Positions 1 through 64,000 of a stretch of DNA of 64,000 bases are shown piece by piece. Position numbers and translations under genes: made by a program. Position 1 is the stretch's first letter. Each line of letters starts with the position of its first letter. The notes under the pieces are model-generated. The model searched no databases. It worked only from the letters and a program-made list of their open reading frames with translations, and was not told where the DNA came from. Origin of the DNA: Hydrogenophaga sp. (GTDB lineage Bacteria; Pseudomonadota; Gammaproteobacteria; Burkholderiales; Burkholderiaceae_C); contig JAURYH010000021.1 of the NCBI GenBank assembly GCA_030653975.1, positions 1 through 64,000 on the forward strand, read 5' to 3'.

Positions 1-1
1 G

Positions 2-73
2 GAGTTCGAAGGCAAGAGCTACCGCCTCAAGGAGGCCGCCGCACGCATCGCCATCACACTCGAGTCGTCATAA
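2..73 (+). CDS. C-terminal end of an IS21-family IstB-like ATPase (partial)
   Basis: Only the last 23 codons are in the window, reading EFEGKSYRLKEAAARIA and ending at TAA. The string G-[KE]-S-Y-R-L-K-E is typical of the C-terminus of IstB, the AAA+ helper of IS21-family transposition. The stop is followed within 20 bases by two short direct repeats of the kind found at IS21-family ends. The rest of the insertion sequence lies to the left, outside the window. The identification rests on a short stretch, so it is tentative. Confidence 0.5.
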   Translation, partial: EFEGKSYRLKEAAARIAITLESS

Positions 74-89
74 TCTGCCTGTCCTGCCT

Positions 90-134
90 GGGGGAATTTG
101 GGGTGGCCAAGGGTGGGGGAATTTGACCTGGCCA
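90..134. repeat. Twin terminal repeats of the IS21-like element
   Basis: Two near-identical units, GGGGGAATTTGGGGTGGCCA at 90-109 and GGGGGAATTTGACCTGGCCA at 115-134, lie directly after the IstB-like stop. Repeated internal transposase-binding sites close to each end are characteristic of IS21-family elements. The right boundary of the IS is probably just beyond the second unit, at about 134-140, where reading resumes in a WYL-domain coding frame. No target duplication can be checked because the left end is missing. Confidence 0.5.
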
Positions 135-141
135 TCAGGGC

Positions 142-543
142 TTGAGGAGCGGCCTTCGTTCCTTTGCGCTCGAGTCTATAGAGAGCGTGCGAGTGCTTGA
201 CAAAAAAGCTGTCGAAGTCAGCGAACAAGAGTTCGATGAGCACTTCCAGGCTGGCTACGGCATCTTCGCGGGTCCGGCCAGATACCGCGCTCGCCTGAGG
301 TTCACCCCTGAGCGTGCCCAGTGGGTGAGCAAGGAGGTTTGGCATCACGACCAGTCGAGTTCATTTGAATCAGACGGCTCGTATGTTCTGGAGGTCCCGT
401 ACTCGAGCGGCCAGGAGCTTGTCATGGACCTTTTGCGGCATAGCCCAGAAGTTGAAGTCTTGGCTCCTGCTGAATTGAGACAGAGCCTCAGCGTCGCCTT
501 GTGCGCTGCAGCATTGAAAAATCAACCCGCCCCAGTTAACTAG
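142..543 (+). pseudogene. WYL-domain transcriptional regulator, C-terminal part only (CapW-like)
   Basis: The 133-residue reading frame begins abruptly inside the second half of a WYL-domain protein. It starts RSGLRSFALESI, which matches the end of a WYL domain, and continues with a WCX-type domain containing F-GIFAG, A-LRF-PE-A-WV and an EVW-H-DQ stretch. WYL proteins normally have an N-terminal winged helix-turn-helix, and that part is absent here because the IS21-like end abuts the frame. The in-frame TTG at 142 is unlikely to be the native start; the frame is open back to 127. WYL repressors (CapW/BrxR type) commonly control CBASS and BREX operons, and the next genes are a CBASS operon, so this was probably its repressor. 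The DNA-binding half may survive on the far side of the IS but would be separated from this half. Confidence 0.75.
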
Positions 544-615
544 GTCACTCGTTGAGCTAGTCGGCTCTCAACAATGCTCTCCATGCTTGGCGAAGGTTCA
601 GGCAAGGAGTTCAGT

Positions 616-762
616 ATGAGAGTTCACGTGGGTTACAAGCGACAAGATGCCCTTCAACGGTGTCAGGTGTGTGAGGAGGTCAGTGGACCTACAAGAGGTC
701 CGGACCACCCAGCCAGCTTTTCACACATGCAAGTCCAGGGTGCAAGGGGGTTGTCGACATGA
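616..762 (+). CDS. Possible 48-residue small protein ahead of the CBASS operon
   Basis: An ATG at 616 follows a strong ribosome-binding site (AAGGAG at 604-609) and opens a 48-codon frame that ends in the ATGA overlap with the next gene at 759, as expected for translational coupling. The product contains a C-x2-C pair (RCQVCEE) and no domain I recognise. The alternative is that this is leader RNA between the truncated regulator and the ATPase gene. The ribosome-binding site and start share the 14-mer AGGAGTTCAGTATG with the start of another small gene at 8489-8502 in the same island. Confidence 0.3.
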   Translation: MRVHVGYKRQDALQRCQVCEEVSGPTRGPDHPASFSHMQVQGARGLST

Positions 763-1694
763 AGTCTGCAAATCCGCCACCCCTGCACCTGGTGCAGTCC
801 CCGGACCTGCCTCGAGGCATCAGCTCGGTCCGGGCATTGCCCGATGTTGAGTTGGCCTCACTTTGGGACAGCATCGTTGTCGAGGAGGGCATCAAGGAGC
901 GCCTGCTCGCTCAGGCAGTCTTGAATTACACGCTCCGACCGAAGGTGGCGCGTAGCGTTCTGCCAATGCACGGCGTCATCCTGCTCGTCGGCCCTCCGGG
1001 CACGGGCAAGACCTCGTTGGCTAAGGGCCTGGCCAGCACGGTCGCTGCATTGATGAAGGGTGCCAAGTTCCGTCTGGTGGAGGTGGACCCCCACGCCCTT
1101 ACCAGCTCAGCGATGGGGAAGACGCAGCGTGCCGTTGGCGAGTTGTTCTCTCAGTCGATTACCGAGCAGGCGGTGAACGGGCCCACCATCGTGCTGCTGG
1201 ACGAGGTTGAGACGCTGGCGGCCGACCGCACGCGTATGAGCCTGGAAGCCAACCCGGTGGACATCCATCGCGCCACCGACGCTGTCCTGGTCCAACTCGA
1301 TGCTCTGGCTGCTTCCCATCCACATCTGCTGTTCCTAGCGACGAGCAACTTCCCGCTAGCAATCGACCAGGCGTTTACGTCGCGATGCGACTTGGTCATC
1401 GAGGTGCCACTGCCGGGTGCGCAGGCCGCTCACCAAATTCTTCAACAGTGCTTGCGCAGTGTCGGTGGGACTTTCCCGGCCATCGCAAAGCTGGCCGACA
1501 GTCGAGATTTAGACCGCGTGGCTGCGGCAGCGGCTGGCCTCGACGGTCGCACGTTGCGCAAGCTGGTCGTCAACGCGATGGCCCTGCGCAAGGAAACCGC
1601 GCTTGACCCCAACAAGCTGGCCTTGACCGACCTGGAGGTCGCCGCGCGCAATGCACAGGGCAGCCAGGCTGCCGCCAAGGGAGAGCACAAATGA
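759..1694 (+). CDS. cap6: CBASS TRIP13/Pch2-like AAA+ ATPase (Cap6)
   Basis: This 311-residue AAA+ ATPase has a Walker A loop GPPGTGKT at residues 78-85, Walker B IVLLDEVE at 144-151, a sensor-1 Asn in ATSN (197), an SRC arginine-finger position (209) and a sensor-2 Arg at about 264. In type III CBASS, the TRIP13-like ATPase unfolds closed HORMA proteins and so restrains the signalling nucleotidyltransferase until infection. Family membership is supported by the neighbours: a HORMA protein and a CD-NTase lie just downstream. The ATG at 759 has a good ribosome-binding site (AAGGGGG) and overlaps the stop of a possible leader ORF. Its own stop overlaps the next start by ATGA, so the genes form a tight operon. 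Confidence 0.9.
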   Translation: MKSANPPPLHLVQSPDLPRGISSVRALPDVELASLWDSIVVEEGIKERLLAQAVLNYTLRPKVARSVLPMHGVILLVGPPGTGKTSLAKGLASTVAALMKGAKFRLVEVDPHALTSSAMGKTQRAVGELFSQSITEQAVNGPTIVLLDEVETLAADRTRMSLEANPVDIHRATDAVLVQLDALAASHPHLLFLATSNFPLAIDQAFTSRCDLVIEVPLPGAQAAHQILQQCLRSVGGTFPAIAKLADSRDLDRVAAAAAGLDGRTLRKLVVNAMALRKETALDPNKLALTDLEVAARNAQGSQAAAKGEHK

Positions 1695-2167
1695 CGAGCG
1701 TGGTTCGGCGGGACTTCCGCAGCATTCCTCACCGCGATGCGTCGGCTACCTGGGCGGCGATTGTGGACCTCTTGACTGCTGGCGGCGATGTGGCAAAGCG
1801 CAAGGAGCTCCAGGCGGTGGCTGGCGTGGCGTCCAGCGTCATCGCAGACCAGGGCCCGCGCGCAAGCCCCATCGTTGCTACCTGTGATGGGCCGCGCACA
1901 CGCGTCTACTGCAGCTACGACGACGACGCGTTGGACGACGCGAGCAGCAACGAGGCAAAGCTAGGGTTCGATGCCCTTAAGGGTGACTGGCAAGTGTCGC
2001 TGCCCGTTGCCGAAGAAGACTTGGCCTGGGTGCAGTCAGCCCTCAAGAAGCACAGCACCCGCATCATCGCCCGTGACAAGACCGAAGGTGTTGTTGTCGA
2101 GAAAGAAGAGCAGGCTGCGGCCAGCAGTTCGATGACGCTGGATGTGGAAGGGTTTTGGAAATCATGA
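1691..2167 (+). CDS. Small CBASS accessory protein, probably a second HORMA-class subunit
   Basis: This 158-residue protein overlaps the ATPase gene by 4 bases and the HORMA gene by 4 bases, so it belongs to the CBASS operon. Residues 1-130 look like one compact domain, with the conserved-looking strings [27 protein letters not shown] and [15 protein letters not shown]. Then come a charged, Ala/Ser-rich linker (about 133-147) and a short hydrophobic tail, [11 protein letters not shown]. Some type III CBASS operons encode two HORMA-like proteins, one of which offers a peptide for the other to clasp. The linker-plus-tail architecture would suit a closure peptide, but that is inference. I am not certain that the body is a HORMA fold. 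Confidence 0.6.
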
Positions 2168-2664
2168 CCACCGTATCGGCCTACTCCTACACCCACTCCG
2201 TAACCTACGTTGCGGATAACGTGCTCAAAAGCTTGAAGGACATCATTCGTTTGAGCGGCATGGACCCAACGAAGCTCACCAATGAGTGGGAGAGTACGCA
2301 CCGTGCAATCCGAACCTGGCTGGCGAGTGAGCATCTGGAGAAGGTCGTTCTCGAGGTGTACAACCCGGTAACCAACGCGCTGGTTTTGCGCTGGGACATC
2401 GACATCGTCTACCAGTGGTCCAACAGCGACGGGGTGTTCTACACAGACACCGACCAACTGAGGTACCACATCAAGAAGGCAGGTGTCGCCCCGGCCAGCG
2501 CAAACTACGACATCCTTCTTAAAAACAAGCCCGGGAGACCTGATGTTGCAGGCTGGGGAAGGGGCTCGTTCCGCGCGACCGATGGCATGGTTCGACAGAG
2601 CCTGGGTTCGACGATTGAACACAGCGGGCTGGGCGCCAGCGCCGCTTACTGGAGGACCCGCTGA
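2164..2664 (+). CDS. cap7: Bacterial HORMA-domain protein of CBASS (Cap7)
   Basis: The 166-residue product begins [19 protein letters not shown] and continues [15 protein letters not shown], the typical opening of the bacterial HORMA family found with CD-NTases. In type III CBASS the HORMA protein recognises a peptide, closes around it and then binds and activates the nucleotidyltransferase; the TRIP13-like ATPase reverses this. I chose the ATG at 2164 rather than the TTG nine bases upstream because it overlaps the previous stop as ATGA and sits behind a GGAA ribosome-binding site. The stop overlaps the next ATG by one base (TGATG). Confidence 0.85.
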
Positions 2665-3569
2665 TGCCGACCCTGGATGAAGCCTTCAGGAAGTTCAAGA
2701 GCCGGCTTGAACTCAACGAGCGCGAGCAAAAGAACGCCATTAACCGCCATACCGAGGTGCGCGAGCACGTCAGGTCGCGGTTCGCCATCAGCCGCGACTT
2801 CCTGACCGGGTCCTACGCGCGCCACACCAAAACGAAGCCGCTGAAAGACATCGACATCTTCTTCGTGTTGGCAGAGTCCGAGCGCAAAAAATACCGCGAT
2901 AAGGCGCCCAGTGAGGTTTTGGATGACTTCCACAGCGCCCTGGTCGACAAGTATGGAAAGGATGCGGTGCGCAAGCAGGGTAGGTCAGTCAACGTTGACT
3001 TCGGGGTGGTTGTCGACTCTGACGACAATACCGACTACCGCGTCCTTAGTGTCGATGTGGTTCCGGCCTTTGCCGACGGCACGAACTACGAAATTCCCAA
3101 CACCGACACCGGCAAGTGGATGAAGACCAACCCGGAAATTCATGCCCAGCAGGCGAAGGATGCGCATCAGGCCTACTCCAACGAGTGGAAGGGTCTGGTG
3201 CGGATGGTCAAGTACTGGAACAACAACGCCAAGCACGGAAAAGATAAGCCAGTAAAGCCGTCGTTCCTTATCGAGGTGATGGCGATGCAGTGTTTACATG
3301 GAGGCTGGCAAGGTCGCTTCGATTACGAAATTCAGGGCTTCTTCTCCTCTCTTGCAGACCACATCGAGCACGACTGGCCCGACCCTGCTGGCATGGGTTC
3401 CCCTGTGAGTGACGGTATGGATGCCCGGCGCAAGGCTCGCGCAAAAGTACTTCTTCAGGGGGCAAGTCGTGAGGCTTCAAACGCTATCCACCTGTCGCGA
3501 AAAGGGCAGAACGGCGAAGCGTTGAAGGCTTGGCGCCAGATTTTCGGAACCAAGTTTCCGTCGTCTTGA
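2664..3569 (+). CDS. CBASS cyclic oligonucleotide synthase (CD-NTase)
   Basis: The 301-residue protein is a nucleotidyltransferase with the signature [17 protein letters not shown]: the GS pair at 49-50, the catalytic carboxylates D62 and D64, and the third carboxylate at D131 in SVDVVPAF. The stretch [12 protein letters not shown] resembles the CdnC/CdnD clades that pair with HORMA and TRIP13. It would make a cyclic di- or tri-nucleotide when activated by the closed HORMA protein, and that messenger would switch on the effector encoded next. The exact clade and product cannot be assigned by eye. Length is normal and all catalytic residues are present, so the enzyme should be active. Confidence 0.9.
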
Positions 3570-3654
3570 ACAACCGCACTGCCACCAGACCGAGTCAAAA
3601 CAGTACATGGTTTGCCTTGTCTTCTTTCAACGGTGCACATCTTCTGGAACCAGC

Positions 3655-4416
3655 ATGACGAACAACCCCGCATCACCCACCGCACTCCAAGCTCCCAACA
3701 ACGATGTGTCATGGTTGCGCGACGCATTTGCAAAAGTGCAAACCAATCTGATGGACCAGATGGATTTTGCGTCTCAATCCATCAGCCATGCAGGGACGAT
3801 GGGCTCGGTCAACGAAGAGCACTGGCTGAGCCTCTTCCGGTCGTATTTGCCCAATCGCTACGACGTCGCCTCCGGCATCGCCATAGATAGCCTTGGTAGC
3901 CGAAGCGACCAGATTGACTTGGTTGTATTTGACCGGCACTTCACGCCCACGCTGCTTGACCAGAAGAGTCATCGGTACATTCCAGCGGAAGCTATCTACG
4001 CCATCTTTGAATGCAAGCCGACCATCAGCAAAGGATATATCGAGTACGCACAGAACAAGGCAGCATCGGTGCGCCGCATGCATCGAACCTCTGTGTCCAT
4101 CTCGCATGCTGGTGGCGTGTATAGCCCGAAACAGCCGTTCCAAATACTGGCAGGGCTTCTGGCACCCCGGGCAGACTGGGTCGATGGACTTGGAAAGTCT
4201 TTCAGCCAGTGCATTGGTTCCGAGGTCGTTTCAAGGCTCGACTGCGGCTGCGCGCTCGAGCATGGAAGCTTTGATTTCTTCGAGGGGGAGCTAAAGGTCG
4301 TTAAAGAACAGGCCGCATTGATGCACTTTCTGTTTCGCCTGTTGTCACGGCTTCAGTCGCAGGGGACAGTGCCAGCCATCGACTGGGCCGCATACAGCCG
4401 CATCGTCCCAGCATAG
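3655..4416 (+). CDS. DUF6602-like putative nuclease, likely CBASS effector
   Basis: This 253-residue protein follows the CD-NTase by 85 bases on the same strand, the usual place of a CBASS effector. It contains SDQIDLVVFD followed by AIYAIFECKPT. The D ... E-x-K spacing is that of PD-(D/E)XK nucleases, and the overall pattern resembles the DUF6602 family. No membrane segment, SAVED domain or NucC-like sequence is visible. I chose the ATG at 3655, which has a GGAA site eight bases upstream, over the in-frame ATG at 3607, which has none. Whether it responds to a cyclic nucleotide is inference from position; it could also be a separate defence gene. Confidence 0.7.
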   Translation: MTNNPASPTALQAPNNDVSWLRDAFAKVQTNLMDQMDFASQSISHAGTMGSVNEEHWLSLFRSYLPNRYDVASGIAIDSLGSRSDQIDLVVFDRHFTPTLLDQKSHRYIPAEAIYAIFECKPTISKGYIEYAQNKAASVRRMHRTSVSISHAGGVYSPKQPFQILAGLLAPRADWVDGLGKSFSQCIGSEVVSRLDCGCALEHGSFDFFEGELKVVKEQAALMHFLFRLLSRLQSQGTVPAIDWAAYSRIVPA

Positions 4417-4480
4417 CCCTCGAACTTGGCCAGCCAAACTCAGTTTTGTAAGAGAAGGAAGACCTTGACGTGAGTTGGAG

Positions 4481-4611
4481 TTGACCTGATTCCGAGGGCA
4501 CATCATTCTTTGTGTTCAGGGATTTTCAACTGTCCAAAGCATGACCACCGTACGCGGCGGAAGTGGCCGTGCCAAGACGGTGGAGCAAACGGTGGAAAAC
4601 TGACCTGATTC
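4481..4611. repeat. Pair of short repeats, possible mobile-element debris, in the gap after CBASS
   Basis: The 251-base gap between the CBASS effector and the convergent Nudix gene carries TTGACCTGATTC at 4481-4492 and CTGACCTGATTC at 4600-4611, 119 bases apart. Between them is a 20-codon frame beginning MTTVRGGSGRAKTVEQ. The repeats echo the TTTGACCTGGCC end of the IS21-like element at 121-134. A degraded insertion-sequence end is plausible but unproven. No terminator is obvious. Confidence 0.25.
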
Positions 4612-4667
4612 TTGACCCAAACCGGTATTGAAATGGACCGGTCCATCAACAGTGTTTGCGCAGTCGC

Positions 4668-5327
4668 CTAAAAAGAAAATGACTCGCTGGCCCTGAACAG
4701 TTGCGCAGGCCGCTGGGGCCCCCGTACGTACTCGTCAAGTTCGACCAGGTCCCTGGACTCTTTCAGCCTTCGCCTGAACGAGCTCTTGTCCAAGGGATGC
4801 CCCAAGATGATTTCCGTGACTCGCTGAAGCTGCCTCAGTGTGAACTTCTCCGGCAACAGATGCAATGGGAGCACGTCGGCGGCCACCTTGGCACGCAATT
4901 TCTGCACTGCGCAAGAAAGGTGTTCTGAATGGTCGAATGCCAACTTGTGGTCCGTAGACAGGGCATCTGCCCATTCCAACGCCTCAATCTTGCTTTTGAC
5001 CACAGCGCTTGTCTTGTCCAGCGGCAGCAATGCATAGAACAACACTGAAACCGACCACCCACGCGGGTCGCGGTCAGGACCGCTGAATGTTCGGACCTCT
5101 TCGACAAGCGGCAGCTCGATGCTGACCTTTTCAGCCAGCACTCGACGCGCAGCGCTCTCAAGTGAGCTGTCCAGGTGCGGTTTCAATATTCCCCCTGGAA
5201 GCGCCCAACGCTTGGCATGCGGGGCTTGAGCCCGTCTAACGAGCATCACACGCAGGCTCTCGTCACCGACGCAGAACAGCGCGATGTCAACACCCACCAG
5301 AGGAAAAAGCTCCCGAGTCATCACCAT
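4668..5327 (-). CDS. NrtR-like Nudix-domain transcriptional regulator
   Basis: The 219-residue protein has an N-terminal Nudix domain (about 1-140) and a C-terminal winged helix (about 150-215) with FTLRQLQRVTEIILG followed by FRRRLKES and RPAQLFRAS, the arrangement of NrtR regulators. The Nudix box is degenerate: where an active enzyme has the REUxEE core, this protein has RRVLAEK. It is therefore more likely a sensor of ADP-ribose or a related nucleotide than a hydrolase. The gene is divergent from a phosphatase/ADP-ribosylglycohydrolase operon, and two matching palindromes fill the 68-base gap, consistent with control of that operon and of itself. The alternative start is an ATG two codons in (5321). 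Confidence 0.8.
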   Translation of the reverse strand: MVMTRELFPLVGVDIALFCVGDESLRVMLVRRAQAPHAKRWALPGGILKPHLDSSLESAARRVLAEKVSIELPLVEEVRTFSGPDRDPRGWSVSVLFYALLPLDKTSAVVKSKIEALEWADALSTDHKLAFDHSEHLSCAVQKLRAKVAADVLPLHLLPEKFTLRQLQRVTEIILGHPLDKSSFRRRLKESRDLVELDEYVRGPQRPAQLFRASESFSF

Positions 5328-5328
5328 A

Positions 5329-5378
5329 GTTGCACGTTGCCACTAAGAATCCTATAATAGTTGCATTATGCTACTAAG
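5329..5378. promoter_or_regulatory. Twin palindromic operators for the Nudix regulator
   Basis: Two 19-base units, GTTGCACGTTGCCACTAAG (5329-5347) and GTTGCATTATGCTACTAAG (5360-5378), are identical at 15 of 19 positions and start 31 bases apart, about three helical turns. The first 15 bases of each form an inverted repeat of the form GTnGCAnnnTGCnAC. They flank the -10 box of the operon promoter and lie directly upstream of the Nudix regulator start. This is strong internal evidence for a two-site operator; the identity of the bound protein is inferred from the adjacent regulator gene. Confidence 0.7.
5330..5358 (+). promoter_or_regulatory. Sigma-70 promoter of the phosphatase/ADP-ribosylglycohydrolase operon
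   Basis: A -35 TTGCAC (5330-5335) and a perfect -10 TATAAT (5353-5358) are separated by 17 bases. Transcription should begin near 5365, about 30 bases before the ATG at 5396, which has a ribosome-binding site AGGAGAA. The -35 lies inside the first operator repeat and the start point inside the second, so a repressor bound at either would block RNA polymerase. Confidence 0.75.
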
Positions 5379-5395
5379 CAGGTTCAGGAGAAGCA

Positions 5396-6334
5396 ATGGC
5401 TTATGACATCATCGGCGACATTCACGGTCAGGCAGACAAGCTTGAGGGGGTTCTGCAAGGGATGGGGTATCGGCAAACGGCCGGGGCGTACCGCCATCCA
5501 AGTCGAAAGGCCATCTTTGTAGGCGACTACATCGACCGGGGGCCCCGACAGGTGGATACCTATAGAACGGTGCGCAACATGGTGGAGGCTGAGAGCGCTC
5601 TGGCGATTCTTGGAAACCATGAATTCAATGCGATTGCCTGGCACATGCCTGACCCGGAGCGCTTGGTGGACCGGCATTTTCTGCGCTCCCGTCACGGAGA
5701 AACTGGCGCCAAGAATCGTCACCAGCACCATCAGTTCCTCGCCGAAGTCGAGGGGACTCCACTGCATCAGGAGATAGTCGACTGGTGCATGACCTTGCCC
5801 CTGTGGCTTGACCTGCCCGAGCTGCGGGTGGTTCACGCCTGCTGGCACGACGAATTCATCTCAGAACTGGAGCCTTTGCTGGGGCCCCAGCGCAACCTGA
5901 CGCCCGAGTTGATGGTCCGCGCGAGCCGTCCGGACGATGCTGTATTTCGAGCTGTCGAGGGCCTGACGAAAGGGTTGGAAGTGCCCTTGCCCAATGGGCA
6001 CTCGTTTCTCGACAAGGACGGGCACGAGCGGCGCAACGTACGGGTGAGGTGGTGGGATGAACATCGCTCGAGCTTTCGCGAACTTGCGCTGATGCCAGAT
6101 GAAGAGCGCATGGCACTACCTGATGACACGGTGCCCGAATCCAGTCGCCCATCGTATGACCAAAAAAAGCCGGTCTTTTTCGGGCACTACTGGCTGCAGG
6201 GCCAGCCCACGCTGCAATCAGAAAAGATGGTTTGTGTGGACTACAGCGCAGGCAAGGGCGGTCCGTTGGTGGCCTATCGCTGGGAGGGCGAAGACACTCT
6301 CGACGCAAGCAACTTCTTTGTGCAGGAGCACTGA
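5396..6334 (+). CDS. PPP-family metallophosphatase (PrpE-like)
   Basis: The 312-residue protein carries the PPP-family metal-binding motifs in order: GDIHG (D8, H10), GDYIDRG (D44, D47, R48) and GNHE (N74, H75), with further His residues at VVHACWH and FGHYW. Members of this family include serine/threonine and diadenosine-tetraphosphate phosphatases and PrpE-like enzymes; the substrate cannot be read from the sequence. It is the first gene of the operon behind the Nudix-controlled promoter, and the next gene begins one base after its stop. With a Nudix regulator and an ADP-ribosylglycohydrolase as neighbours, a nucleotide or ADP-ribose-phosphate substrate is a reasonable inference. Confidence 0.8.
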   Translation: MAYDIIGDIHGQADKLEGVLQGMGYRQTAGAYRHPSRKAIFVGDYIDRGPRQVDTYRTVRNMVEAESALAILGNHEFNAIAWHMPDPERLVDRHFLRSRHGETGAKNRHQHHQFLAEVEGTPLHQEIVDWCMTLPLWLDLPELRVVHACWHDEFISELEPLLGPQRNLTPELMVRASRPDDAVFRAVEGLTKGLEVPLPNGHSFLDKDGHERRNVRVRWWDEHRSSFRELALMPDEERMALPDDTVPESSRPSYDQKKPVFFGHYWLQGQPTLQSEKMVCVDYSAGKGGPLVAYRWEGEDTLDASNFFVQEH

Positions 6335-6335
6335 T

Positions 6336-6878
6336 TTGAAAAACCCCGCTTCCAGACCCGCCCAACCCGTCGCACCCGGCGCTGGCCCTAATCCCCGACT
6401 GACCGACGAAGCTTTTATGCTCACGCCAGGTCAAACGGCGGCGCGAATTGCCATCAAAACGGCAAAGACCGCCATGACACTCGCCAAAGCCCATCTGGCT
6501 CGTGAATCGAAGAAGCACGGGGGCAGGTGGCAGTGGGTGGAGTTTCCGGGGCCTAAGGGCCGGGAGTCTGCCGGAATCGCCGACATCCTTGCCATACGCA
6601 AGCGTTGGGAGAAATCCGACCTTCCGGAAGACGCGGTGCTCAAGCATCTGGATGACTTCGACATGATGCTGATTCAGGTGAAAGGTGGGGGAGCACGTAC
6701 GCCCACAGCACAGGACATTGCTCGAATGGAGCGTGTTGCCGACCTCCATGGCATTGACAAGGTGCTTTTGTACCAATGGAACATCAAGAGGCGAACAGAG
6801 ACCGGCTACCGCCTGCTGAACCGGGAGACTCACCAGTTCGGACCGGTCGTCAAGGACGGCAAAGAACTCTTTGCGTAG
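6336..6878 (+). CDS. Uncharacterised protein with a PD-(D/E)XK-like core
   Basis: I place the start at TTG 6336, because AGGAG lies eight bases upstream and the spacing from the previous stop is one base; an ATG at 6417 is the fallback. The 180-residue product has a Pro-rich N-terminus, a helix about residues 33-58, then WVEFPGPKGRESAGIADILAIRK and FDMMLIQVKGG. The order E77 ... D83 ... Q114-x-K116 with flanking hydrophobic strands resembles the nuclease core of the PD-(D/E)XK superfamily. No specific family is recognised. Its place in the middle of the Nudix-controlled operon suggests a nucleic-acid-linked step in that pathway. Confidence 0.6.
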   Translation: MKNPASRPAQPVAPGAGPNPRLTDEAFMLTPGQTAARIAIKTAKTAMTLAKAHLARESKKHGGRWQWVEFPGPKGRESAGIADILAIRKRWEKSDLPEDAVLKHLDDFDMMLIQVKGGGARTPTAQDIARMERVADLHGIDKVLLYQWNIKRRTETGYRLLNRETHQFGPVVKDGKELFA

Positions 6879-6888
6879 GGAGTCTTGC

Positions 6889-7227
6889 GTGAGTTCTGCC
6901 CACATGTTCTCCTTCACGTCAATCCCCGACTTCACTGCTCGGGGGTTGCGTCGCTGCGTGGTACCGGGCACAAGCACGAGCTTCTCGCTGCGTGGCGCTC
7001 GCCATACCCAGGCTTTGGCCGACTTCTGGCAAGGAAAGGAAGGCGCCGTATTGATGCGGGTCTCGTGGATAGGCTACTGCTGGAGCTTCAGTGTGCACCA
7101 GCGTTCTGGTATGCCAATACCCGATGAATCCGCATCGATGCAAGCTCTCGCAGTGTGCATGCAGCAGGAGCTTTTTCGCTGGATGACAGAGGATGCCGCG
7201 GACGAGCCACCCTTCGGCAAATTCTGA
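6889..7227 (+). CDS. Unknown small protein in the Nudix-controlled operon
   Basis: The reading frame starts best at GTG 6889, six bases after a GGGAG ribosome-binding site that spans the stop of the preceding gene. The product of 112 residues has no recognisable domain. Visible features are a Trp-rich centre (ADFWQGKEG, VSWIGYCWSF) and an acidic C-terminal helix (ELFRWMTEDAADEPP). Its stop is 31 bases before the ADP-ribosylglycohydrolase start. A function cannot be stated from the sequence. Confidence 0.55.
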   Translation: MSSAHMFSFTSIPDFTARGLRRCVVPGTSTSFSLRGARHTQALADFWQGKEGAVLMRVSWIGYCWSFSVHQRSGMPIPDESASMQALAVCMQQELFRWMTEDAADEPPFGKF

Positions 7228-7258
7228 AGCGACATTGACGTCGCGGACAAGGAAACAC

Positions 7259-8230
7259 ATGGATATCGTTGACCTGGCTCAGGGGTGCCTACTGGGCGCC
7301 TTCATCGGGGATTCGGCTGGGGCCCGTTTGGAGTTTCTCGGGCGACGCCCTTCCGAACAAGAAATTGCTGACGCGTTGGCAATGAAAGGCGGCGGGGTGC
7401 TGCGCGTTGCCCCGGGGCAGGTCACAGATGATGGCGAACTCACGCTCGCATTGGCTCGTGCACTCGTTGGTGAGTACCGCTTTCCACGGGAAAAGGTCGC
7501 CATCAACTACCGCGCCTGGCTCACTAGCAGACCGTTCGACGTGGGCCACGCCACCTACGCTTCGCTTTCTGGCGCCGTGCAACTTAAAGAAGCGGTGGCC
7601 GATGCCGTTGCCCGGAGCGCTACAACTCACAACATTGATTCGAAGGCAAATGGCGCACTGATGCGAGCCAGTGCCCTGGGCGTCTGGGCAACCCGGGTGA
7701 CCCAGGAGGAGGCTGCAATGGCAGCTTGCGCAGACACAAAATTGACTCACCCGAACCTCAGCTGTCAGGGGGCGAGTGCCGCATACGTCGTGGCCATCAG
7801 GCACCTTCTGCTTCATCCGGGCGACAGCGTGGGGGCCTTTGCTCAAGCAAGAGAGGTGCTGGTGAGCGGCCAAGCAGGAGTCGGATTTGATGAAGCTGTT
7901 TCCTGGCTGGATGATGCGCAGGGAGGTGCACTTCCAACTGGGTACCCCATGGCAGGTTTTGTGCGAATCGCATTCACCCATGCGTTTCATCACCTGCTGC
8001 AGGAAACATCCTTTGCAGAGGCGTTGCCGCAAGTGCTGGCGTGTGGGGGCGATACCGACACGAATGCCTGCATCGTGGGTGGTCTCGTTGGTGCCCGCGT
8101 CGGTATCCAAGGCATTCCAGAGCCAATGACCCGCGCCGTTGTGGAATGCGACACGCAAAAGGGACGACCTCGCCCAGACTGGCTGACGACTCGTGATGCG
8201 TTGGAATTGGCCAAGGCGCTCCTTGCCTGA
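7259..8230 (+). CDS. ADP-ribosylglycohydrolase family protein (DraG/ARH-like)
   Basis: The 323-residue protein shows the binuclear-metal motifs of ADP-ribosylglycohydrolases: G-x2-IGDSAGA near residue 15-21, Q-VTDDGELTLALA at 55-66 and GGDTDTNACIVGG near residue 262. These enzymes remove ADP-ribose from proteins, nucleic acids or small molecules. The start at 7259 has an AAGGAA site; longer readings into the preceding gene are not needed. It is the last gene of the operon behind the Nudix-regulated promoter. It is distinct from the nif-associated DraG encoded at 61283-62215, and the substrate here is unlikely to be nitrogenase, given the island context. Confidence 0.88.
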   Translation: MDIVDLAQGCLLGAFIGDSAGARLEFLGRRPSEQEIADALAMKGGGVLRVAPGQVTDDGELTLALARALVGEYRFPREKVAINYRAWLTSRPFDVGHATYASLSGAVQLKEAVADAVARSATTHNIDSKANGALMRASALGVWATRVTQEEAAMAACADTKLTHPNLSCQGASAAYVVAIRHLLLHPGDSVGAFAQAREVLVSGQAGVGFDEAVSWLDDAQGGALPTGYPMAGFVRIAFTHAFHHLLQETSFAEALPQVLACGGDTDTNACIVGGLVGARVGIQGIPEPMTRAVVECDTQKGRPRPDWLTTRDALELAKALLA

Positions 8231-8499
8231 CATATCTGGGCACCGCTACCGGGCGTGAAACTGAAGCTGAAGGATGCTGTAGGGTTCCTATTTTTTCTAC
8301 ATTGACGACGAGCGGTCGCTCTTGCTGGCGCATCGTGGTCGTGGCAACCTCAGTCCAGCTTGATTTTCAGTCCCTACCTGCGGCACAATCTCCTCCAACT
8401 CACTCGAATGACATGATGTAACGCTCGACCGAACTCCGAATGCAGCCAGACCCGCGCCACAGGTGCGTCTGTCGTTGGCTGACCAATCAGGAGTTCAGT

Positions 8500-8802
8500 A
8501 TGCATCTACGATACCCACGCGCCGCGGTCGCAGCTCAAGAGACCTCATCTCAGAGCAGACTCGTCAGCCAACATCGGTCACCCACCGATTTCATCTCCTC
8601 ACCACCTGGCAGGGTCCTCTGGGCGACTCACCCCTTGTCTGTTCGAACCGGGCGAGTGGTCGCCGTGCGTTTGGTTGGACAATTTGTTGAGGTAGCTCTA
8701 GTGAGTGAAGGCGCGGGAGACCTCCGATGGGTCGTTGCGGACAACGTGTTGACCGGGTTCCAAATCGAGAGGTGGTTGAGAACATCAAAGTTCACCTCCT
8801 AG
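8500..8802 (+). CDS. Hypothetical 100-residue protein
   Basis: The ATG at 8500 has AGGAG six bases upstream, giving a frame of 100 residues. The C-terminal half (VRTGRVVAVRLVGQFVEVALVSEGAGD and on to VLTGFQIERWL) looks like a small beta-rich fold, while the N-terminal 45 residues are low in order. No family is recognised. It stands alone in a poorly coding stretch between the ADP-ribosylglycohydrolase and the recombinases, so the call rests on the ribosome-binding site and the plausible composition. Confidence 0.4.
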   Translation: MHLRYPRAAVAAQETSSQSRLVSQHRSPTDFISSPPGRVLWATHPLSVRTGRVVAVRLVGQFVEVALVSEGAGDLRWVVADNVLTGFQIERWLRTSKFTS

Positions 8803-9066
8803 ACCTAGATTGAAGCAAGGTTCCTGGCAATCTGTCAGAGCATCAATCAGTTGACAAAATGCAGCACTTGCTAGGCTCACCATCACACCAATCAACATAC
8901 GCGCCAGCCTGCGGTCGTAGACACAGTCGGGCTGCATCTTTGAAAGATTGGTGTGCAAGATGCGCATAGTCAAGGGCTGCTGCCCTGAGTCTCAGCCCAC
9001 GGTCGGATACGCCAAGCTCCCAGAGCGCCGGCCCCTTCACATCGCGAACACCTGTCAGGTCGCCTC
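8803..9066. other. Apparently non-coding stretch before the recombinase genes
   Basis: This 264-base gap has only short overlapping frames on either strand without good ribosome-binding sites. I see no tRNA, clear terminator or insertion-sequence end in it. Confidence 0.3.
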
Positions 9067-10782
9067 TTAGACCCATGTCACACCAAACATCGGGTCACTG
9101 ACATAGAGGTGGGAAAGGTCCAACTCCTCGTATCGGAGCTTGGCAATCGCTTCAACCAAGGGTGGCAATGGGTACTGCCTGTTTTCTTGGCGCATGTACC
9201 CCCTGGATGCTCGATTCTGATAAATCCAGTGCCCAGTCAGGGCGTCCCTCGCTTCGTTTTCGATGCCACAGTGTGTGCACTGCTGCTTGAAATTGAAGCG
9301 AAAACTGTGGAAGTCCAATCGTGGGTCTTTGAGGTCAAGTGAGTCAAGGTACCTGCCGTACCAAGAGCCGAGGCTGGGCCCCCACCGTTTGTCCTGGTTA
9401 TTGTTCTTCTGGGACGGAAACAACCGCCGCTCACTTGCTGACCTCATCGCAGCGACATGGACCAACAGGCCGCACTTGATGAGTTCCTGATGCAGGGGAA
9501 CCTGTCGATAGCTGGTCTCTGTTTTGAGATGCTGGTCTGGGTCGAGGTTTGCGATACGGACCACCCACGCGCCATTTATGCGGAGGATGTCGGCTAGCGT
9601 GAGTTGGGCGATTTCCTCCAATCTTCCTCCAACAAAGAGCCCGAGCAGCGGTGCCCAGTAAGAGGCCTCCTTGTTCTGACCAGTGGGCCGGTAGCCCTCG
9701 CAGTACAAGGGGGACAAGAAGAGCTTTTGCAGCTCCCACATTTCATAGGCGCGCCTGTCCTCGGAGGGTGAAGCTTCCGGGACTTCCAAGAGCGAGACAT
9801 TCTCAAACGGATTCGCGACCACCTTGGTCTGCTTCTTGTCGAGCCCCTCGCGGACCAGCGTGGCCAATCCTGAAATATGGTTTCGGGCGGTTTCTCGAGT
9901 GACGCCCTCTTTCGCCAAATGCTTGACGTATGCATCGACATGTTCACCGTTGATGCCCGCCACGGGCAGCGCTCCATGGAGAGCCTCGAACTTTTCCACA
10001 AAACTCATATAGGTTTGTTTCGTGCGCGCTATGGTCTGAGAGCGCTCCCATCGCGCGTGGAGCTCAAACAATGTGGGCATATCGCGCGGTGCGATGGGTA
10101 CCGTTTTTGGAGTGTCATCCACGTCCCCGTGAACGCGTTCCAACTGCGCCTTCATGAGCTTGAGGTCAAGGTGGAGAAGTCCCTTCAGCAACATCTTGCG
10201 AACTTCGGAACCAGGCGGAGCAATCAGAAGTTCGTCCTTCAACAACTGCTGGGCGACCTCCTCATGCTCAGAGTAGTCCTCATCGGCGGCCTGCTCCCGA
10301 AGATAGGCGACACCCTCTTCCATCAATGCCAACCGCTCTTTGCGAGCCTGTCGACGTTCGAGCTTCTCCCTAATTCTCCCGATGTCCGTTCTTTCCTCGT
10401 CATCGGTTTCCAGGAGGAAGAATGCATACCGCTCCAACAGGGCCGGGATGTGGGCTTCCTGCAGGTATTTCGTGGTTCCAGGGGCGCGCGCCTTCGGTAC
10501 GCGGCGCTTGGACGAAACAGCCTTTTGTCGCGCCTTGTTGACCATCTTGTCAAACTCGACAATGCACTCCTTCAACCTCTTCTTCGCTTGCTCAAGGTCC
10601 CCTGTTCGCAACGATTTCCAAACCTGCTCTATCGGCGGGTCCAAAAGCCTCGATACATCAGTCGGCACCTTGCGCTTGAAGTAATAAATCCCCTTCCGCG
10701 ACTTCATGTATTCCGGCAGCGCGGGCTCACCACCGATTGAGGCCTCTATCAGCGTAAAGCTGCTGCATTCAGGTTCGGTCAT
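9067..10782 (-). CDS. Large tyrosine site-specific recombinase (integrase), copy 1
   Basis: The 571-residue protein has an N-terminal integrase-associated region (MKSRKGIYYFKRKVPTDVSRLL, the DUF6538 pattern), a central SAM-like core-binding domain and a C-terminal catalytic domain. The catalytic pieces are GGRLEE (Arg), HSFRFNF (H-x2-R), TGHW (His) and a tyrosine in SRGYMRQENRQY. I start at 10782, where AAGGAA precedes the ATG; a longer frame up to 10887 has no ribosome-binding site. It is a diverged paralogue of the next gene upstream. It would catalyse integration or excision of the island next to the tRNA-Asp gene. Confidence 0.85.
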   Translation of the reverse strand: MTEPECSSFTLIEASIGGEPALPEYMKSRKGIYYFKRKVPTDVSRLLDPPIEQVWKSLRTGDLEQAKKRLKECIVEFDKMVNKARQKAVSSKRRVPKARAPGTTKYLQEAHIPALLERYAFFLLETDDEERTDIGRIREKLERRQARKERLALMEEGVAYLREQAADEDYSEHEEVAQQLLKDELLIAPPGSEVRKMLLKGLLHLDLKLMKAQLERVHGDVDDTPKTVPIAPRDMPTLFELHARWERSQTIARTKQTYMSFVEKFEALHGALPVAGINGEHVDAYVKHLAKEGVTRETARNHISGLATLVREGLDKKQTKVVANPFENVSLLEVPEASPSEDRRAYEMWELQKLFLSPLYCEGYRPTGQNKEASYWAPLLGLFVGGRLEEIAQLTLADILRINGAWVVRIANLDPDQHLKTETSYRQVPLHQELIKCGLLVHVAAMRSASERRLFPSQKNNNQDKRWGPSLGSWYGRYLDSLDLKDPRLDFHSFRFNFKQQCTHCGIENEARDALTGHWIYQNRASRGYMRQENRQYPLPPLVEAIAKLRYEELDLSHLYVSDPMFGVTWV

Positions 10783-10896
10783 CAGTTTCCTTTTTACTGA
10801 CGCTATATCGACCTTCCATGCCCGTCCTTGAACCAGCACATTTGAAAATCTGCGGAATGCGCGGCATACCGTCAGCAGGCGGCGCATCGGCGTCAG

Positions 10897-12534
10897 CTAT
10901 GCAAGCAAAACATCAGTGCCATCCAACGGGCTATCGACAAAAAGGTGGTCCACCTGCAACTCTTCGTAGGACAGCTGACGAATGCCCTCGGTGAGTTTCG
11001 GATACGAGTACTGCCGGTTTTCTCCTCGGAGGTAGGCACGGCCCGCATCCTTGGCCCCCACCCAGTGCCCACTCAAGGCGTCTCGGACTTCATCGCTCAG
11101 GCCGCACAAGCTGCATTGCTGCTTGAACGAATAGCGAAACGAGTGATAGTCCAGGCGGGAATCGCCCAGGCCGATGGTTTCGAGATACCTGCCAAACCAC
11201 TTGCCCACCGCATTTGAGTAGATGCGATTGGCGTTATGGTTTGAGAGCGTCGGGAACAAGCGCTCATGCCCTGCTGCGGCCATCCTGGCGGCGTACACCA
11301 GAAATCCACTTCGGATGACCACGTCGTGCAACGGGACACGTCGGAAACTGCTTTCAGTCTTCACGTTTTGCTCTTCGTCGAGGTCGCAAATGCGGATACA
11401 CCAGACCCCGTTGATGCGCTGAACGTCGTCCAGGCGCAACTGACACAGTTCCTCGATGCGTGCGCCGACGAATGGGCCCAGCAAAGGTACCCAGTAAGCC
11501 GCATCGATGGCCTGCCCGTCGGGCCGGTAGCCCTGCGTGTAGAGCCGACTGGCAAACAGGGCGTTGAGCTCCTTGACCGAGAAAGCTCGTCGCTCCTTGG
11601 GGGCTCGCAGTCCCTGCGCCCCGACAACGTCGATACGCTCGAACGGGTTGCGAACGAGGTCTTCAACCAACTCCCTCATGCCATGGCGCACCAGGGTGCT
11701 GAGAAAGCCGATACGGTTTTCGATGGTGCCTTTGGACAGACGGCGCTCGATGAGTGCGTCGCGGTAGGCCCTCACGTGTGCCTTGGTGATGTCAGGCACA
11801 GCGAGAAAACCGTGCAGTGTTCGAAAGTCCATGACCACGTTGTGCACGGCAGCCAGCGTGCGAGGCCGCGTCTGCTTGAGCTTCCAGTCTTCGAAGAGGT
11901 GCAACATAGTCACAATGGCAGCACCTGAACCGGGCTGATGCGGTGGAGCGCCGAGCTGAGGCACGGCGCCGTGCGATGAGTGAGTGCTGGTTCGTTTTGC
12001 AACAGGCAAGCGAGAGGAATTTCCAGCTGTTGGTGGCGCTTGCATGACTTCTGCTCTCCCCACACGACGCACCGAGTTGCCATCGCCGGGCGCCACAGTC
12101 AACCTATTGCTCTGGGGGGCAACCACCGCAGCCGCCTGAACACCGCTGTCTGCGGTTACGCCAGTTACAGCTTTTGCCAATCCAGCAGGCTGCTGGCCGT
12201 TAGACGGATGCCCAGAGTTGTGGACCAAACGGTCGGGTCGCAGGCACCCCGCCGCCACGGCCCAGTCGTTGGCAAGCACCTTGCGCAGGTGCGCCACTTT
12301 CAGCTCGAACTCTGTGACCTCCACGGCAAGGTACACCCGCGCCTGATGAAACAGCTGGGTGCCCAGGCTCTTCCAGAGCTGTCCGCGGTAGTCGGGAAAT
12401 CCGTGCGCAACATCTGCTGGAATTTTGCGTTTGAAATAAAAAGTGCCGCCGCGCTTGTGCAGGTACTTTGGCTTGGCACCGAGGGACTTTGCAGTTGTGA
12501 GTGCGTAGGGTCCGGATAAATTGCCGTTTGACAT
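10897..12534 (-). CDS. Large tyrosine site-specific recombinase (integrase), copy 2
   Basis: The 545-residue protein has the same layout as its neighbour: YLHKRGGTFYFKRKIPADV at the N-terminus, a low-complexity Ala/Val/Gln-rich linker (about 110-195), a core-binding domain and a catalytic domain with GARIEE, HSFRYSFK, SGHW and RAYLRGENRQY. The ATG at 12534 has GGAG seven bases upstream; the ATG at 12549 has none. The gene lies about 170 bases from the tRNA-Asp terminator, the usual position for an island integrase. Two full-length paralogues in tandem suggest either a two-recombinase mechanism or successive insertions at one site. Confidence 0.85.
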   Translation of the reverse strand: MSNGNLSGPYALTTAKSLGAKPKYLHKRGGTFYFKRKIPADVAHGFPDYRGQLWKSLGTQLFHQARVYLAVEVTEFELKVAHLRKVLANDWAVAAGCLRPDRLVHNSGHPSNGQQPAGLAKAVTGVTADSGVQAAAVVAPQSNRLTVAPGDGNSVRRVGRAEVMQAPPTAGNSSRLPVAKRTSTHSSHGAVPQLGAPPHQPGSGAAIVTMLHLFEDWKLKQTRPRTLAAVHNVVMDFRTLHGFLAVPDITKAHVRAYRDALIERRLSKGTIENRIGFLSTLVRHGMRELVEDLVRNPFERIDVVGAQGLRAPKERRAFSVKELNALFASRLYTQGYRPDGQAIDAAYWVPLLGPFVGARIEELCQLRLDDVQRINGVWCIRICDLDEEQNVKTESSFRRVPLHDVVIRSGFLVYAARMAAAGHERLFPTLSNHNANRIYSNAVGKWFGRYLETIGLGDSRLDYHSFRYSFKQQCSLCGLSDEVRDALSGHWVGAKDAGRAYLRGENRQYSYPKLTEGIRQLSYEELQVDHLFVDSPLDGTDVLLA

Positions 12535-12707
12535 CGAGGTGCTCCACATGAAGGTCTGTGAGACCCCTCGGAGCGGCTGCCAACGAGCACCAGAAACGTT
12601 CGCCGCGACTTCAACGCGGAGAGCTACAACTGCTACACCTGACTGCTACACCGAAGGGCATTTCGGGTAGCACCGTCAGAACGTAGATTGGGTAGCAGAA
12701 AACAAAA

Positions 12708-12740
12708 AAGCCGTTGAAAATCAATGACTTTCAACGGCTT
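12708..12740 (-). terminator. Rho-independent terminator of the tRNA operon
   Basis: Read on the minus strand, AAGCCGTTGAAA pairs with TTTCAACGGCTT around a nine-base loop and is followed by a run of T. It lies 11 bases beyond the tRNA-Asp 3' end. Confidence 0.85.
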
Positions 12741-12750
12741 GATGCTTTAC

Positions 12751-12827
12751 TGGCGGAGTGGACGGGGCTCGAACCCGCGACCCCCGGCGTGACAGGCCGG
12801 TATTCTAACCAACTGAACTACCACTCC
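12751..12827 (-). tRNA. tRNA-Asp (GTC)
   Basis: A 77-base gene with acceptor GGAGTGG pairing with CCACTCC, anticodon loop CTGTCAC (anticodon GTC), a T-arm GGTTCGAGCC and an encoded CCA. It is last in a tRNA-Ala, tRNA-Glu, tRNA-Asp operon. Its 3' end faces the recombinase genes and is the likeliest integration target for the 1-12.7 kb island. Confidence 0.97.
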
Positions 12828-12883
12828 GCAGTGGTGCAGCTTTTGCCTGAAACCTTACAGCTTCAAGCCAAGTGCCACAAACT

Positions 12884-12959
12884 TGGCGACCCTACGGGGA
12901 TTCGAACCCCGGTACTCACCGTGAAAGGGTGATGTCCTAGGCCTCTAGACGATAGGGTC
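12884..12959 (-). tRNA. tRNA-Glu (TTC)
   Basis: A 76-base gene with anticodon loop CTTTCAC (anticodon TTC), T-arm GGTTCGAATC and encoded CCA. It is the middle gene of the tRNA operon. Confidence 0.97.
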
Positions 12960-13034
12960 AAAACCTTGGAACTAACCGAACTTTGCATTGTATCAGCCGC
13001 GCCATCGCTTATCCGATACAAGCTTCACAAATTG

Positions 13035-13110
<76 letters not shown>

Positions 13111-13170
13111 ACAGGGTTTGTTGATTCACGCTTCGCATGTCACCGCTTGGTGCGAATCAGCAAGCCTCAA

Positions 13171-13199
13171 ATTATAGGACATTTTTCAGCGATTTTGAA
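13171..13199 (-). promoter_or_regulatory. Promoter of the tRNA-Ala/Glu/Asp operon
   Basis: On the minus strand a perfect TATAAT (13176-13171) lies 17 bases downstream of a weak -35 TTCAAA (13199-13194). The -35 overlaps the last codons of gltX. Predicted start is about 50 bases before the tRNA-Ala 5' end. Confidence 0.6.
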
Positions 13200-14574
13200 G
13201 CCGCGTCAAAACTGTTTGCTGATTTTGCAGTTCAAGCACCGCGTCGAGCGATGGCGTCTGCGCCGTGCCCATCACCAGCACGCGCACCGGCATCGCCAGT
13301 TGCGGCATCTTGATGCCATGGGCGGTGATGGTTTCCTTGATGGCCGCCGAGATGCTGGCCTTGTTCCAGGCACTGGCGGCGAGCTTCTCCGACAGTGTGG
13401 CCAGCGCGGGCTCAATGGCGGGCGTGACGTGCTGTGCGCGCTCTTCGGCGCTGGGCGCAACGTCGGCGTAAAACGCGGCGGCCCAGCCGGCCAGCGCCAC
13501 CGTGGTGTCGCAACGGTCCTTGAACAGACCGCAGATGGCGGCCAGGCGCGCGTCGGCGGTGATGCCGCGCTTGATCAGTTGTTCGGCCACCAGTGGCGCC
13601 AACGCGGCATCGTCCATGGCCTTCAGGTGCTGGGCGTTGACCCAGCGCAGCTTGGCTTCGTCGAACTGCGCGGCGCTGCGGCCCAGGTGGTCCAGGTTGA
13701 ACCATTCGAGGAACTGCGCGCGGCTGAAGATTTCGTCGTCGCCGTGGCTCCAGCCCAGGCGCGCGAGGTAGTTCACCATCGCATCGGGCAGATAGCCTTC
13801 GTCGCGGTATTGAGTGACCGGCTTGGCGCCGTTGCGCTTGCTCATCTTCTCGCCCTGCTCGTTGAGCACGGTGGGCAGGTGGGCATAGACCGGCGGCTCC
13901 TTGCCGAGTGCGCGGAAGATGTTGATCTGGCGCGGCGTGTTGTTCACGTGGTCGTCGCCACGGATCACGTGGGTGATCGCCATGTCGATGTCGTCCACGA
14001 CCACGCAGAAGTTGTAGGTGGGCGTGCCGTCGGGGCGCGCGATCACCAGGTCGTCGAGTTCGTCGTTGCGGATCTCGATCAACCCCTTGACCTTGTCGTC
14101 CCAGGCCACCACACCACCTTGCGGGTTCTTGAAGCGCAGCACCGGTTTCACGCCTTCGGGCACTGGCGGCAAGACCTTGCCCGGCTCGGGGCGCCAGGTG
14201 CCGTCGTAGCGCGGTTTCTCCTTGTTGGCCATCTGGCGCTCGCGCAGCGCGTCCAGCTCGGCCATGCTCATGTAGCAGGGGTAGACATGGCCCGCGGCCA
14301 CCATCTCGGCCAGCACCGCCTTGTAGCGGTCCATGCGCTGCATCTGGTAGAACGGCCCTTCGTCGTGGTCCAGGCCCAGCCACTTCATGCCTTCGATGAT
14401 CACGTCCACCGCGGCCTGCGAAGAACGTTCGAGGTCGGTGTCTTCGATGCGCAGCACGAAAACACCGCCGGTGGCGCGGGCGAAGGCCCAGGGGTACAGG
14501 GCCGAGCGGATGTTGCCCAGGTGGATGAAGCCGGTGGGCGACGGGGCGAAGCGGGTGCGAATGGATGCTGTCAT
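13186..14574 (-). CDS. gltX: Glutamyl-tRNA synthetase
   Basis: This 462-residue class I aminoacyl-tRNA synthetase charges tRNA-Glu with glutamate. The HIGH-type motif appears as [10 protein letters not shown] near residue 11-20 and the KMSKS-type motif as KMSKRNG near residue 242. The opening [16 protein letters not shown] and the [19 protein letters not shown] block are characteristic. Length is normal for the bacterial enzyme. It lies downstream of metZ and immediately upstream of a tRNA operon that includes its own substrate tRNA-Glu. Confidence 0.98.
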
Positions 14575-14588
14575 TTCAGGGTCTCTCG

Positions 14589-14658
14589 ACGGGCCGCCTT
14601 TGGGGAGGCCCGCACCCCCATGGGGGGCAGTGAATGCACGAAGTGATGAACGTGGGGG
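14589..14658. repeat. Dispersed intergenic repeat, family A
   Basis: The gap between gltX and metZ is filled by a unit containing GGGCCGCC, GGGGGGCAG, CACGAAGTG and CGTGGGGG in that order. The same ordered blocks occur inside the acyl-CoA synthetase gene (31043-31147, opposite orientation) and the alpha/beta hydrolase gene (32502-32597). Confidence 0.65.
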
Positions 14659-15867
14659 TTATGGCGCGCTGAGGCCGCGGTCGAGGTCGGCCTGGATGTC
14701 GGTGAGGTGTTCGAGGCCCACGGCGACGCGGATCAGGCCCTGGCTGACGCCGGCGATCTGGCGCTGCGCTTCGGTCAGTCGACCGTGCGAGGTGCTGGCC
14801 GGGTGGGCGCACAGGGTCTTGGTGTCGCCCAGATTGGTCGACAGCGACAGGGTCTTGAGCGAATCGAGCACGTGGAAAGCGCGCTGACGGGCCTGATCGG
14901 CGTCGGATGCTTTCACTTCAAACGACAACACCGCACCACCGCAGTTCGACTGCTGGGCCATGGCCAGTTCGTGTTGCGGATGGCTGCTGAGGCCGGGGTA
15001 ATGCACGCGCGCCACACCCGGATGCAACTGCAGCCACTGCGCCAGCGCCAGCGCGCGGGCGGATTGCGCCTGCATGCGGATCTCCAGCGTCTCCAGCCCT
15101 TTGAGCACGACCCAGGCGTTGAACGGCGCCAGCGTCATGCCGCCGCTCTTGAGCACGGGCAGGAAAGTCTTCGTCACCAGCTGCTGGCTCGCGCACAGCG
15201 CACCGGCCATCACGCGGCCCTGACCATCCAGGTACTTGGTGCCCGAGTGCATGACGATGTCGGCCCCCAGCGCCATGGGGCGCTGCAGCGCCGGTGTGGC
15301 GAAGCAGTTGTCCACCGCCAGCAGCGCACCCGCGTTGTGCGCGATGTCGGCCAGCGCGCGGATGTCGCAGACGTCGGTCAATGGGTTGGTGGGCGTCTCG
15401 GCGAACAGCAGTTTCGTGTTTGGCCGCACCGCCGCGGCCCAGGCCGACACATCGGTCTGCGAGACAAAACTCGACTGCACGCCGAACTTGGCCAGATCGG
15501 AACCGATCAGCTTGATGGTCGAGCCGAACATGGAATGCGAGCAGATCACATGGTCGCCGCTTTGCAGCAGGCCCATGCACATCATCAGAATCGCCGACAT
15601 GCCCGAGGCCGTGGAGATGCAGGCTTCAGCGCCTTCCAGTGCCGCCAGGCGCTGCTCGAAGCTGGACACCGTGGGGTTGCCGTAGCGACCGTAGGTGTAG
15701 CCGTCTTCGTCACCCGCAAACCGCCGCGCGGCGGCTTCGGCCGAGGGCTGCACATAACCACTGGTCAGGAACAGGGCTTCGGAGTTTTCACCGTAGGGGG
15801 TGCGCGGCACGGCGGCGCGCACGGCCAGGGTGTCGCGGTGAAGGTCGGGATCTTTGTCTAAAGGCAT
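14659..15867 (-). CDS. metZ: O-succinylhomoserine sulfhydrylase
   Basis: The 402-residue protein is a PLP enzyme of the Cys/Met metabolism family. It has YGRYGNPTVSSFE, an Ala-Ser-Gly-Met block (TASGMSAI), the cofactor-binding FAETPTNP and VDNCFATP stretches, and the Schiff-base lysine in HSGTKYLDGQGR. It converts O-succinylhomoserine and sulfide to homocysteine in methionine synthesis. I start at MPLDKDPD (15867), which follows purF by eight bases. The place after purF is the usual betaproteobacterial arrangement for metZ, which favours it over a cystathionine gamma-synthase call. Confidence 0.9.
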   Translation of the reverse strand: MPLDKDPDLHRDTLAVRAAVPRTPYGENSEALFLTSGYVQPSAEAAARRFAGDEDGYTYGRYGNPTVSSFEQRLAALEGAEACISTASGMSAILMMCMGLLQSGDHVICSHSMFGSTIKLIGSDLAKFGVQSSFVSQTDVSAWAAAVRPNTKLLFAETPTNPLTDVCDIRALADIAHNAGALLAVDNCFATPALQRPMALGADIVMHSGTKYLDGQGRVMAGALCASQQLVTKTFLPVLKSGGMTLAPFNAWVVLKGLETLEIRMQAQSARALALAQWLQLHPGVARVHYPGLSSHPQHELAMAQQSNCGGAVLSFEVKASDADQARQRAFHVLDSLKTLSLSTNLGDTKTLCAHPASTSHGRLTEAQRQIAGVSQGLIRVAVGLEHLTDIQADLDRGLSAP

Positions 15868-15875
15868 GGGCGTGT

Positions 15876-17378
15876 TCAGGCGGTCTGGGCGTTGGGCAAG
15901 GCCAGACGCGAGTTGTCTTCCTGGCCTTCTTCGCTCTGGTCGCGGCCCTGGTTCATGCGTTCGATGGTTTCGAGCGTGATGTCGCCGGTGACGTAGACAC
16001 CGTCGAAACACGAGGCGTCAAAGCCGGCCAGGTTGGGGTTCAGCGAGCCGATGGCCTGCTTCATCGCATCCACGTCCTGGTAGATCAGGGCGTCGCAGCC
16101 AATGCTCTCGCGCACCTGCTCCACCGTGCGATCGTGCGCCACGAGCTCGCTCGAGGTCGGCATGTCGATGCCGTAGACATTGGGAAAACGCACCGGCGGC
16201 GCGGCGCTGGCCAGGTAGACCTTGCGCGCGCCGGCATCGCGCGCCATCTGCACGATCTCGCGGCTGGTCGTGCCACGCACGATGGAGTCGTCGACCAGCA
16301 GCACGTTGCGGCCCTTGAACTCGCTGGCGATCACGTTGAGCTTCTGGCGCACCGATTTCTTGCGCACGCCCTGGCCCGGCATGATGAAGGTGCGGCCCAC
16401 ATAGCGGTTCTTCACGAAGCCTTCGCGGTACGGCAGGCCCAGCAGCTGCGCCAACTCCATGGCGCTGGGGCGCGAGGATTCGGGGATCGGGATCACGACG
16501 TCGATCTCGTTCGGCGGCACGGTCGATACCAATCGCTTGGCCAGGGTCTTGCCCAGGTTCAGGCGCGCCTGGTAGACCGAGATGCCGTCGAGCACCGAGT
16601 CCGGCCGCGCGAGGTAGACGTACTCAAAAATGCAGGGGTGGTGGCTGGTCTTCTCGGCGCACTGCTCGAAATGGGTGCTGCCGTCGTGGGCCACAAACAG
16701 GGCTTCTCCCGGCAGGATGTCGCGCTCCAGCTCAAAGCCATTGCCTTCGAGCGTGACCGACTCGCTCGCCACCATCACGCTGTCGCCGTTGCGGCCCATG
16801 CACAGCGGGCGGATGCCATACGGGTCGCGAAAGGCCAGCAGGCCGTGGCCGGCGATCAGGGCGACCACGGCGTACGAGCCGCGAATACGCTGGTGCACGC
16901 CGCGCACCGCCGCAAACACGTCGGCCGGCTTCAGCGTGATGCCGCGGCTGACTTTTTCCAGCTCGTGGGCCAGCACGTTGAGCAGCACCTCGGAGTCGCT
17001 GTCGGTGTTGATGTGGCGGTGGTCGGTCTGGAACAGCTCCTGCTTCAGCGCCTGCGCATTGGTCAGGTTGCCGTTGTGCACCAGCACCAGGCCAAAGGGC
17101 GCGTTCACATAAAACGGTTGCGCCTCTTCTTCGCTGTAGGCATTGCCCGCGGTCGGATAACGCACCTGGCCCAGGCCGCAGTGGCCGGGCAGGCTGCGCA
17201 TGTTGCGGGTGCGGAACACGTCACGCACCATGCCCTTGGCCTTGTGCATGAAGAACTTGCGACCTTGTTCGGTCACGATGCCGGCCGCATCCTGGCCCCG
17301 GTGCTGCAGCAACAGGAGTGCGTCGTAGATGAGCTGGTTGACCGGCGCCTGGCTCACAACGCCAACGATTCCACACAT
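15876..17378 (-). CDS. purF: Amidophosphoribosyltransferase
   Basis: The 500-residue enzyme catalyses the first step of purine synthesis, PRPP plus glutamine to phosphoribosylamine. After removal of Met1 the catalytic cysteine (C2 of MCGIVGV) would be N-terminal, as in all class II amidotransferases. The N-terminal glutaminase domain has LQHRGQDAAGI and HNGNLTN. The C-terminal phosphoribosyltransferase domain has the PRPP loop VLLVDDSIVRGTTS. It is part of the minus-strand operon folC-dedD-cvpA-purF-metZ. Confidence 0.98.
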   Translation of the reverse strand: MCGIVGVVSQAPVNQLIYDALLLLQHRGQDAAGIVTEQGRKFFMHKAKGMVRDVFRTRNMRSLPGHCGLGQVRYPTAGNAYSEEEAQPFYVNAPFGLVLVHNGNLTNAQALKQELFQTDHRHINTDSDSEVLLNVLAHELEKVSRGITLKPADVFAAVRGVHQRIRGSYAVVALIAGHGLLAFRDPYGIRPLCMGRNGDSVMVASESVTLEGNGFELERDILPGEALFVAHDGSTHFEQCAEKTSHHPCIFEYVYLARPDSVLDGISVYQARLNLGKTLAKRLVSTVPPNEIDVVIPIPESSRPSAMELAQLLGLPYREGFVKNRYVGRTFIMPGQGVRKKSVRQKLNVIASEFKGRNVLLVDDSIVRGTTSREIVQMARDAGARKVYLASAAPPVRFPNVYGIDMPTSSELVAHDRTVEQVRESIGCDALIYQDVDAMKQAIGSLNPNLAGFDASCFDGVYVTGDITLETIERMNQGRDQSEEGQEDNSRLALPNAQTA

Positions 17379-17411
17379 GATCGGATCCTTACGGAAATAG
17401 TGACAAAAACT

Positions 17412-17897
17412 TCAAGGCAGGTAGCTCGCCAGAGCTGCCGGCAACAGGGGCCGCAGCGTGTGAACACTGTCCGCCATGGCCTCGGCGACCACCGAGGCCC
17501 GCCAGTCGGTCTCGGCACGCAAAGGGGTCATGCTGATCACCACCGTCAGGGCCAGCAGGATCAACACCCCCCGAGCCAGACCAAAGGCACCGCCCAGCAC
17601 CCGGTCGATGGGCCTGAGCCCCACCGACGCCACCAGCTGTTTCACCAGCCAGGCCAGCAAACCCCCTGCAAACGCGGTGGCGATGAACACCAGCGCAAAC
17701 CCCGCCGCCAGCTTCAGGGCCGGCAATGCGCCCCCCATGGGCAACACGGCAGCCACCTCGTCGGCGTAGGCCTGGGCCAGCAAAAAAGCCGCCACCCAGC
17801 CCGCCACGGAAATCACCTCGTACACCAGACCGCGCCACAAACCCAGCACGGCCGACAACACCAGCACCGCCAGCAAAACCCCATCAACCCAGTTCAT
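17412..17897 (-). CDS. cvpA: CvpA family membrane protein
   Basis: This 161-residue inner-membrane protein has four hydrophobic segments and the family opening NWVDGVLLAVLVLSAVLGLWRG. A conserved GLRPIDRVLGGAFGLARG lies between the last two segments. CvpA proteins are associated with colicin V export and envelope stress, and the gene commonly precedes purF, as here. The gap to purF is 33 bases. Confidence 0.93.
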   Translation of the reverse strand: MNWVDGVLLAVLVLSAVLGLWRGLVYEVISVAGWVAAFLLAQAYADEVAAVLPMGGALPALKLAAGFALVFIATAFAGGLLAWLVKQLVASVGLRPIDRVLGGAFGLARGVLILLALTVVISMTPLRAETDWRASVVAEAMADSVHTLRPLLPAALASYLP

Positions 17898-17928
17898 GCG
17901 TCCGGGCCGGTCACTTGCAGCGCTGCCA

Positions 17929-18687
17929 TCACAGGGTCAGGATAGCCGCAGGCAACCCCAGGGCCTTCACGCGCGCCGCCGCCTTGTCGGCCTCGGCACG
18001 GCTCGCGAAGGGCCCCAGACGAACACGTATCCGCGTGCCTTGCGGCGTTTCGGCCACATGGGTATAAGTCTTGAGGCCCGCGCGCTCCAGTTTCAGACGG
18101 GTTTCGCGCGCACGGTCTGCCTCGGCAAAGGCCCCCACCTGCACCACGATGCGCACGCTTCCAGCCGCGGGCTGGTCTTCCAGCAGGGCCTTGGCCCGGG
18201 CGGCTTCGGTGGCCGCAGTGCTTTCCTTGGCTGGCGCTTCGACCTTGGCCACCGGCTTCGGTGCGGTCTTCGCAGCGACCTCGGTCGCGTCCTTCGTGGC
18301 GGGTTTGTCGGCCGTCGGCGTTGCCACCACCACCTCTTCACGCGCGTCAAGCCCGCCACCGGCCGGCAAACGGCCCAACGGACTCTTGCCTTTTTCGATC
18401 TCTTCGGGGATCGGTTCAGGGGTCCGAGCCGGCGTTTGGGCCTGCTGGCCGGTGACTTTTTCGCCTGTCAAGGGCTGCGCGGGCTGGCGTGCCGGAATCT
18501 CGATCGGAATGTCCGCAGCGACAGGCCGCGGCTGCGTGTCAAAGAGCATCGGAAAACCCATCACGCCAAGCAACACCAGCACGGCGGCACCGATCAGACG
18601 GTGACGGGCGCGGCGGCGAATGGCCTCGATGCTCTGAGGCGGAGGCGTCGTGGGGCTGCTCTGGGAACCTGAACGGGATGTGAGCAT
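17929..18687 (-). CDS. dedD: SPOR-domain protein (DedD-like)
   Basis: The 252-residue protein has a short cytoplasmic N-terminus, one membrane segment (RLIGAAVLVLLGVMGFPMLF), a long Pro/Ala/Lys linker and a C-terminal SPOR domain (VVQVGAFAEADRARETRLKLERAGL ... TRIRVRLGPF). SPOR domains bind denuded septal peptidoglycan, and DedD helps cell constriction. I chose ATG 18687; a longer TTG-initiated frame to 18732 is possible. It lies between folC and cvpA, as in related genomes. Confidence 0.88.
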   Translation of the reverse strand: MLTSRSGSQSSPTTPPPQSIEAIRRRARHRLIGAAVLVLLGVMGFPMLFDTQPRPVAADIPIEIPARQPAQPLTGEKVTGQQAQTPARTPEPIPEEIEKGKSPLGRLPAGGGLDAREEVVVATPTADKPATKDATEVAAKTAPKPVAKVEAPAKESTAATEAARAKALLEDQPAAGSVRIVVQVGAFAEADRARETRLKLERAGLKTYTHVAETPQGTRIRVRLGPFASRAEADKAAARVKALGLPAAILTL

Positions 18688-18763
18688 TCGGGGGTGGACC
18701 AATACGCTTTCAAAGCCGTAGGCAAGGCGCAAAAAACGCGCCAGGGCGTGATCGCGGAAGGGG

Positions 18764-20125
18764 TCAGGCGGTCAGGTGTTTCGCCGACAGCCGGGGTATC
18801 CCATCCTGCAAAATCCCACCCACGGTGAAGAAGGAACCAAAGACTACGATTCTATCAGCGGGGTCTGCAACCGACACCGCCGCCCGCAGGGCGTCCATGG
18901 GGCTGGAATGGCATCCCGCGACGCGGCTTTTCCCGCCCGGCGCAGTGCGTGGGTGGGCGTCGAGCAACTGGGCCAGCGCCTCGGCACTACTGGCGCGCGG
19001 CAACGGCAGATCGGTCACATGCCAGCGGTCGATCAGCGGCGCGATGCGTTCCAGCATGGCGCCCAGGTCTTTGTCGGCCATGGCACCAAAAACTGCGTGG
19101 GTGGTTGGGTAATAGCCCATGGCGTCCAGGTTTTCGGCCAGCGCCGCCACGGAATGCGGGTTGTGGGCCACATCCAGCACCAGCGTCGGGGTGCCGGGCA
19201 CGATCTGGAAGCGCCCGGGCAGCTCCACCATCGCCAGCCCGTTGCGCACCGCCTGCGCGGTCACGGGCAGGCGCGGGCGCAGCGCCTCAAGTGCGGCCAG
19301 CACGCCCGACGCGTTCACCAGCTGGTTGGCACCGCGCAGCGCCGGGTAGGCCAGGCCGGCGTAACGCCGCCCGCCGTGGGACGGGTGCATGGCCCAGCCC
19401 CACTGCTGCTGGTCACCGGCAAAGTGAAAGTCCTTGCCCAGGCGCCAGAGATCGGCACCGACTTCGAGCGCCCGGTCCAGCACGCTTTGCGGTGGCACCG
19501 GGTCGCTCACCACCACCGGGCGGCCGGTGCGCATGATGCCGGCCTTCTCGAAACCGATCGCCTCGCGGTCGTTGCCCAGCAATGCCATGTGGTCCAGCGC
19601 AATGCTGGTGATGACAGCACAGTCGGCATCGACGATGTTGACCGCGTCCAGCCGGCCACCCAGTCCCACTTCCAGAATCACCACATCGAGGCCGGCGCGC
19701 GACAGCGTGCGCAGGATCGCCAGCGTCGTGAATTCGAAATAGCTCAGGCTGATCGCCTCCTGGTCACCGCCCTGCCCTTGGCGGGCCTGTTCGACCTCGG
19801 CAAAACCGGGCAACAGATCGCCGGCGGCCACCGCCTCACCCGCGATGCGGCAGCGCTCTTCAAAGTGAACCAGGTGCGGCGAGGTGTAGACCCCGGTGCG
19901 GTAACCCGCCTGGCCGTAGATGGCTTCGAGCATGGCGCAGGTCGAGCCCTTGCCGTTGGTGCCCGCCACCGTGATCACCGGCATGTCCATGACCAGCCCC
20001 ATGCGCTGCGCCACCTGTTGAACACGCTCCAGCCCCATGTCGATGGTGACGGGGTGCAGGCGCTCGCAGTGGGCCAGCCATTCGGCGAGCGTGGAAGGGT
20101 GATCAGGCAAGGCGATGTTCAACAT
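18764..20125 (-). CDS. folC: Bifunctional folylpolyglutamate/dihydrofolate synthase
   Basis: The 453-residue Mur-ligase-family enzyme adds glutamate to folates and makes dihydrofolate from dihydropteroate. The ATP loop is VAGTNGKGSTCAMLE, followed by GVYTSPHLVHFEER and EVGLGGRLDAVN, all typical of FolC. The C-terminal domain has LVLDVAHNPHS. I start at MLNIALPDHP (20125), the usual FolC opening; the frame is open further to 20200. Confidence 0.95.
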   Translation of the reverse strand: MLNIALPDHPSTLAEWLAHCERLHPVTIDMGLERVQQVAQRMGLVMDMPVITVAGTNGKGSTCAMLEAIYGQAGYRTGVYTSPHLVHFEERCRIAGEAVAAGDLLPGFAEVEQARQGQGGDQEAISLSYFEFTTLAILRTLSRAGLDVVILEVGLGGRLDAVNIVDADCAVITSIALDHMALLGNDREAIGFEKAGIMRTGRPVVVSDPVPPQSVLDRALEVGADLWRLGKDFHFAGDQQQWGWAMHPSHGGRRYAGLAYPALRGANQLVNASGVLAALEALRPRLPVTAQAVRNGLAMVELPGRFQIVPGTPTLVLDVAHNPHSVAALAENLDAMGYYPTTHAVFGAMADKDLGAMLERIAPLIDRWHVTDLPLPRASSAEALAQLLDAHPRTAPGGKSRVAGCHSSPMDALRAAVSVADPADRIVVFGSFFTVGGILQDGIPRLSAKHLTA

Positions 20126-20192
20126 GGCGGCTATTGTCCCATTGGTCATCTCGCCCACCTGGCCGGCTGGCCATTTCTCCGACAATGGCACC

Positions 20193-22267
<2,075 letters not shown>

Positions 22268-22290
22268 GTCCTGCCACCTGCGCCGTGTTG

Positions 22291-22314
22291 AAAGCCGCTC
22301 CATGGAGCGGCTTT
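22291..22314. terminator. Perfect palindrome between convergent genes, probable two-way terminator
   Basis: AAAGCCGCTCCATGGAGCGGCTTT is a 24-base perfect palindrome (positions 22291-22314) lying 23 bases after the argG stop and 28 bases before the end of the convergent lipoprotein gene. The flanking T-run is only three or four bases in each direction, so strength is uncertain. Confidence 0.7.
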
Positions 22315-22341
22315 CCCGCTTCTGGGCCGAGTCACCGGCTG

Positions 22342-23883
22342 TCAGTGACTTTCGGCACCGGCCCCGGATGGTTCGACGACGTCAAAACGTTGATCGATCA
22401 GGTCCGGGTCGTCAAAATGCCGCCGCCCGACAAAGGCCGTGGCGTGGTGGCCCCACTGGCGCTGCGCTCCCGCATCGCGCACGCCCATGGGCCAGAACAG
22501 GTAACGCTCGCCCCGCTGCGTGCCCGCGATGATGCCGTCGGGACCGTAGAGGCTGCGATGACCACCGCCCGGCAGGGGCAGCGAGCGCAGCAGCCCCTCG
22601 GGCAAGCTCCGGTAGCGCTCGCCCTGCGGTTCCCGTGTAGCGGCCAGCCCGGTGAGGTAGTGGGTCCGGGGGGCCAGGTGCAACAGCATGCGCTCGTCCG
22701 TCCCCAGTTCGGGCGGATTGGCCGGCGTGAACAGCCATTCGATGCCGGGCTCGGGCGCAGGCTTCGCACGCAGGGAACGGGTGGGGAAAAACAGGTGGTA
22801 ACAGCCGCAGGCGTGAATCGAATCGTAGAGCAGCGGTCGGCCCTGATCGTCCAGCGTGACGCGCCAGACCAGTCCGTCCAAGGTCCCCGCGAGCAGGTCG
22901 ACACTGCCGGCCGGCGGTCGCTCCGGAAACCAGGCGAGATACACCAGTTGCACCAGCGTCTTCTGCCCCTGGCGCACGAACGCGATGCGGCGGTACACCG
23001 TCGGCTGCGTGGTGTCCACGTCGGGCGTTCCGTCGCCGGCCAGTTTCAGCTCGCCAATGCGGTCAAAGCCGCCCTCGACCGGCAGGGCCAACACGGGGGC
23101 ATGCCGGTCCAGCAGTTGTTGCCGAAGGGCTTCGTCCAGTTGCGGAATGCCCAGCGCATTGCGCGGGACGCTTGCGAAAGCTTCAGCGCTGTACCCCTTG
23201 GCAGGTTCGACCGGCACATAACGCGTGATGGATGCGCCCTCCGAGGGCCCAGCCACATTGAAAGCCGCCACAGTGTCGGCCTGCCAGCGCCGCACACCGG
23301 CGGCAAAAGGCAGGCGGGTCAGCGCGTACATCCCCCACACCCGCGCAGCGGTGGAATACGCATCGGGCACGACCGCCCTGTCCAGCAGCGCGGCCCGCCG
23401 ATCGGGAGCAGCGCGATCCAGGTCGCTCAGCACCTGGGCGCAGTGCTGCGTCCGGGTCATGACCTTCTGCCGGTTGTCGGACGCCGGTTCGTTGCCCGGC
23501 AACACGTCCACAACCGCCGCGGGCAGGTTGGTGATTTCGATCGCATGGGCCTCTGCGCCCTGAGCCTGCAGCAGGTCCAGCCAGTCGCTGAAAGCCGCCC
23601 GGTCTTGTGCAGCCTGGTCGCGAAACGATGCCGCCAAGCGGGAAACGCGCAGTTGGGGGAACCCCGCGATGCGCTGATCCTGGGCATCGCCCACGCCGTG
23701 CTGCTTGATCTGCTGGTCCAGCATGAAAAACCAGCGCCGGCAGTGGGTCTCCTGCGTGTCCGACGGTTCGGTGCTCCGGTCAGCAGGCAGGCTGGAACAG
23801 GCCGACAGGATCAACAGCAGCAACGCCATCACGAGGCCGTGGCGAGCGTGCAGCACCCGGGTATTGGTTGTTGCGGCCCGCAT
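22342..23883 (-). CDS. Uncharacterised lipoprotein
   Basis: The 513-residue protein has a signal peptide with a lipobox (LILSACSS, lipidated Cys at residue 29), so it should be exported and lipid-anchored. The mature part contains VYRRIAFVRQGQ, LVQLVYLAWFPERP and HACGCYHLFFP, strings that look conserved but fit no family I know. The ATG at 23883 has AGGAG nine bases upstream. It lies seven bases after the SRPBCC gene on the same strand and probably shares its transcript. Confidence 0.8.
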   Translation of the reverse strand: MRAATTNTRVLHARHGLVMALLLLILSACSSLPADRSTEPSDTQETHCRRWFFMLDQQIKQHGVGDAQDQRIAGFPQLRVSRLAASFRDQAAQDRAAFSDWLDLLQAQGAEAHAIEITNLPAAVVDVLPGNEPASDNRQKVMTRTQHCAQVLSDLDRAAPDRRAALLDRAVVPDAYSTAARVWGMYALTRLPFAAGVRRWQADTVAAFNVAGPSEGASITRYVPVEPAKGYSAEAFASVPRNALGIPQLDEALRQQLLDRHAPVLALPVEGGFDRIGELKLAGDGTPDVDTTQPTVYRRIAFVRQGQKTLVQLVYLAWFPERPPAGSVDLLAGTLDGLVWRVTLDDQGRPLLYDSIHACGCYHLFFPTRSLRAKPAPEPGIEWLFTPANPPELGTDERMLLHLAPRTHYLTGLAATREPQGERYRSLPEGLLRSLPLPGGGHRSLYGPDGIIAGTQRGERYLFWPMGVRDAGAQRQWGHHATAFVGRRHFDDPDLIDQRFDVVEPSGAGAESH

Positions 23884-23889
23884 GCCCGA

Positions 23890-24480
23890 CTACTCCTGCG
23901 CGGCCCTGGCGCGCCGTTCGATCTCGGCCACCAGGCTTTCAAACCGGAGGCGGACGTTCTCTTTCAGCAGCGCCTGCGCCAGAAATCCCGGCACCGGCGA
24001 GGCCAGTTCCAGTTTGCCTTTCCAGGTCAGGTCGTAGCGGTCCCGGACGCCCGGCACGCTCGTGAGCAGGTACTCCCCTTCGAGGTGCCTGAAATCGCCC
24101 CGCACCAGCTTCACGCCGATGCGTCCCGGCGGGTCCTCCTCGACCTCCAGCACGACATTGAGCGTGATGGTGAAAAACAGGATGTCTGCGCTGCCGCTCT
24201 GCTCGACCACCACACGCCCGGGCTTGCGCTGCAGGACCACGCTGCGGTCCATGCCCGTGATCCACTTCGCCGTGTTGTCGTAGTCGGTCAGGGTGGCCCA
24301 GATGACGCTTCGGGGAGCCAACACGGTGGCGTGCATGCCGATCACCACCATGCGGCCCTGACGGGAGGCCGTGATGTCGATGGGCTCGGCGCCCGCCAAG
24401 GCTTCCGGGTGTGCAATGGGTGCCATACAAAGCGCCAGGAAAAACAGCCTGGCCATGCGCAAAGTGTGTGGATCCCTCAT
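23890..24480 (-). CDS. Exported SRPBCC/START-like lipid-binding protein
   Basis: The 196-residue product has an N-terminal signal peptide (MARLFFLALCMAPIA) and a START-like fold, with VLAPRSVIWATLTDYDNTAKWITGM typical of the coenzyme Q-binding/polyketide cyclase group. The start at 24480 is chosen for its GGAG site and overlaps nothing; an internal ATG at 24456 would keep the signal peptide. Such proteins bind lipids or hydrophobic ligands. It sits between murB and the lipoprotein gene, and a role at the envelope is an inference. Confidence 0.75.
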   Translation of the reverse strand: MRDPHTLRMARLFFLALCMAPIAHPEALAGAEPIDITASRQGRMVVIGMHATVLAPRSVIWATLTDYDNTAKWITGMDRSVVLQRKPGRVVVEQSGSADILFFTITLNVVLEVEEDPPGRIGVKLVRGDFRHLEGEYLLTSVPGVRDRYDLTWKGKLELASPVPGFLAQALLKENVRLRFESLVAEIERRARAAQE

Positions 24481-24568
24481 GTCTCCGCATGCTACAGCGG
24501 TGTCGCCGCTGCCGTGCAGGCGCGGGTTCAAGCCCCCGCGCCCGGCGTTCGACCCGCCCTGGAACCGC

Positions 24569-25618
24569 TCAGACCACCACCGGCTCGGGCTCCAGCCGGA
24601 TGCCGAAACGTTCGTAGACACTGGTCTGGATCGCCTTGGCCAGCGTCATGACCTCGCCACCGGTGCAGGGGTGGCCAGTGCCACCGCGGTTGACCAGCAC
24701 CAGCGCCTGTTTTTCGTACACGGCGGCGTTGCCGACGCTCTTGCCCTTCCAGCCACAGGCATCGATCAGCCAGCCCGCCGCCAGCTTGATGCTGCCATCC
24801 GGCATCGGGTAGTGCACCACCTTCGGATCGCGCGCGATGATGTCGGCGCACTGTTCGGGCGTGACGGTGGGGTTCTTGAAGAAGCTGCCGGCGTTGCCGA
24901 TCACCGCCGGGTCTGGCAGTTTGGCGCGGCGGATCGCCACCACCCAGTCAAAGATCTGCCGGGCGTCGGGCGCGTGGATGCCGGTCTCGGTCATCTTGCG
25001 TTCCAGGTCCAGGTAACCCAGCACCGGCTTCCAGGGCTTGGGCAGCAGGAAGCGCACGCGGGTGATCAGCGCCCGGCCCGCCAGGCCGAAGCTGCGCGCA
25101 TCCGTTGGTGCGTGTTTGAACACCGAATCGCGGTAGCCGAAACCACATTGCGCCGCGTCCAGCGTGAAGGCCCGACCGGTCTGCAGGTCGATGGCGTCGA
25201 GGGAATGAAAACGGTCCTGCAGTTCCACGCCGTAGGCACCGATGTTCTGCACCGGCGAAGCCCCCACCGAACCAGGAATCAGCGCCAGGTTCTCCAGACC
25301 GGGCCAGCCCTGCTCCAGCGTCCAGGCCACGAACCGGTGCCAGTTTTCGCCCGCACCGGCCTCCACGACCCAGCCCCTGGCGGTTTCTTCCACCAGCCGG
25401 CGGCCCGGGATGTCGACCTTGAGCACCAGCGCCTTGATGTCACCCGTGATCACGAGGTTGCTGCCCCCGCCGAGCACAAACACCGGCGCGGCCCAGTCCG
25501 GGCTGGCCATCAAGCCGGTCAGGTCGGCCTCGGAGCGCAGGCGCACGAACCGCTGGGCCCGGGCCGCGATGCCAAAACTGTTGAAGGGCTGGAGCGCCAC
25601 ATTGTTCTCGACTAACAT
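24569..25618 (-). CDS. murB: UDP-N-acetylenolpyruvoylglucosamine reductase
   Basis: The 349-residue flavoenzyme makes UDP-MurNAc in peptidoglycan synthesis. FAD-binding strings are [11 protein letters not shown] and [24 protein letters not shown]. The catalytic region has GYRDSVFK and NAGSFFKNP with the serine proton donor. It resembles the type I MurB of E. coli in length and in the YRDSVF loop. It is divergent from yajQ. Confidence 0.97.
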
Positions 25619-25658
25619 CCGAAGATTGTCTCACCCACGCTTTCTGGAACCACGCACC

Positions 25659-26150
25659 ATGCCTTCTTTTGACACCGTTCTCGAAGCCGATCTTGTGGAA
25701 GTGAAAAACGCGGTCGAACAGGTCGCACGCGAAATCGGCACCCGCTTTGACTTCAAGGGCACCAGCGCCGGCATCGAACTCAAGGACAAGGAAAAGGAAA
25801 TCACCCTGTTCGGCGATGCCGACTTCCAGCTCACCCAGGTCAACGACGTGCTGGTGGCCAAACTGGCCAAGCGCGGTGTGGACGTGCGATTTCTCGACGC
25901 CGGCAAGGTCGAAAAGATCGGCGGCGACAAGGTCAAGCAGGTGGTGAAGGTGAAAAACGGCATCAGCACCGAAGACGGCAAGAAGATCCAGCAAACCCTC
26001 AAGGGCAGCAAGATCAAGGTGCAGGGCGCCATCCAGGGCGACGCGGTGCGCGTGACCGGCGCCAAACGCGACGACCTGCAGGCCGCCATGGCGCTGATCA
26101 AGAGCGAGCTGAAAGACCTGCCGCTGTCGTTCAACAACTTCAGGGATTGA
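25659..26150 (+). CDS. yajQ: YajQ family nucleotide-binding protein
   Basis: The 163-residue protein opens [21 protein letters not shown] and has [15 protein letters not shown] and a closing [10 protein letters not shown], the complete YajQ signature with two RNP-like domains. Members bind nucleic acids, and in some species cyclic di-GMP. It stands alone, divergent from murB, with an intergenic repeat after it. Confidence 0.96.
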
Positions 26151-26158
26151 TTGAGAGC

Positions 26159-26240
26159 ACCCCCGCGCCGCGCCTAAGGGCGCGTCACCCCCTCAAGGGG
26201 GCGGCGCCTTTGGGCTGGCAAAGCCGGACCCTCGACGCCC
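26159..26240. repeat. Dispersed intergenic repeat, family B
   Basis: A GC-rich unit of the form CCCCGCGCCGC ... CACCCCCTCAAGGGGGCGGCGCC ... GGCTGGCAAAGCCGG fills the gap after yajQ. It contains two hairpins, CCCCCTCAAGGGGG and GGCTGGCAAAGCC. Related copies occur at 26907, 28573, 47274, 53558, 54560 and 61147. Confidence 0.7.
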
Positions 26241-26256
26241 CTGGTGAAGGCCCTTC

Positions 26257-26907
26257 ATGCGCACATTGTTTCTTTGCCCCACACTGCTTCTGGCACTCGC
26301 TGCCAACGCCTCACTGGCGCAGTCGGTCGCACTCTCGGGCATGAGCGGCAGCAAGGCGCTGGTGGTGATCGATGGGGGCGCGCCCCGGTTTATGAGCGCG
26401 GGGCAGACGCAACAGGGCGTGCGCCTGGTCAGCCTGCTGGACGACACCGCGGTGATTGAGATCGAGGGCAAGCGCCAGACTCTGCGCGTGGGCGAGGCGC
26501 CGGTGAGCGTGGGCAAGGGCGCACCGGCTGGCGCTGGAGGCCAGCGCATCGTGCTGACGGCCGACTCGCGGGGTCACTTCATGCCGCAGGGCCAGATCAA
26601 TGGCAAGACGGTGCAGTTCATGGTGGACACCGGGGCCACCGGCATCGGGATCGGCGAAGCCGAAGCCCGGCGCATCCACCTGAAGTTCGAACAGGGCCAG
26701 CGCGTCCAGCTGAACACGGCCAATGGCTCGGCCAACGGCTACCTCATCAAGCTGGATTCGGTGCGGCTGGGCGACGTCGTGGTGTATGACGTGGCCGCGA
26801 TCGTGAGTCCGCAGCCCATGCCTTACGTGTTGCTCGGCAACACCTTCCTCACCCGCTTCCAGATGCAGCGCACGAACGACCAGCTCACGCTGGAGAAAAG
26901 GTATTGA
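26257..26907 (+). CDS. Exported retropepsin-like aspartic protease
   Basis: The 216-residue protein has a signal peptide (MRTLFLCPTLLLALAANASLAQ) and, at about residue 125, the single aspartic-protease motif FMVDTGATGIGIGEAEA, followed by LLGNTFL near the end. This is the pattern of the TIGR02281-type clan AA family, which act as dimers in the periplasm. The gene is flanked by family B repeats on both sides and appears monocistronic. Confidence 0.85.
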   Translation: MRTLFLCPTLLLALAANASLAQSVALSGMSGSKALVVIDGGAPRFMSAGQTQQGVRLVSLLDDTAVIEIEGKRQTLRVGEAPVSVGKGAPAGAGGQRIVLTADSRGHFMPQGQINGKTVQFMVDTGATGIGIGEAEARRIHLKFEQGQRVQLNTANGSANGYLIKLDSVRLGDVVVYDVAAIVSPQPMPYVLLGNTFLTRFQMQRTNDQLTLEKRY

Positions 26908-26990
26908 CCCCCTGCGCCGCTTCGCGACTTCCCCCTGCGAGGGGGACCACGCCAGTGGCCCGGCAAAGCCGGTTCCACGGCGTGCGCTGG
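26907..26990. repeat. Dispersed intergenic repeat, family B
   Basis: CCCCCTGCGCCGCTTCGCG is followed by CCCCCTGCGAGGGGG and GGCCCGGCAAAGCCGGTTCC, beginning at the protease stop codon. It forms the same two hairpins as the copy at 26159-26240. Confidence 0.7.
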
Positions 26991-27043
26991 AACATGCCCG
27001 CGCTCCGGAAAACTGTGTCAGAGGTCCCTTGCCGGCAGGCGGA

Positions 27044-27400
27044 TCAAAGCTGCGCAGCCGTCACCACGATCTCGATCTTCCAGTCCGGGTTGGCCAGCGC
27101 GGCCTGCACGGTGGCGCGTGGCGGCGCGGTACCCGCTACCACCCAGGCGTCCCACACCTCGTTCATGGCGCCAATCTCACGGATGTCGGTCAGGAAAATC
27201 TGCGTGCGCAGGATGCGCGACTTGTCGCTGCCGGCCTCCCGCAGGCGTTGCTGCACCTGATCCAGCACGTCCTGGGTCTGGCCACGGATGTCCGTGTCGC
27301 CGCGCTCGGGCACCATGCCGGCGAGGTAGACCACGCCGTTGAAAACCGCCGCTTCGCTGTAGCGGGCTGCCACGCCGTGGCGCTGAATGTCGTTCTTCAT
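27044..27400 (-). CDS. RidA/YjgF/UK114 family protein
   Basis: The 118-residue protein has the RidA pattern: EAAVFNGVVYLAGMVPE, QTQDVLDQVQQRLREAGSDKSRILRTQIFLTDI and APPRATVQAALANPDWKIEI, including the arginine that binds substrate carboxylates. Members deaminate reactive enamines or imines. Its start overlaps the plsY stop (ATGA). Confidence 0.9.
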   Translation of the reverse strand: MKNDIQRHGVAARYSEAAVFNGVVYLAGMVPERGDTDIRGQTQDVLDQVQQRLREAGSDKSRILRTQIFLTDIREIGAMNEVWDAWVVAGTAPPRATVQAALANPDWKIEIVVTAAQL

Positions 27401-28026
27401 TTGCTTTTCGATCCCAGTTTGCTTTCTTTGCCAGCGAACAAGCGGTTGATGTTTTCAGCATGGCGCCACACCAGCAGGAGGCCCATGACCGCCAGGCTCA
27501 ACACCATCACATTCGGCGCATCCCAGGCCACCTGGCGACCGAACAGGTAGTACGCGGGGGCGAACACCGCCGTGACGATGGAAGCCAGCGACGAATAGCG
27601 AAAGAAGTACGCCATGATCGCCCAGGTGGCCAGCGAGGCGAGGCCAAGCCAGGGGTTGAAGCCGAGGATCACGCCGGCCGCCGTGGCCACGCCCTTGCCG
27701 CCCTGGAAACGGAAGAACACCGGATACAGGTGTCCGAGAAAAGCCGCCAGGCCGACCAGTGCCACCGTGCCATCGCCCAGCCCCCAGGCCTCACCCCACC
27801 ACTTCACCGCCACCACCGGCAGCCAGCCCTTGAAGGCGTCCAGCAGCAGGGTGACGATGGCGGCGGCCTTGCTGCCCGAGCGCAGCACGTTGGTGGCACC
27901 GGGGTTCTTGCTGCCGAAAGTGCGCGGGTCGTTCAGGCCCATCGCGCGACTGACCAGCACGGCAAACGACAGCGAACCGATCAGGTAGGCGGCCACGGTG
28001 GCGATGACGGGGTAGAGGGATTCCAA
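27397..28026 (-). CDS. plsY: Glycerol-3-phosphate acyltransferase PlsY
   Basis: The 209-residue inner-membrane enzyme transfers an acyl group from acyl-phosphate to glycerol-3-phosphate. The three PlsY motifs are visible: GSLSFAVL, GSKNPGATNVLR and GHLYPVFFRFQGGKGVATA. About five membrane segments are apparent. It overlaps ridA by four bases at its 3' end. Confidence 0.96.
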   Translation of the reverse strand: MESLYPVIATVAAYLIGSLSFAVLVSRAMGLNDPRTFGSKNPGATNVLRSGSKAAAIVTLLLDAFKGWLPVVAVKWWGEAWGLGDGTVALVGLAAFLGHLYPVFFRFQGGKGVATAAGVILGFNPWLGLASLATWAIMAYFFRYSSLASIVTAVFAPAYYLFGRQVAWDAPNVMVLSLAVMGLLLVWRHAENINRLFAGKESKLGSKSK

Positions 28027-28090
28027 GGCGACGTCCTCGTTGTTGTTCTGGGGGTTCGCGCATCCAGCGCGCGCGGGTGGTTCCGGTCGC

Positions 28091-28591
28091 CTATTCTGCC
28101 AGCGCGCACTGCACGGCTTTTGCCCCCAGCGGACCGCTGAGCACGGCCGGATCGATGCCGACCAGAAAACCGCGCCGCCCGCCGTTGATCCAGATCTTCG
28201 GCAGCGCCAGCACCGTGGACTCCACCCAGACCGGCATGTCGCGCTTCAGTCCAAACGGCGAGGTGCCGCCCACGAAATAGCCGCTGTGCCGGTTCGCCAC
28301 TTCGGGCTTGCAGGGCTCGACCGACTTGGCGCCGATCTGGCGCGCCAGGTTCTTGGTCGACACCGTGCGGTTGCCGTGCATCAGCACCGCCAGCGGCTTC
28401 GCCGCCTCGTCCTGCATGATCAGCGTCTTGACCACGGCGAAGGGATCGAAGCCCAGAACCGCCGCGCTGTGCTGCGCACCGCCGTGCTCCAGGTACTCGT
28501 AAGGATGCTCGGTGAACACCACACCGTGCGCCTTGAGCCAGGCGGTGGCTGGGGTTTCGGAGGCATGGGACTCCCCCCTGCGCCGCTTCAC
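28091..28591 (-). CDS. ybaK: Cys-tRNA(Pro)/Cys-tRNA(Cys) deacylase YbaK-like
   Basis: The protein has the YbaK/EbsC editing domain: SETPATAWLKAHGV, the motif VVKTLIMQDE, LMHGNRTVSTKNLARQIGAKSVEP and GYFVGGTSPFGLKRDMPVWVE. YbaK hydrolyses mischarged Cys-tRNA(Pro). No ATG lies close before the conserved domain in frame; I take GTG 28591, which has an AGGGGGG site five bases upstream, giving 166 residues. That start lies inside an intergenic repeat, so the repeat seems to supply the ribosome-binding site and the first residues. The frame is open further up to 28726. Confidence 0.85.
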   Translation of the reverse strand: MKRRRGESHASETPATAWLKAHGVVFTEHPYEYLEHGGAQHSAAVLGFDPFAVVKTLIMQDEAAKPLAVLMHGNRTVSTKNLARQIGAKSVEPCKPEVANRHSGYFVGGTSPFGLKRDMPVWVESTVLALPKIWINGGRRGFLVGIDPAVLSGPLGAKAVQCALAE

Positions 28592-28682
28592 GGCTTCCCC
28601 CCTCTCTGGCGCGCTTTCAGCGCTGGGAGGGGGGACGGCACCTGCGGCCTGGCAGAGCCAGTTCCGCGGTGCCTCTCGGCGG
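28573..28682. repeat. Dispersed repeat, family B, overlapping the ybaK start
   Basis: CCCCCCTGCGCCGCTTCACGG leads into CCCCCCTCTCTGGCGCGCTTTCAGCGC..GGGAGGGGGG and GGCCTGGCAGAGCCAGTTCCGCGG, the family B pattern with a longer central hairpin. Its left end overlaps the inferred GTG start of ybaK and its first codons. Confidence 0.65.
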
Positions 28683-28709
28683 ACCCCCCGCATGCGGCAC
28701 ACCGATGTT

Positions 28710-29753
28710 TCATTGGGCGGGATCACGAACTTCCCAACGGATCTGGTCGATCGCTTTCACCAGTTCCGGCGACAGCGCCGTGCCCCAGGCATCCAGGCAT
28801 TCGTCCAGCTGCGCCAGCGAGGTCACACCGATGATGGTGCTGGCCACGCGCCAGTTGGTGAAACAGAAGGCCAGCGCCAGCTGAGCAGGCGTCATGCCGT
28901 GCTCGCGGGCCAGCGCGTTGTAGCGGCGGGCGGCATCCAGCGCCTCCGGCCGGCCCCAGCGCTGTTTGCGCATCGAGTCGTACAGCGCCATTCGGCCGGC
29001 ATCGCCCACCAGCCCGTTGGCGTCGTACTTGCCGGTCAGCAGGCCAAAGCCCAGCGGCGAATACGCCAGCAGCGACACGCCCAGGCGGTGGCAGGTTTCG
29101 TCGAGCCCGTTCTCATAGCTGCGGTTGATCAGGCAATACGGGTTCTGCACCGTGGCCACGCGCGGCAGGCCGTGTTGCTCGGCCAGGCGCACGAACTCGT
29201 GCACGCCATAGGATGTCTCGTTCGACAGGCCCACCGCCCGCACCTTGCCCGCTTTCACCAGATCGGCCAGCGCTTCGAGCTGCTCCAGCACGGAAACACC
29301 CGGCTTGTCCTTGGCCGGATCGAAATACAGCGCGCCGAAAGCGGGCACGTTGCGCGCCGGCCAGTGGATCTGGTACAGGTCGATCACGTCGGTCTGCAGG
29401 CGTCGCAGGCTGGCTTCGCAGGCCTCGATGATGCCGGCCTTGCTCACCTCGGGACGCAGCCAGGGCATGCCGCGGGCGGGGCCGGCCACCTTGGTGGCGA
29501 GCACGAGTTTTTCGCGCGCGCCCGGCGTTTTGGCGAACCAGTTGCCGAGGATGGTTTCGGTGGCGCCGCAGGTTTCGGCCCGGGCGGGCACGGCATACAT
29601 TTCGGCCGCGTCGAGGAAGTTGACACCGCGCTCCAGCGAGCGGTCCAGGATCCGGTGGGCATCGGCCTCGTTGACCTGTTCACCAAAGGTCATGGTGCCG
29701 AGGCAGATGGGGGTGACTTGCAGGGCGCTGGCGCCCAGTGAAACAGTGTTCAT
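28710..29753 (-). CDS. NADP(H)-dependent aldo/keto reductase, Tas type
   Basis: The 347-residue (beta/alpha)8 protein has LGTMTFGEQVNEADAH, FLDAAEMYAVP (catalytic Asp and Tyr), LVLATKVAG (Lys) and DLYQIHWPARN (His), the full aldo/keto reductase tetrad. Length and the EMY-VP string match the Tas/YghZ branch. Physiological substrate is unknown. A perfect inverted repeat lies 37 bases upstream. Confidence 0.92.
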   Translation of the reverse strand: MNTVSLGASALQVTPICLGTMTFGEQVNEADAHRILDRSLERGVNFLDAAEMYAVPARAETCGATETILGNWFAKTPGAREKLVLATKVAGPARGMPWLRPEVSKAGIIEACEASLRRLQTDVIDLYQIHWPARNVPAFGALYFDPAKDKPGVSVLEQLEALADLVKAGKVRAVGLSNETSYGVHEFVRLAEQHGLPRVATVQNPYCLINRSYENGLDETCHRLGVSLLAYSPLGFGLLTGKYDANGLVGDAGRMALYDSMRKQRWGRPEALDAARRYNALAREHGMTPAQLALAFCFTNWRVASTIIGVTSLAQLDECLDAWGTALSPELVKAIDQIRWEVRDPAQ

Positions 29754-29789
29754 GAAGAAGTGTGCAAATGCGTATGACTTGAAATCGGA

Positions 29790-29804
29790 AGACCGAAACG
29801 GTCT
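29790..29804. promoter_or_regulatory. Inverted repeat between the reductase and lipoprotein genes
   Basis: AGACCGAAACGGTCT is a perfect six-base inverted repeat with a three-base centre in the gap between divergent genes. It could be an operator or a small hairpin; nothing in the sequence names its partner. Confidence 0.3.
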
Positions 29805-29877
29805 ATAAGTTTAGGGCCGCGGGAAAGCCCCGTGTGTCGCCCGTGAACCCGCCTGCCTGACTGCTCTGGAGTTGCCC

Positions 29878-30318
29878 ATGTACCGATTCAAGCCCCTGAA
29901 CCTGCTTTCTGCCCTGGCCTTGTGTGTCGCCGTGGCGGGCTGTGGCACGCCCGGCCGGGGTCCTGGCCCAGGGCCCGACCGTTCTGGCGCAGCCACTGGA
30001 ACCGTGCTCGATATGCCCGTCGCGGAAGCGTTTGCCCCCGGGCGCTCGGCCATCAAACCCGCCCTCGCCCGCGAGCTCAATGCCCTCGCGCAAGGGCTGC
30101 AGGGGCGAGGCTATTCGCGCCTGCGCATCGTAGGCCCCGGCGACGAGACGGGCCGTGCATCGTCCAACCGGATGCTGGCGCTGGACCGCGCTCACAGCGT
30201 GCGCGATTACCTGATCGCGCGCGGCCTGTCGGTGACGCGGTTGCAGGCCGAAGGCCAAGCCAACAAGCGCAGCCTGGAAATCCACGTGACGGTGCCGCCC
30301 GGTCGCCACGCCCGTTGA
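29878..30318 (+). CDS. OmpA-like domain lipoprotein
   Basis: The 146-residue protein has a lipobox (VAVAGCGT, Cys at residue 22) and a C-terminal OmpA-like fold: IKPALARELNALAQGL, LRIVGPGDETG and an R-A-SVRDYLIARGL block with LQAEGQAN. These domains bind peptidoglycan non-covalently. The usual Asp and Arg ligands are only partly recognisable (here N-RMLALDRAHSVRDYL). The start has GGAG seven bases upstream. Confidence 0.8.
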   Translation: MYRFKPLNLLSALALCVAVAGCGTPGRGPGPGPDRSGAATGTVLDMPVAEAFAPGRSAIKPALARELNALAQGLQGRGYSRLRIVGPGDETGRASSNRMLALDRAHSVRDYLIARGLSVTRLQAEGQANKRSLEIHVTVPPGRHAR

Positions 30319-30397
30319 GCGTGCACTGCCCAGCCTCCGACTTCTGGCTGCGGTGCGAGCTCCCTTCGGAACGGCCGGGCTGACACGCTGGCCAGCG

Positions 30398-32248
30398 TCA
30401 AGCCAGCGCCCGGGCCCGCGCTTCTTCCTGCAGCCGCAACACACGGCGCTGCACCTTGCCGGTGGTGGTCATGGGCAGGGACTCGACGTATTCGATCTCT
30501 TTCGGGTATTCATAGGGCGCGAGCTTGCCTTTCACATGCGCCTGCAGTTCCGCCGTGAGGCGCGCCTCAAACCCGGCATCACCCAGGCTGCGCCCGGGCT
30601 TTGCGTTGAGGTATTCCTGCGCCAGCACCACATAGGCCTTGACCACCGCACCGCGCTCGGGATCGGGCTTGGGCACCACCGCTGCGTTGGCCACGGCCGG
30701 GTGCTTGACCAGACAGTTTTCGATCTCGCTCGGCCCGATGCGGTAACCCGCGGCTTTGAACACGTCGTCGCTGCGACCATGGAACCAGAGGTAACCGTCG
30801 GCATCGCGAATCGCCATGTCACCGGTGCGGCACCAGCTGCTGGCCATGTCGCCAGTGAACTTGGCACGCGTGGCGGCCTCGTTCTTCCAGTAGCCGAGGA
30901 AGAAGATCGGGTCCGGGTCGCCGTGAACATCCAGGCGGTGCACCGCCACGTCGCCCGGTACACCGACCGGGCATTCGTGGCCTTCATCGTCGATCACCGC
31001 GACGCGGTGGCCCGGGTAGCCTTTGCCCATGCTGCCCGGCTTCGCTGGCCAACCGGTTCGCCCCCGCGTTCCGCCGCTGCGCGGGTCGCTGCCCCCCGTG
31101 GGAGTGCCGCCTTGCTTGGGACGGCCCGGCGCTGCGGCGTCCCATTGCATGGCGCAGTTGCCCACGATGTAGTTGATCTCGGTCTGGCCAAACATTTCGT
31201 TGACCGTCACGCCCAGTTGCTGCTGGCAGTAGGCGAACACCGCATCGCCCACGGCTTCGCCCGCGCTCATGATGGCCTGCAGCTGGAACCGGAACTGCTT
31301 TCGCGGCTGGGGGTAGGCCTTCATCATGGCCTTGAGCGCGGTCGGGAACAGGAAGGTGTGGGTGACGCTGTGCCGTTCCATCAGCTCGAACGCGGTCTGC
31401 GGGCTGAAGCGGCCATTGAAGGCCACGATGGGGCGACCGAAATACAGCGAAGGCAGCAGCGCATCCATCAGGCCGCCGGTCCAGGCCCAGTCGGCCGGTG
31501 ACCAGAACACCGCCCGCGAGGGCTGGCTGGCGTCGAAGGGGTCGAAGCCAAACCAGTTCTGGCTGCAGACAAAGCCCGTGAGGTTGCCGATGAGCGCGCG
31601 GTGCGGAATCAGCGCGCCTTTTGGGTTGCCGGTGGTGCCGCTGGTGTAGATCAGCACCGCGGCTTCGTCGGCACGGGTGTGAACCACATCAAACCCCGTG
31701 TCCGCCTGCGCGAGCAACTTGGCCCAGTCCAGGGCTGTCGCACCCCCGCCCTGTCCATCCACCGCCACCACCGAGCGCAACAGCGGGCAGTTGCCGCCGA
31801 CCGACTGCACCGCGGCCAGTGTGCTGGCGTCGCAGATCGCCACCACCGCCTCGCTGTCCTGCAGGCGGAACTCCAGCGCCTCGGGGCCGAACAGCTGCGA
31901 CAGCGGCATGCCCACCGCGCCCATCTGCAGCACGGCCATGTAGGCCACAGCGGTCTCGAAGCGCTGCGGCATCACGATCGCCACGCGATCGCCTCGCTGC
32001 ACGCCCAGCACCTCGAGCGCGTTGGACAGGCGGTTGGCCTGCTGCTGCAGTTCGGCGTAACTGTGACGACGGTCCGGCTGGCCGGGGGCGCAGGCGATCA
32101 CCGCGGTCTGCTGCGCCGTGGCCGGATCGGCGGCCCACCGGCGCGAGCAGACCACCGCCATGTTGAAGTGTTCGGGCACCTGCCAGCCAAAGCGGCTGTG
32201 CAGATCGGCGTAGTGGTCGGGGGTGTCGCTGGCTTGACGCTGGCGCAT
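30398..32248 (-). CDS. Acyl-CoA synthetase (AMP-forming), with an in-frame repeat insert
   Basis: The 616-residue adenylate-forming enzyme has the ATP loop IYTSGTTGNPKG, FGQTEINY, the hinge region AAGYRIGPSEIE and the C-terminal catalytic lysine in TTTGKVQRR. It activates a short- or medium-chain acid to its CoA ester. I start at ATG 32248, with GGAG seven bases upstream. A 35-residue stretch rich in Gly, Arg and Pro interrupts the normally continuous block between GNCAM and KPGSMGKGYPGH; it is encoded by a family A repeat (31043-31147) and keeps the reading frame. The insert is in a surface-like loop near the active site, so activity is plausible but not certain. Divergent from the hydrolase gene. 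Confidence 0.88.
   Translation of the reverse strand: MRQRQASDTPDHYADLHSRFGWQVPEHFNMAVVCSRRWAADPATAQQTAVIACAPGQPDRRHSYAELQQQANRLSNALEVLGVQRGDRVAIVMPQRFETAVAYMAVLQMGAVGMPLSQLFGPEALEFRLQDSEAVVAICDASTLAAVQSVGGNCPLLRSVVAVDGQGGGATALDWAKLLAQADTGFDVVHTRADEAAVLIYTSGTTGNPKGALIPHRALIGNLTGFVCSQNWFGFDPFDASQPSRAVFWSPADWAWTGGLMDALLPSLYFGRPIVAFNGRFSPQTAFELMERHSVTHTFLFPTALKAMMKAYPQPRKQFRFQLQAIMSAGEAVGDAVFAYCQQQLGVTVNEMFGQTEINYIVGNCAMQWDAAAPGRPKQGGTPTGGSDPRSGGTRGRTGWPAKPGSMGKGYPGHRVAVIDDEGHECPVGVPGDVAVHRLDVHGDPDPIFFLGYWKNEAATRAKFTGDMASSWCRTGDMAIRDADGYLWFHGRSDDVFKAAGYRIGPSEIENCLVKHPAVANAAVVPKPDPERGAVVKAYVVLAQEYLNAKPGRSLGDAGFEARLTAELQAHVKGKLAPYEYPKEIEYVESLPMTTTGKVQRRVLRLQEEARARALA
31043..31147. repeat. Family A repeat inserted in frame in the acyl-CoA synthetase gene
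   Basis: 105 bases (35 codons) separate the codons for Met and Lys that adjoin in ordinary family members. On the minus strand the insert reads GCCGGGCCGTCCCAAGCAAG ... GGGGGGCAGCG ... GCGGGGGCG, matching in order the copy inside the neighbouring hydrolase gene and the intergenic copy at 14589-14658. Confidence 0.7.
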
Positions 32249-32282
32249 GAAAGGTCTCCGTCTCGTCTTTATGATGAATCGA

Positions 32283-33272
32283 ATGTACCAAGCACTGAAA
32301 GCCTCGCGCAGCACGTTTGTACCCATCCGCCACCTGCCCTACCACGTGCGCCAGTGGGGCGAACCGGTGGCCGGACAGGCGCCGCTGGTGCTGGTGCACG
32401 GCTGGATGGACGTGTCGGCTTCTTGGCAATTCATGGTGGACGCGCTGAAGACCGATCGCTGGATCATCGCCCCCGACTGGCGCGGCTTCGGCCTGACGAA
32501 AGCGTGCATCGGTGCCGGGCCGCCCCAAACCGATGCGGGCCTCCTCGGGGGGCAGCGGGCACACGAAGTGGCCAGCGTGGGGGCCACATGCCCGGCCCCG
32601 GACAGCTACTGGTTCCCCGACTACCTGGCCGACCTCGATGCCCTGCTCGACCACTTCGCGGGTGAGCAACCGGTCGATCTGGTGGGCCACAGCATGGGCG
32701 GCAACGTGGCCATGATGTTCGCCGGCGTGCGGCCGCAGCGCATCCGCCGGCTGGTCAACCTCGAAGGCTTCGGCCTGCCCGCCACGCGCCCGGCCCAGGC
32801 GCCCGAGCGTTACGCGAAGTGGATGGACGAAATCAAGGCCCTGCACCGCGGCGAGATGGACCTCAAGCCCTACGAATCGGCCGACGGTGTGGCCCGCCGC
32901 CTGATGAAGACCAACCCGCGCCTGCCGCAGGACAAGGCCGACTGGCTGGCGCAGCACTGGGCCGCGCCCGATGCCCAGGGCGGTTGGAAGATCCTCGGCG
33001 ATCCCGCCCACAAGGTGGTCAGCGCCCACCTCTACCAGGTGGAAGAAGCGCTGGCGATCTACCGCCGCATCGCTGCGCCGGTGCTCAGCGTGACCGCCAG
33101 CGACGACAGCCTGGGCCAGTGGTGGAAAGACCAGTTCACGCTGGCGCAGTACCACGAGCGCCTGCAGGCCGTGCCCAGCCTGCAGAACGCGGTGATCCAG
33201 GACGCAGCCCACATGCTGCACCACGACCAGCCGCAAGCGCTGGCCACATTGATCGAGAACTTCCTGGACTGA
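32283..33272 (+). CDS. Alpha/beta-fold hydrolase, with an in-frame repeat insert
   Basis: The 329-residue protein has the oxyanion segment VLVHGWMD, the nucleophile elbow VGHSMGGN and a late His in AHMLHHDQP, so the Ser-Asp-His triad is present. Substrate is unknown. The start is uncertain: in-frame ATGs at 32271, 32274 and 32283 lack a good ribosome-binding site. Between GFGLT and DSYWFPDYLADLD, segments that are close together in related enzymes, lie about 32 extra residues encoded by a family A repeat. Only 35 bases separate it from the divergent acyl-CoA synthetase, which carries the same kind of insert. Confidence 0.85.
   Translation: MYQALKASRSTFVPIRHLPYHVRQWGEPVAGQAPLVLVHGWMDVSASWQFMVDALKTDRWIIAPDWRGFGLTKACIGAGPPQTDAGLLGGQRAHEVASVGATCPAPDSYWFPDYLADLDALLDHFAGEQPVDLVGHSMGGNVAMMFAGVRPQRIRRLVNLEGFGLPATRPAQAPERYAKWMDEIKALHRGEMDLKPYESADGVARRLMKTNPRLPQDKADWLAQHWAAPDAQGGWKILGDPAHKVVSAHLYQVEEALAIYRRIAAPVLSVTASDDSLGQWWKDQFTLAQYHERLQAVPSLQNAVIQDAAHMLHHDQPQALATLIENFLD
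32502..32597. repeat. Family A repeat inserted in frame in the hydrolase gene
   Basis: About 96 bases with the ordered blocks GCCGGGCCGCCCCAAACCGA, GGGGGGCAGCGG, CACGAAGTGG and GCGTGGGGGCC. They match the 14589-14658 intergenic copy in the same orientation and the 31043-31147 copy in the opposite one. The frame is kept through the insert. Confidence 0.7.
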
Positions 33273-33409
33273 GCGCCCTGGCGCAGCCCGGTAAAAGCCC
33301 GCTTGGCCGTTCGATGGTCGGGCATGAGAAAATCGCGTATTCGGCCCGACACTGCTGGCAGTCCGAGCGGGCCTCCCATTTTTTCGAACACCCACTGAAG
33401 GAACCCATC

Positions 33410-34514
33410 ATGGAAGCAGAACGCGTCAACACCATCCGCAGCCAACTCGAAGACCTGACCACCCGCGTGGTCGAGTTACGGAGGTATCTTTGACTACGAT
33501 GCCAAAGCATCGAAACTGAAAGAAGTCGAATCCGCGCTGGAAGACCCGACGGTCTGGAACGACCCCAAACGCGCCCAGGACCTGGGCCGGGAAAAGAAAT
33601 CGCTCGAAGACGTGGTGCTGGTGCTCGACCGTCTCACTGGCGAACTCTCGGACAACACCGAACTCTTCGAGATGTCGAGCGAAGACGATGACGAAGCCGG
33701 CCTGATCACCATCGAAGGCGAAGCCGCCAAGGTGGCCGCCGAGGTGGAGAAGCTCGAATTCCGCCGCATGTTCAACAACCCGGCCGATCCGCTGAACTGT
33801 TTCCTGGACATCCAGGCCGGCGCCGGTGGCACCGAGGCCTGCGACTGGGCCAGCATGCTGCTGCGCCAGTACCTCAAGTACTGCGAACGCAAGGGTTTCA
33901 CGACCACGATCGAAGACGAGACCGCGGGCGACACCGCCGGCATCAAGGGCGCCACCATCAAGATCGAGGGCGACTACGCCTTCGGCCTGCTGCGCACCGA
34001 AACCGGCGTGCACCGCCTGGTGCGCAAGAGCCCGTTCGACTCGTCAGGCGGCCGCCACACCTCGTTCGCCTCGGTGTTCGTCTACCCCGAGATCGACGAC
34101 TCGATCGAGATCAACATCAACCCGGCCGATGTGCGCACCGACACCTTCCGCGCCTCCGGCGCCGGTGGCCAGCACATCAACAAGACCGATTCGGCCGTGC
34201 GCCTGACGCACATCCCCACCGGCATCGTGGTGCAGTGCCAGGATGGCCGCAGCCAGCACAGCAACCGCGACGTGGCGTGGAAACGCCTGCGCTCGCGCCT
34301 GTACGACTTTGAACTGCGCAAGCAGCAGGAAGAGCAGCAGAAGCTCGAAGACACCAAGACCGATGTGGGCTGGGGCCACCAGATCCGCAGCTACGTGCTG
34401 GACAACAGCCGCATCAAGGACCTGCGCACCAACGTTGAGATTTCCGCCACGCAGAAGGTGCTGGACGGGGACCTCGACGCCTTCATCGAAGCCTCCCTGA
34501 AACAGGGTGTTTGA
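33410..34514 (+). CDS. prfB: Peptide chain release factor 2, with programmed +1 frameshift
   Basis: RF2 ends translation at UGA and UAA. The gene is in two frames: ATG 33410 to the TGA at 33491-33493 (27 residues ending RRYL), then the +1 frame from GAC 33492 to 34514, giving 367 residues in total. Domain evidence is the SPF stop-codon-reading tripeptide in [16 protein letters not shown] and the GGQ motif in [17 protein letters not shown]. The in-frame UGA lets RF2 control its own synthesis: when RF2 is scarce, ribosomes shift and make more. It is followed 18 bases later by pepN. Confidence 0.97.
33481..33494 (+). other. RF2 programmed frameshift site
   Basis: The heptamer-like site CTT TGA C (33488-33494) is preceded by GGAGG (33480-33484), the internal Shine-Dalgarno that stimulates the +1 shift. 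The spacing matches the classic bacterial prfB arrangement, with TAT before CTT. Confidence 0.95.
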
Positions 34515-34532
34515 TCATCTCGAAAGCATCCC

Positions 34533-37229
34533 ATGAGTTCACTGCGTGAAGGCCCCACCACCGTGGTCCGCCGGGAAGACTACACCGCCCCAGCCTACTG
34601 GATCGACACCGTCGATCTGAGCTTCGACCTCGACCCGGCCAAGACCCGGGTGCTCAACAAGATGCGCCTGCGCCGCAACCCGGACGTGGCCGCGCAGGCG
34701 CTACGGCTCGATGGCGAAGACCTGAACCTGGCGCGTGTGCTGGTCAACGGCGCCGGTTGTTCGTTCAAGATGGACGGCAACCAGCTGGTGCTGGAGAGCC
34801 TGCCCGAAGGTGATGCGCCGATCGAGCTCGAAATCTTCACCACCTGTGCGCCCGAGAAGAACACCCAGCTCATGGGCCTCTACGTGAGCCAGGGCACGTT
34901 CTTCACGCAGTGCGAGGCCGAAGGTTTCCGCCGCATCACGTATTTCCTGGACCGTCCGGACGTGATGGCGAGCTACACCGTCACGCTGCGCGCCGACAAG
35001 AAGCGCTACCCGGTGCTGCTGTCCAACGGCAACCTGGTGGACGAAGGTGCTCTGCCCGATGGCCGCCACTTTGCGAAGTGGGTCGACCCACACAAAAAGC
35101 CCTGTTACCTGTTTGCGCTCGTGGCTGGCCAGCTGGTGGCGCGTGAGCAGCGCATCACCACGCGCAGCGGCAGCGACCATCTGCTGCAGGTTTTCGTGCG
35201 CCCCGGCGACATGGACAAGACCGAACACGCCATGAACTCGCTGATCGCCAGCGTGATCTGGGACGAAGCCCGCTTCGGCCTGCCGCTCGATCTGGAACGC
35301 TTCATGATCGTCGCCACCAGCGACTTCAACATGGGCGCGATGGAGAACAAGGGCCTCAACATCTTCAACACCAAGTACGTCCTGGCCAACAGCGCCACCG
35401 CGACCGACACCGACTTCGCCAACATCGAATCCGTCGTGGGCCACGAGTACTTTCATAACTGGACCGGCAACCGCGTCACCTGCCGCGACTGGTTCCAGCT
35501 GAGCCTGAAGGAAGGTCTGACCGTCTTCCGCGACCAGGAATTCAGCATGGACCTGTGCGCCGAAGCGTCGGCGCGCGCGGTCAAGCGCATCGAAGACGTG
35601 CGCGTGCTGCGCACCGCACAGTTCCCCGAAGACGCCGGCCCGATGGCGCACCCGGTGCGACCCGACAGCTACGTCGAGATCAACAACTTCTACACCGTCA
35701 CGGTTTACGAAAAAGGCGCCGAAGTCGTGCGCATGATGCAGACCCTGGTGGGGCGCGCCGGCTTTACCGCGGGCATGAAGCTGTACTTCGAGCGCCACGA
35801 CGGCAACGCCGTCACCTGTGACGATTTCGCGCAGGCCATGGCCGACGCCAACCCGGGCAGCGACCTCGCCCGCCTGCTGCCGCAGTTCAAGCGCTGGTAC
35901 AGCCAGGCCGGCACGCCACTGGTGCAGGCCCGAGGTGTGTACGACGCTGCAGCGCGCAGCTACACACTCACGCTCACGCAAAGCTGCGCCCCCACACCCG
36001 GCCACCATGCAAAAGAGCCGTTCGTGATCCCGGTCGCCATTGGCCTGCTCGACACCCAGGGCAATGAGCTGCCACTGCAGCTCGCGCACTGGAACCAGCC
36101 CGAAGCCGGCACCCGAACATTCGTGCTGACGCAGGACAGCGAAAGCTTCACCTTCGTCAATATGGACGCCGAACCCGTGCCCTCGATCCTGCGCGGTTTC
36201 TCGGCGCCGGTGCTGCTGGACGTCGAATACACCGACGCGCAGTTGCTGAGCCTGCTGGCCCACGACACCGACGCCTTCAACCGATGGGAAGCCGGCCAGC
36301 GTCTGGCCCTGCGCCGGGCACTCGGCGCCATCCGCGCCGAAGGCCCCGTGACCAGTGCGACCCTGGACGCGGCCTACCTCGACGCCATGCGCGACGTCCT
36401 GCACCATCCCACGCTGGACGCGGCGTTCAAGGAACTGGTGCTCACGCTGCCGGGCGAAACCTACATCGCCGAGCAGCTCGACGTGGTGGACCCGCAGCGC
36501 ATCCACGCGGTGCGCGAGACCATGCGCGGGCAGCTGGCCGAAGCCCTGTTCGACGACTGGGCCTGGGCCTTTGAAGCCCACAAGGACAACGGTGCCTACC
36601 GCCCCGATCCGGTCAGCACGGGCCGCCGCGCGCTGGCCGGCCTGGCCCTGACCATGCTCTGCCTGGCCGCACGAAAAACTGGCGATGCGGTCTGGCCCGG
36701 CAAGGCCTACCAGCGTTTCAAGGACGCCGGCAACATGACCGACCGCTTCAACGCCCTCTCGGCCCTGGTGGTCAGCGGACAGCCGCTGGCGCAGGACGCG
36801 CTGGCCCGCTTCCACGCCATCTTCCGCAGCGATGCCCTGGTGATCGACAAGTGGTTTGCGCTGCAGGCCGGCGCGCCCGACCGCGGTGGCAACGTGTTGC
36901 CCGCCGTGCGCCAACTCATGAACCACCCGGACTTCAACCTGAAGAACCCCAACCGGGCGCGCAGCGTGATCTTCAGCTACTGCAGCGCCAACCCCGGCGC
37001 CTTCCACCGCAACGATGCGTCGGGCTATGTGTTCTGGCGCGAGCGCGTGATCGAACTCGACGCCTTCAATCCGCAGGTCGCTGCCCGCCTCGCGCGCGCG
37101 CTGGACCGCTGGAAAAAACTCGCCGAACCCTACCGCAGTGCAGCGCGCGAAGCCATCGCCCGCGTGGCCGCCAAACCCGATCTGAGCAACGACGTGCGCG
37201 AGGTCGTGACCCGCGCACTGGCCGAATAA
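34533..37229 (+). CDS. pepN: Aminopeptidase N
   Basis: The 898-residue M1 metallopeptidase removes N-terminal residues from peptides. It has the exopeptidase motif MGAMENKGLN, the zinc motif HEYFHNW and the downstream Glu in LKEGLTVFRDQEFS. Length and C-terminal helical domain match the proteobacterial cytosolic PepN. It lies between prfB and fbp with short gaps (18 and 9 bases). Confidence 0.97.
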   Translation: MSSLREGPTTVVRREDYTAPAYWIDTVDLSFDLDPAKTRVLNKMRLRRNPDVAAQALRLDGEDLNLARVLVNGAGCSFKMDGNQLVLESLPEGDAPIELEIFTTCAPEKNTQLMGLYVSQGTFFTQCEAEGFRRITYFLDRPDVMASYTVTLRADKKRYPVLLSNGNLVDEGALPDGRHFAKWVDPHKKPCYLFALVAGQLVAREQRITTRSGSDHLLQVFVRPGDMDKTEHAMNSLIASVIWDEARFGLPLDLERFMIVATSDFNMGAMENKGLNIFNTKYVLANSATATDTDFANIESVVGHEYFHNWTGNRVTCRDWFQLSLKEGLTVFRDQEFSMDLCAEASARAVKRIEDVRVLRTAQFPEDAGPMAHPVRPDSYVEINNFYTVTVYEKGAEVVRMMQTLVGRAGFTAGMKLYFERHDGNAVTCDDFAQAMADANPGSDLARLLPQFKRWYSQAGTPLVQARGVYDAAARSYTLTLTQSCAPTPGHHAKEPFVIPVAIGLLDTQGNELPLQLAHWNQPEAGTRTFVLTQDSESFTFVNMDAEPVPSILRGFSAPVLLDVEYTDAQLLSLLAHDTDAFNRWEAGQRLALRRALGAIRAEGPVTSATLDAAYLDAMRDVLHHPTLDAAFKELVLTLPGETYIAEQLDVVDPQRIHAVRETMRGQLAEALFDDWAWAFEAHKDNGAYRPDPVSTGRRALAGLALTMLCLAARKTGDAVWPGKAYQRFKDAGNMTDRFNALSALVVSGQPLAQDALARFHAIFRSDALVIDKWFALQAGAPDRGGNVLPAVRQLMNHPDFNLKNPNRARSVIFSYCSANPGAFHRNDASGYVFWRERVIELDAFNPQVAARLARALDRWKKLAEPYRSAAREAIARVAAKPDLSNDVREVVTRALAE

Positions 37230-37238
37230 GGAGGAACC

Positions 37239-38258
37239 ATGACCAAGAAAATCTCACTCACCCGCTACCTCGTCGAACAGCAGCGCGTCGACGGCCACAT
37301 CCCCGGCGACCTGCGCCTGCTGCTCGAAGTGGTGGCGCGTTCATGCAAGAGCATCAGCCAGGCCGTCAACAAAGGCGACCTCGGTGGCGTGCTCGGCGCC
37401 GCCACCACGGAAAACGTGCAGGGCGAAATGCAGAAGCAACTCGACATCATTGCCAACGAGGTGCTGATCGAAGCCAACGAATGGGGTGGCCACCTCGCCG
37501 CCATGGCCAGCGAGGAAATGGAGGGCATCTACGTGGTGCCCAACCGCTACCCGAAGGGCGAATACCTGCTGCTGTTCGACCCGCTCGACGGCTCGTCCAA
37601 CATCGACGTTAACGTGTCCATCGGCACCATCTTTTCGGTGCTCAAGAAAGGCAACGACGACCCCGACATCATCGATCCGGTCAGCGAACAGGACTTCCTG
37701 CAGGCCGGCAGCCAGCAGGTCGCCGCCGGCTACTGCGTGTACGGCCCGCAGACCACCCTGGTGCTCACCGTGGGCGACGGCGTGGCCATGTTCACCCTCG
37801 ACCGCGAGCAGGGGTCGTTCGTGCTCACCAAAGAGCACCTGCAGATCCCCGCCGACACCCAGGAGTTTGCCGTCAACATGAGCAACATGCGCCACTGGGA
37901 CACCCCGGTGAAGCGCTATGTGGACGAATGCCTGGCCGGCAAGGAGGGCCCGCGCGGCAAGGACTTCAACATGCGCTGGGTGGCCAGCATGGTGGCCGAC
38001 GTGCACCGCATCCTCACGCGAGGTGGCGTCTTCCTGTACCCATGGGACAAGCGCGAACCCGAGAAGGCCGGCAAGCTGCGCCTGATGTACGAAGCCAATC
38101 CCATGGCATGGCTGGTCGAACAAGCTGGCGGTGCTGCCACCGATGGCCGCCAGCGCATCCTCGACATCCAGCCCGAGAAGCTGCATCAGCGCGTGGCGGT
38201 GGCGCTGGGGTCCAAGAACGAAGTCGACCGCATCACCAGCTACCACAGCACGCTATAA
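37239..38258 (+). CDS. fbp: Fructose-1,6-bisphosphatase class I
   Basis: The 339-residue enzyme removes the 1-phosphate of fructose-1,6-bisphosphate in gluconeogenesis. The metal-binding motif [13 protein letters not shown] and the substrate region [37 protein letters not shown] are intact. The start has AAGGAGG seven bases upstream. The stop codon overlaps the -10 box of the tRNA-Thr gene. Confidence 0.97.
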
Positions 38259-38259
38259 T
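38254..38259 (+). promoter_or_regulatory. -10 box of the tRNA-Thr promoter
   Basis: TATAAT at 38254-38259 includes the fbp stop codon (TAA, 38256-38258) and lies 12 bases before the tRNA 5' end. No good -35 is visible in the fbp coding sequence 17 bases upstream. Confidence 0.45.
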
Positions 38260-38271
38260 CTTGGGCTACAA

Positions 38272-38347
38272 GCCGGTGTAGCTCAGTCGGTAGAGCAGCT
38301 CATTCGTAATGAGAAGGTCGGGTGTTCGATTCATCTCTCCGGCACCA
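38272..38347 (+). tRNA. tRNA-Thr (CGT), reconstituted by an integrated element
   Basis: A 76-base gene with anticodon stem-loop CTCAT-TCGTAAT-GAG (anticodon CGT), T-arm GGTGTTCGATTCA and encoded CCA. From the anticodon arm to the 3' end and beyond, the sequence is repeated at 45210-45266, so this gene has been completed by the left end of an integrated element. Confidence 0.93.
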
Positions 38348-38356
38348 AGTAAACAA
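38300..38356. repeat. attL, 57-base direct repeat
   Basis: Identical to 45210-45266. It starts in the anticodon arm of tRNA-Thr and runs nine bases past the encoded CCA. One mismatch then interrupts a further 15 identical bases. Confidence 0.93.
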
Positions 38357-38359
38357 AGG

Positions 38360-38396
38360 AAAGCCCGCTATCAATTAGGTAGCGGGCTTTTTCTTT
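38360..38396 (+). terminator. Terminator after tRNA-Thr
   Basis: AAAGCCCGCTA pairs with TAGCGGGCTTT around a nine-base loop, followed by a T-rich tail. A second copy with a different loop lies after attR. Confidence 0.9.
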
Positions 38397-38405
38397 TGGC
38401 GGGGT

Positions 38406-38432
38406 ATGTAAGGGCGGATGTAAGACGATTTT
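38406..38432. repeat. Left copy of a 27-base sub-terminal repeat (probable integrase arm site)
   Basis: The 27 bases here are identical to 45060-45086 near the other end of the element. They contain ATGTAAG-N6-TGTAAGACGATTTT. Repeated short units inside both ends fit arm-type binding sites of a tyrosine integrase. Confidence 0.6.
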
Positions 38433-38656
38433 TGGAATCGACCCGACTGCAAACCTAGCTGGCACCTTCAATGACTGGCGTGTCGGCTATCCAGCGTGGC
38501 ACACACGAAACAGCCCGATGTCATGCTCGCGTCGGCGGTCATGGCCGAACGATGTTCCGCAATACAAATGAACCGACTTCATGGGGTGTCGGCCGTTGCG
38601 TAGAGCCCATACCCCATGCAAGGCCGATGCTAGACTGACCAAAAAGGGGGGTCAGC

Positions 38657-39445
38657 ATGGAGTCCGTACAAAAAGCGCAACCATCGTCGGCATTGAGGTT
38701 TGGCCGTCACATCGTGGGCATGGCGCTGTTCGCGCTGGCGAACCCACTCATCTACAACAGCGATGAGCCTGTCACCCGGTGGCTCAGCATCTGGGCGGTC
38801 GCCATCGCGATTGCTTTGGTCTTTTTCGGTCTGTACGCGCTCTTCTTCACCGAGAGCGCAAAAGCTGCATGGCCAAAGAGTTTTTTCACTCTGGCATGGG
38901 TGTTTGTCGTGCTGGTTACGGTCGGGCCTTACATCAGCTTGGTCAACGAACGTATGTCTGCTACGAAAACGTCAAACCGTCAGGCACCAACAACCGAACA
39001 GATTGACTGGGACCGGGGAACGATAGTCCGACCCACCAGTGAAATTGATGCATTTCTAGCAACCCCGCCCTCGCTAGAAGAGGCAAAGCACTGGACACAA
39101 GAAAGTACGGGAATGAGCGCGAACGAGCCATGGCTCAAGCATGCACCTCCAGGCTCTCGATTCTGTAGATTGCATGACAGAGTCATCGTCGTTTTGTATC
39201 CACCGGGTGCCAGACCACAGGCAGATATGGCAAACATCTACTGTGCGAACACTAGCGTCGACACTCCAGAACAGCTTGGTTTCACCGCAGAGGACATTGC
39301 AAGCAAAGACCAATTTTGGAAGCACGACATTCCTCAACAGTTTGATTGGGTGAGAAATCGCGCAACGCCAAGCACACAGCCAGTCGGCCAGCTTGCACAA
39401 CCTCAAGTCCTCACGCCATTCACCGGCAAGCTCGATGGCGAGTAA
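38657..39445 (+). CDS. Membrane protein of the integrated element, unknown function
   Basis: The 262-residue product has three hydrophobic segments in its first 105 residues (about 18-36, 45-66 and 78-95) and a soluble C-terminal part of about 155 residues containing SRFCRLHDRVIVVLYPPGARP. No family is recognised. It has a strong AGGGGGG ribosome-binding site and is the only plus-strand gene in the element, placed as lone cargo beside attL. A defence or exclusion role would be a guess. Confidence 0.65.
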   Translation: MESVQKAQPSSALRFGRHIVGMALFALANPLIYNSDEPVTRWLSIWAVAIAIALVFFGLYALFFTESAKAAWPKSFFTLAWVFVVLVTVGPYISLVNERMSATKTSNRQAPTTEQIDWDRGTIVRPTSEIDAFLATPPSLEEAKHWTQESTGMSANEPWLKHAPPGSRFCRLHDRVIVVLYPPGARPQADMANIYCANTSVDTPEQLGFTAEDIASKDQFWKHDIPQQFDWVRNRATPSTQPVGQLAQPQVLTPFTGKLDGE

Positions 39446-39676
39446 TCATCCACCGACGATGCTCTTTCCGCCTGCATCCACCAACCTGCTTTCAGACTTC
39501 TTATTCTGGTCATGCTTCGTATGCCCCAGAACAATGGCCCAAGCTTTTGAATAGGCCGGTGTGCCGGGCTTCAGCGCAGCAAGCCGCACGGCGCGCTCTG
39601 CATCCGACAGCGCCTTCCTGCGCACCTTGGTATGTGTCACTTCAAGCTGCGACAAGCGCCTTTCAAGGTTCGTCAT
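39446..39676 (-). CDS. Small coiled-coil protein 3 of the element
   Basis: The 76-residue product begins MTNLERRLSQLEVTHTKVRRK, a short amphipathic helix shared with the two upstream genes, followed by ALSDAERAVRLAALKPG. I start at 39676, not the ATG at 39688, because this gives a 14-base overlap with the preceding gene, exactly as for the other two. The function is unknown. Confidence 0.6.
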   Translation of the reverse strand: MTNLERRLSQLEVTHTKVRRKALSDAERAVRLAALKPGTPAYSKAWAIVLGHTKHDQNKKSESRLVDAGGKSIVGG

Positions 39677-39872
39677 GGTCTGGGTCATCCTTCACAACAG
39701 GGAACGCGCTCGGGTGGCGGCCCATCACTGTCAGCACGGCGGCATACATGCCTTTGGAGCACATCGGAAACGTTCCGGCGTGGTCGAGTAGCTGCGCGTC
39801 GGTCATGGCACCAAGGTCAACGTGCGCGGCGGTCTGCTCTATCTTGGCGATGCGGGTTTCAAGGCTTGGCAT
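39663..39872 (-). CDS. Small coiled-coil protein 2 of the element
   Basis: The 69-residue product begins MPSLETRIAKIEQTAAHVD and then MTDAQLLDHAGTFPMCSKG. The opening helix (M-x2-LE-RI--IE) matches those of its neighbours. It overlaps both neighbours by 14 bases. The function is unknown. Confidence 0.6.
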   Translation of the reverse strand: MPSLETRIAKIEQTAAHVDLGAMTDAQLLDHAGTFPMCSKGMYAAVLTVMGRHPSAFPVVKDDPDHDEP

Positions 39873-40068
39873 GGACCATCTCCTGTTGCGCGCGTTCCAA
39901 GAACTGCGTATCGGTTTCATGGTCCAGTCGCACCGATTCAAGGTCATCGCTGCTACGCATAGCAACAACCCCACGATGTGGGTCCACGAACTCCAGTACG
40001 AATGCCCGACGTGTGGCGACCACTTCGACCTGCTCCAGGTTGGCGATGCGTCTTTCAAGTGCTGCCAT
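39859..40068 (-). CDS. Small coiled-coil protein 1 of the element
   Basis: The 69-residue product begins MAALERRIANLEQVEVVATRR and ends FLERAQQEMVHAKP. It shares the opening helix with the next two genes and starts inside the end of the DUF5681-like gene, 14 bases before that gene's stop, behind a GGAGAAG site. The function is unknown. Confidence 0.6.
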   Translation of the reverse strand: MAALERRIANLEQVEVVATRRAFVLEFVDPHRGVVAMRSSDDLESVRLDHETDTQFLERAQQEMVHAKP

Positions 40069-40477
40069 GTTTCTTCTCCAGTTCAGCCACGCGCGCGGCC
40101 AGTTCATCAAGCTCAGCCACACGGGCCAATGTTCCGATAGCGCCCAACAGCGTGGCACCCTGCCCCGGCGCCAGTTCACCAGACGCCACGGAAGCCAGCA
40201 CGGCCCGCCCCTGCTCAGTGAGGCTTCCTTCCGGCAGCATGAGAGCCTGCGTCGGCTCAGCGGCTTTCAGCGGTGCTACGGCCCGTTCCAGCAGCAGGCG
40301 TGCTGCTCCCACGTCGCCATCCAGCGCCTTGGTCATCATCGCGGCCAGCAGCTCAGGCACCCGCGCAGCGATAGAGGCACGAATCTGCGCCACTTCGCCC
40401 GAACCCGGTTTGCGTCCCGCTGGGTTGCCACTCTCGCCCGGCTTCCATCGGCCCGGTCGTTTCAGTTTGTTGGTCAT
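40055..40477 (-). CDS. DUF5681-like phage/element protein
   Basis: The 140-residue product begins RPGRWKPGESGNPAGRKPGSG, the motif of DUF5681-type proteins found in phages and mobile elements. It then has a helical core (VGAARLLLERAVAPLKAAEP) and a C-terminal coiled coil (LARVAELDELAARVAELEKK). These proteins are often close to small-terminase or packaging genes; a packaging role is not established here. Confidence 0.65.
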   Translation of the reverse strand: MTNKLKRPGRWKPGESGNPAGRKPGSGEVAQIRASIAARVPELLAAMMTKALDGDVGAARLLLERAVAPLKAAEPTQALMLPEGSLTEQGRAVLASVASGELAPGQGATLLGAIGTLARVAELDELAARVAELEKKHGST

Positions 40478-40543
40478 TGCTTCCTCTTTGCTTTTTCAGA
40501 TGTTTTGCGGTCGTTGGTCCAAGCACCCGTCACGCCCATTCGT

Positions 40544-41146
40544 TCAATGTGTCGTTGTCCGAACTGCGGCAGCAGATGGCCTTTCTAGATGGTGTCCGTG
40601 TGGCGGTACAGACCGAGTGGCAACAGCACCCTTGATAGGTCCGTGGGGCGGAACAGGCGGCGCTGTCCCTGTCCCGTGGGGCGGTGCAATCGACGGCCTT
40701 GCTGTACCGCGTTGCGGGCTAAGCGACGTGTTTTTCAGCGGCGTGTTCTGGCGATATGCACCACGTTGAAATGTCTCCAACGCGCCCGCGTCGTAGCCCG
40801 GAAGACGGTCCAAGGTCTGCCAGGTGATGGCGTACCAACTCGCTTTATTGGGCCGGTGACCCTTCACTGTTTCGTGAATGAACCCCGCGTCCAACAGTTC
40901 GCGCTTCGCCTTGCTGAGCATGTCAGCCGACTTCCAGCCCCGGCCCTCCATGTAGGCGCGAGACAGCAACAATCGCCCGTTGTTGTCGCGCACGAACTGA
41001 CGCGCCACTTCCAACAGCAACGCCCGAGCGTGCATCGACAGACCGCGATACGCGGGGCAATCCAGCACCGACCAAGGCAAAGCAATGAACCCGCCCGCAT
41101 CGCGTCCTGAATCGCCCCTACCGCCTTTGTTACGCCCGTTCGCCAT
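40544..41146 (-). CDS. Replication-like winged-helix protein of the element
   Basis: The 200-residue product has a winged-helix-like domain, FIALPWSVLDCPAYRGLSMHARALLLEV ... LLLSRAYMEGRGW ... AKRELLDAGFIHETVKGHRPNKASWYAITW, as in proteins annotated as phage or plasmid replication factors. The C-terminal third is disordered, with PPHG repeated three times. It overlaps the upstream gene by 17 bases. A role in element replication is an inference. Confidence 0.6.
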   Translation of the reverse strand: MANGRNKGGRGDSGRDAGGFIALPWSVLDCPAYRGLSMHARALLLEVARQFVRDNNGRLLLSRAYMEGRGWKSADMLSKAKRELLDAGFIHETVKGHRPNKASWYAITWQTLDRLPGYDAGALETFQRGAYRQNTPLKNTSLSPQRGTARPSIAPPHGTGTAPPVPPHGPIKGAVATRSVPPHGHHLERPSAAAVRTTTH

Positions 41147-41609
41147 CGAACAGCCCCCACTGGTCGGGATGTGGTTGGCGCTTGCGGGCAGCATTCAGCC
41201 GCTGAGCATTGCGGCTCGACTCTGCTGCCTTGGTGCGCAGCACACGGCGCGCTGCTCGAACCTTGGTACACCATGCGGCGGCGCCCACTGCCATGGCACA
41301 GGCCACAACATCGGCGGGCATCGAGTATTCCGCCACCCACGCCATGCGGCCATCACGACAACCCGCTGCCTTGTCCGTGGCTTCGATGGTCCAGCCGTAT
41401 TCATTCACCAGGTAATGCACTACAGCAGAAAGGCGGGTCGTACTGGCTTCGTTCACCGCGTCCAGGCTGGTCAGCCTTTCATGGTTTAACAAGCGGGCAA
41501 GCACATCAGCGCACACGCTGGCGTGCTTGGGTGGAAAGACGCCAGAGGCGGTAGACTTAGCGTTGTTCGGGGCGCTCGGGTTTTCTTTGGAAGATTCGGG
41601 CGTTTTCAT
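41130..41609 (-). CDS. Winged-helix DNA-binding protein of the element
   Basis: The 159-residue product has a helix-turn-helix-like block, LTSLDAVNEASTTRLSAVVHYLVNEYGWTIEA, then CRDGRMAWVAEYSMP and a basic C-terminus. The ATG at 41609 has GGAGG upstream. It is probably a regulator or replication accessory; the precise family is not clear. Confidence 0.6.
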   Translation of the reverse strand: MKTPESSKENPSAPNNAKSTASGVFPPKHASVCADVLARLLNHERLTSLDAVNEASTTRLSAVVHYLVNEYGWTIEATDKAAGCRDGRMAWVAEYSMPADVVACAMAVGAAAWCTKVRAARRVLRTKAAESSRNAQRLNAARKRQPHPDQWGLFDGERA

Positions 41610-41661
41610 TTGCCAGCCCTCCACGTACGCAAGTGCGGCAGCAGGTAGAACGCGGCGGCCA

Positions 41662-41874
41662 TCATCGTGCCACCCCAAGCACCCGACACAGGTCCTCCAC
41701 CCGCCATGCGAGACGCCCATTTATCCGCATTGGGCGCAACGGCCCGACCTCCCGCATTGCCCACAATCTAAGTGTCTGCTGCGCACGGTTCAAATGTCCT
41801 GCAGCCTCTTGCGTTGGAAGTGCTGTCCGCGTTTCCAGCGCCAGCGGTGTGAGTTGAATAGTCTTTGCGGCCAT
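41662..41874 (-). CDS. AlpA/excisionase-like DNA-binding protein
   Basis: The 70-residue product has the small MerR-like winged helix of excisionases and AlpA regulators: LPTQEAAGHLNRAQQTLRLWAMREVGPLRPMRINGRLAWRVEDLCRVLG. It heads the minus-strand gene run of the element. It could act as the recombination directionality factor or switch on the downstream genes. Confidence 0.7.
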   Translation of the reverse strand: MAAKTIQLTPLALETRTALPTQEAAGHLNRAQQTLRLWAMREVGPLRPMRINGRLAWRVEDLCRVLGVAR

Positions 41875-42015
41875 GTGTAAACCCTCGGGGTTTGTTGAAC
41901 ATGGCTGCATTTCGATGGCGGGGTAATCTGCGCCTGATGTACCCCGGGCAATCTCATTCTGTAACCCCGGCCAATAGTGGGCACGAACCCCGGCCAGTAG
42001 GTCAATTTGCCCCGG

Positions 42016-43008
42016 TCAACCTGCGGGGCGGGGATCTCCAATGGAACGCACGCAGTAAACATCTGAAAAGTTCTTCTCTAGTAACTCCCAGGCTTTTTCA
42101 ACACTCAGCGGTCTGCCTTTGCGACGCTTGGCATCTGCCAGCCATTGCATAACCTCAAACGGACAAAACAACGGCTCAGCAATATGTCCCCGACCGCCCT
42201 GCCCAACCACTTTGCGAGCGGACAGTAGCCTGGGGCTGTGCGTCACATTTTTGAACCATGAAGCGTCCATCCCTGTGAAGTGTCCAAAGGCTTCAATCAG
42301 TTGGTCGCGTGTTGCGAGCATTTCATAGTTCAACTCTGGCTCAAAGGTGGAATTCTCACTCTCGTCCTCGCTGGTTTGCAGTGACAACAGTTCGCGCACC
42401 ATCGCTTTTCGCCAAGGTTCAAAGACAACTTTCCATGCTTCTTCAGCCTTTCGGTCGGCATCCATCAGCTCAGCAATTGACTCACCCGCAGCCCTGCGGC
42501 GTGCCCGAGACACCTCTGTAGATACACCCGGTTCGAATACACCCTCACGAGCGTTCGCCTCCCCGTTCTTTTCGTCGAGCTCTTCAGCAATTCGATGCTT
42601 ACGATTCGCCAGCTCCCTGTCCAGCGGCCCCACTGCGCACTCGGCATCCCGGAGTGCCGCGTATGCGGCTAAAAGCGCCTCTCTGGCCTTGGTGGCGCGA
42701 ACTCCCATTGACTCCAACGTACCTGCATCTGGCCCCCACTCCCACGCGCCATAGATGGAAGAAAGACCGGCACCAATACCGTCCAACATGAATGCAGCAA
42801 GTTCATTGGCGGTGAAGGGAATCGGCAGGTTGGGCGCATCCAATGGGTCCGGTGTTCCCGGCCCTTCCATGTCACAAGCAGGGCTCCACGGCAATATCCA
42901 TTCAACATCGTCCTTCATCGGCCAAACACCATCATCGCGAATGTCGTAGATGTTCGGAAAATGGTTCCCGATGATGGCCACGGCGACGGCTTTACCGTAT
43001 GTCTGCAT
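42016..43008 (-). CDS. Unknown protein of the integrated element
   Basis: The 330-residue protein has no recognised domain. Its middle (about 105-215) is a long charged helical region, and the C-terminal part has DQLIEAFGHFTGMDASWFKNVTHSPRLLSARKVVGQGGRGH and a FEVMQWLADAKRRKGR motif that could contact DNA. I start at ATG 43008, where GGGAG lies eight bases upstream. Its place between BrnA and the excisionase-like gene fits an accessory cargo gene. Confidence 0.6.
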   Translation of the reverse strand: MQTYGKAVAVAIIGNHFPNIYDIRDDGVWPMKDDVEWILPWSPACDMEGPGTPDPLDAPNLPIPFTANELAAFMLDGIGAGLSSIYGAWEWGPDAGTLESMGVRATKAREALLAAYAALRDAECAVGPLDRELANRKHRIAEELDEKNGEANAREGVFEPGVSTEVSRARRRAAGESIAELMDADRKAEEAWKVVFEPWRKAMVRELLSLQTSEDESENSTFEPELNYEMLATRDQLIEAFGHFTGMDASWFKNVTHSPRLLSARKVVGQGGRGHIAEPLFCPFEVMQWLADAKRRKGRPLSVEKAWELLEKNFSDVYCVRSIGDPRPAG

Positions 43009-43105
43009 GTTCCGCACTCCCTCTGTGCAAGCCCTGAAAAGGAGCCCCAGCAGGCGGGCAGGGAAACCCGCTCTTCGGTTCGCGGGCCTAGCTGGAGTAA
43101 AACTG

Positions 43106-43402
43106 TCAGGCGTGAGTCCGCACCCAGCTTTTCAGCGCCTCATTGATGCGGGTTTGCCAGCCGTCGCCGGACGCTCTGAATTTCTCCACCACATCCACGT
43201 CAAGGCGCAGCGTGACCTGGGTTTTGCTGCCACTGCCCAGCGGGCGGCCACGGCGCGCCAAGGGCTTTACCTTCGCCCACTCGGCATCCGTGAAGGGAAC
43301 GGCGTCAGGGTCGGCGTTCGCTGCGGCGGTGATGGCGGCGTCCTCGGCAGGCGTCGGCAGCGTGAGCACGCGCCCGCTGCGGGTCTTAATCGTTGTTGGC
43401 AT
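43106..43402 (-). CDS. brnA: BrnA-type antitoxin
   Basis: The 98-residue product ends in a ribbon-helix-helix-like segment, KTQVTLRLDVDVVEKFRASGDGWQTRINEALKSWV, typical of BrnA. It neutralises BrnT and represses the operon. The start overlaps the toxin gene by 17 bases. Confidence 0.85.
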   Translation of the reverse strand: MPTTIKTRSGRVLTLPTPAEDAAITAAANADPDAVPFTDAEWAKVKPLARRGRPLGSGSKTQVTLRLDVDVVEKFRASGDGWQTRINEALKSWVRTHA

Positions 43403-43667
43403 ATCGTTTCACCTCTCGACTGTTGGCTTTTCTCAAGCTGATGATGCGGCGCTCGGTTGGCTGCTCTGGCGGGCGGTCAACAAACACCACGCAGAACAAC
43501 CTGTCGTTGACCGGCACCAGGCCCACCATTCGGACCTCGCGATAGTCTTTGCGCTTGTCAGGCCACACCAAAGCGACATCCCACTCAAGCCCGGCTGCAT
43601 CTAGCAAGGAAACGCCATGCTTTGCCAGATTCGCGGCATCTTTGGCCGGGTCGAACGTCACATTCAT
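43386..43667 (-). CDS. brnT: BrnT-type ribonuclease toxin
   Basis: The 93-residue product has the BrnT pattern: FDPAKDAANLAKHGVSL, REVRMVGLV--RLFCVVFVDR and RRIISLRKANSREVKRY. BrnT is a RelE-like mRNA-degrading toxin. The start at 43667 matches the family; upstream codons have no support. Toxin-before-antitoxin order is normal for brnTA. It probably stabilises the element. Confidence 0.87.
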   Translation of the reverse strand: MNVTFDPAKDAANLAKHGVSLLDAAGLEWDVALVWPDKRKDYREVRMVGLVPVNDRLFCVVFVDRPPEQPTERRIISLRKANSREVKRYANND

Positions 43668-43672
43668 CTTTA

Positions 43673-43720
43673 TTGTAGTTACGTTTATTTGAAAGGCAAG
43701 GAATATTTGTAGTTGCGTTT
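43673..43720. promoter_or_regulatory. brnTA promoter with paired operator repeats
   Basis: TTGTAGTTACGTTT (43673-43686) and TTGTAGTTGCGTTT (43707-43720) differ at one of 14 positions and start 34 bases apart. On the minus strand a possible -10 TACAAT (43677-43672) overlaps the first, and a -35-like TTGCCT (43699-43694) lies between them. The location suits autoregulation by BrnA. Confidence 0.5.
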
Positions 43721-43722
43721 TT

Positions 43723-45027
43723 TCAGGCAACCACCGCGCGCAGCTTGCCCGGTTCTGCCTTGGGGTCGAACTGCACCCCGGCCAGCGCCAGGATGTGGGC
43801 CTCTATCTGTTCGAGGAACGGGCGCAGGGCGTCCACGCTGCGCGGTCGGTAGCCTTCGGCGGTGGCGCTGGGCTTGTGGCCCATGACCTGGGCAATCGCG
43901 CCAGCAGGCGCCCCTGCAGCCTCACCCAGCAGCGAAAACGAACGGCGCAGCCCGTGAATGGTCAGCCCTTCGATGGAAGCGCTTTGCAGCGCTTTGGCGT
44001 GGCTGGCGCGGGTGTCGGCGATGCGGCCCGCCTTGCCGGTACTGGCGAACACGTATTCATTGGTGCGCGGCAGGGTCGCCAGCAGTTGGGCCAGATAGGG
44101 GCTCAGGGGAATGGTACGAGTGGCTTCCACCTTGTCGGCAATGGTCAGCTTGCGCCACTGAAAATCCACATCGGCCCACTTCATCGCGGCCAGTTCTTCA
44201 CGGCGGGCACCAGTCAGCAGCAAGGCGCGCAGGTACACCGATGCAGTGCGGTTGCTCAGTTGCTCCACACCGGTCCACCAGCCCGGCACCTGGGCGGCTT
44301 CCAGCGCATCGGTGCGGCGTGCGGCTTGTGGCAGGTTCTCCAAGATGGCCGGGGCTTTGCCCGCCTCACGGTCAATCAGCTTCTTGTATTCGGGGCGTGC
44401 TGCACACCAGCGCAGGAAGCCCCGGAACATCATCAAGGCGCGGGCGGCTTGGTGTTTGCTGGCCTGGGCTTCGCGGTCAAACCAGATTTTCAGACTGTCC
44501 TCGTTCACATCGGGCAGCGGCAGCGCCAGCAGGGGGGACAGCGGCCCCGGTCGGGTCAAGCCTTTGCCGCGCTTCTTCTCCACGCCACCGGGCGCGGCCA
44601 TCGCCTCTAGGTCGGCGCGATAGCCGGGCTTCCATGTGTCACGGCGCTTGGGTTTGCCTTGCGCCAGGTACAGCGGCCACACTTCGCCCACGGTCACGGC
44701 TTGGGCGGCGGCAGCGGCTTTCTTTTCAGCGGCTGCGGCCAATACGTCGCGCTTCAGGTCGCGCGGGTCGTGGCCTTCGTCAATCTGGCGTTGCAGTTCA
44801 CGGGCTTTTTCCTGAGCCTTCGGAATGCTCCAGGCAACAGGGCTACCAATGGTCAGACGAACGTCTTTGCCTTGGTACACGCTCTGGAACACATAGGCTG
44901 GCTTCCCGGCTGGCGTTGTGCGCAGTCCCAGCCCCGGCACAGTCGCATCCCACAGAAACGCCTGCTTCTTGTCGGGCGGGCACTTGAACCCGGACACCCT
45001 GCCAGCGGTAAACGCAATCTTTGCCAT
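43723..45027 (-). CDS. int: Tyrosine integrase of the element
   Basis: The 434-residue protein has an N-terminal arm-binding domain (FLWDATVPGLGLRTTPAGKPAYVFQ, DUF4102-like), a core-binding domain and a catalytic domain with GARREELAAM (Arg), HGLRRSFS (H-x-x-R), MGHKPS (His) and AEGYRPR (Tyr). It integrates the element at tRNA-Thr. It points away from attR, 183 bases inside it. Confidence 0.93.
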   Translation of the reverse strand: MAKIAFTAGRVSGFKCPPDKKQAFLWDATVPGLGLRTTPAGKPAYVFQSVYQGKDVRLTIGSPVAWSIPKAQEKARELQRQIDEGHDPRDLKRDVLAAAAEKKAAAAAQAVTVGEVWPLYLAQGKPKRRDTWKPGYRADLEAMAAPGGVEKKRGKGLTRPGPLSPLLALPLPDVNEDSLKIWFDREAQASKHQAARALMMFRGFLRWCAARPEYKKLIDREAGKAPAILENLPQAARRTDALEAAQVPGWWTGVEQLSNRTASVYLRALLLTGARREELAAMKWADVDFQWRKLTIADKVEATRTIPLSPYLAQLLATLPRTNEYVFASTGKAGRIADTRASHAKALQSASIEGLTIHGLRRSFSLLGEAAGAPAGAIAQVMGHKPSATAEGYRPRSVDALRPFLEQIEAHILALAGVQFDPKAEPGKLRAVVA

Positions 45028-45044
45028 GTCGTGCCCCTTGCGGT

Positions 45045-45086
45045 CTTACATCGGCCAGGATGTAAGGGCGGATGTAAGACGATTTT
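45045..45086. repeat. Right arm-type repeats of the element
   Basis: CTTACATC (45045-45052) and GATGTAAG (45059-45066) form an inverted repeat, and a third GATGTAAG lies at 45071. The span 45060-45086 is identical over 27 bases to 38406-38432 at the left end. Probable integrase or excisionase binding sites. Confidence 0.6.
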
Positions 45087-45209
45087 CGATAAACAGACCC
45101 ATATGAATCAACAACGATGCTGGTCATGCATCCAGCAACATCACTGTAAGTTGTTGATTTGTATTGATTGTATCTACATCACTCAACAAGGGCAAACACA
45201 CATATCCCA

Positions 45210-45266
45210 TCATTCGTAATGAGAAGGTCGGGTGTTCGATTCATCTCTCCGGCACCAAGTAAACAA
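45210..45266. repeat. attR, 57-base direct repeat
   Basis: Identical to 38300-38356. It is the original 3' part of the tRNA-Thr gene, now detached from a 5' half. Confidence 0.93.
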
Positions 45267-45269
45267 GGG

Positions 45270-45306
45270 AAAGCCCGCTATCTGAACGATAGCGGGCTTT
45301 TTCTTT
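45270..45306. terminator. Terminator after attR
   Basis: AAAGCCCGCTA and TAGCGGGCTTT with loop TCTGAACGA, followed by TTCTTT on the plus strand. It is the chromosomal partner of the terminator at 38360 and lies 37 bases from the end of nifQ, so read in reverse it may also stop the nif transcript. Confidence 0.8.
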
Positions 45307-45342
45307 GGGTGTTGCATGTAAGCCATTGGTAGGCAACTTGCG

Positions 45343-45786
45343 TCAAACCCTTTGTGCTTCCCCTGGTTTGGCGGGCACTGCCATGGGTGTGTTTTCAGGA
45401 CCAAAGCACACGCTGTGTTCGGAGCAGGCGTCGCAAGTCGGCGAGCGGCAGATCGACAGCTCCTCGCGCAGGCAAAGCTGCTTGTAGAGGAACTTCTTCC
45501 ACCGCATGTGCTGCGTGTTGCGGGCCGCCAGGGCCGGAAACCAGTGGGCGATCAGTTGCGACAGGGCCTCGCGCGAGGGCAGGCCCATGTCCTGCCACAG
45601 GTGTTCATCGCCCAGCGTGGCGCAGGCCATGGCCCAGGCCACCTGGCGCAGCTCGCCGGCTGTGCCGGCCGACATGTCGGCATGCTCCAGCAGCAGGCTC
45701 AGCACGTCGTCGACCTCATCGCGCCGGCGTTGCATGCGCTCGGCCAGCGCGCGCCAGTCGGGATGGGGGCTGGCCAGCTCGGGCAT
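45343..45786 (-). CDS. nifQ: NifQ, molybdenum donor for FeMo-cofactor
   Basis: The 147-residue protein has the NifQ block DMGLPSREALSQLIAHWFPALAARNTQHMRWKKFLYKQLC and the cysteine motif C-x4-C-x2-C-x5-C (CRSPTCDACSEHSVC), which holds the Fe-S/Mo cluster. NifQ supplies molybdenum to NifEN/NifH. It is somewhat shorter than typical at the N-terminus but has all signature residues. It is the last gene of the nifENX-fdxB group and abuts the integrated element. Confidence 0.92.
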   Translation of the reverse strand: MPELASPHPDWRALAERMQRRRDEVDDVLSLLLEHADMSAGTAGELRQVAWAMACATLGDEHLWQDMGLPSREALSQLIAHWFPALAARNTQHMRWKKFLYKQLCLREELSICRSPTCDACSEHSVCFGPENTPMAVPAKPGEAQRV

Positions 45787-45792
45787 AGGGGC

Positions 45793-46104
45793 TCAGGCCA
45801 GCGCGGCCGCGTGCGTGTAGCACTTCTTGGGGCAGATCTTCGAGCAAGCGGTGCAACCGATGCAGAGCTCCTGGTGCGCGATGGTCATGACCTTTTTTTC
45901 GTATTCCTCGTCGTCGTCATCGTCATCCAGGCTGACCGAGATGCGCTCGCCTTCGTCGGTCAGCCCCACGAGTTCGAGCACGCCGCGCGGGCAGACCTTG
46001 AAGCAGCGGCCACAGCCGATGCACTTGTTCTCGTCCAGCTCGGAAACGAAGGTCGGCGTCCAGGTGGCACCGCTGGGCATGGTGATACTGAATGTGGCGC
46101 TCAT
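45793..46104 (-). CDS. fdxB: nif-specific ferredoxin III
   Basis: The 103-residue ferredoxin has two [4Fe-4S] motifs, CIGCGRCFKVCP and CIGCTACSKICPKKC, separated by an acidic loop (DDDDDDEE). FdxB-type ferredoxins serve cofactor synthesis. It lies seven bases ahead of nifQ. Confidence 0.93.
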   Translation of the reverse strand: MSATFSITMPSGATWTPTFVSELDENKCIGCGRCFKVCPRGVLELVGLTDEGERISVSLDDDDDDEEYEKKVMTIAHQELCIGCTACSKICPKKCYTHAAALA

Positions 46105-46117
46105 GCGGGGTTCTCCT

Positions 46118-46321
46118 TCAGCTTTCAGCGGCTGCGGCGACGGCCTTGCGCAGGTCCATCAGCGTGGCGTGGGTGTCGTGGCAACGCTGCGCCACCGAGA
46201 GGATGTTTTCCCAGCCCGTGGGCAGGTCTTCGGAGAGGTCGTGCAGGTCCATCTTGGCCTGTGTGGCCTGCGCGTTGGCCTTCTTCAGGCGCGCCTTGAG
46301 TTCGTCGGTTTCGGTGCTCAT
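46118..46321 (-). CDS. NifX-associated small helical protein (DUF683/CCE_0567 type)
   Basis: The 67-residue product is a helical hairpin: LKARLKKANAQATQAKMDLHDLSEDLPTGWENILSVAQRCHDTHATLMDLRKAV. The DLPTGWE turn is the family hallmark. Members are found next to nifX and fdxB in many diazotrophs and may bind metal. Confidence 0.88.
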   Translation of the reverse strand: MSTETDELKARLKKANAQATQAKMDLHDLSEDLPTGWENILSVAQRCHDTHATLMDLRKAVAAAAES

Positions 46322-46323
46322 GG

Positions 46324-46812
46324 TCAGGCTCCGTACTGGGCGACTGCTGGAAATTCGCGGATCATGGCCACGGCTTCGGTCAGGAACTTGCTGCCGGCGT
46401 CGGACAGTTTGGCCAGCGAGGGGAAGCCGAAGCGGTGCACGTCGCGCAGTTGCTTGTTGACGACCACCAGGCGGCCGGCGATCAGCACCATGCGGCCAAA
46501 ACCTTCGTGGCTCATTTTCATCATGGGCGAGACCATCTGGCCGGTCTCGCGCTCAATCGCCACCGCGATCGCGTTGTAGAAAATCTCCAGGTGCCACAGA
46601 GTCTCGGGGTCCGGGTCGCCGAGGATGGGCAGAGCGCGGCGCTCTTCGGCGGTGTGGATGAAGGGCTTGAGCAGTTGCAGATCGCTCTTGCCCTCCCAAC
46701 TTCCGTGCGTGTCCTGCGCGCGCATCTGCTTGATCAGTTGCTGCACAAAGGGCGTGGAGAGAAAAGCCTCGTCGCTCTCAGGCGCGAGTTCGGGGGTGGC
46801 GGTGCTGTTCAT
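46324..46812 (-). CDS. NifX-associated protein (DUF269)
   Basis: The 162-residue product has [31 protein letters not shown] and [25 protein letters not shown], the DUF269 pattern. It is always near nifX and likely aids FeMo-cofactor handling. It overlaps nifX by four bases. Confidence 0.92.
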
Positions 46813-47219
46813 GGGGTGACCTCGTCGTCTTCAAAATCGAATGCGCGTTCGCTGTCCTTGGCCATGGCCTTGCGCAGCCAGGGCGGCGGCGTGCCCTGCA
46901 GCACGGCCTGCAGCTTGTCCAGGATCTCGGCGATGTTTTCGGGTTGCGGCACCTTGATCGGGTGAATCTTCATGGCCACGACACGCGCCGCGCCCGAGCC
47001 GCCGATGGCAGCCACATAGAGGATTGCGCAGTCCTTGATGGCTTCGAGTTTGGGCGCAAGCTTGTCCTCGTCGCCGTCTTCTTCGAGCTTGTCACCGAAC
47101 TCGAAGCTCTCGACGAAGTGGTGGCCGGCGGCCGAAATCTCATAGACATCAATGCTCTTGGCCCAGCCGAAGTGCGCATCCACGCGCTCCTTGTCCTGGG
47201 TGGCGAAGGCGATCTTCAT
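46809..47219 (-). CDS. nifX: NifX, FeMo-cofactor precursor carrier
   Basis: The 136-residue protein has the NifX/NafY fold: [46 protein letters not shown] and [17 protein letters not shown]. NifX carries NifB-co and the VK-cluster between assembly proteins. It is separated from nifN by a family B repeat. Confidence 0.94.
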
Positions 47220-47273
47220 GAAGTTTCTCCTTGTGATGACAAAGGTTCCGGAATGCAGATAACCGCCCAGAGC

Positions 47274-47350
47274 ACCCGTGGAACCGGCTTTGCCGGGCCA
47301 CTGGGTGCGTCCCCCTGCAAGGGGGAAGACGCGGAGCGGCGCAGGGGGTT
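47274..47350. repeat. Dispersed repeat, family B, between nifN and nifX
   Basis: GGAACCGGCTTTGCCGGGCC, CCCCCTGCAAGGGGG and GCGGAGCGGCGCAGGGGG occur in the order and orientation reverse to the 26907 copy. As the transcript crosses it, hairpins could form between nifN and nifX. Confidence 0.7.
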
Positions 47351-47359
47351 CTTCATATC

Positions 47360-48760
47360 TCAGGCGCTGGCGGCTGCCAGCGGGGTGGGTGGGAAGGCGT
47401 CGTTGGACTTGTCGAGGCGGCGCGTGGCGAGCTGCGCCTCCGGCGTGAGCGGCCAGTCGCCCGCGTGGTGGTGAGCGATGCGTTCGATCATCAGGTTGGC
47501 GATTTCAAAAATCAGGTTCATGGTGCCGCGGTAGCCCACGCTCACCTTGTGCGCGTTGCCGACGCGGTCGAACACCGGAAAGCCCACGCGCAGCAGCGGC
47601 TTGTTCAGGCGTTCGGCGGCCTGGCGGCCGTGTGAATGTGTGACCAGCAGGTCGCAGTCGGCACCGGCGGTCTCCAGGTCTTCCAGGTCGCCGAGCAGCA
47701 CCTGCTCGGCCGGCAGCAGCTCGTGGGCTTTGGACTGTGTGGTGCTGATGCAGCACGTCAGCTCGGCGCCCATCTCGTGCAGCAGGCCGCCCAGGGCCAG
47801 CATCAGGTCGGGTTCGGCGGCGATGGCCACCTTCATGCCGCCGGTGTAGAAATGGCCGTCGAGCATGGCGTCGAGCAGCTGGCTGCGCTGGCGCCGGTAC
47901 TTCGCCGGAACCGGCTTGCCTGAGAGCAACGAGAGGCGCTGCAAGAAGCGGTCGTTGTTGGCCAGGCCGGTCAGGCGCTCGAAGATCTCCAGCGGCGTGC
48001 CGGCGATGGTTTGCAAGGCCTCGGCGCCTTCGCGCGTCTGCTCGCCGATGCCCAGCGTGAAGGCCGAGGCGCCCGCGGCGCGGATCTGCTCCAGCGTGGT
48101 GCCGCCCAGGGTGGTGCCGCGCCAGTCGGGCGCGATGTGGCCGTCGAGCGAGCCCGAGATGTCGGGCAACACGATGGGGTTCAGGCCAAAGGCCTGGATG
48201 ATCTCGCGCAGCTCGTCGATATCGCTGGGCGTGAGGTGGCTGCCGGGCAGCAGCGTGACTTGGTCGGCCACCATCGGCAGCGGCTTCACCTGCGACTTGA
48301 CGATGGCGGTGATGGCGTGTTTGAAGCCGTCTTCGAAGGCGCCCACGTAGTCGGGCGTGGAGACGTAAATGATCTCGGTATCGGCCAGCTCGGGGTGGCG
48401 CTTGCGCGCTGTCACGAGGTAGCCGTCGACGTCGTCACCCTTGGTTTCGGTGAGGCCGGTGGAGCAGATCGCGATCACCCTGGGCGCGGCGCGCTTGCGG
48501 ATGTTGAGCAGCGCCGCTTCGATGTTCTCGTAGCCACCGAGGATGGTGGTCACCTCGTTCATGGCCGTGGTCTGCAGCGGGATCGCTTCCTTGAAGTGGC
48601 GCACCAGCAGCACCAGGCCGAAGGAGGTGCAGCCCTGCGAGCCGTGCATCACCGGCATGCAGGCGTCCAGCCCCAGAAAGGCGAAGCTCGCGCCCAGCGG
48701 CTGGCTCATCTTGAGCGGGTTGACAGTACAGGCTTTTTTGGATTCGACGACGCGTGCCAT
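47360..48760 (-). CDS. nifN: Nitrogenase cofactor scaffold subunit NifN
   Basis: The 466-residue protein is the beta-like half of the NifEN scaffold on which FeMo-cofactor is completed. It begins VNPLKMSQPLGASFAFLGLDACMPVMHGSQGCTSF, with cluster cysteines where NifK has them, and has AICSTGLTETKGDDVDGYL. It lies 22 bases after nifE. Confidence 0.95.
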   Translation of the reverse strand: MARVVESKKACTVNPLKMSQPLGASFAFLGLDACMPVMHGSQGCTSFGLVLLVRHFKEAIPLQTTAMNEVTTILGGYENIEAALLNIRKRAAPRVIAICSTGLTETKGDDVDGYLVTARKRHPELADTEIIYVSTPDYVGAFEDGFKHAITAIVKSQVKPLPMVADQVTLLPGSHLTPSDIDELREIIQAFGLNPIVLPDISGSLDGHIAPDWRGTTLGGTTLEQIRAAGASAFTLGIGEQTREGAEALQTIAGTPLEIFERLTGLANNDRFLQRLSLLSGKPVPAKYRRQRSQLLDAMLDGHFYTGGMKVAIAAEPDLMLALGGLLHEMGAELTCCISTTQSKAHELLPAEQVLLGDLEDLETAGADCDLLVTHSHGRQAAERLNKPLLRVGFPVFDRVGNAHKVSVGYRGTMNLIFEIANLMIERIAHHHAGDWPLTPEAQLATRRLDKSNDAFPPTPLAAASA

Positions 48761-48782
48761 GGTTGTGTTCCTTAGGGTTGCG

Positions 48783-50285
48783 TCAGACCGGGATTTCTTC
48801 GGGCTCCAGGCCCATGGCGTTCGCTGCCACCGCGCTGAGGTGGTCGGTCGAGGTGCCCGTCACGGTGGGCGTGACTGCGCCCAGGGTTTCACCGTCGTCG
48901 CCCCAGGGCGCGGGAATGCGCACCTGCTGCCACACCGGATTGAAGATGGCTCGGTCGATTTCGTGCACCAGCTCGACCATGCCCTCGTAGCCCCCGTAGG
49001 GGTGGTGGCGTTCCTGGTTGATGTCGAGCCAGGGCATGCGCGCCTTGAGCGCGACGAACTGCGAGCGGCCACCGCTGAGCATGATGTCGGCGCGCGCCTC
49101 CTTCAGCATCGCGTACATCTCGCGCGGCGTCATGTCGTCGATCATGTGGGCGTCGGCGCCCTCGCCCATGATTTCCTTGATCTTTTCCTTGTCTTCCTTG
49201 GTGCTCTTCTTGACACTGGTGCCGACGATTTCCATGCCGCCTTCCTGCAGCGCGGCCACCACCGACCAGGACTTCACGCCGCCCGTGATCAGCAGCACGC
49301 GTTTGCCCTGCAGGCGCTTCTTGTATTCGGCGATGCGCTTGTAGGCGCGCGCTTCTTCGACCTCGATCAGCCGCTCGGTGCGTTCGATCAACTCGGCGTC
49401 GGCACCCTGCTTCACCAGCAGGCTGGCGATCTGGCGCAGGGTCTCGCTCATGTCGCTGATGCCGTAGAACGAACCTTCGAAATACGGGATGCCGTAGCGC
49501 TGCTCCATCTTGGTCGCGATGTTGATCATCGACTTGGAGCACACCATCATGTTGACCTTGGCCCGGTGCGCGCTGGCGATTTCGTTGTAGCGGCCGTCGC
49601 CCGAGATGCACGAGAGGATGCGGATGCCCAAGGCGTCGAGCAGCGGCTTGACCTGCCAGAGTTCACCGACCAGGTTGTATTCGCCAATGATGTTGATGTC
49701 GTAGGCGGTGGTGAACTCGGGCTCGACGGTGCCGATCACGTAGTCCAGCAGGGCTTCGGCGCCGAGCTTGTTGCCCAGGTTCTTGGGGCCGGCGAAGCCG
49801 GGCGCGTTGACCGGGATCACCGGCTTGCCGAACTTCTCGGCGGCGCGTTTGCACACGGCTTCGATGTCGTCGCCGGTCAGCGCGGTGACGCAGGTCTGGT
49901 AGACGAAGACCGCGGGTGGGTCGTACTTTTCGATGATCTCGCGGATGGACTTGAACAGGCGTTTTTCACCGCCGTAGATCACGTCGAGTTCGTTGATGTC
50001 GGTGGTGAAGCCGCTGCGGTAGATGGTGGAACCCGACGAGGCGCTGTGCCGGTTGTCCCAGGAGTTGCCTTCGCAGGCGATGGGGCCATGCACCAGGTGG
50101 GCCACGTCGACCACGGGTTGCAGCGCGATCTTCGCGCCGTCGAAGGCACAACCACCCGCCGCCGCGCCGGGCGAGAGCTGCTTGGTGCAACCCTTCTTGC
50201 GCTCCTTCTCGCTCTTGCCCTGGTTGATGTCGCAGCCGGGCTCTTCAAACACTTCAGCGATCTTGGCCTTGAGCGATACAGACAT
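48783..50285 (-). CDS. nifE: Nitrogenase cofactor scaffold subunit NifE
   Basis: The 500-residue protein is the alpha-like half of NifEN. It has the cysteine-rich opening GCTKQLSPGAAAGGCAFDGAK, VHGPIACEGNSWDNR, YQTCVTALTGDDIEAVCK and GFAGPKNLGNKLG, all typical of NifE. A sigma-54 promoter lies 34 bases upstream. Confidence 0.96.
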   Translation of the reverse strand: MSVSLKAKIAEVFEEPGCDINQGKSEKERKKGCTKQLSPGAAAGGCAFDGAKIALQPVVDVAHLVHGPIACEGNSWDNRHSASSGSTIYRSGFTTDINELDVIYGGEKRLFKSIREIIEKYDPPAVFVYQTCVTALTGDDIEAVCKRAAEKFGKPVIPVNAPGFAGPKNLGNKLGAEALLDYVIGTVEPEFTTAYDINIIGEYNLVGELWQVKPLLDALGIRILSCISGDGRYNEIASAHRAKVNMMVCSKSMINIATKMEQRYGIPYFEGSFYGISDMSETLRQIASLLVKQGADAELIERTERLIEVEEARAYKRIAEYKKRLQGKRVLLITGGVKSWSVVAALQEGGMEIVGTSVKKSTKEDKEKIKEIMGEGADAHMIDDMTPREMYAMLKEARADIMLSGGRSQFVALKARMPWLDINQERHHPYGGYEGMVELVHEIDRAIFNPVWQQVRIPAPWGDDGETLGAVTPTVTGTSTDHLSAVAANAMGLEPEEIPV

Positions 50286-50318
50286 GACGGACTCCAGACG
50301 GTGGGTTGAGAGTCCCTT

Positions 50319-50334
50319 TGCAAGTTGGGTGCCA
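50319..50334 (-). promoter_or_regulatory. Sigma-54 promoter of nifE
   Basis: On the minus strand TGGCACCCAACTTGCA matches the -24/-12 consensus TGGCAC-N5-TTGCA. Predicted start is at about 50308, 23 bases before the nifE ATG. No strict TGT-N10-ACA site is seen upstream; a wider inverted repeat TGTCGC/GCGACA lies at 50393-50413. Confidence 0.85.
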
Positions 50335-50420
50335 GGCTTTTTTCAGGATTTTTGGCCGGTTTTTTGGCGATCTGTGGCGGGTTTGAAGGGAATGTCGCGG
50401 GCGCTTTGCGACAGTGGCTC

Positions 50421-50900
50421 TCACCGGCCCAGCGGGAGTTTTTCGCCACTGCGGTGCAGGGCGATCCAGCGCTCCAGCTCGGCCACGTGCTGCGCCTCTT
50501 CTTCCACAAACTCCTTGGCCAGCACCCTGATCTCGGGGTCGGTCGTGGTCTGCAGCACGTTGTCGTAAAACGCCAGACCGGCGCTCTCGGCGTCGAGCGC
50601 CACCTGAAGCGCCTGTTCGATGCCGATGAAGGGATCGGCGGCCCAGATCGCCGCAGCCTCGGGGCTTTCGATGTCTGGCCACTGGTAGTCGGCCTCGGCC
50701 AGTGTGGGCAGGTTCCGGTAGCCGGCGCGTTCGCGCGCGTCGCCCAGGTGCAGCAGCGAGTAGTCGGCCAGCTGGCGGAACAGCTGGGCCACCTCGGTGT
50801 TGCCGGCCGTGCGCATGGCGTCGGCGAGCTGGCCGAAGCGCAGCGCGGCTTCGTTTTCCAGCTGGATGGTGTGGGCCAGAAATTCTTCTACGGAGTCCAT
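50421..50900 (-). CDS. Ferritin-like diiron protein in the nif cluster
   Basis: The 159-residue product is a four-helix ferritin/rubrerythrin-type protein: FLAHTIQLENEAALRFGQLADAM, DYSLLHLGDARERAG, ALQVALDAESAGLAFYDNVL and FVEEEAQHVAELERWIA, with the E, E-x2-H ligand pattern (E-AQH and related). It lacks a C-terminal rubredoxin domain. A role in iron storage or protection from peroxide near nitrogenase is inferred. It lies upstream of the nifE promoter. Confidence 0.8.
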   Translation of the reverse strand: MDSVEEFLAHTIQLENEAALRFGQLADAMRTAGNTEVAQLFRQLADYSLLHLGDARERAGYRNLPTLAEADYQWPDIESPEAAAIWAADPFIGIEQALQVALDAESAGLAFYDNVLQTTTDPEIRVLAKEFVEEEAQHVAELERWIALHRSGEKLPLGR

Positions 50901-50916
50901 GAGTTTCTTCCTTCGG

Positions 50917-51273
50917 TCAAAAATCCAGTTCGAACCAGGCCGGCTCTTTCTGGCGCAGCTGGGCGATCAGTTCCAGCGTGGCCGGCACCAGGGCGTGGAT
51001 GCCGTACCAGACGGCTTCACGCCGTGGCTGGCTGTCGCTCTCCAGCAGGTTTTGCAGACGCGTCCAGCCATGCCAGTCGAGCTGCACCAGGCGCAGGCGC
51101 AGCGGCTCGGGCCAGTGCGCCAGGGTCTGAGCCATGCGCAGCAAATGCATCTCCACGCAGGCCAGGGTATTGGCGCTGGCGAACAGCTCGTCTTCGCCCT
51201 GCAGCTCGGCGAGCAGGTTCGCCATGACCTCGCCGCTGTTCTGCAGGATCAGGTATTGCATGCGTGCGATCAT
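50917..51273 (-). CDS. Unknown small helical protein coupled to the AAA+ ATPase
   Basis: The 118-residue protein is predicted all-helical. It starts four bases before the stop of the AAA+ ATPase gene (ATGA) and so is translated with it. The segment RLRLVQLDWHGWTRLQNLLESDSQPRREAVWYGIHALVPATLELI has the layout of a HepT/DUF86 (HEPN) protein, but the catalytic R-x4-6-H is not present, so if it is HEPN-like it is inactive. I do not know its function; partner or adaptor of the ATPase is the natural guess. Confidence 0.6.
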   Translation of the reverse strand: MIARMQYLILQNSGEVMANLLAELQGEDELFASANTLACVEMHLLRMAQTLAHWPEPLRLRLVQLDWHGWTRLQNLLESDSQPRREAVWYGIHALVPATLELIAQLRQKEPAWFELDF

Positions 51274-52976
51274 GGTGTGCTCACCGGGTCGAGGCCACGG
51301 AACATCGCGCAGCGCAAAAACACCTCGCGGCTCGCGTCCACCTGCTTGTGGCGGCAGTACTTGGCGACCAGCTTGGCCAGGCCCTTGATGTCGCGCCCGG
51401 TCGCGGCCGGGAACAGATCGGCCAGCATCTGCGGCATGCCGGGCGCCAGCGCCAGCGCGAACTGATCACCCATCACGCCCCAGATGCGGGCGCGAGCGGC
51501 CGCGTCGGGCGGGTGGTAGCGGATCAGCGCGATGCAGCGCGAGACGATGGCCTCGTCGATGTCGTCCACCCGGTTGGTGGTGAGGAACAGCAGGCCGTTG
51601 AAGTACTCCAGCACGCGCAGGAACACGCCCACCACCGCGTTCATGGTCAGGTTGTCGTCGCGCTTCTTGATGTAGACGTCGGCCTCGTCGATCAGCAGCA
51701 CCGCACCCCAGCGCTGCGCGCGCTGCAGCACGTCCTTCAGCGCCGTCTCCATGGTGGCCACGTTCAGGCCGAGCTGGCCCGAGTGCACGCGGTAGAGCGG
51801 GCGCTGGATGATCTCGGCATAGACCTCGGCGGTGAGCGTCTTGCCCACGCCGGGCGGGCCGGCGCAGAGCACCGTGGTTCCGCCCGACTTGCCGGCGATG
51901 ATGTCGTCCATCAGCACGTCCATCTCGGCGGTCAGGATGTCGATCAGGTCGGTCTGCTCGGGCGGCAGCACCAGCAGCTGCTTGAGCTGGGGCTTGTAGG
52001 CATAGGGTTCGAGGTCGTCCACATGCACCCACACATGGTGGTGCAGCTCCAGGTGGAACATCAGGATCAGCGGGTGCACCGGCAGTTGGCGGAACAGGCC
52101 GGGCCGGTCCTGCAGCGCGGCCTTCAACGCCAGCACGTCCTGCTCGGCGTCGTACTGGCTGCTCTTGGCGGCCTTGTTCAGGTAGTTGGTGAGCAGCTCG
52201 CCCGGGGTTTCCAGGCTGGTGTCGCGCTGCTGCAGCACGGCCTCGTCGTTCACCAGGCGCGCCGCTTCGCCCTGGGCCGAGAGGATCACGATGTCCTTGC
52301 GCAGCCAGTCGCTGTCGCGGTGGGTGGCGCTGGGGTCGGGCGCGTGAAAGGCCAGACCACGGCCAAGGAACTGGGCGCCGCTCTGCGCGCGCCAGTCGAA
52401 ATACGTGGCCACCGAGGTTTCATACGCGCGCAGCAGCTCGGGCGTTTCGCGCACCAGGCCGCGCGCGAGCAACAGCTCGGCCACACTGCGGCCGATCACG
52501 TCGTTGCCCGAGAGGCGCAGGGTCTGGTTGACCAGGCCGCCCTTGGCGTTGGCCTTGAGATCGATATACACCTTGCCGGTTTCGTCGTTCGAGGGCGGTG
52601 TGTAGTCGATGCGCGTCGGGCACCAGGCCAGCGGCACACCGTCGGTGTCGGCGCTGAACAGCCAGCCGTGGGTGCTGCCTTCGGCGAGGTAGGCCACCAG
52701 CGCGGGCACCACATCTTCCAGCGTGTCGGCCGTGAAGCGCTGGGCGCCGGGCACGCCGAGCAGGCCCCGCAGCGAACGCAGCTGCACGGCGCGGCGCTGC
52801 TGGGCCGGGCCGCCCGCGTCCCAGAGCTGGTCGAGCCGGTCCAGCACCGGCGCGCTCAGCAGGCGCAACCGGGTCTCGGCGTGTTGTCCGAAACGCAGCT
52901 GGTCCGTCAGGCCGGCCAGCTCGGGAAATTCCCCGGCCAGGGTCTGGGCATGGGGGCGTTCGATGCGCAGCTTCAT
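51270..52976 (-). CDS. AAA+ ATPase inside the nif cluster
   Basis: The 568-residue protein has a long N-terminal region (1-340) of unknown fold and a C-terminal AAA+ module. The module has Walker A GPPGVGKT at 373-380, Walker B LLIDEAD at 427-433, sensor-1 LTTN (Asn468), SRC with the arginine finger at 480 and a sensor-2-like GRDIKGL. All ATPase residues are intact. AAA+ proteins of this sort remodel protein complexes; CbbX/Rubisco activase is the familiar metabolic case. Genes on both sides are nitrogenase-related and all are on one strand, so action on nitrogenase or its assembly factors is inferred. It is not one of the standard nif genes. Confidence 0.8.
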   Translation of the reverse strand: MKLRIERPHAQTLAGEFPELAGLTDQLRFGQHAETRLRLLSAPVLDRLDQLWDAGGPAQQRRAVQLRSLRGLLGVPGAQRFTADTLEDVVPALVAYLAEGSTHGWLFSADTDGVPLAWCPTRIDYTPPSNDETGKVYIDLKANAKGGLVNQTLRLSGNDVIGRSVAELLLARGLVRETPELLRAYETSVATYFDWRAQSGAQFLGRGLAFHAPDPSATHRDSDWLRKDIVILSAQGEAARLVNDEAVLQQRDTSLETPGELLTNYLNKAAKSSQYDAEQDVLALKAALQDRPGLFRQLPVHPLILMFHLELHHHVWVHVDDLEPYAYKPQLKQLLVLPPEQTDLIDILTAEMDVLMDDIIAGKSGGTTVLCAGPPGVGKTLTAEVYAEIIQRPLYRVHSGQLGLNVATMETALKDVLQRAQRWGAVLLIDEADVYIKKRDDNLTMNAVVGVFLRVLEYFNGLLFLTTNRVDDIDEAIVSRCIALIRYHPPDAAARARIWGVMGDQFALALAPGMPQMLADLFPAATGRDIKGLAKLVAKYCRHKQVDASREVFLRCAMFRGLDPVSTP

Positions 52977-52996
52977 GGCCGTGGATCGGTTGGGGG

Positions 52997-53482
52997 TCAG
53001 TTGTCGTCGGCCAGCACTTCCAGCGCCACCAGCTGTTCGTACAGCGCGCGCCGCGCGTGCCAGTTGTCCTTGCCGGCGATGCGCGGGTCGGCGCCTTCAA
53101 AGGCGCCGATGGCGTCGCGGTCGCCGCGGTAGACGCAGGTGAGCCCGCCGCGCGCGGCCAGCGCGGCCTCCAGCGCCGCGACCTCGCTCACCGGCTCGGC
53201 GCTCAGCACGCCGCTGCCCAGCAGGTGGTCGGCGCGGTACAGCGGCGCGTCCCAGCCATGGCTGTCGCCGAGCGCGCAGATGGCCGGGTAGCGCTCGCGC
53301 GCTGCGGCGTCGATTTCGGCGTGGCCGAGGTCGTCAAGCAATTCGCGCGGGCTCAGGCTGTCGAAGATTTCCCAGGGCTGCAATGCATCGCCGGCCTCAA
53401 CCTTGCGGGCGAAGTCGGCCTCGTCGTAGGCGAACCAGGCGCGCGGGGCGGCTTGTTCGGGCACTTCCACCACATAGATCAT
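52997..53482 (-). CDS. Unknown acidic protein next to the nif AAA+ ATPase
   Basis: The 161-residue acidic product has WFAYDEADFARKVEAGDALQPWEIFDSLSPRELLDDLG, a string of short helices, and ends RIAGKDNWHARRALYEQLVALEVLADDN. No family is recognised. It lies 20 bases ahead of the AAA+ gene and is probably part of the same module. Confidence 0.65.
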   Translation of the reverse strand: MIYVVEVPEQAAPRAWFAYDEADFARKVEAGDALQPWEIFDSLSPRELLDDLGHAEIDAAARERYPAICALGDSHGWDAPLYRADHLLGSGVLSAEPVSEVAALEAALAARGGLTCVYRGDRDAIGAFEGADPRIAGKDNWHARRALYEQLVALEVLADDN

Positions 53483-53557
53483 GGTTTTCTCCGATGGCCG
53501 CAGCCGGTTTTCAACGCCAATTCACCACTGTCAGTCACCGAAGCGCGGCCCAGACGA

Positions 53558-53738
53558 CTGAGGGGGAGCGCCCCAGGGCACCGCCGGGCCGGCTTTGCCG
53601 GACGGCCAGTGCGCCTTGCAAGCCGCGGCTGCACCAGAGTCGCAACCTCTTCGTCCCGTCCAAGCCTGCGCAGGCAGGCTTGGAGCCGCGGTCCTCAGCC
53701 CCCTTGAGGGGGTCGCGCGCAGCGCGGCGGGGGTGGGC
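53558..53738. repeat. Compound intergenic repeat within the nif cluster
   Basis: The 258-base gap holds GGGCCGGCTTTGCCGG (family B), a 24-base palindrome around CCAAGCCTGCGCAGG at 53660-53683 and a closing CCCCTTGAGGGGGTCGCGCGCAGCGCGGCGGGGGTGGG. It looks like a family B unit split by an extra hairpin. I see no gene in the gap. Confidence 0.6.
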
Positions 53739-53740
53739 CA

Positions 53741-54121
53741 TCACTCCACGCCTTCGGCGGCGGTCTTGGCCCAGACCGCCTTGCGCAGGCGCTGCGTGAT
53801 GCCCGCCGGACTGGCGTCAAACTGCCGCTGCGCAATTGACAAGGCGCCCTGGGCCACAGCGGCTTCGGGCAGGGTCAGGGGCAGGCGACCCGCCACATGG
53901 GTCGCGCCCGGCACCGCCTTGGCAATCGCCTGGCGGTTCGGGTGTTCGTCCATGGCGATCAGGTTGTCGGCCTCGCGCACACCACCCAGACACACCCAGC
54001 CGTCGATCACCTCGACCTTTCGGCCGTCCTGCGTGGTTTTGATGTAGACCGCCTCCAGAGGCGTGCTTCCCGAGCCGTCTTGGGCCACGTCGGGGCCGGT
54101 GGTGGTGGCGGGCGTGTTCAT
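53741..54121 (-). CDS. Unknown protein behind the nif ferredoxin
   Basis: The 126-residue product has VYIKTTQDGRKVEVIDGWVCLGG, EADNLIAMDEHPNRQAIAKAVP and a helical C-terminus. I recognise no family. Its ATG lies two bases after the ferredoxin stop, so they are co-translated. The gene run nifK-ferredoxin-this gene suggests an accessory role in electron transfer or cofactor work. Confidence 0.65.
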   Translation of the reverse strand: MNTPATTTGPDVAQDGSGSTPLEAVYIKTTQDGRKVEVIDGWVCLGGVREADNLIAMDEHPNRQAIAKAVPGATHVAGRLPLTLPEAAVAQGALSIAQRQFDASPAGITQRLRKAVWAKTAAEGVE

Positions 54122-54123
54122 GG

Positions 54124-54471
54124 TCAGAACTTCACGACGATGTCTTCGTTGCGAACGATGAACTGGCAGGCCAGGCGCCACGGCGGCGGCAGGTCCTTGG
54201 TTTCGGCGTCGGCGATCTGTTGCGCCGTGATCTTGCCGGCCAGCTTCAACACCGTCTTCTCTTTTTCGGTCAGCGCCACGCCGTGCGGCGTGTTGCCCGA
54301 CAGCACGGTCACCTGCAACTGGCAGGAGCCGCACTCGCCGTTCTCGCACTCGAAATCCAGTGGAATGTTGTTCGCCTTGGCCACCGCCAGCAGGGTCTTG
54401 GTGTCACCCGCGATGGCATAGACCGTGAGGTCCTTCTTCATGCGCGGAGAACTGAATGTCACGTTGGCCAT
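54124..54471 (-). CDS. 2Fe-2S ferredoxin of the nif cluster
   Basis: The 115-residue protein has a plant-type [2Fe-2S] motif: CENGECGSCQ with the fourth cysteine in WRLACQF. It resembles the FdxD/Shethna II group found in nif regions, which protect or supply electrons to nitrogenase; the exact type is not certain. The start at 54471 has an AGGTG site. Confidence 0.88.
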   Translation of the reverse strand: MANVTFSSPRMKKDLTVYAIAGDTKTLLAVAKANNIPLDFECENGECGSCQLQVTVLSGNTPHGVALTEKEKTVLKLAGKITAQQIADAETKDLPPPWRLACQFIVRNEDIVVKF

Positions 54472-54559
54472 AGGGCACCTCAAAGATTTGATGGGTCCCG
54501 CCAGCGAGCGGTGGAACCGACCTGGGCTTCCACCGGAGAGCGGGGGAGTCCAACCCAGG

Positions 54560-54638
54560 CCGCCGCGGAACCGGCTTTGCCGGGCCGCCAGCGGCGCCCC
54601 CTTGAGGGGGAGCGCCGCCAGGCGCGCAGGGGTGGGTC
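54560..54638. repeat. Dispersed repeat, family B, between nifK and the ferredoxin gene
   Basis: GCGGAACCGGCTTTGCCGGGCC, CCCCCTTGAGGGGG and GGCGCGCAGGGGTGGG follow the nifK stop. Same orientation as the copy at 47274. Confidence 0.7.
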
Positions 54639-54640
54639 AA

Positions 54641-56200
54641 TCACCGAATGATGTCGTAGCTGTAGTCCGTCTTGCCCGGAACAATCGTGTTGGCATCCAG
54701 CGTCTCGAAGAACTCGTCGAGCAGGGTGACCAGCACGCGCATGCCGCCTTCGTAGCCCCAGGTGGGGAAACGGTGGTAGTGGTGGCGATCGAAGATCGGG
54801 AACACCATGCGCACCAGCGGGGTCTTGGTGTCGCGCTCCAGGTACTTGCCGTAGGTGTTGCCGATCAGGAAGTCCACCGGCTCGGTGAACAGCAGCGAAC
54901 GCAGGTGCCACAGATCGCGCTTGGGGTAGACCTTGCAGCCGGCGCCGTAGGGCGACGAGTCGAACAGCTCCTGAACCTTCTTGGCCCAGGTTTCGGTGCC
55001 GTTGGTGGCCAGCACGTGCGAGGGTTCGGCGCCGAGTTCCAGCAGGAACTGGGCGTAGCCGAGCATCTGGTCCGGGTCGCCATACAGGGCGTAGCGCTTG
55101 CCGTGCAGGTGGGCCTGGCTGTCGGCCATGGCGTCGACCAGTTCGCCGCGCTCTTTCTCCAGTTCGGCCGGGATCGGCTTGCCGGTCAGGCGCGAAATTT
55201 CCATCAGGAACTTGTCGGTGCCGGCCACGCCGATGGGGGCGTTCAGCGTGACAACTTCCTGGCCGTGTTCGGCGATGAACTTGCTGGTCTTCTCGCAGCA
55301 GAATTCCTGGAACACGATGGTGGCCTTGGCGTGCAGGGCGGCAACCACTTCTTCTTTCGAGGTGCCGCCGGCGTACATGCGGAACTCGCCGTCGGTGGGC
55401 GTGTTCCAGTTGCCGGACGGGTCGCAGATGATGTTCACCTGCACACCGAACAGATCGAAGATGCGGCGGATTTCCTTCATGTTGCCGACAACGAAACCGT
55501 CGAAGCCACCAATGAAGTTGATGCTCTCGTTGGGCACGCGCACCAGGGGTTCGGTGGTCTTGGCCTTGCCGTCCCAGAAGTGGCGCAGGATGCCCAGCAG
55601 CGCGTTGTCGTAGCCGGTGATGTGGCTGCCGACGAAGGCCGGGGTGTGTGCAAAGGGCACGTCGAACTCGTCGGGTACGCTGCCTTTTTGCTTGCTGGTC
55701 TTGATGAAGGCGTCGACGTCGTCACCGATCACTTCGGCCATGCAGGTGGTGGACACCGCGATCATGTCGGGCTTGTACAGGCTGTAGGCGTTGGCCAGGC
55801 CGTCGACCATGTTGTTCAGGCCACCGAACACCGCCGCGTCTTCCGTCATTGAAGAGCTCACGCAGGACGTAGGTTCCTTGAAGTGGCGGCTGAAGTGCGA
55901 GCGGTAGTAGGCCACGCAGCCCTGGCTGCCGTGCACGAAGCTCAGCGTCTTCTGGAAACCGTTGGCGACGTACACGGCGCCCAGCGGCTGGCAGGCCTTG
56001 GCCGGGTTCACCGACAGGGAGTCGCGGGCGAAGTTCTTCTGTTTGTAGTCTTCGGTCTTGGTCCATTCGACGATCTGCTTGATCGATTCGTCGCTGTGGT
56101 TGAACTCGAATTCCGCTTTCTTGTTGCGGAAGATGTCCTGGTACTCGGGCTCACGGAACAGCAGTTCGTGGTCGAGGATCTTGTCGGCTGATTGGGGCAT
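54641..56200 (-). CDS. nifK: Nitrogenase MoFe protein beta subunit
   Basis: The 519-residue beta subunit holds half of the P-cluster. The ligands C70 ([12 protein letters not shown]), C95 ([21 protein letters not shown]) and the later [12 protein letters not shown] cysteine are in place. I start at MPQSADK (56200), the usual opening, which leaves a 71-base gap after nifD. Confidence 0.98.
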
Positions 56201-56271
56201 GGTGCTCTCCAGAGGATGTTGAGATTCAAGGAGCGGACGACCGGCCGAGGCCAGGCCGCCCGCAGACTTCT

Positions 56272-57735
56272 TCAGGCGGCCTTCTTCCACGGGGCCTTGG
56301 TCAGGCCCCAGATGGGTGAGCTGATCGCCATGTCCATGTCACGGGCGAAGATGGCGAAGCCGTCGTAGCCGTGGTAGGGGCCGGAGTAGTCCCAGCTGTG
56401 CATCTGGCGGAAGGGCACGCCCATCTTCTGGAACACGTACTTTTCCTTGATGCCGGAGCCGACCAGGTCGGGCTGCACCTGCTCGACGAACTTCTCGAAC
56501 TCATAGCCGGTCACGTCGTCATAGATCAGCGTGCCGTCTTTCACGTAGTGCGTGGTGCGCTGGTAGTCGTCGCCGTGGCCGAATTCGTAGCCGGTGCCGA
56601 CCACGTCCATGCCCAGGTCTTCGTAGGCGCCGATCACGTGGCGCGGACGCAGACCGCCCACGAACAGCATGACCTTCTTGCCCTGCAGGCGCGGCTTGAA
56701 CTTGTCGATCACGGCCTGCATCAGCGGCTTGTACTTGGCGATGACCTCTTCGGCCTTGGCCTTGATGCTGTCGTCGAAGTGGCTGGCGATTTCGCGCAGG
56801 CTCTTTTCGATCATGGTCGGGCCGAAGAAGTTGTATTCCACCCATGGAATGCCGTACTTCTCTTCCATGTGGCGGCTGATGTAGTTCATCGACCGGTAGC
56901 AGTGCAGCACGTTGAGCTTGGCCTTGGGCGTGTTCTCGATCTCGGCGATGGTGCCGTCGCCGGACCACTGGGAGATCACGCGCAGACCCATTTCTTCGAG
57001 CAGGATGCGGCTGGACCAGGCGTCGCCACCGATGTTGTAGTCGCCGATGATGGCCACGTCGTAGGGCGTGGAGACGAACTCGGGGCGCTTGTTCGGATCG
57101 GTGCGGTCGAACACCCAGTCGCGGATCGCGTCGTTGGCCAGGTGGTGGCCGAGCGACTGGCTCACGCCGCGGAAACCTTCGCAGCGCACGGGCACGATGG
57201 TCTTGCCTTCGTACTCTTTGCTCTTCTTCTTCGACACGGCTTCGATGTCGTCACCGATCAGGCCGATCGGGCACTCGGACTGAATCGAGATGCCCTTGTT
57301 CAGGGGGAACAGTTCCTGGATCTCGTCGATGATCTTGTCGAGCTTCTTGTCACCACCGAACACGATGTCCTTTTCCTGGAAATCGCTGGTGAACTGCATC
57401 GTCACGAAGGTGTCGATGCCGGTGGTACCGATGTAGTAGTTGCGGCGGGCGGCCCAGGAATACTGGCCACAACCCACGGGACCGTGGCTGATGTGGATCA
57501 TGTCCTTGATGGGGCCCCAGACCACGCCCTTGGAACCGGCGTAGGCACAACCGCGGATGGTCATGACACCCGGCAGGGACTTGATGTTGGATTTGACGCC
57601 GCAGTCCGGCTTGCCTTCTTCGAACGAGCCCAGGTGCTTCGCCCTGCGCTTGGCCATCTTTTCGGGATAGGCCTTCAGCACTTCATCGATCAAGGCTTTG
57701 TTCGTGGCCTTGCGGTCTTCAACTGTGGCAGTCAT
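56272..57735 (-). CDS. nifD: Nitrogenase MoFe protein alpha subunit
   Basis: The 487-residue alpha subunit binds the FeMo-cofactor. P-cluster cysteines are C63 ([10 protein letters not shown]), C89 ([10 protein letters not shown]) and C155 ([11 protein letters not shown]). Cofactor contacts are the SLGHHLAND histidine, the cysteine of [11 protein letters not shown] and the histidine of [15 protein letters not shown]. It is a standard Mo type, not vanadium or iron-only. Confidence 0.98.
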
Positions 57736-57822
57736 GGGTAACTCCGATGGATATTTGGTTTGCTTGGGTGATCAAGACCGACCCGCCGGCACACGCCAGG
57801 CGGATCGGACTTGTGGGGCCGT

Positions 57823-58797
<975 letters not shown>

Positions 58798-58849
58798 TTA
58801 TTGCTCTAGGTTCACGTCGGCCGGACTGGTGTCCGCGCACCCTCCTCTT

Positions 58850-58865
58850 TGCAGCTTCCGTGCCA
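58850..58865 (-). promoter_or_regulatory. Sigma-54 promoter of nifHDK
   Basis: On the minus strand TGGCACGGAAGCTGCA matches the consensus TGGCACG-N4-TTGCA at all but one position (C for the first T of TTGC). Predicted start is near 58839, 123 bases before the nifH ATG. Confidence 0.85.
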
Positions 58866-58884
58866 TGTTGTCTGGCCTCTGTTT

Positions 58885-58900
58885 TGTCGCTCTTGAAACA
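58885..58900. promoter_or_regulatory. NifA upstream activating sequence 1
   Basis: TGTCGCTCTTGAAACA is a perfect TGT-N10-ACA. Its centre is about 54 bases upstream of the nifH start point, closer than usual for NifA. Confidence 0.65.
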
Positions 58901-58960
58901 GGGCCTCCACAGAGGGGAAAGCGCACTTTTCAGGGCTCGCCGCGGGCGCCGTCCGGGCTT

Positions 58961-58976
58961 TGTCCTGTTCCCGACA
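58961..58976. promoter_or_regulatory. NifA upstream activating sequence 2, midway between divergent promoters
   Basis: TGTCCTGTTCCCGACA is a perfect TGT-N10-ACA. Its centre is about 130 bases from the nifH start point and 127 bases from that predicted for the haemoglobin promoter, the classic distance in both directions. Confidence 0.75.
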
Positions 58977-59068
58977 AAACGGCGAAATCCGTCGCACACA
59001 CATCGCGTCGGTGGGTCGCCTCGGCGGCTTTGTGTCGCATTTGATGGCCGCGGGTGGACAAATCCGCC

Positions 59069-59084
59069 TGGTACGGTCATTGCT
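59069..59084 (+). promoter_or_regulatory. Sigma-54-like promoter of the haemoglobin-draT-draG group
   Basis: TGGTACGGTCATTGCT matches TGGCACG-N4-TTGCT with one change (T for C). The predicted start, about 59095, is only two bases before the ATG at 59097, so the leader would be almost absent. The site is plausible but less certain than the nifH promoter. The rest of the 380-base gap shows no gene. Confidence 0.6.
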
Positions 59085-59096
59085 CTTTAGAGAGGC

Positions 59097-59555
59097 ATGA
59101 ACCTGCCCCACGCGCTCACCACCGAACCGGTCGCACCGCCCTCGCACTTTGAAGCGATCGGTGGCCAGGCGGCGGTGGACCGCCTGGTGAACGCCTTCTA
59201 TGCGCAGATGGACAACCGCCCCGATGCCACCGGCATCCGCGCCATGCACGAGCCCGACCTGGGCCACACCAAGGCCGTGCTGCGGCTGTACCTGGCCGAG
59301 TGGCTGGGCGGCCCCAAGGACTACACGGCACAACGCGGCCACCCGCGCCTGCGCATGCGCCACGCGACTTTCCCCATCGGCATTCCCGAGCGCGACGCCT
59401 GGCTCGCCTGCATGGACGCCGCGATGCAACAGACCGGCGTGCCCGATGACCTGCACCGCGTGCTGATGGCGGCCTTCTTCAAGACCGCCGACTGGATGCG
59501 CAACACCCCAAACCCCCCGGCAATCCCTGCCACCAACCCGAAGGAAGCTTCATGA
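59097..59555 (+). CDS. Truncated haemoglobin, group II type
   Basis: The 152-residue protein has the globin opening FEAIGGQAAVDRLVNAFYAQM, the group II signature YLAEWLGGPKDYTAQRGHPRLRMRHATFPIG (proximal His in the RHATFPI block) and WLACMDAA. It binds oxygen and may scavenge it for nitrogenase or feed respiration. The start codon has AGAGAGG just upstream. It overlaps the next gene by four bases. Confidence 0.9.
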   Translation: MNLPHALTTEPVAPPSHFEAIGGQAAVDRLVNAFYAQMDNRPDATGIRAMHEPDLGHTKAVLRLYLAEWLGGPKDYTAQRGHPRLRMRHATFPIGIPERDAWLACMDAAMQQTGVPDDLHRVLMAAFFKTADWMRNTPNPPAIPATNPKEAS

Positions 59556-60160
59556 CCGCCACCCTGGCCACCCAAGAGATCGACGACACCGCGTTTGCCC
59601 GCCTGGACAGCGAGGGCCGCCTGCTCAACCCCTTGCTCAAGGGCAGCACCAACAAGTTTGGCCGGGTCGGCTTTCGCGGCGAGCTCGCGCTGCGTTTTGC
59701 ACCGAAGCTGGCCGACGAAGCGCGTCCGCCCGAACTGCTGTGCGGCCAGGCCATGGCGGTGGGCACCGTGGGTGAAAAGACCCTGTCTTTCTTCGCCGGC
59801 TACCTGCTGAGCTTCGAGTACCTGAAGGACGTGGCCGAGGTGCTGGGCGACACGCTGAGCGCGGGCGGCAAGTACTTCCTGTTCTGCAACAACATCGACC
59901 TCTCGAAGAAGTACCAGGTGCCGTACAAGGGCGCGATGTTCTACGTGCTGCCGATCGACGAAGCCACGGTCTACAACGAACTGCTCGACCTGTTCTACTT
60001 GGAAAAGGGCGACCTGAAGAAGAAGGACACCGCAGGCAAGCTCGACGCCATCGCCGACGCCGCGCTGAAGTACGACGTCACCTTCGACACCATCACCTAC
60101 GACGAAGGCCTGACGCTGATGGGACCGGTCCGCAACCCGAACGAAAACCGTCCCGTTTGA
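59552..60160 (+). CDS. Unknown protein between haemoglobin and draT
   Basis: The 202-residue product has GSTNKFGRVGFRGELALRFAPKLA, GEKTLSFFAGYLLSFEYLKDVAEVLGD, GGKYFLFCNNIDLSKKYQVPYKGAMFYVLPI and TITYDEGLTLMGPVRNPNENRPV. No family is recognised. It overlaps the haemoglobin gene by four bases, so the two are co-translated. It is soluble, with no membrane segment. Expression with nitrogenase is inferred from the promoter arrangement. Confidence 0.75.
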   Translation: MTATLATQEIDDTAFARLDSEGRLLNPLLKGSTNKFGRVGFRGELALRFAPKLADEARPPELLCGQAMAVGTVGEKTLSFFAGYLLSFEYLKDVAEVLGDTLSAGGKYFLFCNNIDLSKKYQVPYKGAMFYVLPIDEATVYNELLDLFYLEKGDLKKKDTAGKLDAIADAALKYDVTFDTITYDEGLTLMGPVRNPNENRPV

Positions 60161-60293
60161 TCGGTGTCTTCCTGCTGCGCGAACCGATGCTGCATCTGCG
60201 GTGCTCGCCGTACGTGAGTATGGCTCCGCTCCTCAACGCAGCCTCGGTCCGCTCGCGACGGAATCCATCCGATCAAACCCTCAGGCCGTTGAG

Positions 60294-61139
60294 ATGGACG
60301 ACGATGAGCACGACCAACCCCAACGCTGGACCAGCACCAACCTGGTGGGAGTGTCCACGGCCTGGCTGGCCAGCGCGGGCTTCAATGAGCGCGCGCCCGA
60401 GCTGCACATCGCCGGCACGCGCGAGACCCAGCCGGGTCTCTTCGCGCTGCTGGACCGCTGCGACGACCTGACCCAAGCGCGCGAGGTGTTTGTGCACTAC
60501 CTGTCCATCGCCTTCGGCCTGCAAGCTCCCGAGAAACCCGCCATCGGCAGCGCGGCATCGGCCGAGCCGCGGCGCTGGCGCGGCAACTGGCGCCGCCTGC
60601 TGCAGGGCTGGGGCATGGACGCCAACGGTGTCGCGGGCGCCGTGCTCAAGGGTTGGGTCGAAAGCCGTTTCGGCCTCGTGCCCACGTTCCACAAAGCGCC
60701 GCTGGCGCACTTCCCTTCACCCGCCTGGGTGGCCTACCTGGAAGAAAAAACCAGCAGCCGCCACCACAGCAACAACATCCACCAGCAGCTCGACCTGCTG
60801 TACGAGTTCTGCCAGTGGGCGCTGGCCCGCTTCCCGCTGCCCGCGCCCCAGATGCAGGGCCCCCACGTGCGGCTCTGGCGGGGCAGCAACCGCGTGGAAG
60901 AGCAGCTGCTGCAAGGCACGCTGCGCGAACGCCGTTGCCGCGTTCGGCTCAACAACATCGTGTCCTTCAGCCTCAGCGCCGAAGAAGCCTCGTGTTTTGG
61001 CGACTGGGTGTTCGAGCTGCTGGTGCCGCGCAGCAAGCTGCTGGTGTTCCCCGGCCTGCTGCCGGGCCAGGTGCTGCAGGGCGAGCAGGAGGTGATCGCC
61101 CTCGGTGGCGACTACGACGTGGTGGCGCGTTATGACTGA
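60294..61139 (+). CDS. draT: NAD+-dinitrogen-reductase ADP-ribosyltransferase
   Basis: The 281-residue enzyme uses NAD+ to ADP-ribosylate NifH, turning nitrogenase off in the dark or with ammonium. The family is recognised from TSTNLVGVSTAWLASAGFN, NWRRLLQGWGMD--GVAGAVLKGWVESRFGLVPTFH and RLWRGSNRVEEQLL. I start at MDDDEHDQ (60294); the frame is open to 60201. The 133-base gap before it has no gene. Confidence 0.95.
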   Translation: MDDDEHDQPQRWTSTNLVGVSTAWLASAGFNERAPELHIAGTRETQPGLFALLDRCDDLTQAREVFVHYLSIAFGLQAPEKPAIGSAASAEPRRWRGNWRRLLQGWGMDANGVAGAVLKGWVESRFGLVPTFHKAPLAHFPSPAWVAYLEEKTSSRHHSNNIHQQLDLLYEFCQWALARFPLPAPQMQGPHVRLWRGSNRVEEQLLQGTLRERRCRVRLNNIVSFSLSAEEASCFGDWVFELLVPRSKLLVFPGLLPGQVLQGEQEVIALGGDYDVVARYD

Positions 61140-61146
61140 AGTGAAA

Positions 61147-61228
61147 CACCCCCCGCGCCGCTTCGCGTCACCCCCCAGGGGGGCGGCACTGGCCGTCTGG
61201 CGAAGCCAGCCCGGCGGTGCCCCCGGTT
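61147..61228. repeat. Dispersed repeat, family B, between draT and draG
   Basis: CCCCCCGCGCCGCTTCGCG, CACCCCCCAGGGGGGCGGC and GTCTGGCGAAGCCAGCCCGGCGG follow the draT stop in the same orientation as the 26159 and 26907 copies. Confidence 0.7.
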
Positions 61229-61282
61229 GGCGTTGTTTCATGCGTCGCGGGTGGCGCTCCGGCGACATGAGAACTAAACATC

Positions 61283-62215
61283 ATGACTGAGCAGTTCGAC
61301 CGGGTGCTCGGCGCCTACCTCGGCCTGGCCATCGGCGACGCCCTGGGCGCGACGGTGGAGTTCATGCGCCCGCGCGAGATCGCGCTGCAGTACGGGGTGC
61401 ACCGCGACATCGTGGGCGGCGGCTGGCTCAAGCTCGCGCGCGGCCAGGTCACCGACGACACCACCATGAGCCTCGCCCTGGGCGACGCCCTGCTGAAGTC
61501 CGGCCCCGCGGGCCTGCAGAATTTTGTCGCCCACGGTGACGACACCCTGGTCCGCGGCATCGCTGAGGCCTACGTGGGCTGGTGGCGCGGCAAGCCCGTG
61601 GACTGCGGCAACACCTGCCGCCGCGGCATCCTGCGCTTCCTGCTGGACGGCAGCCTGACCGGCCCCTACAACGACGGCGACGGCGGCAACGGTGGCCTGA
61701 TGCGCAACCTGCCCGCCGTGCTTGCCACGCTCGGGGACGACGCGGCCTTTGAGCGCCTCGCCATCGCCCAGTCGCGCATCACCCACCACCACGCCCTCTC
61801 CGACGCGGCCGTGCTCGGTGTCGGCCGTCTGCTGCGCGGTGTGCTGGCGGGCGACGACCAGGCCGAACTGCGGGCCAAGTCGGCGCGCTGGGTGGCGGCC
61901 GAGCCGGTCTTCCGCTTCACCCCCTACCGCGGTCGCGCCACCGCCTACGTGGTCGACACGGTGCAGACCGTGCTGCACTTCGTGGGCGAACACGAAGACT
62001 TTGAAGATGCCCTGGTCGCGACCGTGAACCAGGGCGACGACGCCGACACCACCGGCGCCCTCGTGGGCATGCTGGCCGGCGCCCGCTGCGGCGCTTCCGG
62101 ATTGCCCCAGCGCTGGCTGCGGCGGCTGCAGCCCGCCACCGTGCGCGCCATCACCGACCAGACCAGCGGCCTGCTGGCCCTGGCGCAGAGCCGGGAGGAC
62201 CTGGCCCATGCCTGA
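61283..62215 (+). CDS. draG: ADP-ribosyl-[dinitrogen reductase] hydrolase
   Basis: The 310-residue hydrolase removes ADP-ribose from NifH and restores activity. The binuclear-metal motifs are IGDALGATVEFM near residue 17-28, GQVTDDTTMSLALG at 54-67 and GDDADTTGALVG near the C-terminus. It overlaps the next gene by eight bases. Confidence 0.96.
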   Translation: MTEQFDRVLGAYLGLAIGDALGATVEFMRPREIALQYGVHRDIVGGGWLKLARGQVTDDTTMSLALGDALLKSGPAGLQNFVAHGDDTLVRGIAEAYVGWWRGKPVDCGNTCRRGILRFLLDGSLTGPYNDGDGGNGGLMRNLPAVLATLGDDAAFERLAIAQSRITHHHALSDAAVLGVGRLLRGVLAGDDQAELRAKSARWVAAEPVFRFTPYRGRATAYVVDTVQTVLHFVGEHEDFEDALVATVNQGDDADTTGALVGMLAGARCGASGLPQRWLRRLQPATVRAITDQTSGLLALAQSREDLAHA

Positions 62216-63857
62216 AGCCACCCTGTCCGCTGCGCACGACGCCGCCGTGGTGCAGGGCTACCACGCGCGCACCCGGCACCACCTGAGCGGTTACGCCGCC
62301 GGCCCCGACACTCTCGACTGGGACGCCCAGCCCGATCCGTTTCGCCGTTTTGCCGGCACGGCGCTCATGCCCCTGCCGCTGCCGGCCCACCGCGAAACCT
62401 TGCCCTGGACCTCGCTGTTCGCCGCTGGCGGCCCCGCGCCCCGCGCGGCCACGCGCGAGCACCTGGGCCTGCTGTTCGAACTCTCCTTCGCGCTGTCCGC
62501 CTGGAAGGAACTCGGCCCGGACCGCTGGGCCCTGCGCATCAACCCGTCCAGCGGCAACCTGCACCCGACCGAGGTCTACCTGATCGTGCGCGGGCTGCCC
62601 GGCCTGGACGACGGCGTGTACCACTACGCCCCGCAGGCGCACGCGCTGGAAGAGCGCGCCCGCTTTGCACCCCGGCCCGGCTCCCAGCCGCCCCAGCTGT
62701 TGATCGGCTTCAGTTCCATCCACTGGCGCGAGGCCTGGAAATACGGTGAACGCGCCTTCCGCTACTGCCAGCTCGACATGGGCCACGCCATCGGCGCGCT
62801 GCGTTATGCCGCTGCGGTGCTCGGCTGGCGCGTGCGCGAGCTCGGCCTGAGCCACGCAGACACCGCGGCGGCGCTCGGTCTGGACCGCGCGGGCGACTAC
62901 GGCCCCGCCGAACACGAAGAAGCCGAGGCCCTGTTCGAACTGCTGCCGGGCGCGAGCGACGCAGCGCCGGCCGATCCCACTGACTGGCTGGTCGCTGCGA
63001 CCTGGAGCGGCCAGGCCAACCGGCTGGACCCGCGGCCCATGTACCGCTGGCCCGTGATCGACGCGGTCGCGCAAGCCTCTCGCCGCAGCGTGCGCCGGCC
63101 CGTCAGCGCCGTGCCGCCGCTGGGCGCGCGCCATTGCCTCCCCGACACCCGCGCCACGGCGGCCGACCTGATCCGCGGGCGCCGCAGCGCCCAGCGTTTT
63201 GACCGCCAGGCCCGGCTCGGCATCGACGCCTTCTGGCCCCTGCTCGCCGCCCTGATGCCCGCGCCTGCCGAGGGCGGCGCTGCCCTGCTCCCCTGGGACA
63301 CGGGTGGCTCGGACGAGGCGCCGGCCGTGCACGCGGTGGTCTTCGCGCACCGGGTCGACGGCCTGGCGCCGGGCGCCTACCTGCTGCCCCGCAACCCCTC
63401 GGCCGGACCCGCGCTACAGGCCGCCCTGCCCCACCTGAGCTGGCGCCCGGTGCCCGACAGCCCGCCCGAGGTGCCCCTGCTGGAGCTGGCCCTCAACCCC
63501 GCGCTGGCCGGCACGCTGCGCACCCTGAGCTGCCACCAGGCCATCGCCGCCGACGCGGTGTTCGTGGTGGCGCTGCTGGGCGAGTGCGGGGCCTCGCTGG
63601 CCGGCAGACCCTGGCTCTACCGCGAGCGCCTGCGCGAAGCCGGCCTCATCGGCCAGGTGCTCTACCTCGAAGCCGAAGCCGCCGGCCTGCGCGGCACCGG
63701 CATCGGCTGCTTCTTCGACGAACTGGTGCGCGAGCTGCTCGGCCTGGGCGCCCCGGGCACCGAGCCCTGGCAGGTGCTCTACCACTTCAGCGTCGGCCTG
63801 CCGGTGACGGACACGCGCATCGCCAGCACACCCCCCTACCCGGAGCCCCGCCCATGA
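62208..63857 (+). CDS. Twin nitroreductase (SagB/ThcOx-like) protein
   Basis: The 549-residue protein has two nitroreductase-like halves. The first (about 60-250) has LSAWKELGPDRWALRINPSSGNLHPTEVYLI and YCQLDMGHAIGALRYAAAVLGW. The second (about 320-530) has RGRRSAQRFDRQARLG, LYLEAEAAGLRGTGIGCFFD. FMN-binding is expected. Relatives are oxidases in peptide maturation and uncharacterised proteins near nif genes. It is joined to draG and the rhodanese-like gene by overlaps. Confidence 0.85.
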   Translation: MPEATLSAAHDAAVVQGYHARTRHHLSGYAAGPDTLDWDAQPDPFRRFAGTALMPLPLPAHRETLPWTSLFAAGGPAPRAATREHLGLLFELSFALSAWKELGPDRWALRINPSSGNLHPTEVYLIVRGLPGLDDGVYHYAPQAHALEERARFAPRPGSQPPQLLIGFSSIHWREAWKYGERAFRYCQLDMGHAIGALRYAAAVLGWRVRELGLSHADTAAALGLDRAGDYGPAEHEEAEALFELLPGASDAAPADPTDWLVAATWSGQANRLDPRPMYRWPVIDAVAQASRRSVRRPVSAVPPLGARHCLPDTRATAADLIRGRRSAQRFDRQARLGIDAFWPLLAALMPAPAEGGAALLPWDTGGSDEAPAVHAVVFAHRVDGLAPGAYLLPRNPSAGPALQAALPHLSWRPVPDSPPEVPLLELALNPALAGTLRTLSCHQAIAADAVFVVALLGECGASLAGRPWLYRERLREAGLIGQVLYLEAEAAGLRGTGIGCFFDELVRELLGLGAPGTEPWQVLYHFSVGLPVTDTRIASTPPYPEPRP

Positions 63858-64000
63858 AAGGCCAACGCGTTTTCCTCCGTCTCACCGTGGCCGAGGTCGG
63901 CCCCTGGTGCGCGGCCCACCCCAACGCCCTGCTGCTCGACGCGCGCGATGCCGCCAGCCATGCGCGCGACGGCTGGCCCGGGGCCGTGCGGCTCTGCAGC
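63854..64000 (+). CDS. Rhodanese-like protein (partial, runs off the window)
   Basis: The 49 visible residues have VAEVGPWCAAHPNALLLDARDAASHARDGWPGAVRL, the first half of a rhodanese domain (D-AR-x-H--GHIPGA type). The ATG overlaps the previous stop as ATGA. The catalytic cysteine would be beyond the window. Confidence 0.75.
   Translation, partial: MKGQRVFLRLTVAEVGPWCAAHPNALLLDARDAASHARDGWPGAVRLCS

Follow-up and report, generated by a model that had tools for sequence, protein, structure and literature searches.

The closest described relatives of this locus are the ARG-centred systems, which are regulated by Nudix or WYL proteins and are predicted by Iyer et al. (2022) to act against viral ADP-ribosylation (PMC9503650). 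In the text of that paper, a Nudix-HTH or WYL repressor is given for over 42% of the systems and a coupled phosphatase, which may be calcineurin-like, for just over 55%. No ADP-ribosyltransferase or sirtuin is described there as genomically coupled, REase accessories are included, among them a rapidly evolving REase, a peptide-binding chaperone gene is often present, and many phages are said to carry ADP-ribosyltransferases. In our literature search this was the only paper describing such systems, and no experimental test was found. The cassette presented here is a variant of this already predicted kind of system (PMC9503650), and its exact five-gene arrangement may already have been drawn there. 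A sequence-only reading of the same DNA, which held that no system of this composition had been described, has therefore to be revised.

The window is the whole stretch of Hydrogenophaga DNA analysed, of 64,000 nucleotides. The cassette has five genes at 4668–8230, one on the reverse and four on the forward strand:

4668–5327, reverse strand: NrtR-type repressor, with a degenerate Nudix domain and an NrtR winged helix (PF21906, PF00293)
5326–5346, no strand assigned: operator 1 (predicted), overlapping the repressor start codon and holding the -35
5330–5358, forward strand: predicted promoter, read from the sequence, with -35 TTGCAC at 5330–5335, a spacer of 17 and -10 TATAAT at 5353–5358
5357–5377, no strand assigned: operator 2 (predicted), overlapping the end of the -10
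5396–6334, forward strand: PPP-family phosphatase (PF00149, 3.3e-10)
6336–6878, forward strand: PD-(D/E)XK-like protein of 180 aa, TTG start
6889–7227, forward strand: protein of 112 aa, GTG start, with 6 relatives
7259–8230, forward strand: ADP-ribosylglycohydrolase (ARH, DraG-like superfamily; PF03747, 1.5e-49)

The ARH start was placed at the ATG at 7259, in a reading frame that is open from 7193. Gaps between the four forward genes are 1, 10 and 31 nt, which makes a single transcription unit from the phosphatase gene to the ARH gene plausible. Gene order, gaps and the conserved set agree with the single operon behind a divergent NrtR-type regulator that had been proposed from sequence alone, and the ADP-ribose theme of that proposal is borne out.

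The regulator is the only protein in this genome that matches NrtR_WHD (PF21906, 6.7e-21), and it also matches NUDIX (PF00293, 1e-9). It matches the S. oneidensis NrtR structures 3gz5/3gz6 at 5.6e-34, with 3gz5 and 5bs6 matching over 200 residues. Its score on the equivalog NF050029, the ADP-ribose-responsive NrtR repressor, is 182.7 bits, below the curated cut-off of 400. Judged against the motif as quoted in PMC4666351, the Nudix box is degenerate, having RRVLAEK in place of REUXEE and lacking the E of GX5E. The domain matches and altered box residues bear out the expected NrtR-type regulator and its degenerate Nudix box. Effectors of the NrtR family are ADP-ribose for some members and NAD or arabinose for others. 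By analogy with characterised NrtR proteins the ligand here would be ADP-ribose or a derivative, and the protein probably represses the operon.

Two 21 bp palindromes overlap the promoter between the repressor and phosphatase genes. Matrix scores are 30.5 for operator 1 and 34.6 for operator 2, or 29.6 and 32.9 when the sites of the window itself are excluded, against a maximum of 11.9 on the shuffled window. Searching the genome with the operator pattern gave two sites only, both at the cassette and with 1 mismatch each; at 3 mismatches the real pattern has 2 matches per strand and a reversed control pattern 4. Similar promoter elements with 17 bp spacing are present at L003, L004, L006 and L007. 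The position of the palindromes over the -35 at 5330 and the -10 at 5353 supports the suggestion that the promoter is repressed. As had also been claimed, this is not an NAD-biosynthesis operon, there being no NAD-synthesis gene in it; this, and the genome's having no operator sites beyond these two, rule out an NAD-biosynthesis regulon.

Partial NCBIfam matches of the phosphatase are to Pnkp, PrpE and ApaH, all under their cut-offs, the best being to the RNA-repair Pnkp phosphatase. The phosphatase motifs GDxHG, GDxxDRG and GNHE are intact in 5/5 aligned sequences, and the protein is conserved in all five named cassette loci. Its substrate may be phosphorylated ADP-ribose, or an end left by ADP-ribosylation. 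The cassette ARH matches DraG structures (3.9e-23) and retains GDxxGxxxE, TDD and GGDTDT in 4/4 aligned sequences. On these sequence features both proteins are predicted to be active as hydrolase and phosphatase.

A housekeeping DraG role for the cassette ARH was ruled out on model TIGR02662, on which it scores 102.3 bits, under the cut-off of 337; the true DraG of the window, at 61283–62215, scores 375.3 bits. The two are about a third identical over their aligned parts. A DraT transferase gene is found at 60201–61139 in the nif region, 52 kb from the cassette, and a host-encoded writer of ADP-ribosylation therefore exists in this genome. Near the cassette, no ADP-ribosyltransferase or sirtuin was found among the 10 proteins, two integrases and two small ORFs scanned.

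Neither of the remaining proteins has a match in Pfam, NCBIfam or PADLOC. The predicted structure of the 180-aa protein has a restriction-endonuclease-type fold (VIA-align), which agrees with its description as PD-(D/E)XK-like. D83 and K116 of that motif are conserved, and Q114 replaces the D/E of (D/E)xK. No match to it was found among PDB sequences. The protein may be a second-line effector or a repair nuclease. The 112-aa protein is 43–51% identical across the five named cassette loci and has no significant match among PDB sequences (best E 0.63).

The full five-gene set, in the same order, is found at four named loci, in Hydrogenophaga, two Acidovorax strains and a betaproteobacterial MAG. 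A fifth locus (L007) has the first four genes and no ARH; in the ARH position, set apart by 178 nt, is a gene for a 337-aa protein. Because the set recurs in named genomes, it is not a chance grouping confined to this genome, the outcome that would have told against the sequence-only reading. The predicted structure of the 337-aa protein is a PARG-type macrodomain, an ADP-ribose-handling fold unrelated to ARH. It has no significant sequence match in Pfam, NCBIfam or PDB, and its profile comparison with PARG is not significant, so that the assignment comes from the fold search alone. The PARG signature GGG...QEE is present in 0/29 members of its family, which is therefore PARG-like in fold and not PARG by active site. 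This family has at least 8000 protein clusters, and a Pfam scan of 24 members gave no significant match. The cassette draws attention to a large protein family whose predicted fold is PARG-like and for which no domain is annotated. If two unrelated ADP-ribose-processing folds truly occupy one position, selection would be keeping ADP-ribose removal there.

The operator is also found in 6/6 more distant NrtR–phosphatase pairs and in 0/4 phosphatase loci without NrtR. This indicates a regulated core of NrtR and the phosphatase, to which the genes for the eraser, the nuclease-like protein and the small protein have been added. No ARH, REase-like, small-protein or PARG-like relatives were found near these pairs (6/6), although one stretch stops about 300 bp past the phosphatase and another spans only 3 kb; eraser activity is therefore not the invariant core. 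NrtR does not always accompany the phosphatase. With phosphatase matches of E up to 1e-40, it is beside the phosphatase in 7/11 family genomes, is absent in 4/11, and is found in 0/10 other class-level genomes, where the stretches L090, L092 and L095 stop at a contig end. This threshold was chosen after a first limit of 1e-10 (41/299 genomes) had been applied; it dropped 30 of the 41 genomes, in which the phosphatase match was for the most part confined to the N-terminal half or a smaller portion. Phosphatase relatives at six annotated plasmid loci had no NrtR beside them by tblastn.

We consider it an even call that the cassette is an ADP-ribose-induced eraser system, kept repressed by NrtR until an ADP-ribose-like ligand appears. 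The repressor would sit on the two operators over the phosphatase-operon promoter and be released by the ligand. The induced enzymes would likely remove the ADP-ribose carried by modified host molecules and then process the product, and any ADP-ribose that the earliest hydrolase molecules release would induce more enzyme in a feed-forward loop. The likely use would be in undoing ADP-ribosylation by phage or mobile-element transferases, an antiviral role. Against this reading stand the NrtR–phosphatase pairs that have no eraser, the phosphatases that have no NrtR, the 178 nt gap and missing PARG signature in the L007 case, the host's own DraT and the matches of the reversed control pattern at 3 mismatches. 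A fuller version is offered tentatively: a repair cassette against viruses, inducible by ADP-ribose, in which an NrtR–phosphatase core with a common operator code has an "eraser slot" taken by ARH or by an unrelated, as yet unannotated PARG-type macrodomain. A dedicated REase-like nuclease and a new small protein would complete it, and the ADP-ribose it releases would be its own inducer. Its single repressor and promoter, two defined operators and assayable enzymes make the cassette compact and directly testable.

The main rival, a possible though less probable account, is clearance of metabolites or RNA repair and not defence. The NrtR-controlled phosphatase would dephosphorylate ADP-ribose- or NAD(P)-derived by-products, such as ADP-ribose phosphates from RNA 2'-phosphotransferase, or broken RNA ends, with the ARH, PARG-like, REase-like and small proteins as optional helpers. 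That distant pairs have this core and none of the other genes is consistent with this, as are the partial match to Pnkp and several neighbourhoods: distant phosphatase relatives adjoin NAD kinase (L063) or lie near RtcR and TROVE genes (L062), a HAD_SAK_2 RNA-repair-type gene is near cassette L006, and at L011 a PARG gene divergent from an NrtR gene is followed by a KptA gene. However, the slot after the small gene holds either of two unrelated ADP-ribose-handling folds, for which a general phosphatase pathway has no need, and the distribution of the cassette is rare and accessory.

It is unlikely that the cassette is an anti-phage nuclease system, in which the REase-like effector would cut nucleic acid of the invader or the host, with NrtR, ARH and phosphatase only controlling when it is made or licensed. 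SPARDA defence nucleases are among the best structural matches to the predicted fold, the gene occurs outside the cassette on Variovorax plasmids that have a WYL-domain gene close by (L008, L009), and the island around the cassette holds CBASS and integrases. Against this, Foldseek gave nothing under 0.001, Q114 in place of the ExK glutamate leaves cutting only putative, and the protein has 0 relatives in viral contigs.

The sequence-only reading correctly placed the cassette beside CBASS genes (759–4416: TRIP13, two HORMA, cyclase, NucC), with the repressor gene stopping about 250 bp short of NucC. Its proposed link to CBASS or an NAD-depleting defence is not supported, and a role as companion of the CBASS, for example in repairing its collateral damage, is very improbable: NucC is a DNase that does not consume NAD+, the cassette has its own promoter and operators, and in stretches of 10–16 kb at the other five cassette loci no CBASS relative was found except a weak TRIP13 match in L004, to a different AAA protein at 24–26% identity.

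Among known systems, DraT–DraG (60201–62215) shares with the cassette an ARH-superfamily hydrolase. Toxin-antitoxin systems of the DarT-NADAR/DarTG type resemble it in having an ADP-ribosylation eraser in a defence-type island, but the genes scanned here include no ADP-ribosyltransferase toxin. The NrtR regulators of NAD metabolism are similar in domain architecture, degenerate Nudix box, 21 bp palindromic operators and divergent gene; they differ in that the cassette operon has no NAD-biosynthesis gene and the genome no second operator locus, and also in operator sequence. The ARG-centred systems share most with the cassette: an ARH with no linked transferase, a Nudix-HTH repressor, a calcineurin-like phosphatase, possibly a REase-fold accessory and, in one relative, a Macro-type accessory (PMC9503650). 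Compared with these systems as described in the text of that paper, the cassette has a 112-aa protein with no Pfam match, at most a putative counterpart of their chaperones, its NrtR–phosphatase core exists without ARG, a PARG-type protein replaces ARG in the relative L007, and the five genes stand in a fixed order under defined operators (PMC9503650).

All five genes described in the sequence-only reading proved to be real and in the positions assigned to them. The four co-directional genes of this cassette are separated by 1, 10 and 31 nt.

Genes of the cassette in the window
4668-5327, minus strand, NrtR-like regulator
5396-6334, plus strand, PPP phosphatase
6336-6878, plus strand, REase-like (PD-(D/E)XK-like) protein, TTG start
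6889-7227, plus strand, small gene, GTG start
7259-8230, plus strand, ADP-ribosylglycohydrolase (ARH)

The cassette is best read as an inducible ADP-ribose eraser, a reading held with about even confidence. In alignments the ARH retains GDxxGxxxE, TDD and GGDTDT, and the phosphatase retains GDxHG, GDxxDRG, GNHE and the later histidines, which are taken here to be the functional motifs of these proteins. The Nudix box of the regulator is RRVLAEK rather than the expected REUXEE, and it is degenerate in all five regulators aligned. Some NrtR members have ADP-ribose as effector, others NAD or arabinose.

Between the repressor and phosphatase genes are two 21 bp palindromes, 31 bp apart. A -35 element lies within the first and a -10 element extends into the second, with a spacer of 17. 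These putative operators score 34.6 and 30.5 bits in a matrix scan (32.9 and 29.6 bits when held out of the matrix); the next-best site in the 64 kb scores 9.1 bits and the best in 20 shuffled windows 11.9 bits. With up to 3 mismatches allowed, the motif occurs twice in the 4.09 Mb genome, both times in the cassette with one mismatch each, and a reversed control pattern gives 4 matches per strand. The cassette regulator alone matches the NrtR winged helix in the whole genome.

The profile of the REase-like protein (A1) identified seven loci in the genome-contig collection. Four have all five genes in the same order: L003 (Hydrogenophaga), L004 and L005 (Acidovorax; identical values, therefore counted as one) and L006 (betaproteobacterial MAG). 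L007 (Comamonadaceae PBBC2) retains the first four, and in L008 (Variovorax) and L009 (Verrucomicrobia) the REase-like gene is the only one of the five present. At L008 and another Variovorax locus, L065 (NZ_LR594690.1), this solitary gene adjoins a WYL-domain gene and helicase/nuclease genes. Identities to the window proteins are 73-74% for NrtR, about 75% for the phosphatase, 67-78% for the REase-like protein, 43-51% for the small protein and 62-71% for ARH. Cassette surroundings vary, with a phage-type integrase at L003, DNA polymerase II at L004, RNA-repair-type and endonuclease/phosphatase-family genes at L006 and pectin-degradation genes at L007. The cassette is rare; the window's own genome is the only match to A1 among 399 family genomes and to the small-gene profile among 185 class genomes.

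The gene at the ARH position of L007 (8973-9986) encodes a 337-aa protein whose family comprises no fewer than 8000 protein clusters; the members scanned gave no significant match in Pfam. The family's predicted fold is a PARG-type macrodomain without the PARG signature GGG...QEE. Elsewhere (L013:890-1471) a gene of this family is convergent with one matching Pfam DSP-PTPase families, whose names refer to polymorphic toxin and Swiss Army Knife systems. In two genomes of the taxonomic order to which the window belongs, microbial PARG genes (PF10021) are divergent from NrtR regulators (L011:492-2900 and L012:1123-2884), the former locus also carrying KptA RNA 2'-phosphotransferase. Regulation of ADP-ribose erasers by NrtR may be more widespread.

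The phosphatase profile matches 41 of 299 family genomes at E ≤1e-10, 11 of these at E ≤1e-40. Seven of the 11, window included, have a divergent adjacent NrtR gene (G000, G280, G078, G021, G144, G261 and G115); none was found beside the phosphatase in G126, G111, G001 and G108. In all six pairs outside the window the highest-scoring operator at the locus, at 20.7 to 27.6 bits (maxima of 100 shuffles per locus, 12.0 to 14.7 bits), lies in the gap between the NrtR and phosphatase genes or at its edge, and four have a second site above 17 bits. The four loci without NrtR have no comparable site (best 7.8 bits). A set of 239 class genomes adds 10 further genomes with a phosphatase match at E ≤1e-40, with no NrtR in any stretch fetched around them. 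NrtR and phosphatase are thus a predicted regulated core in this bacterial family, the phosphatase elsewhere being found without NrtR. In one pair the phosphatase is split over two reading frames (L073:5280-6226), with the operators still present.

The main rival explanation, less probable than the eraser reading, is that the cassette instead clears ADP-ribose or RNA-repair by-products. Its case gains from the genes that lie beside more remotely related phosphatases and from the existence of the core without erasers. One of these phosphatases, 37% identical, is encoded on a Pseudomonas aeruginosa plasmid (L063, NZ_CP017294.1 367066-375980), where an NAD kinase gene precedes it, a hint of an NAD(P)-related phosphatase substrate, and another neighbours RtcR and TROVE. 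By tblastn, the stretches around the six non-window pairs contain no ARH, REase-like, small or 337-aa relative, the G280 stretch ending about 300 bp past the phosphatase and that of G261 covering 3 kb.

Within 57823-62215 the window carries nifH together with genes for the transferase DraT (60201-61139) and for a true DraG (61283-62215). The host thus ADP-ribosylates its own nitrogenase, so that the cassette ARH encounters a modification of the host's own making.

A link with the neighbouring CBASS, whose adjacency the sequence-only reading had noted, was dropped. The CBASS genes (TRIP13, two HORMA proteins, cyclase and NucC) lie within 142-4416, preceded by a WCX-domain ORF (142-543) that probably represents the tail end of a WYL-type regulator truncated by the contig start. 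Two tandem integrase-like genes (DUF6538 and phage-integrase domains) adjoin tRNA-Asp, -Glu and -Ala genes at 9067-13110; these likely mark the right end of an island whose left end is beyond the contig start.

No experimental test of such systems was found in the open-licence PMC literature. The text of Iyer et al. 2022 (PMC9503650) predicts ARG-centred systems directed against viral ADP-ribosylation, in which ARG is accompanied by a repressor of Nudix or WYL type and a phosphatase, calcineurin-like being one of the kinds, as well as by REases, chaperones and Macro/NADAR. These systems would stay silent until ADP-ribose or nucleosides are released and switch them on. The cassette fits this kind of system. 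As far as that text shows, what is new here is that the genes keep a fixed arrangement, that there is an operator code which agrees with the presence of NrtR, that NrtR and phosphatase form a core, and that a PARG-type gene occupies the ARH position.
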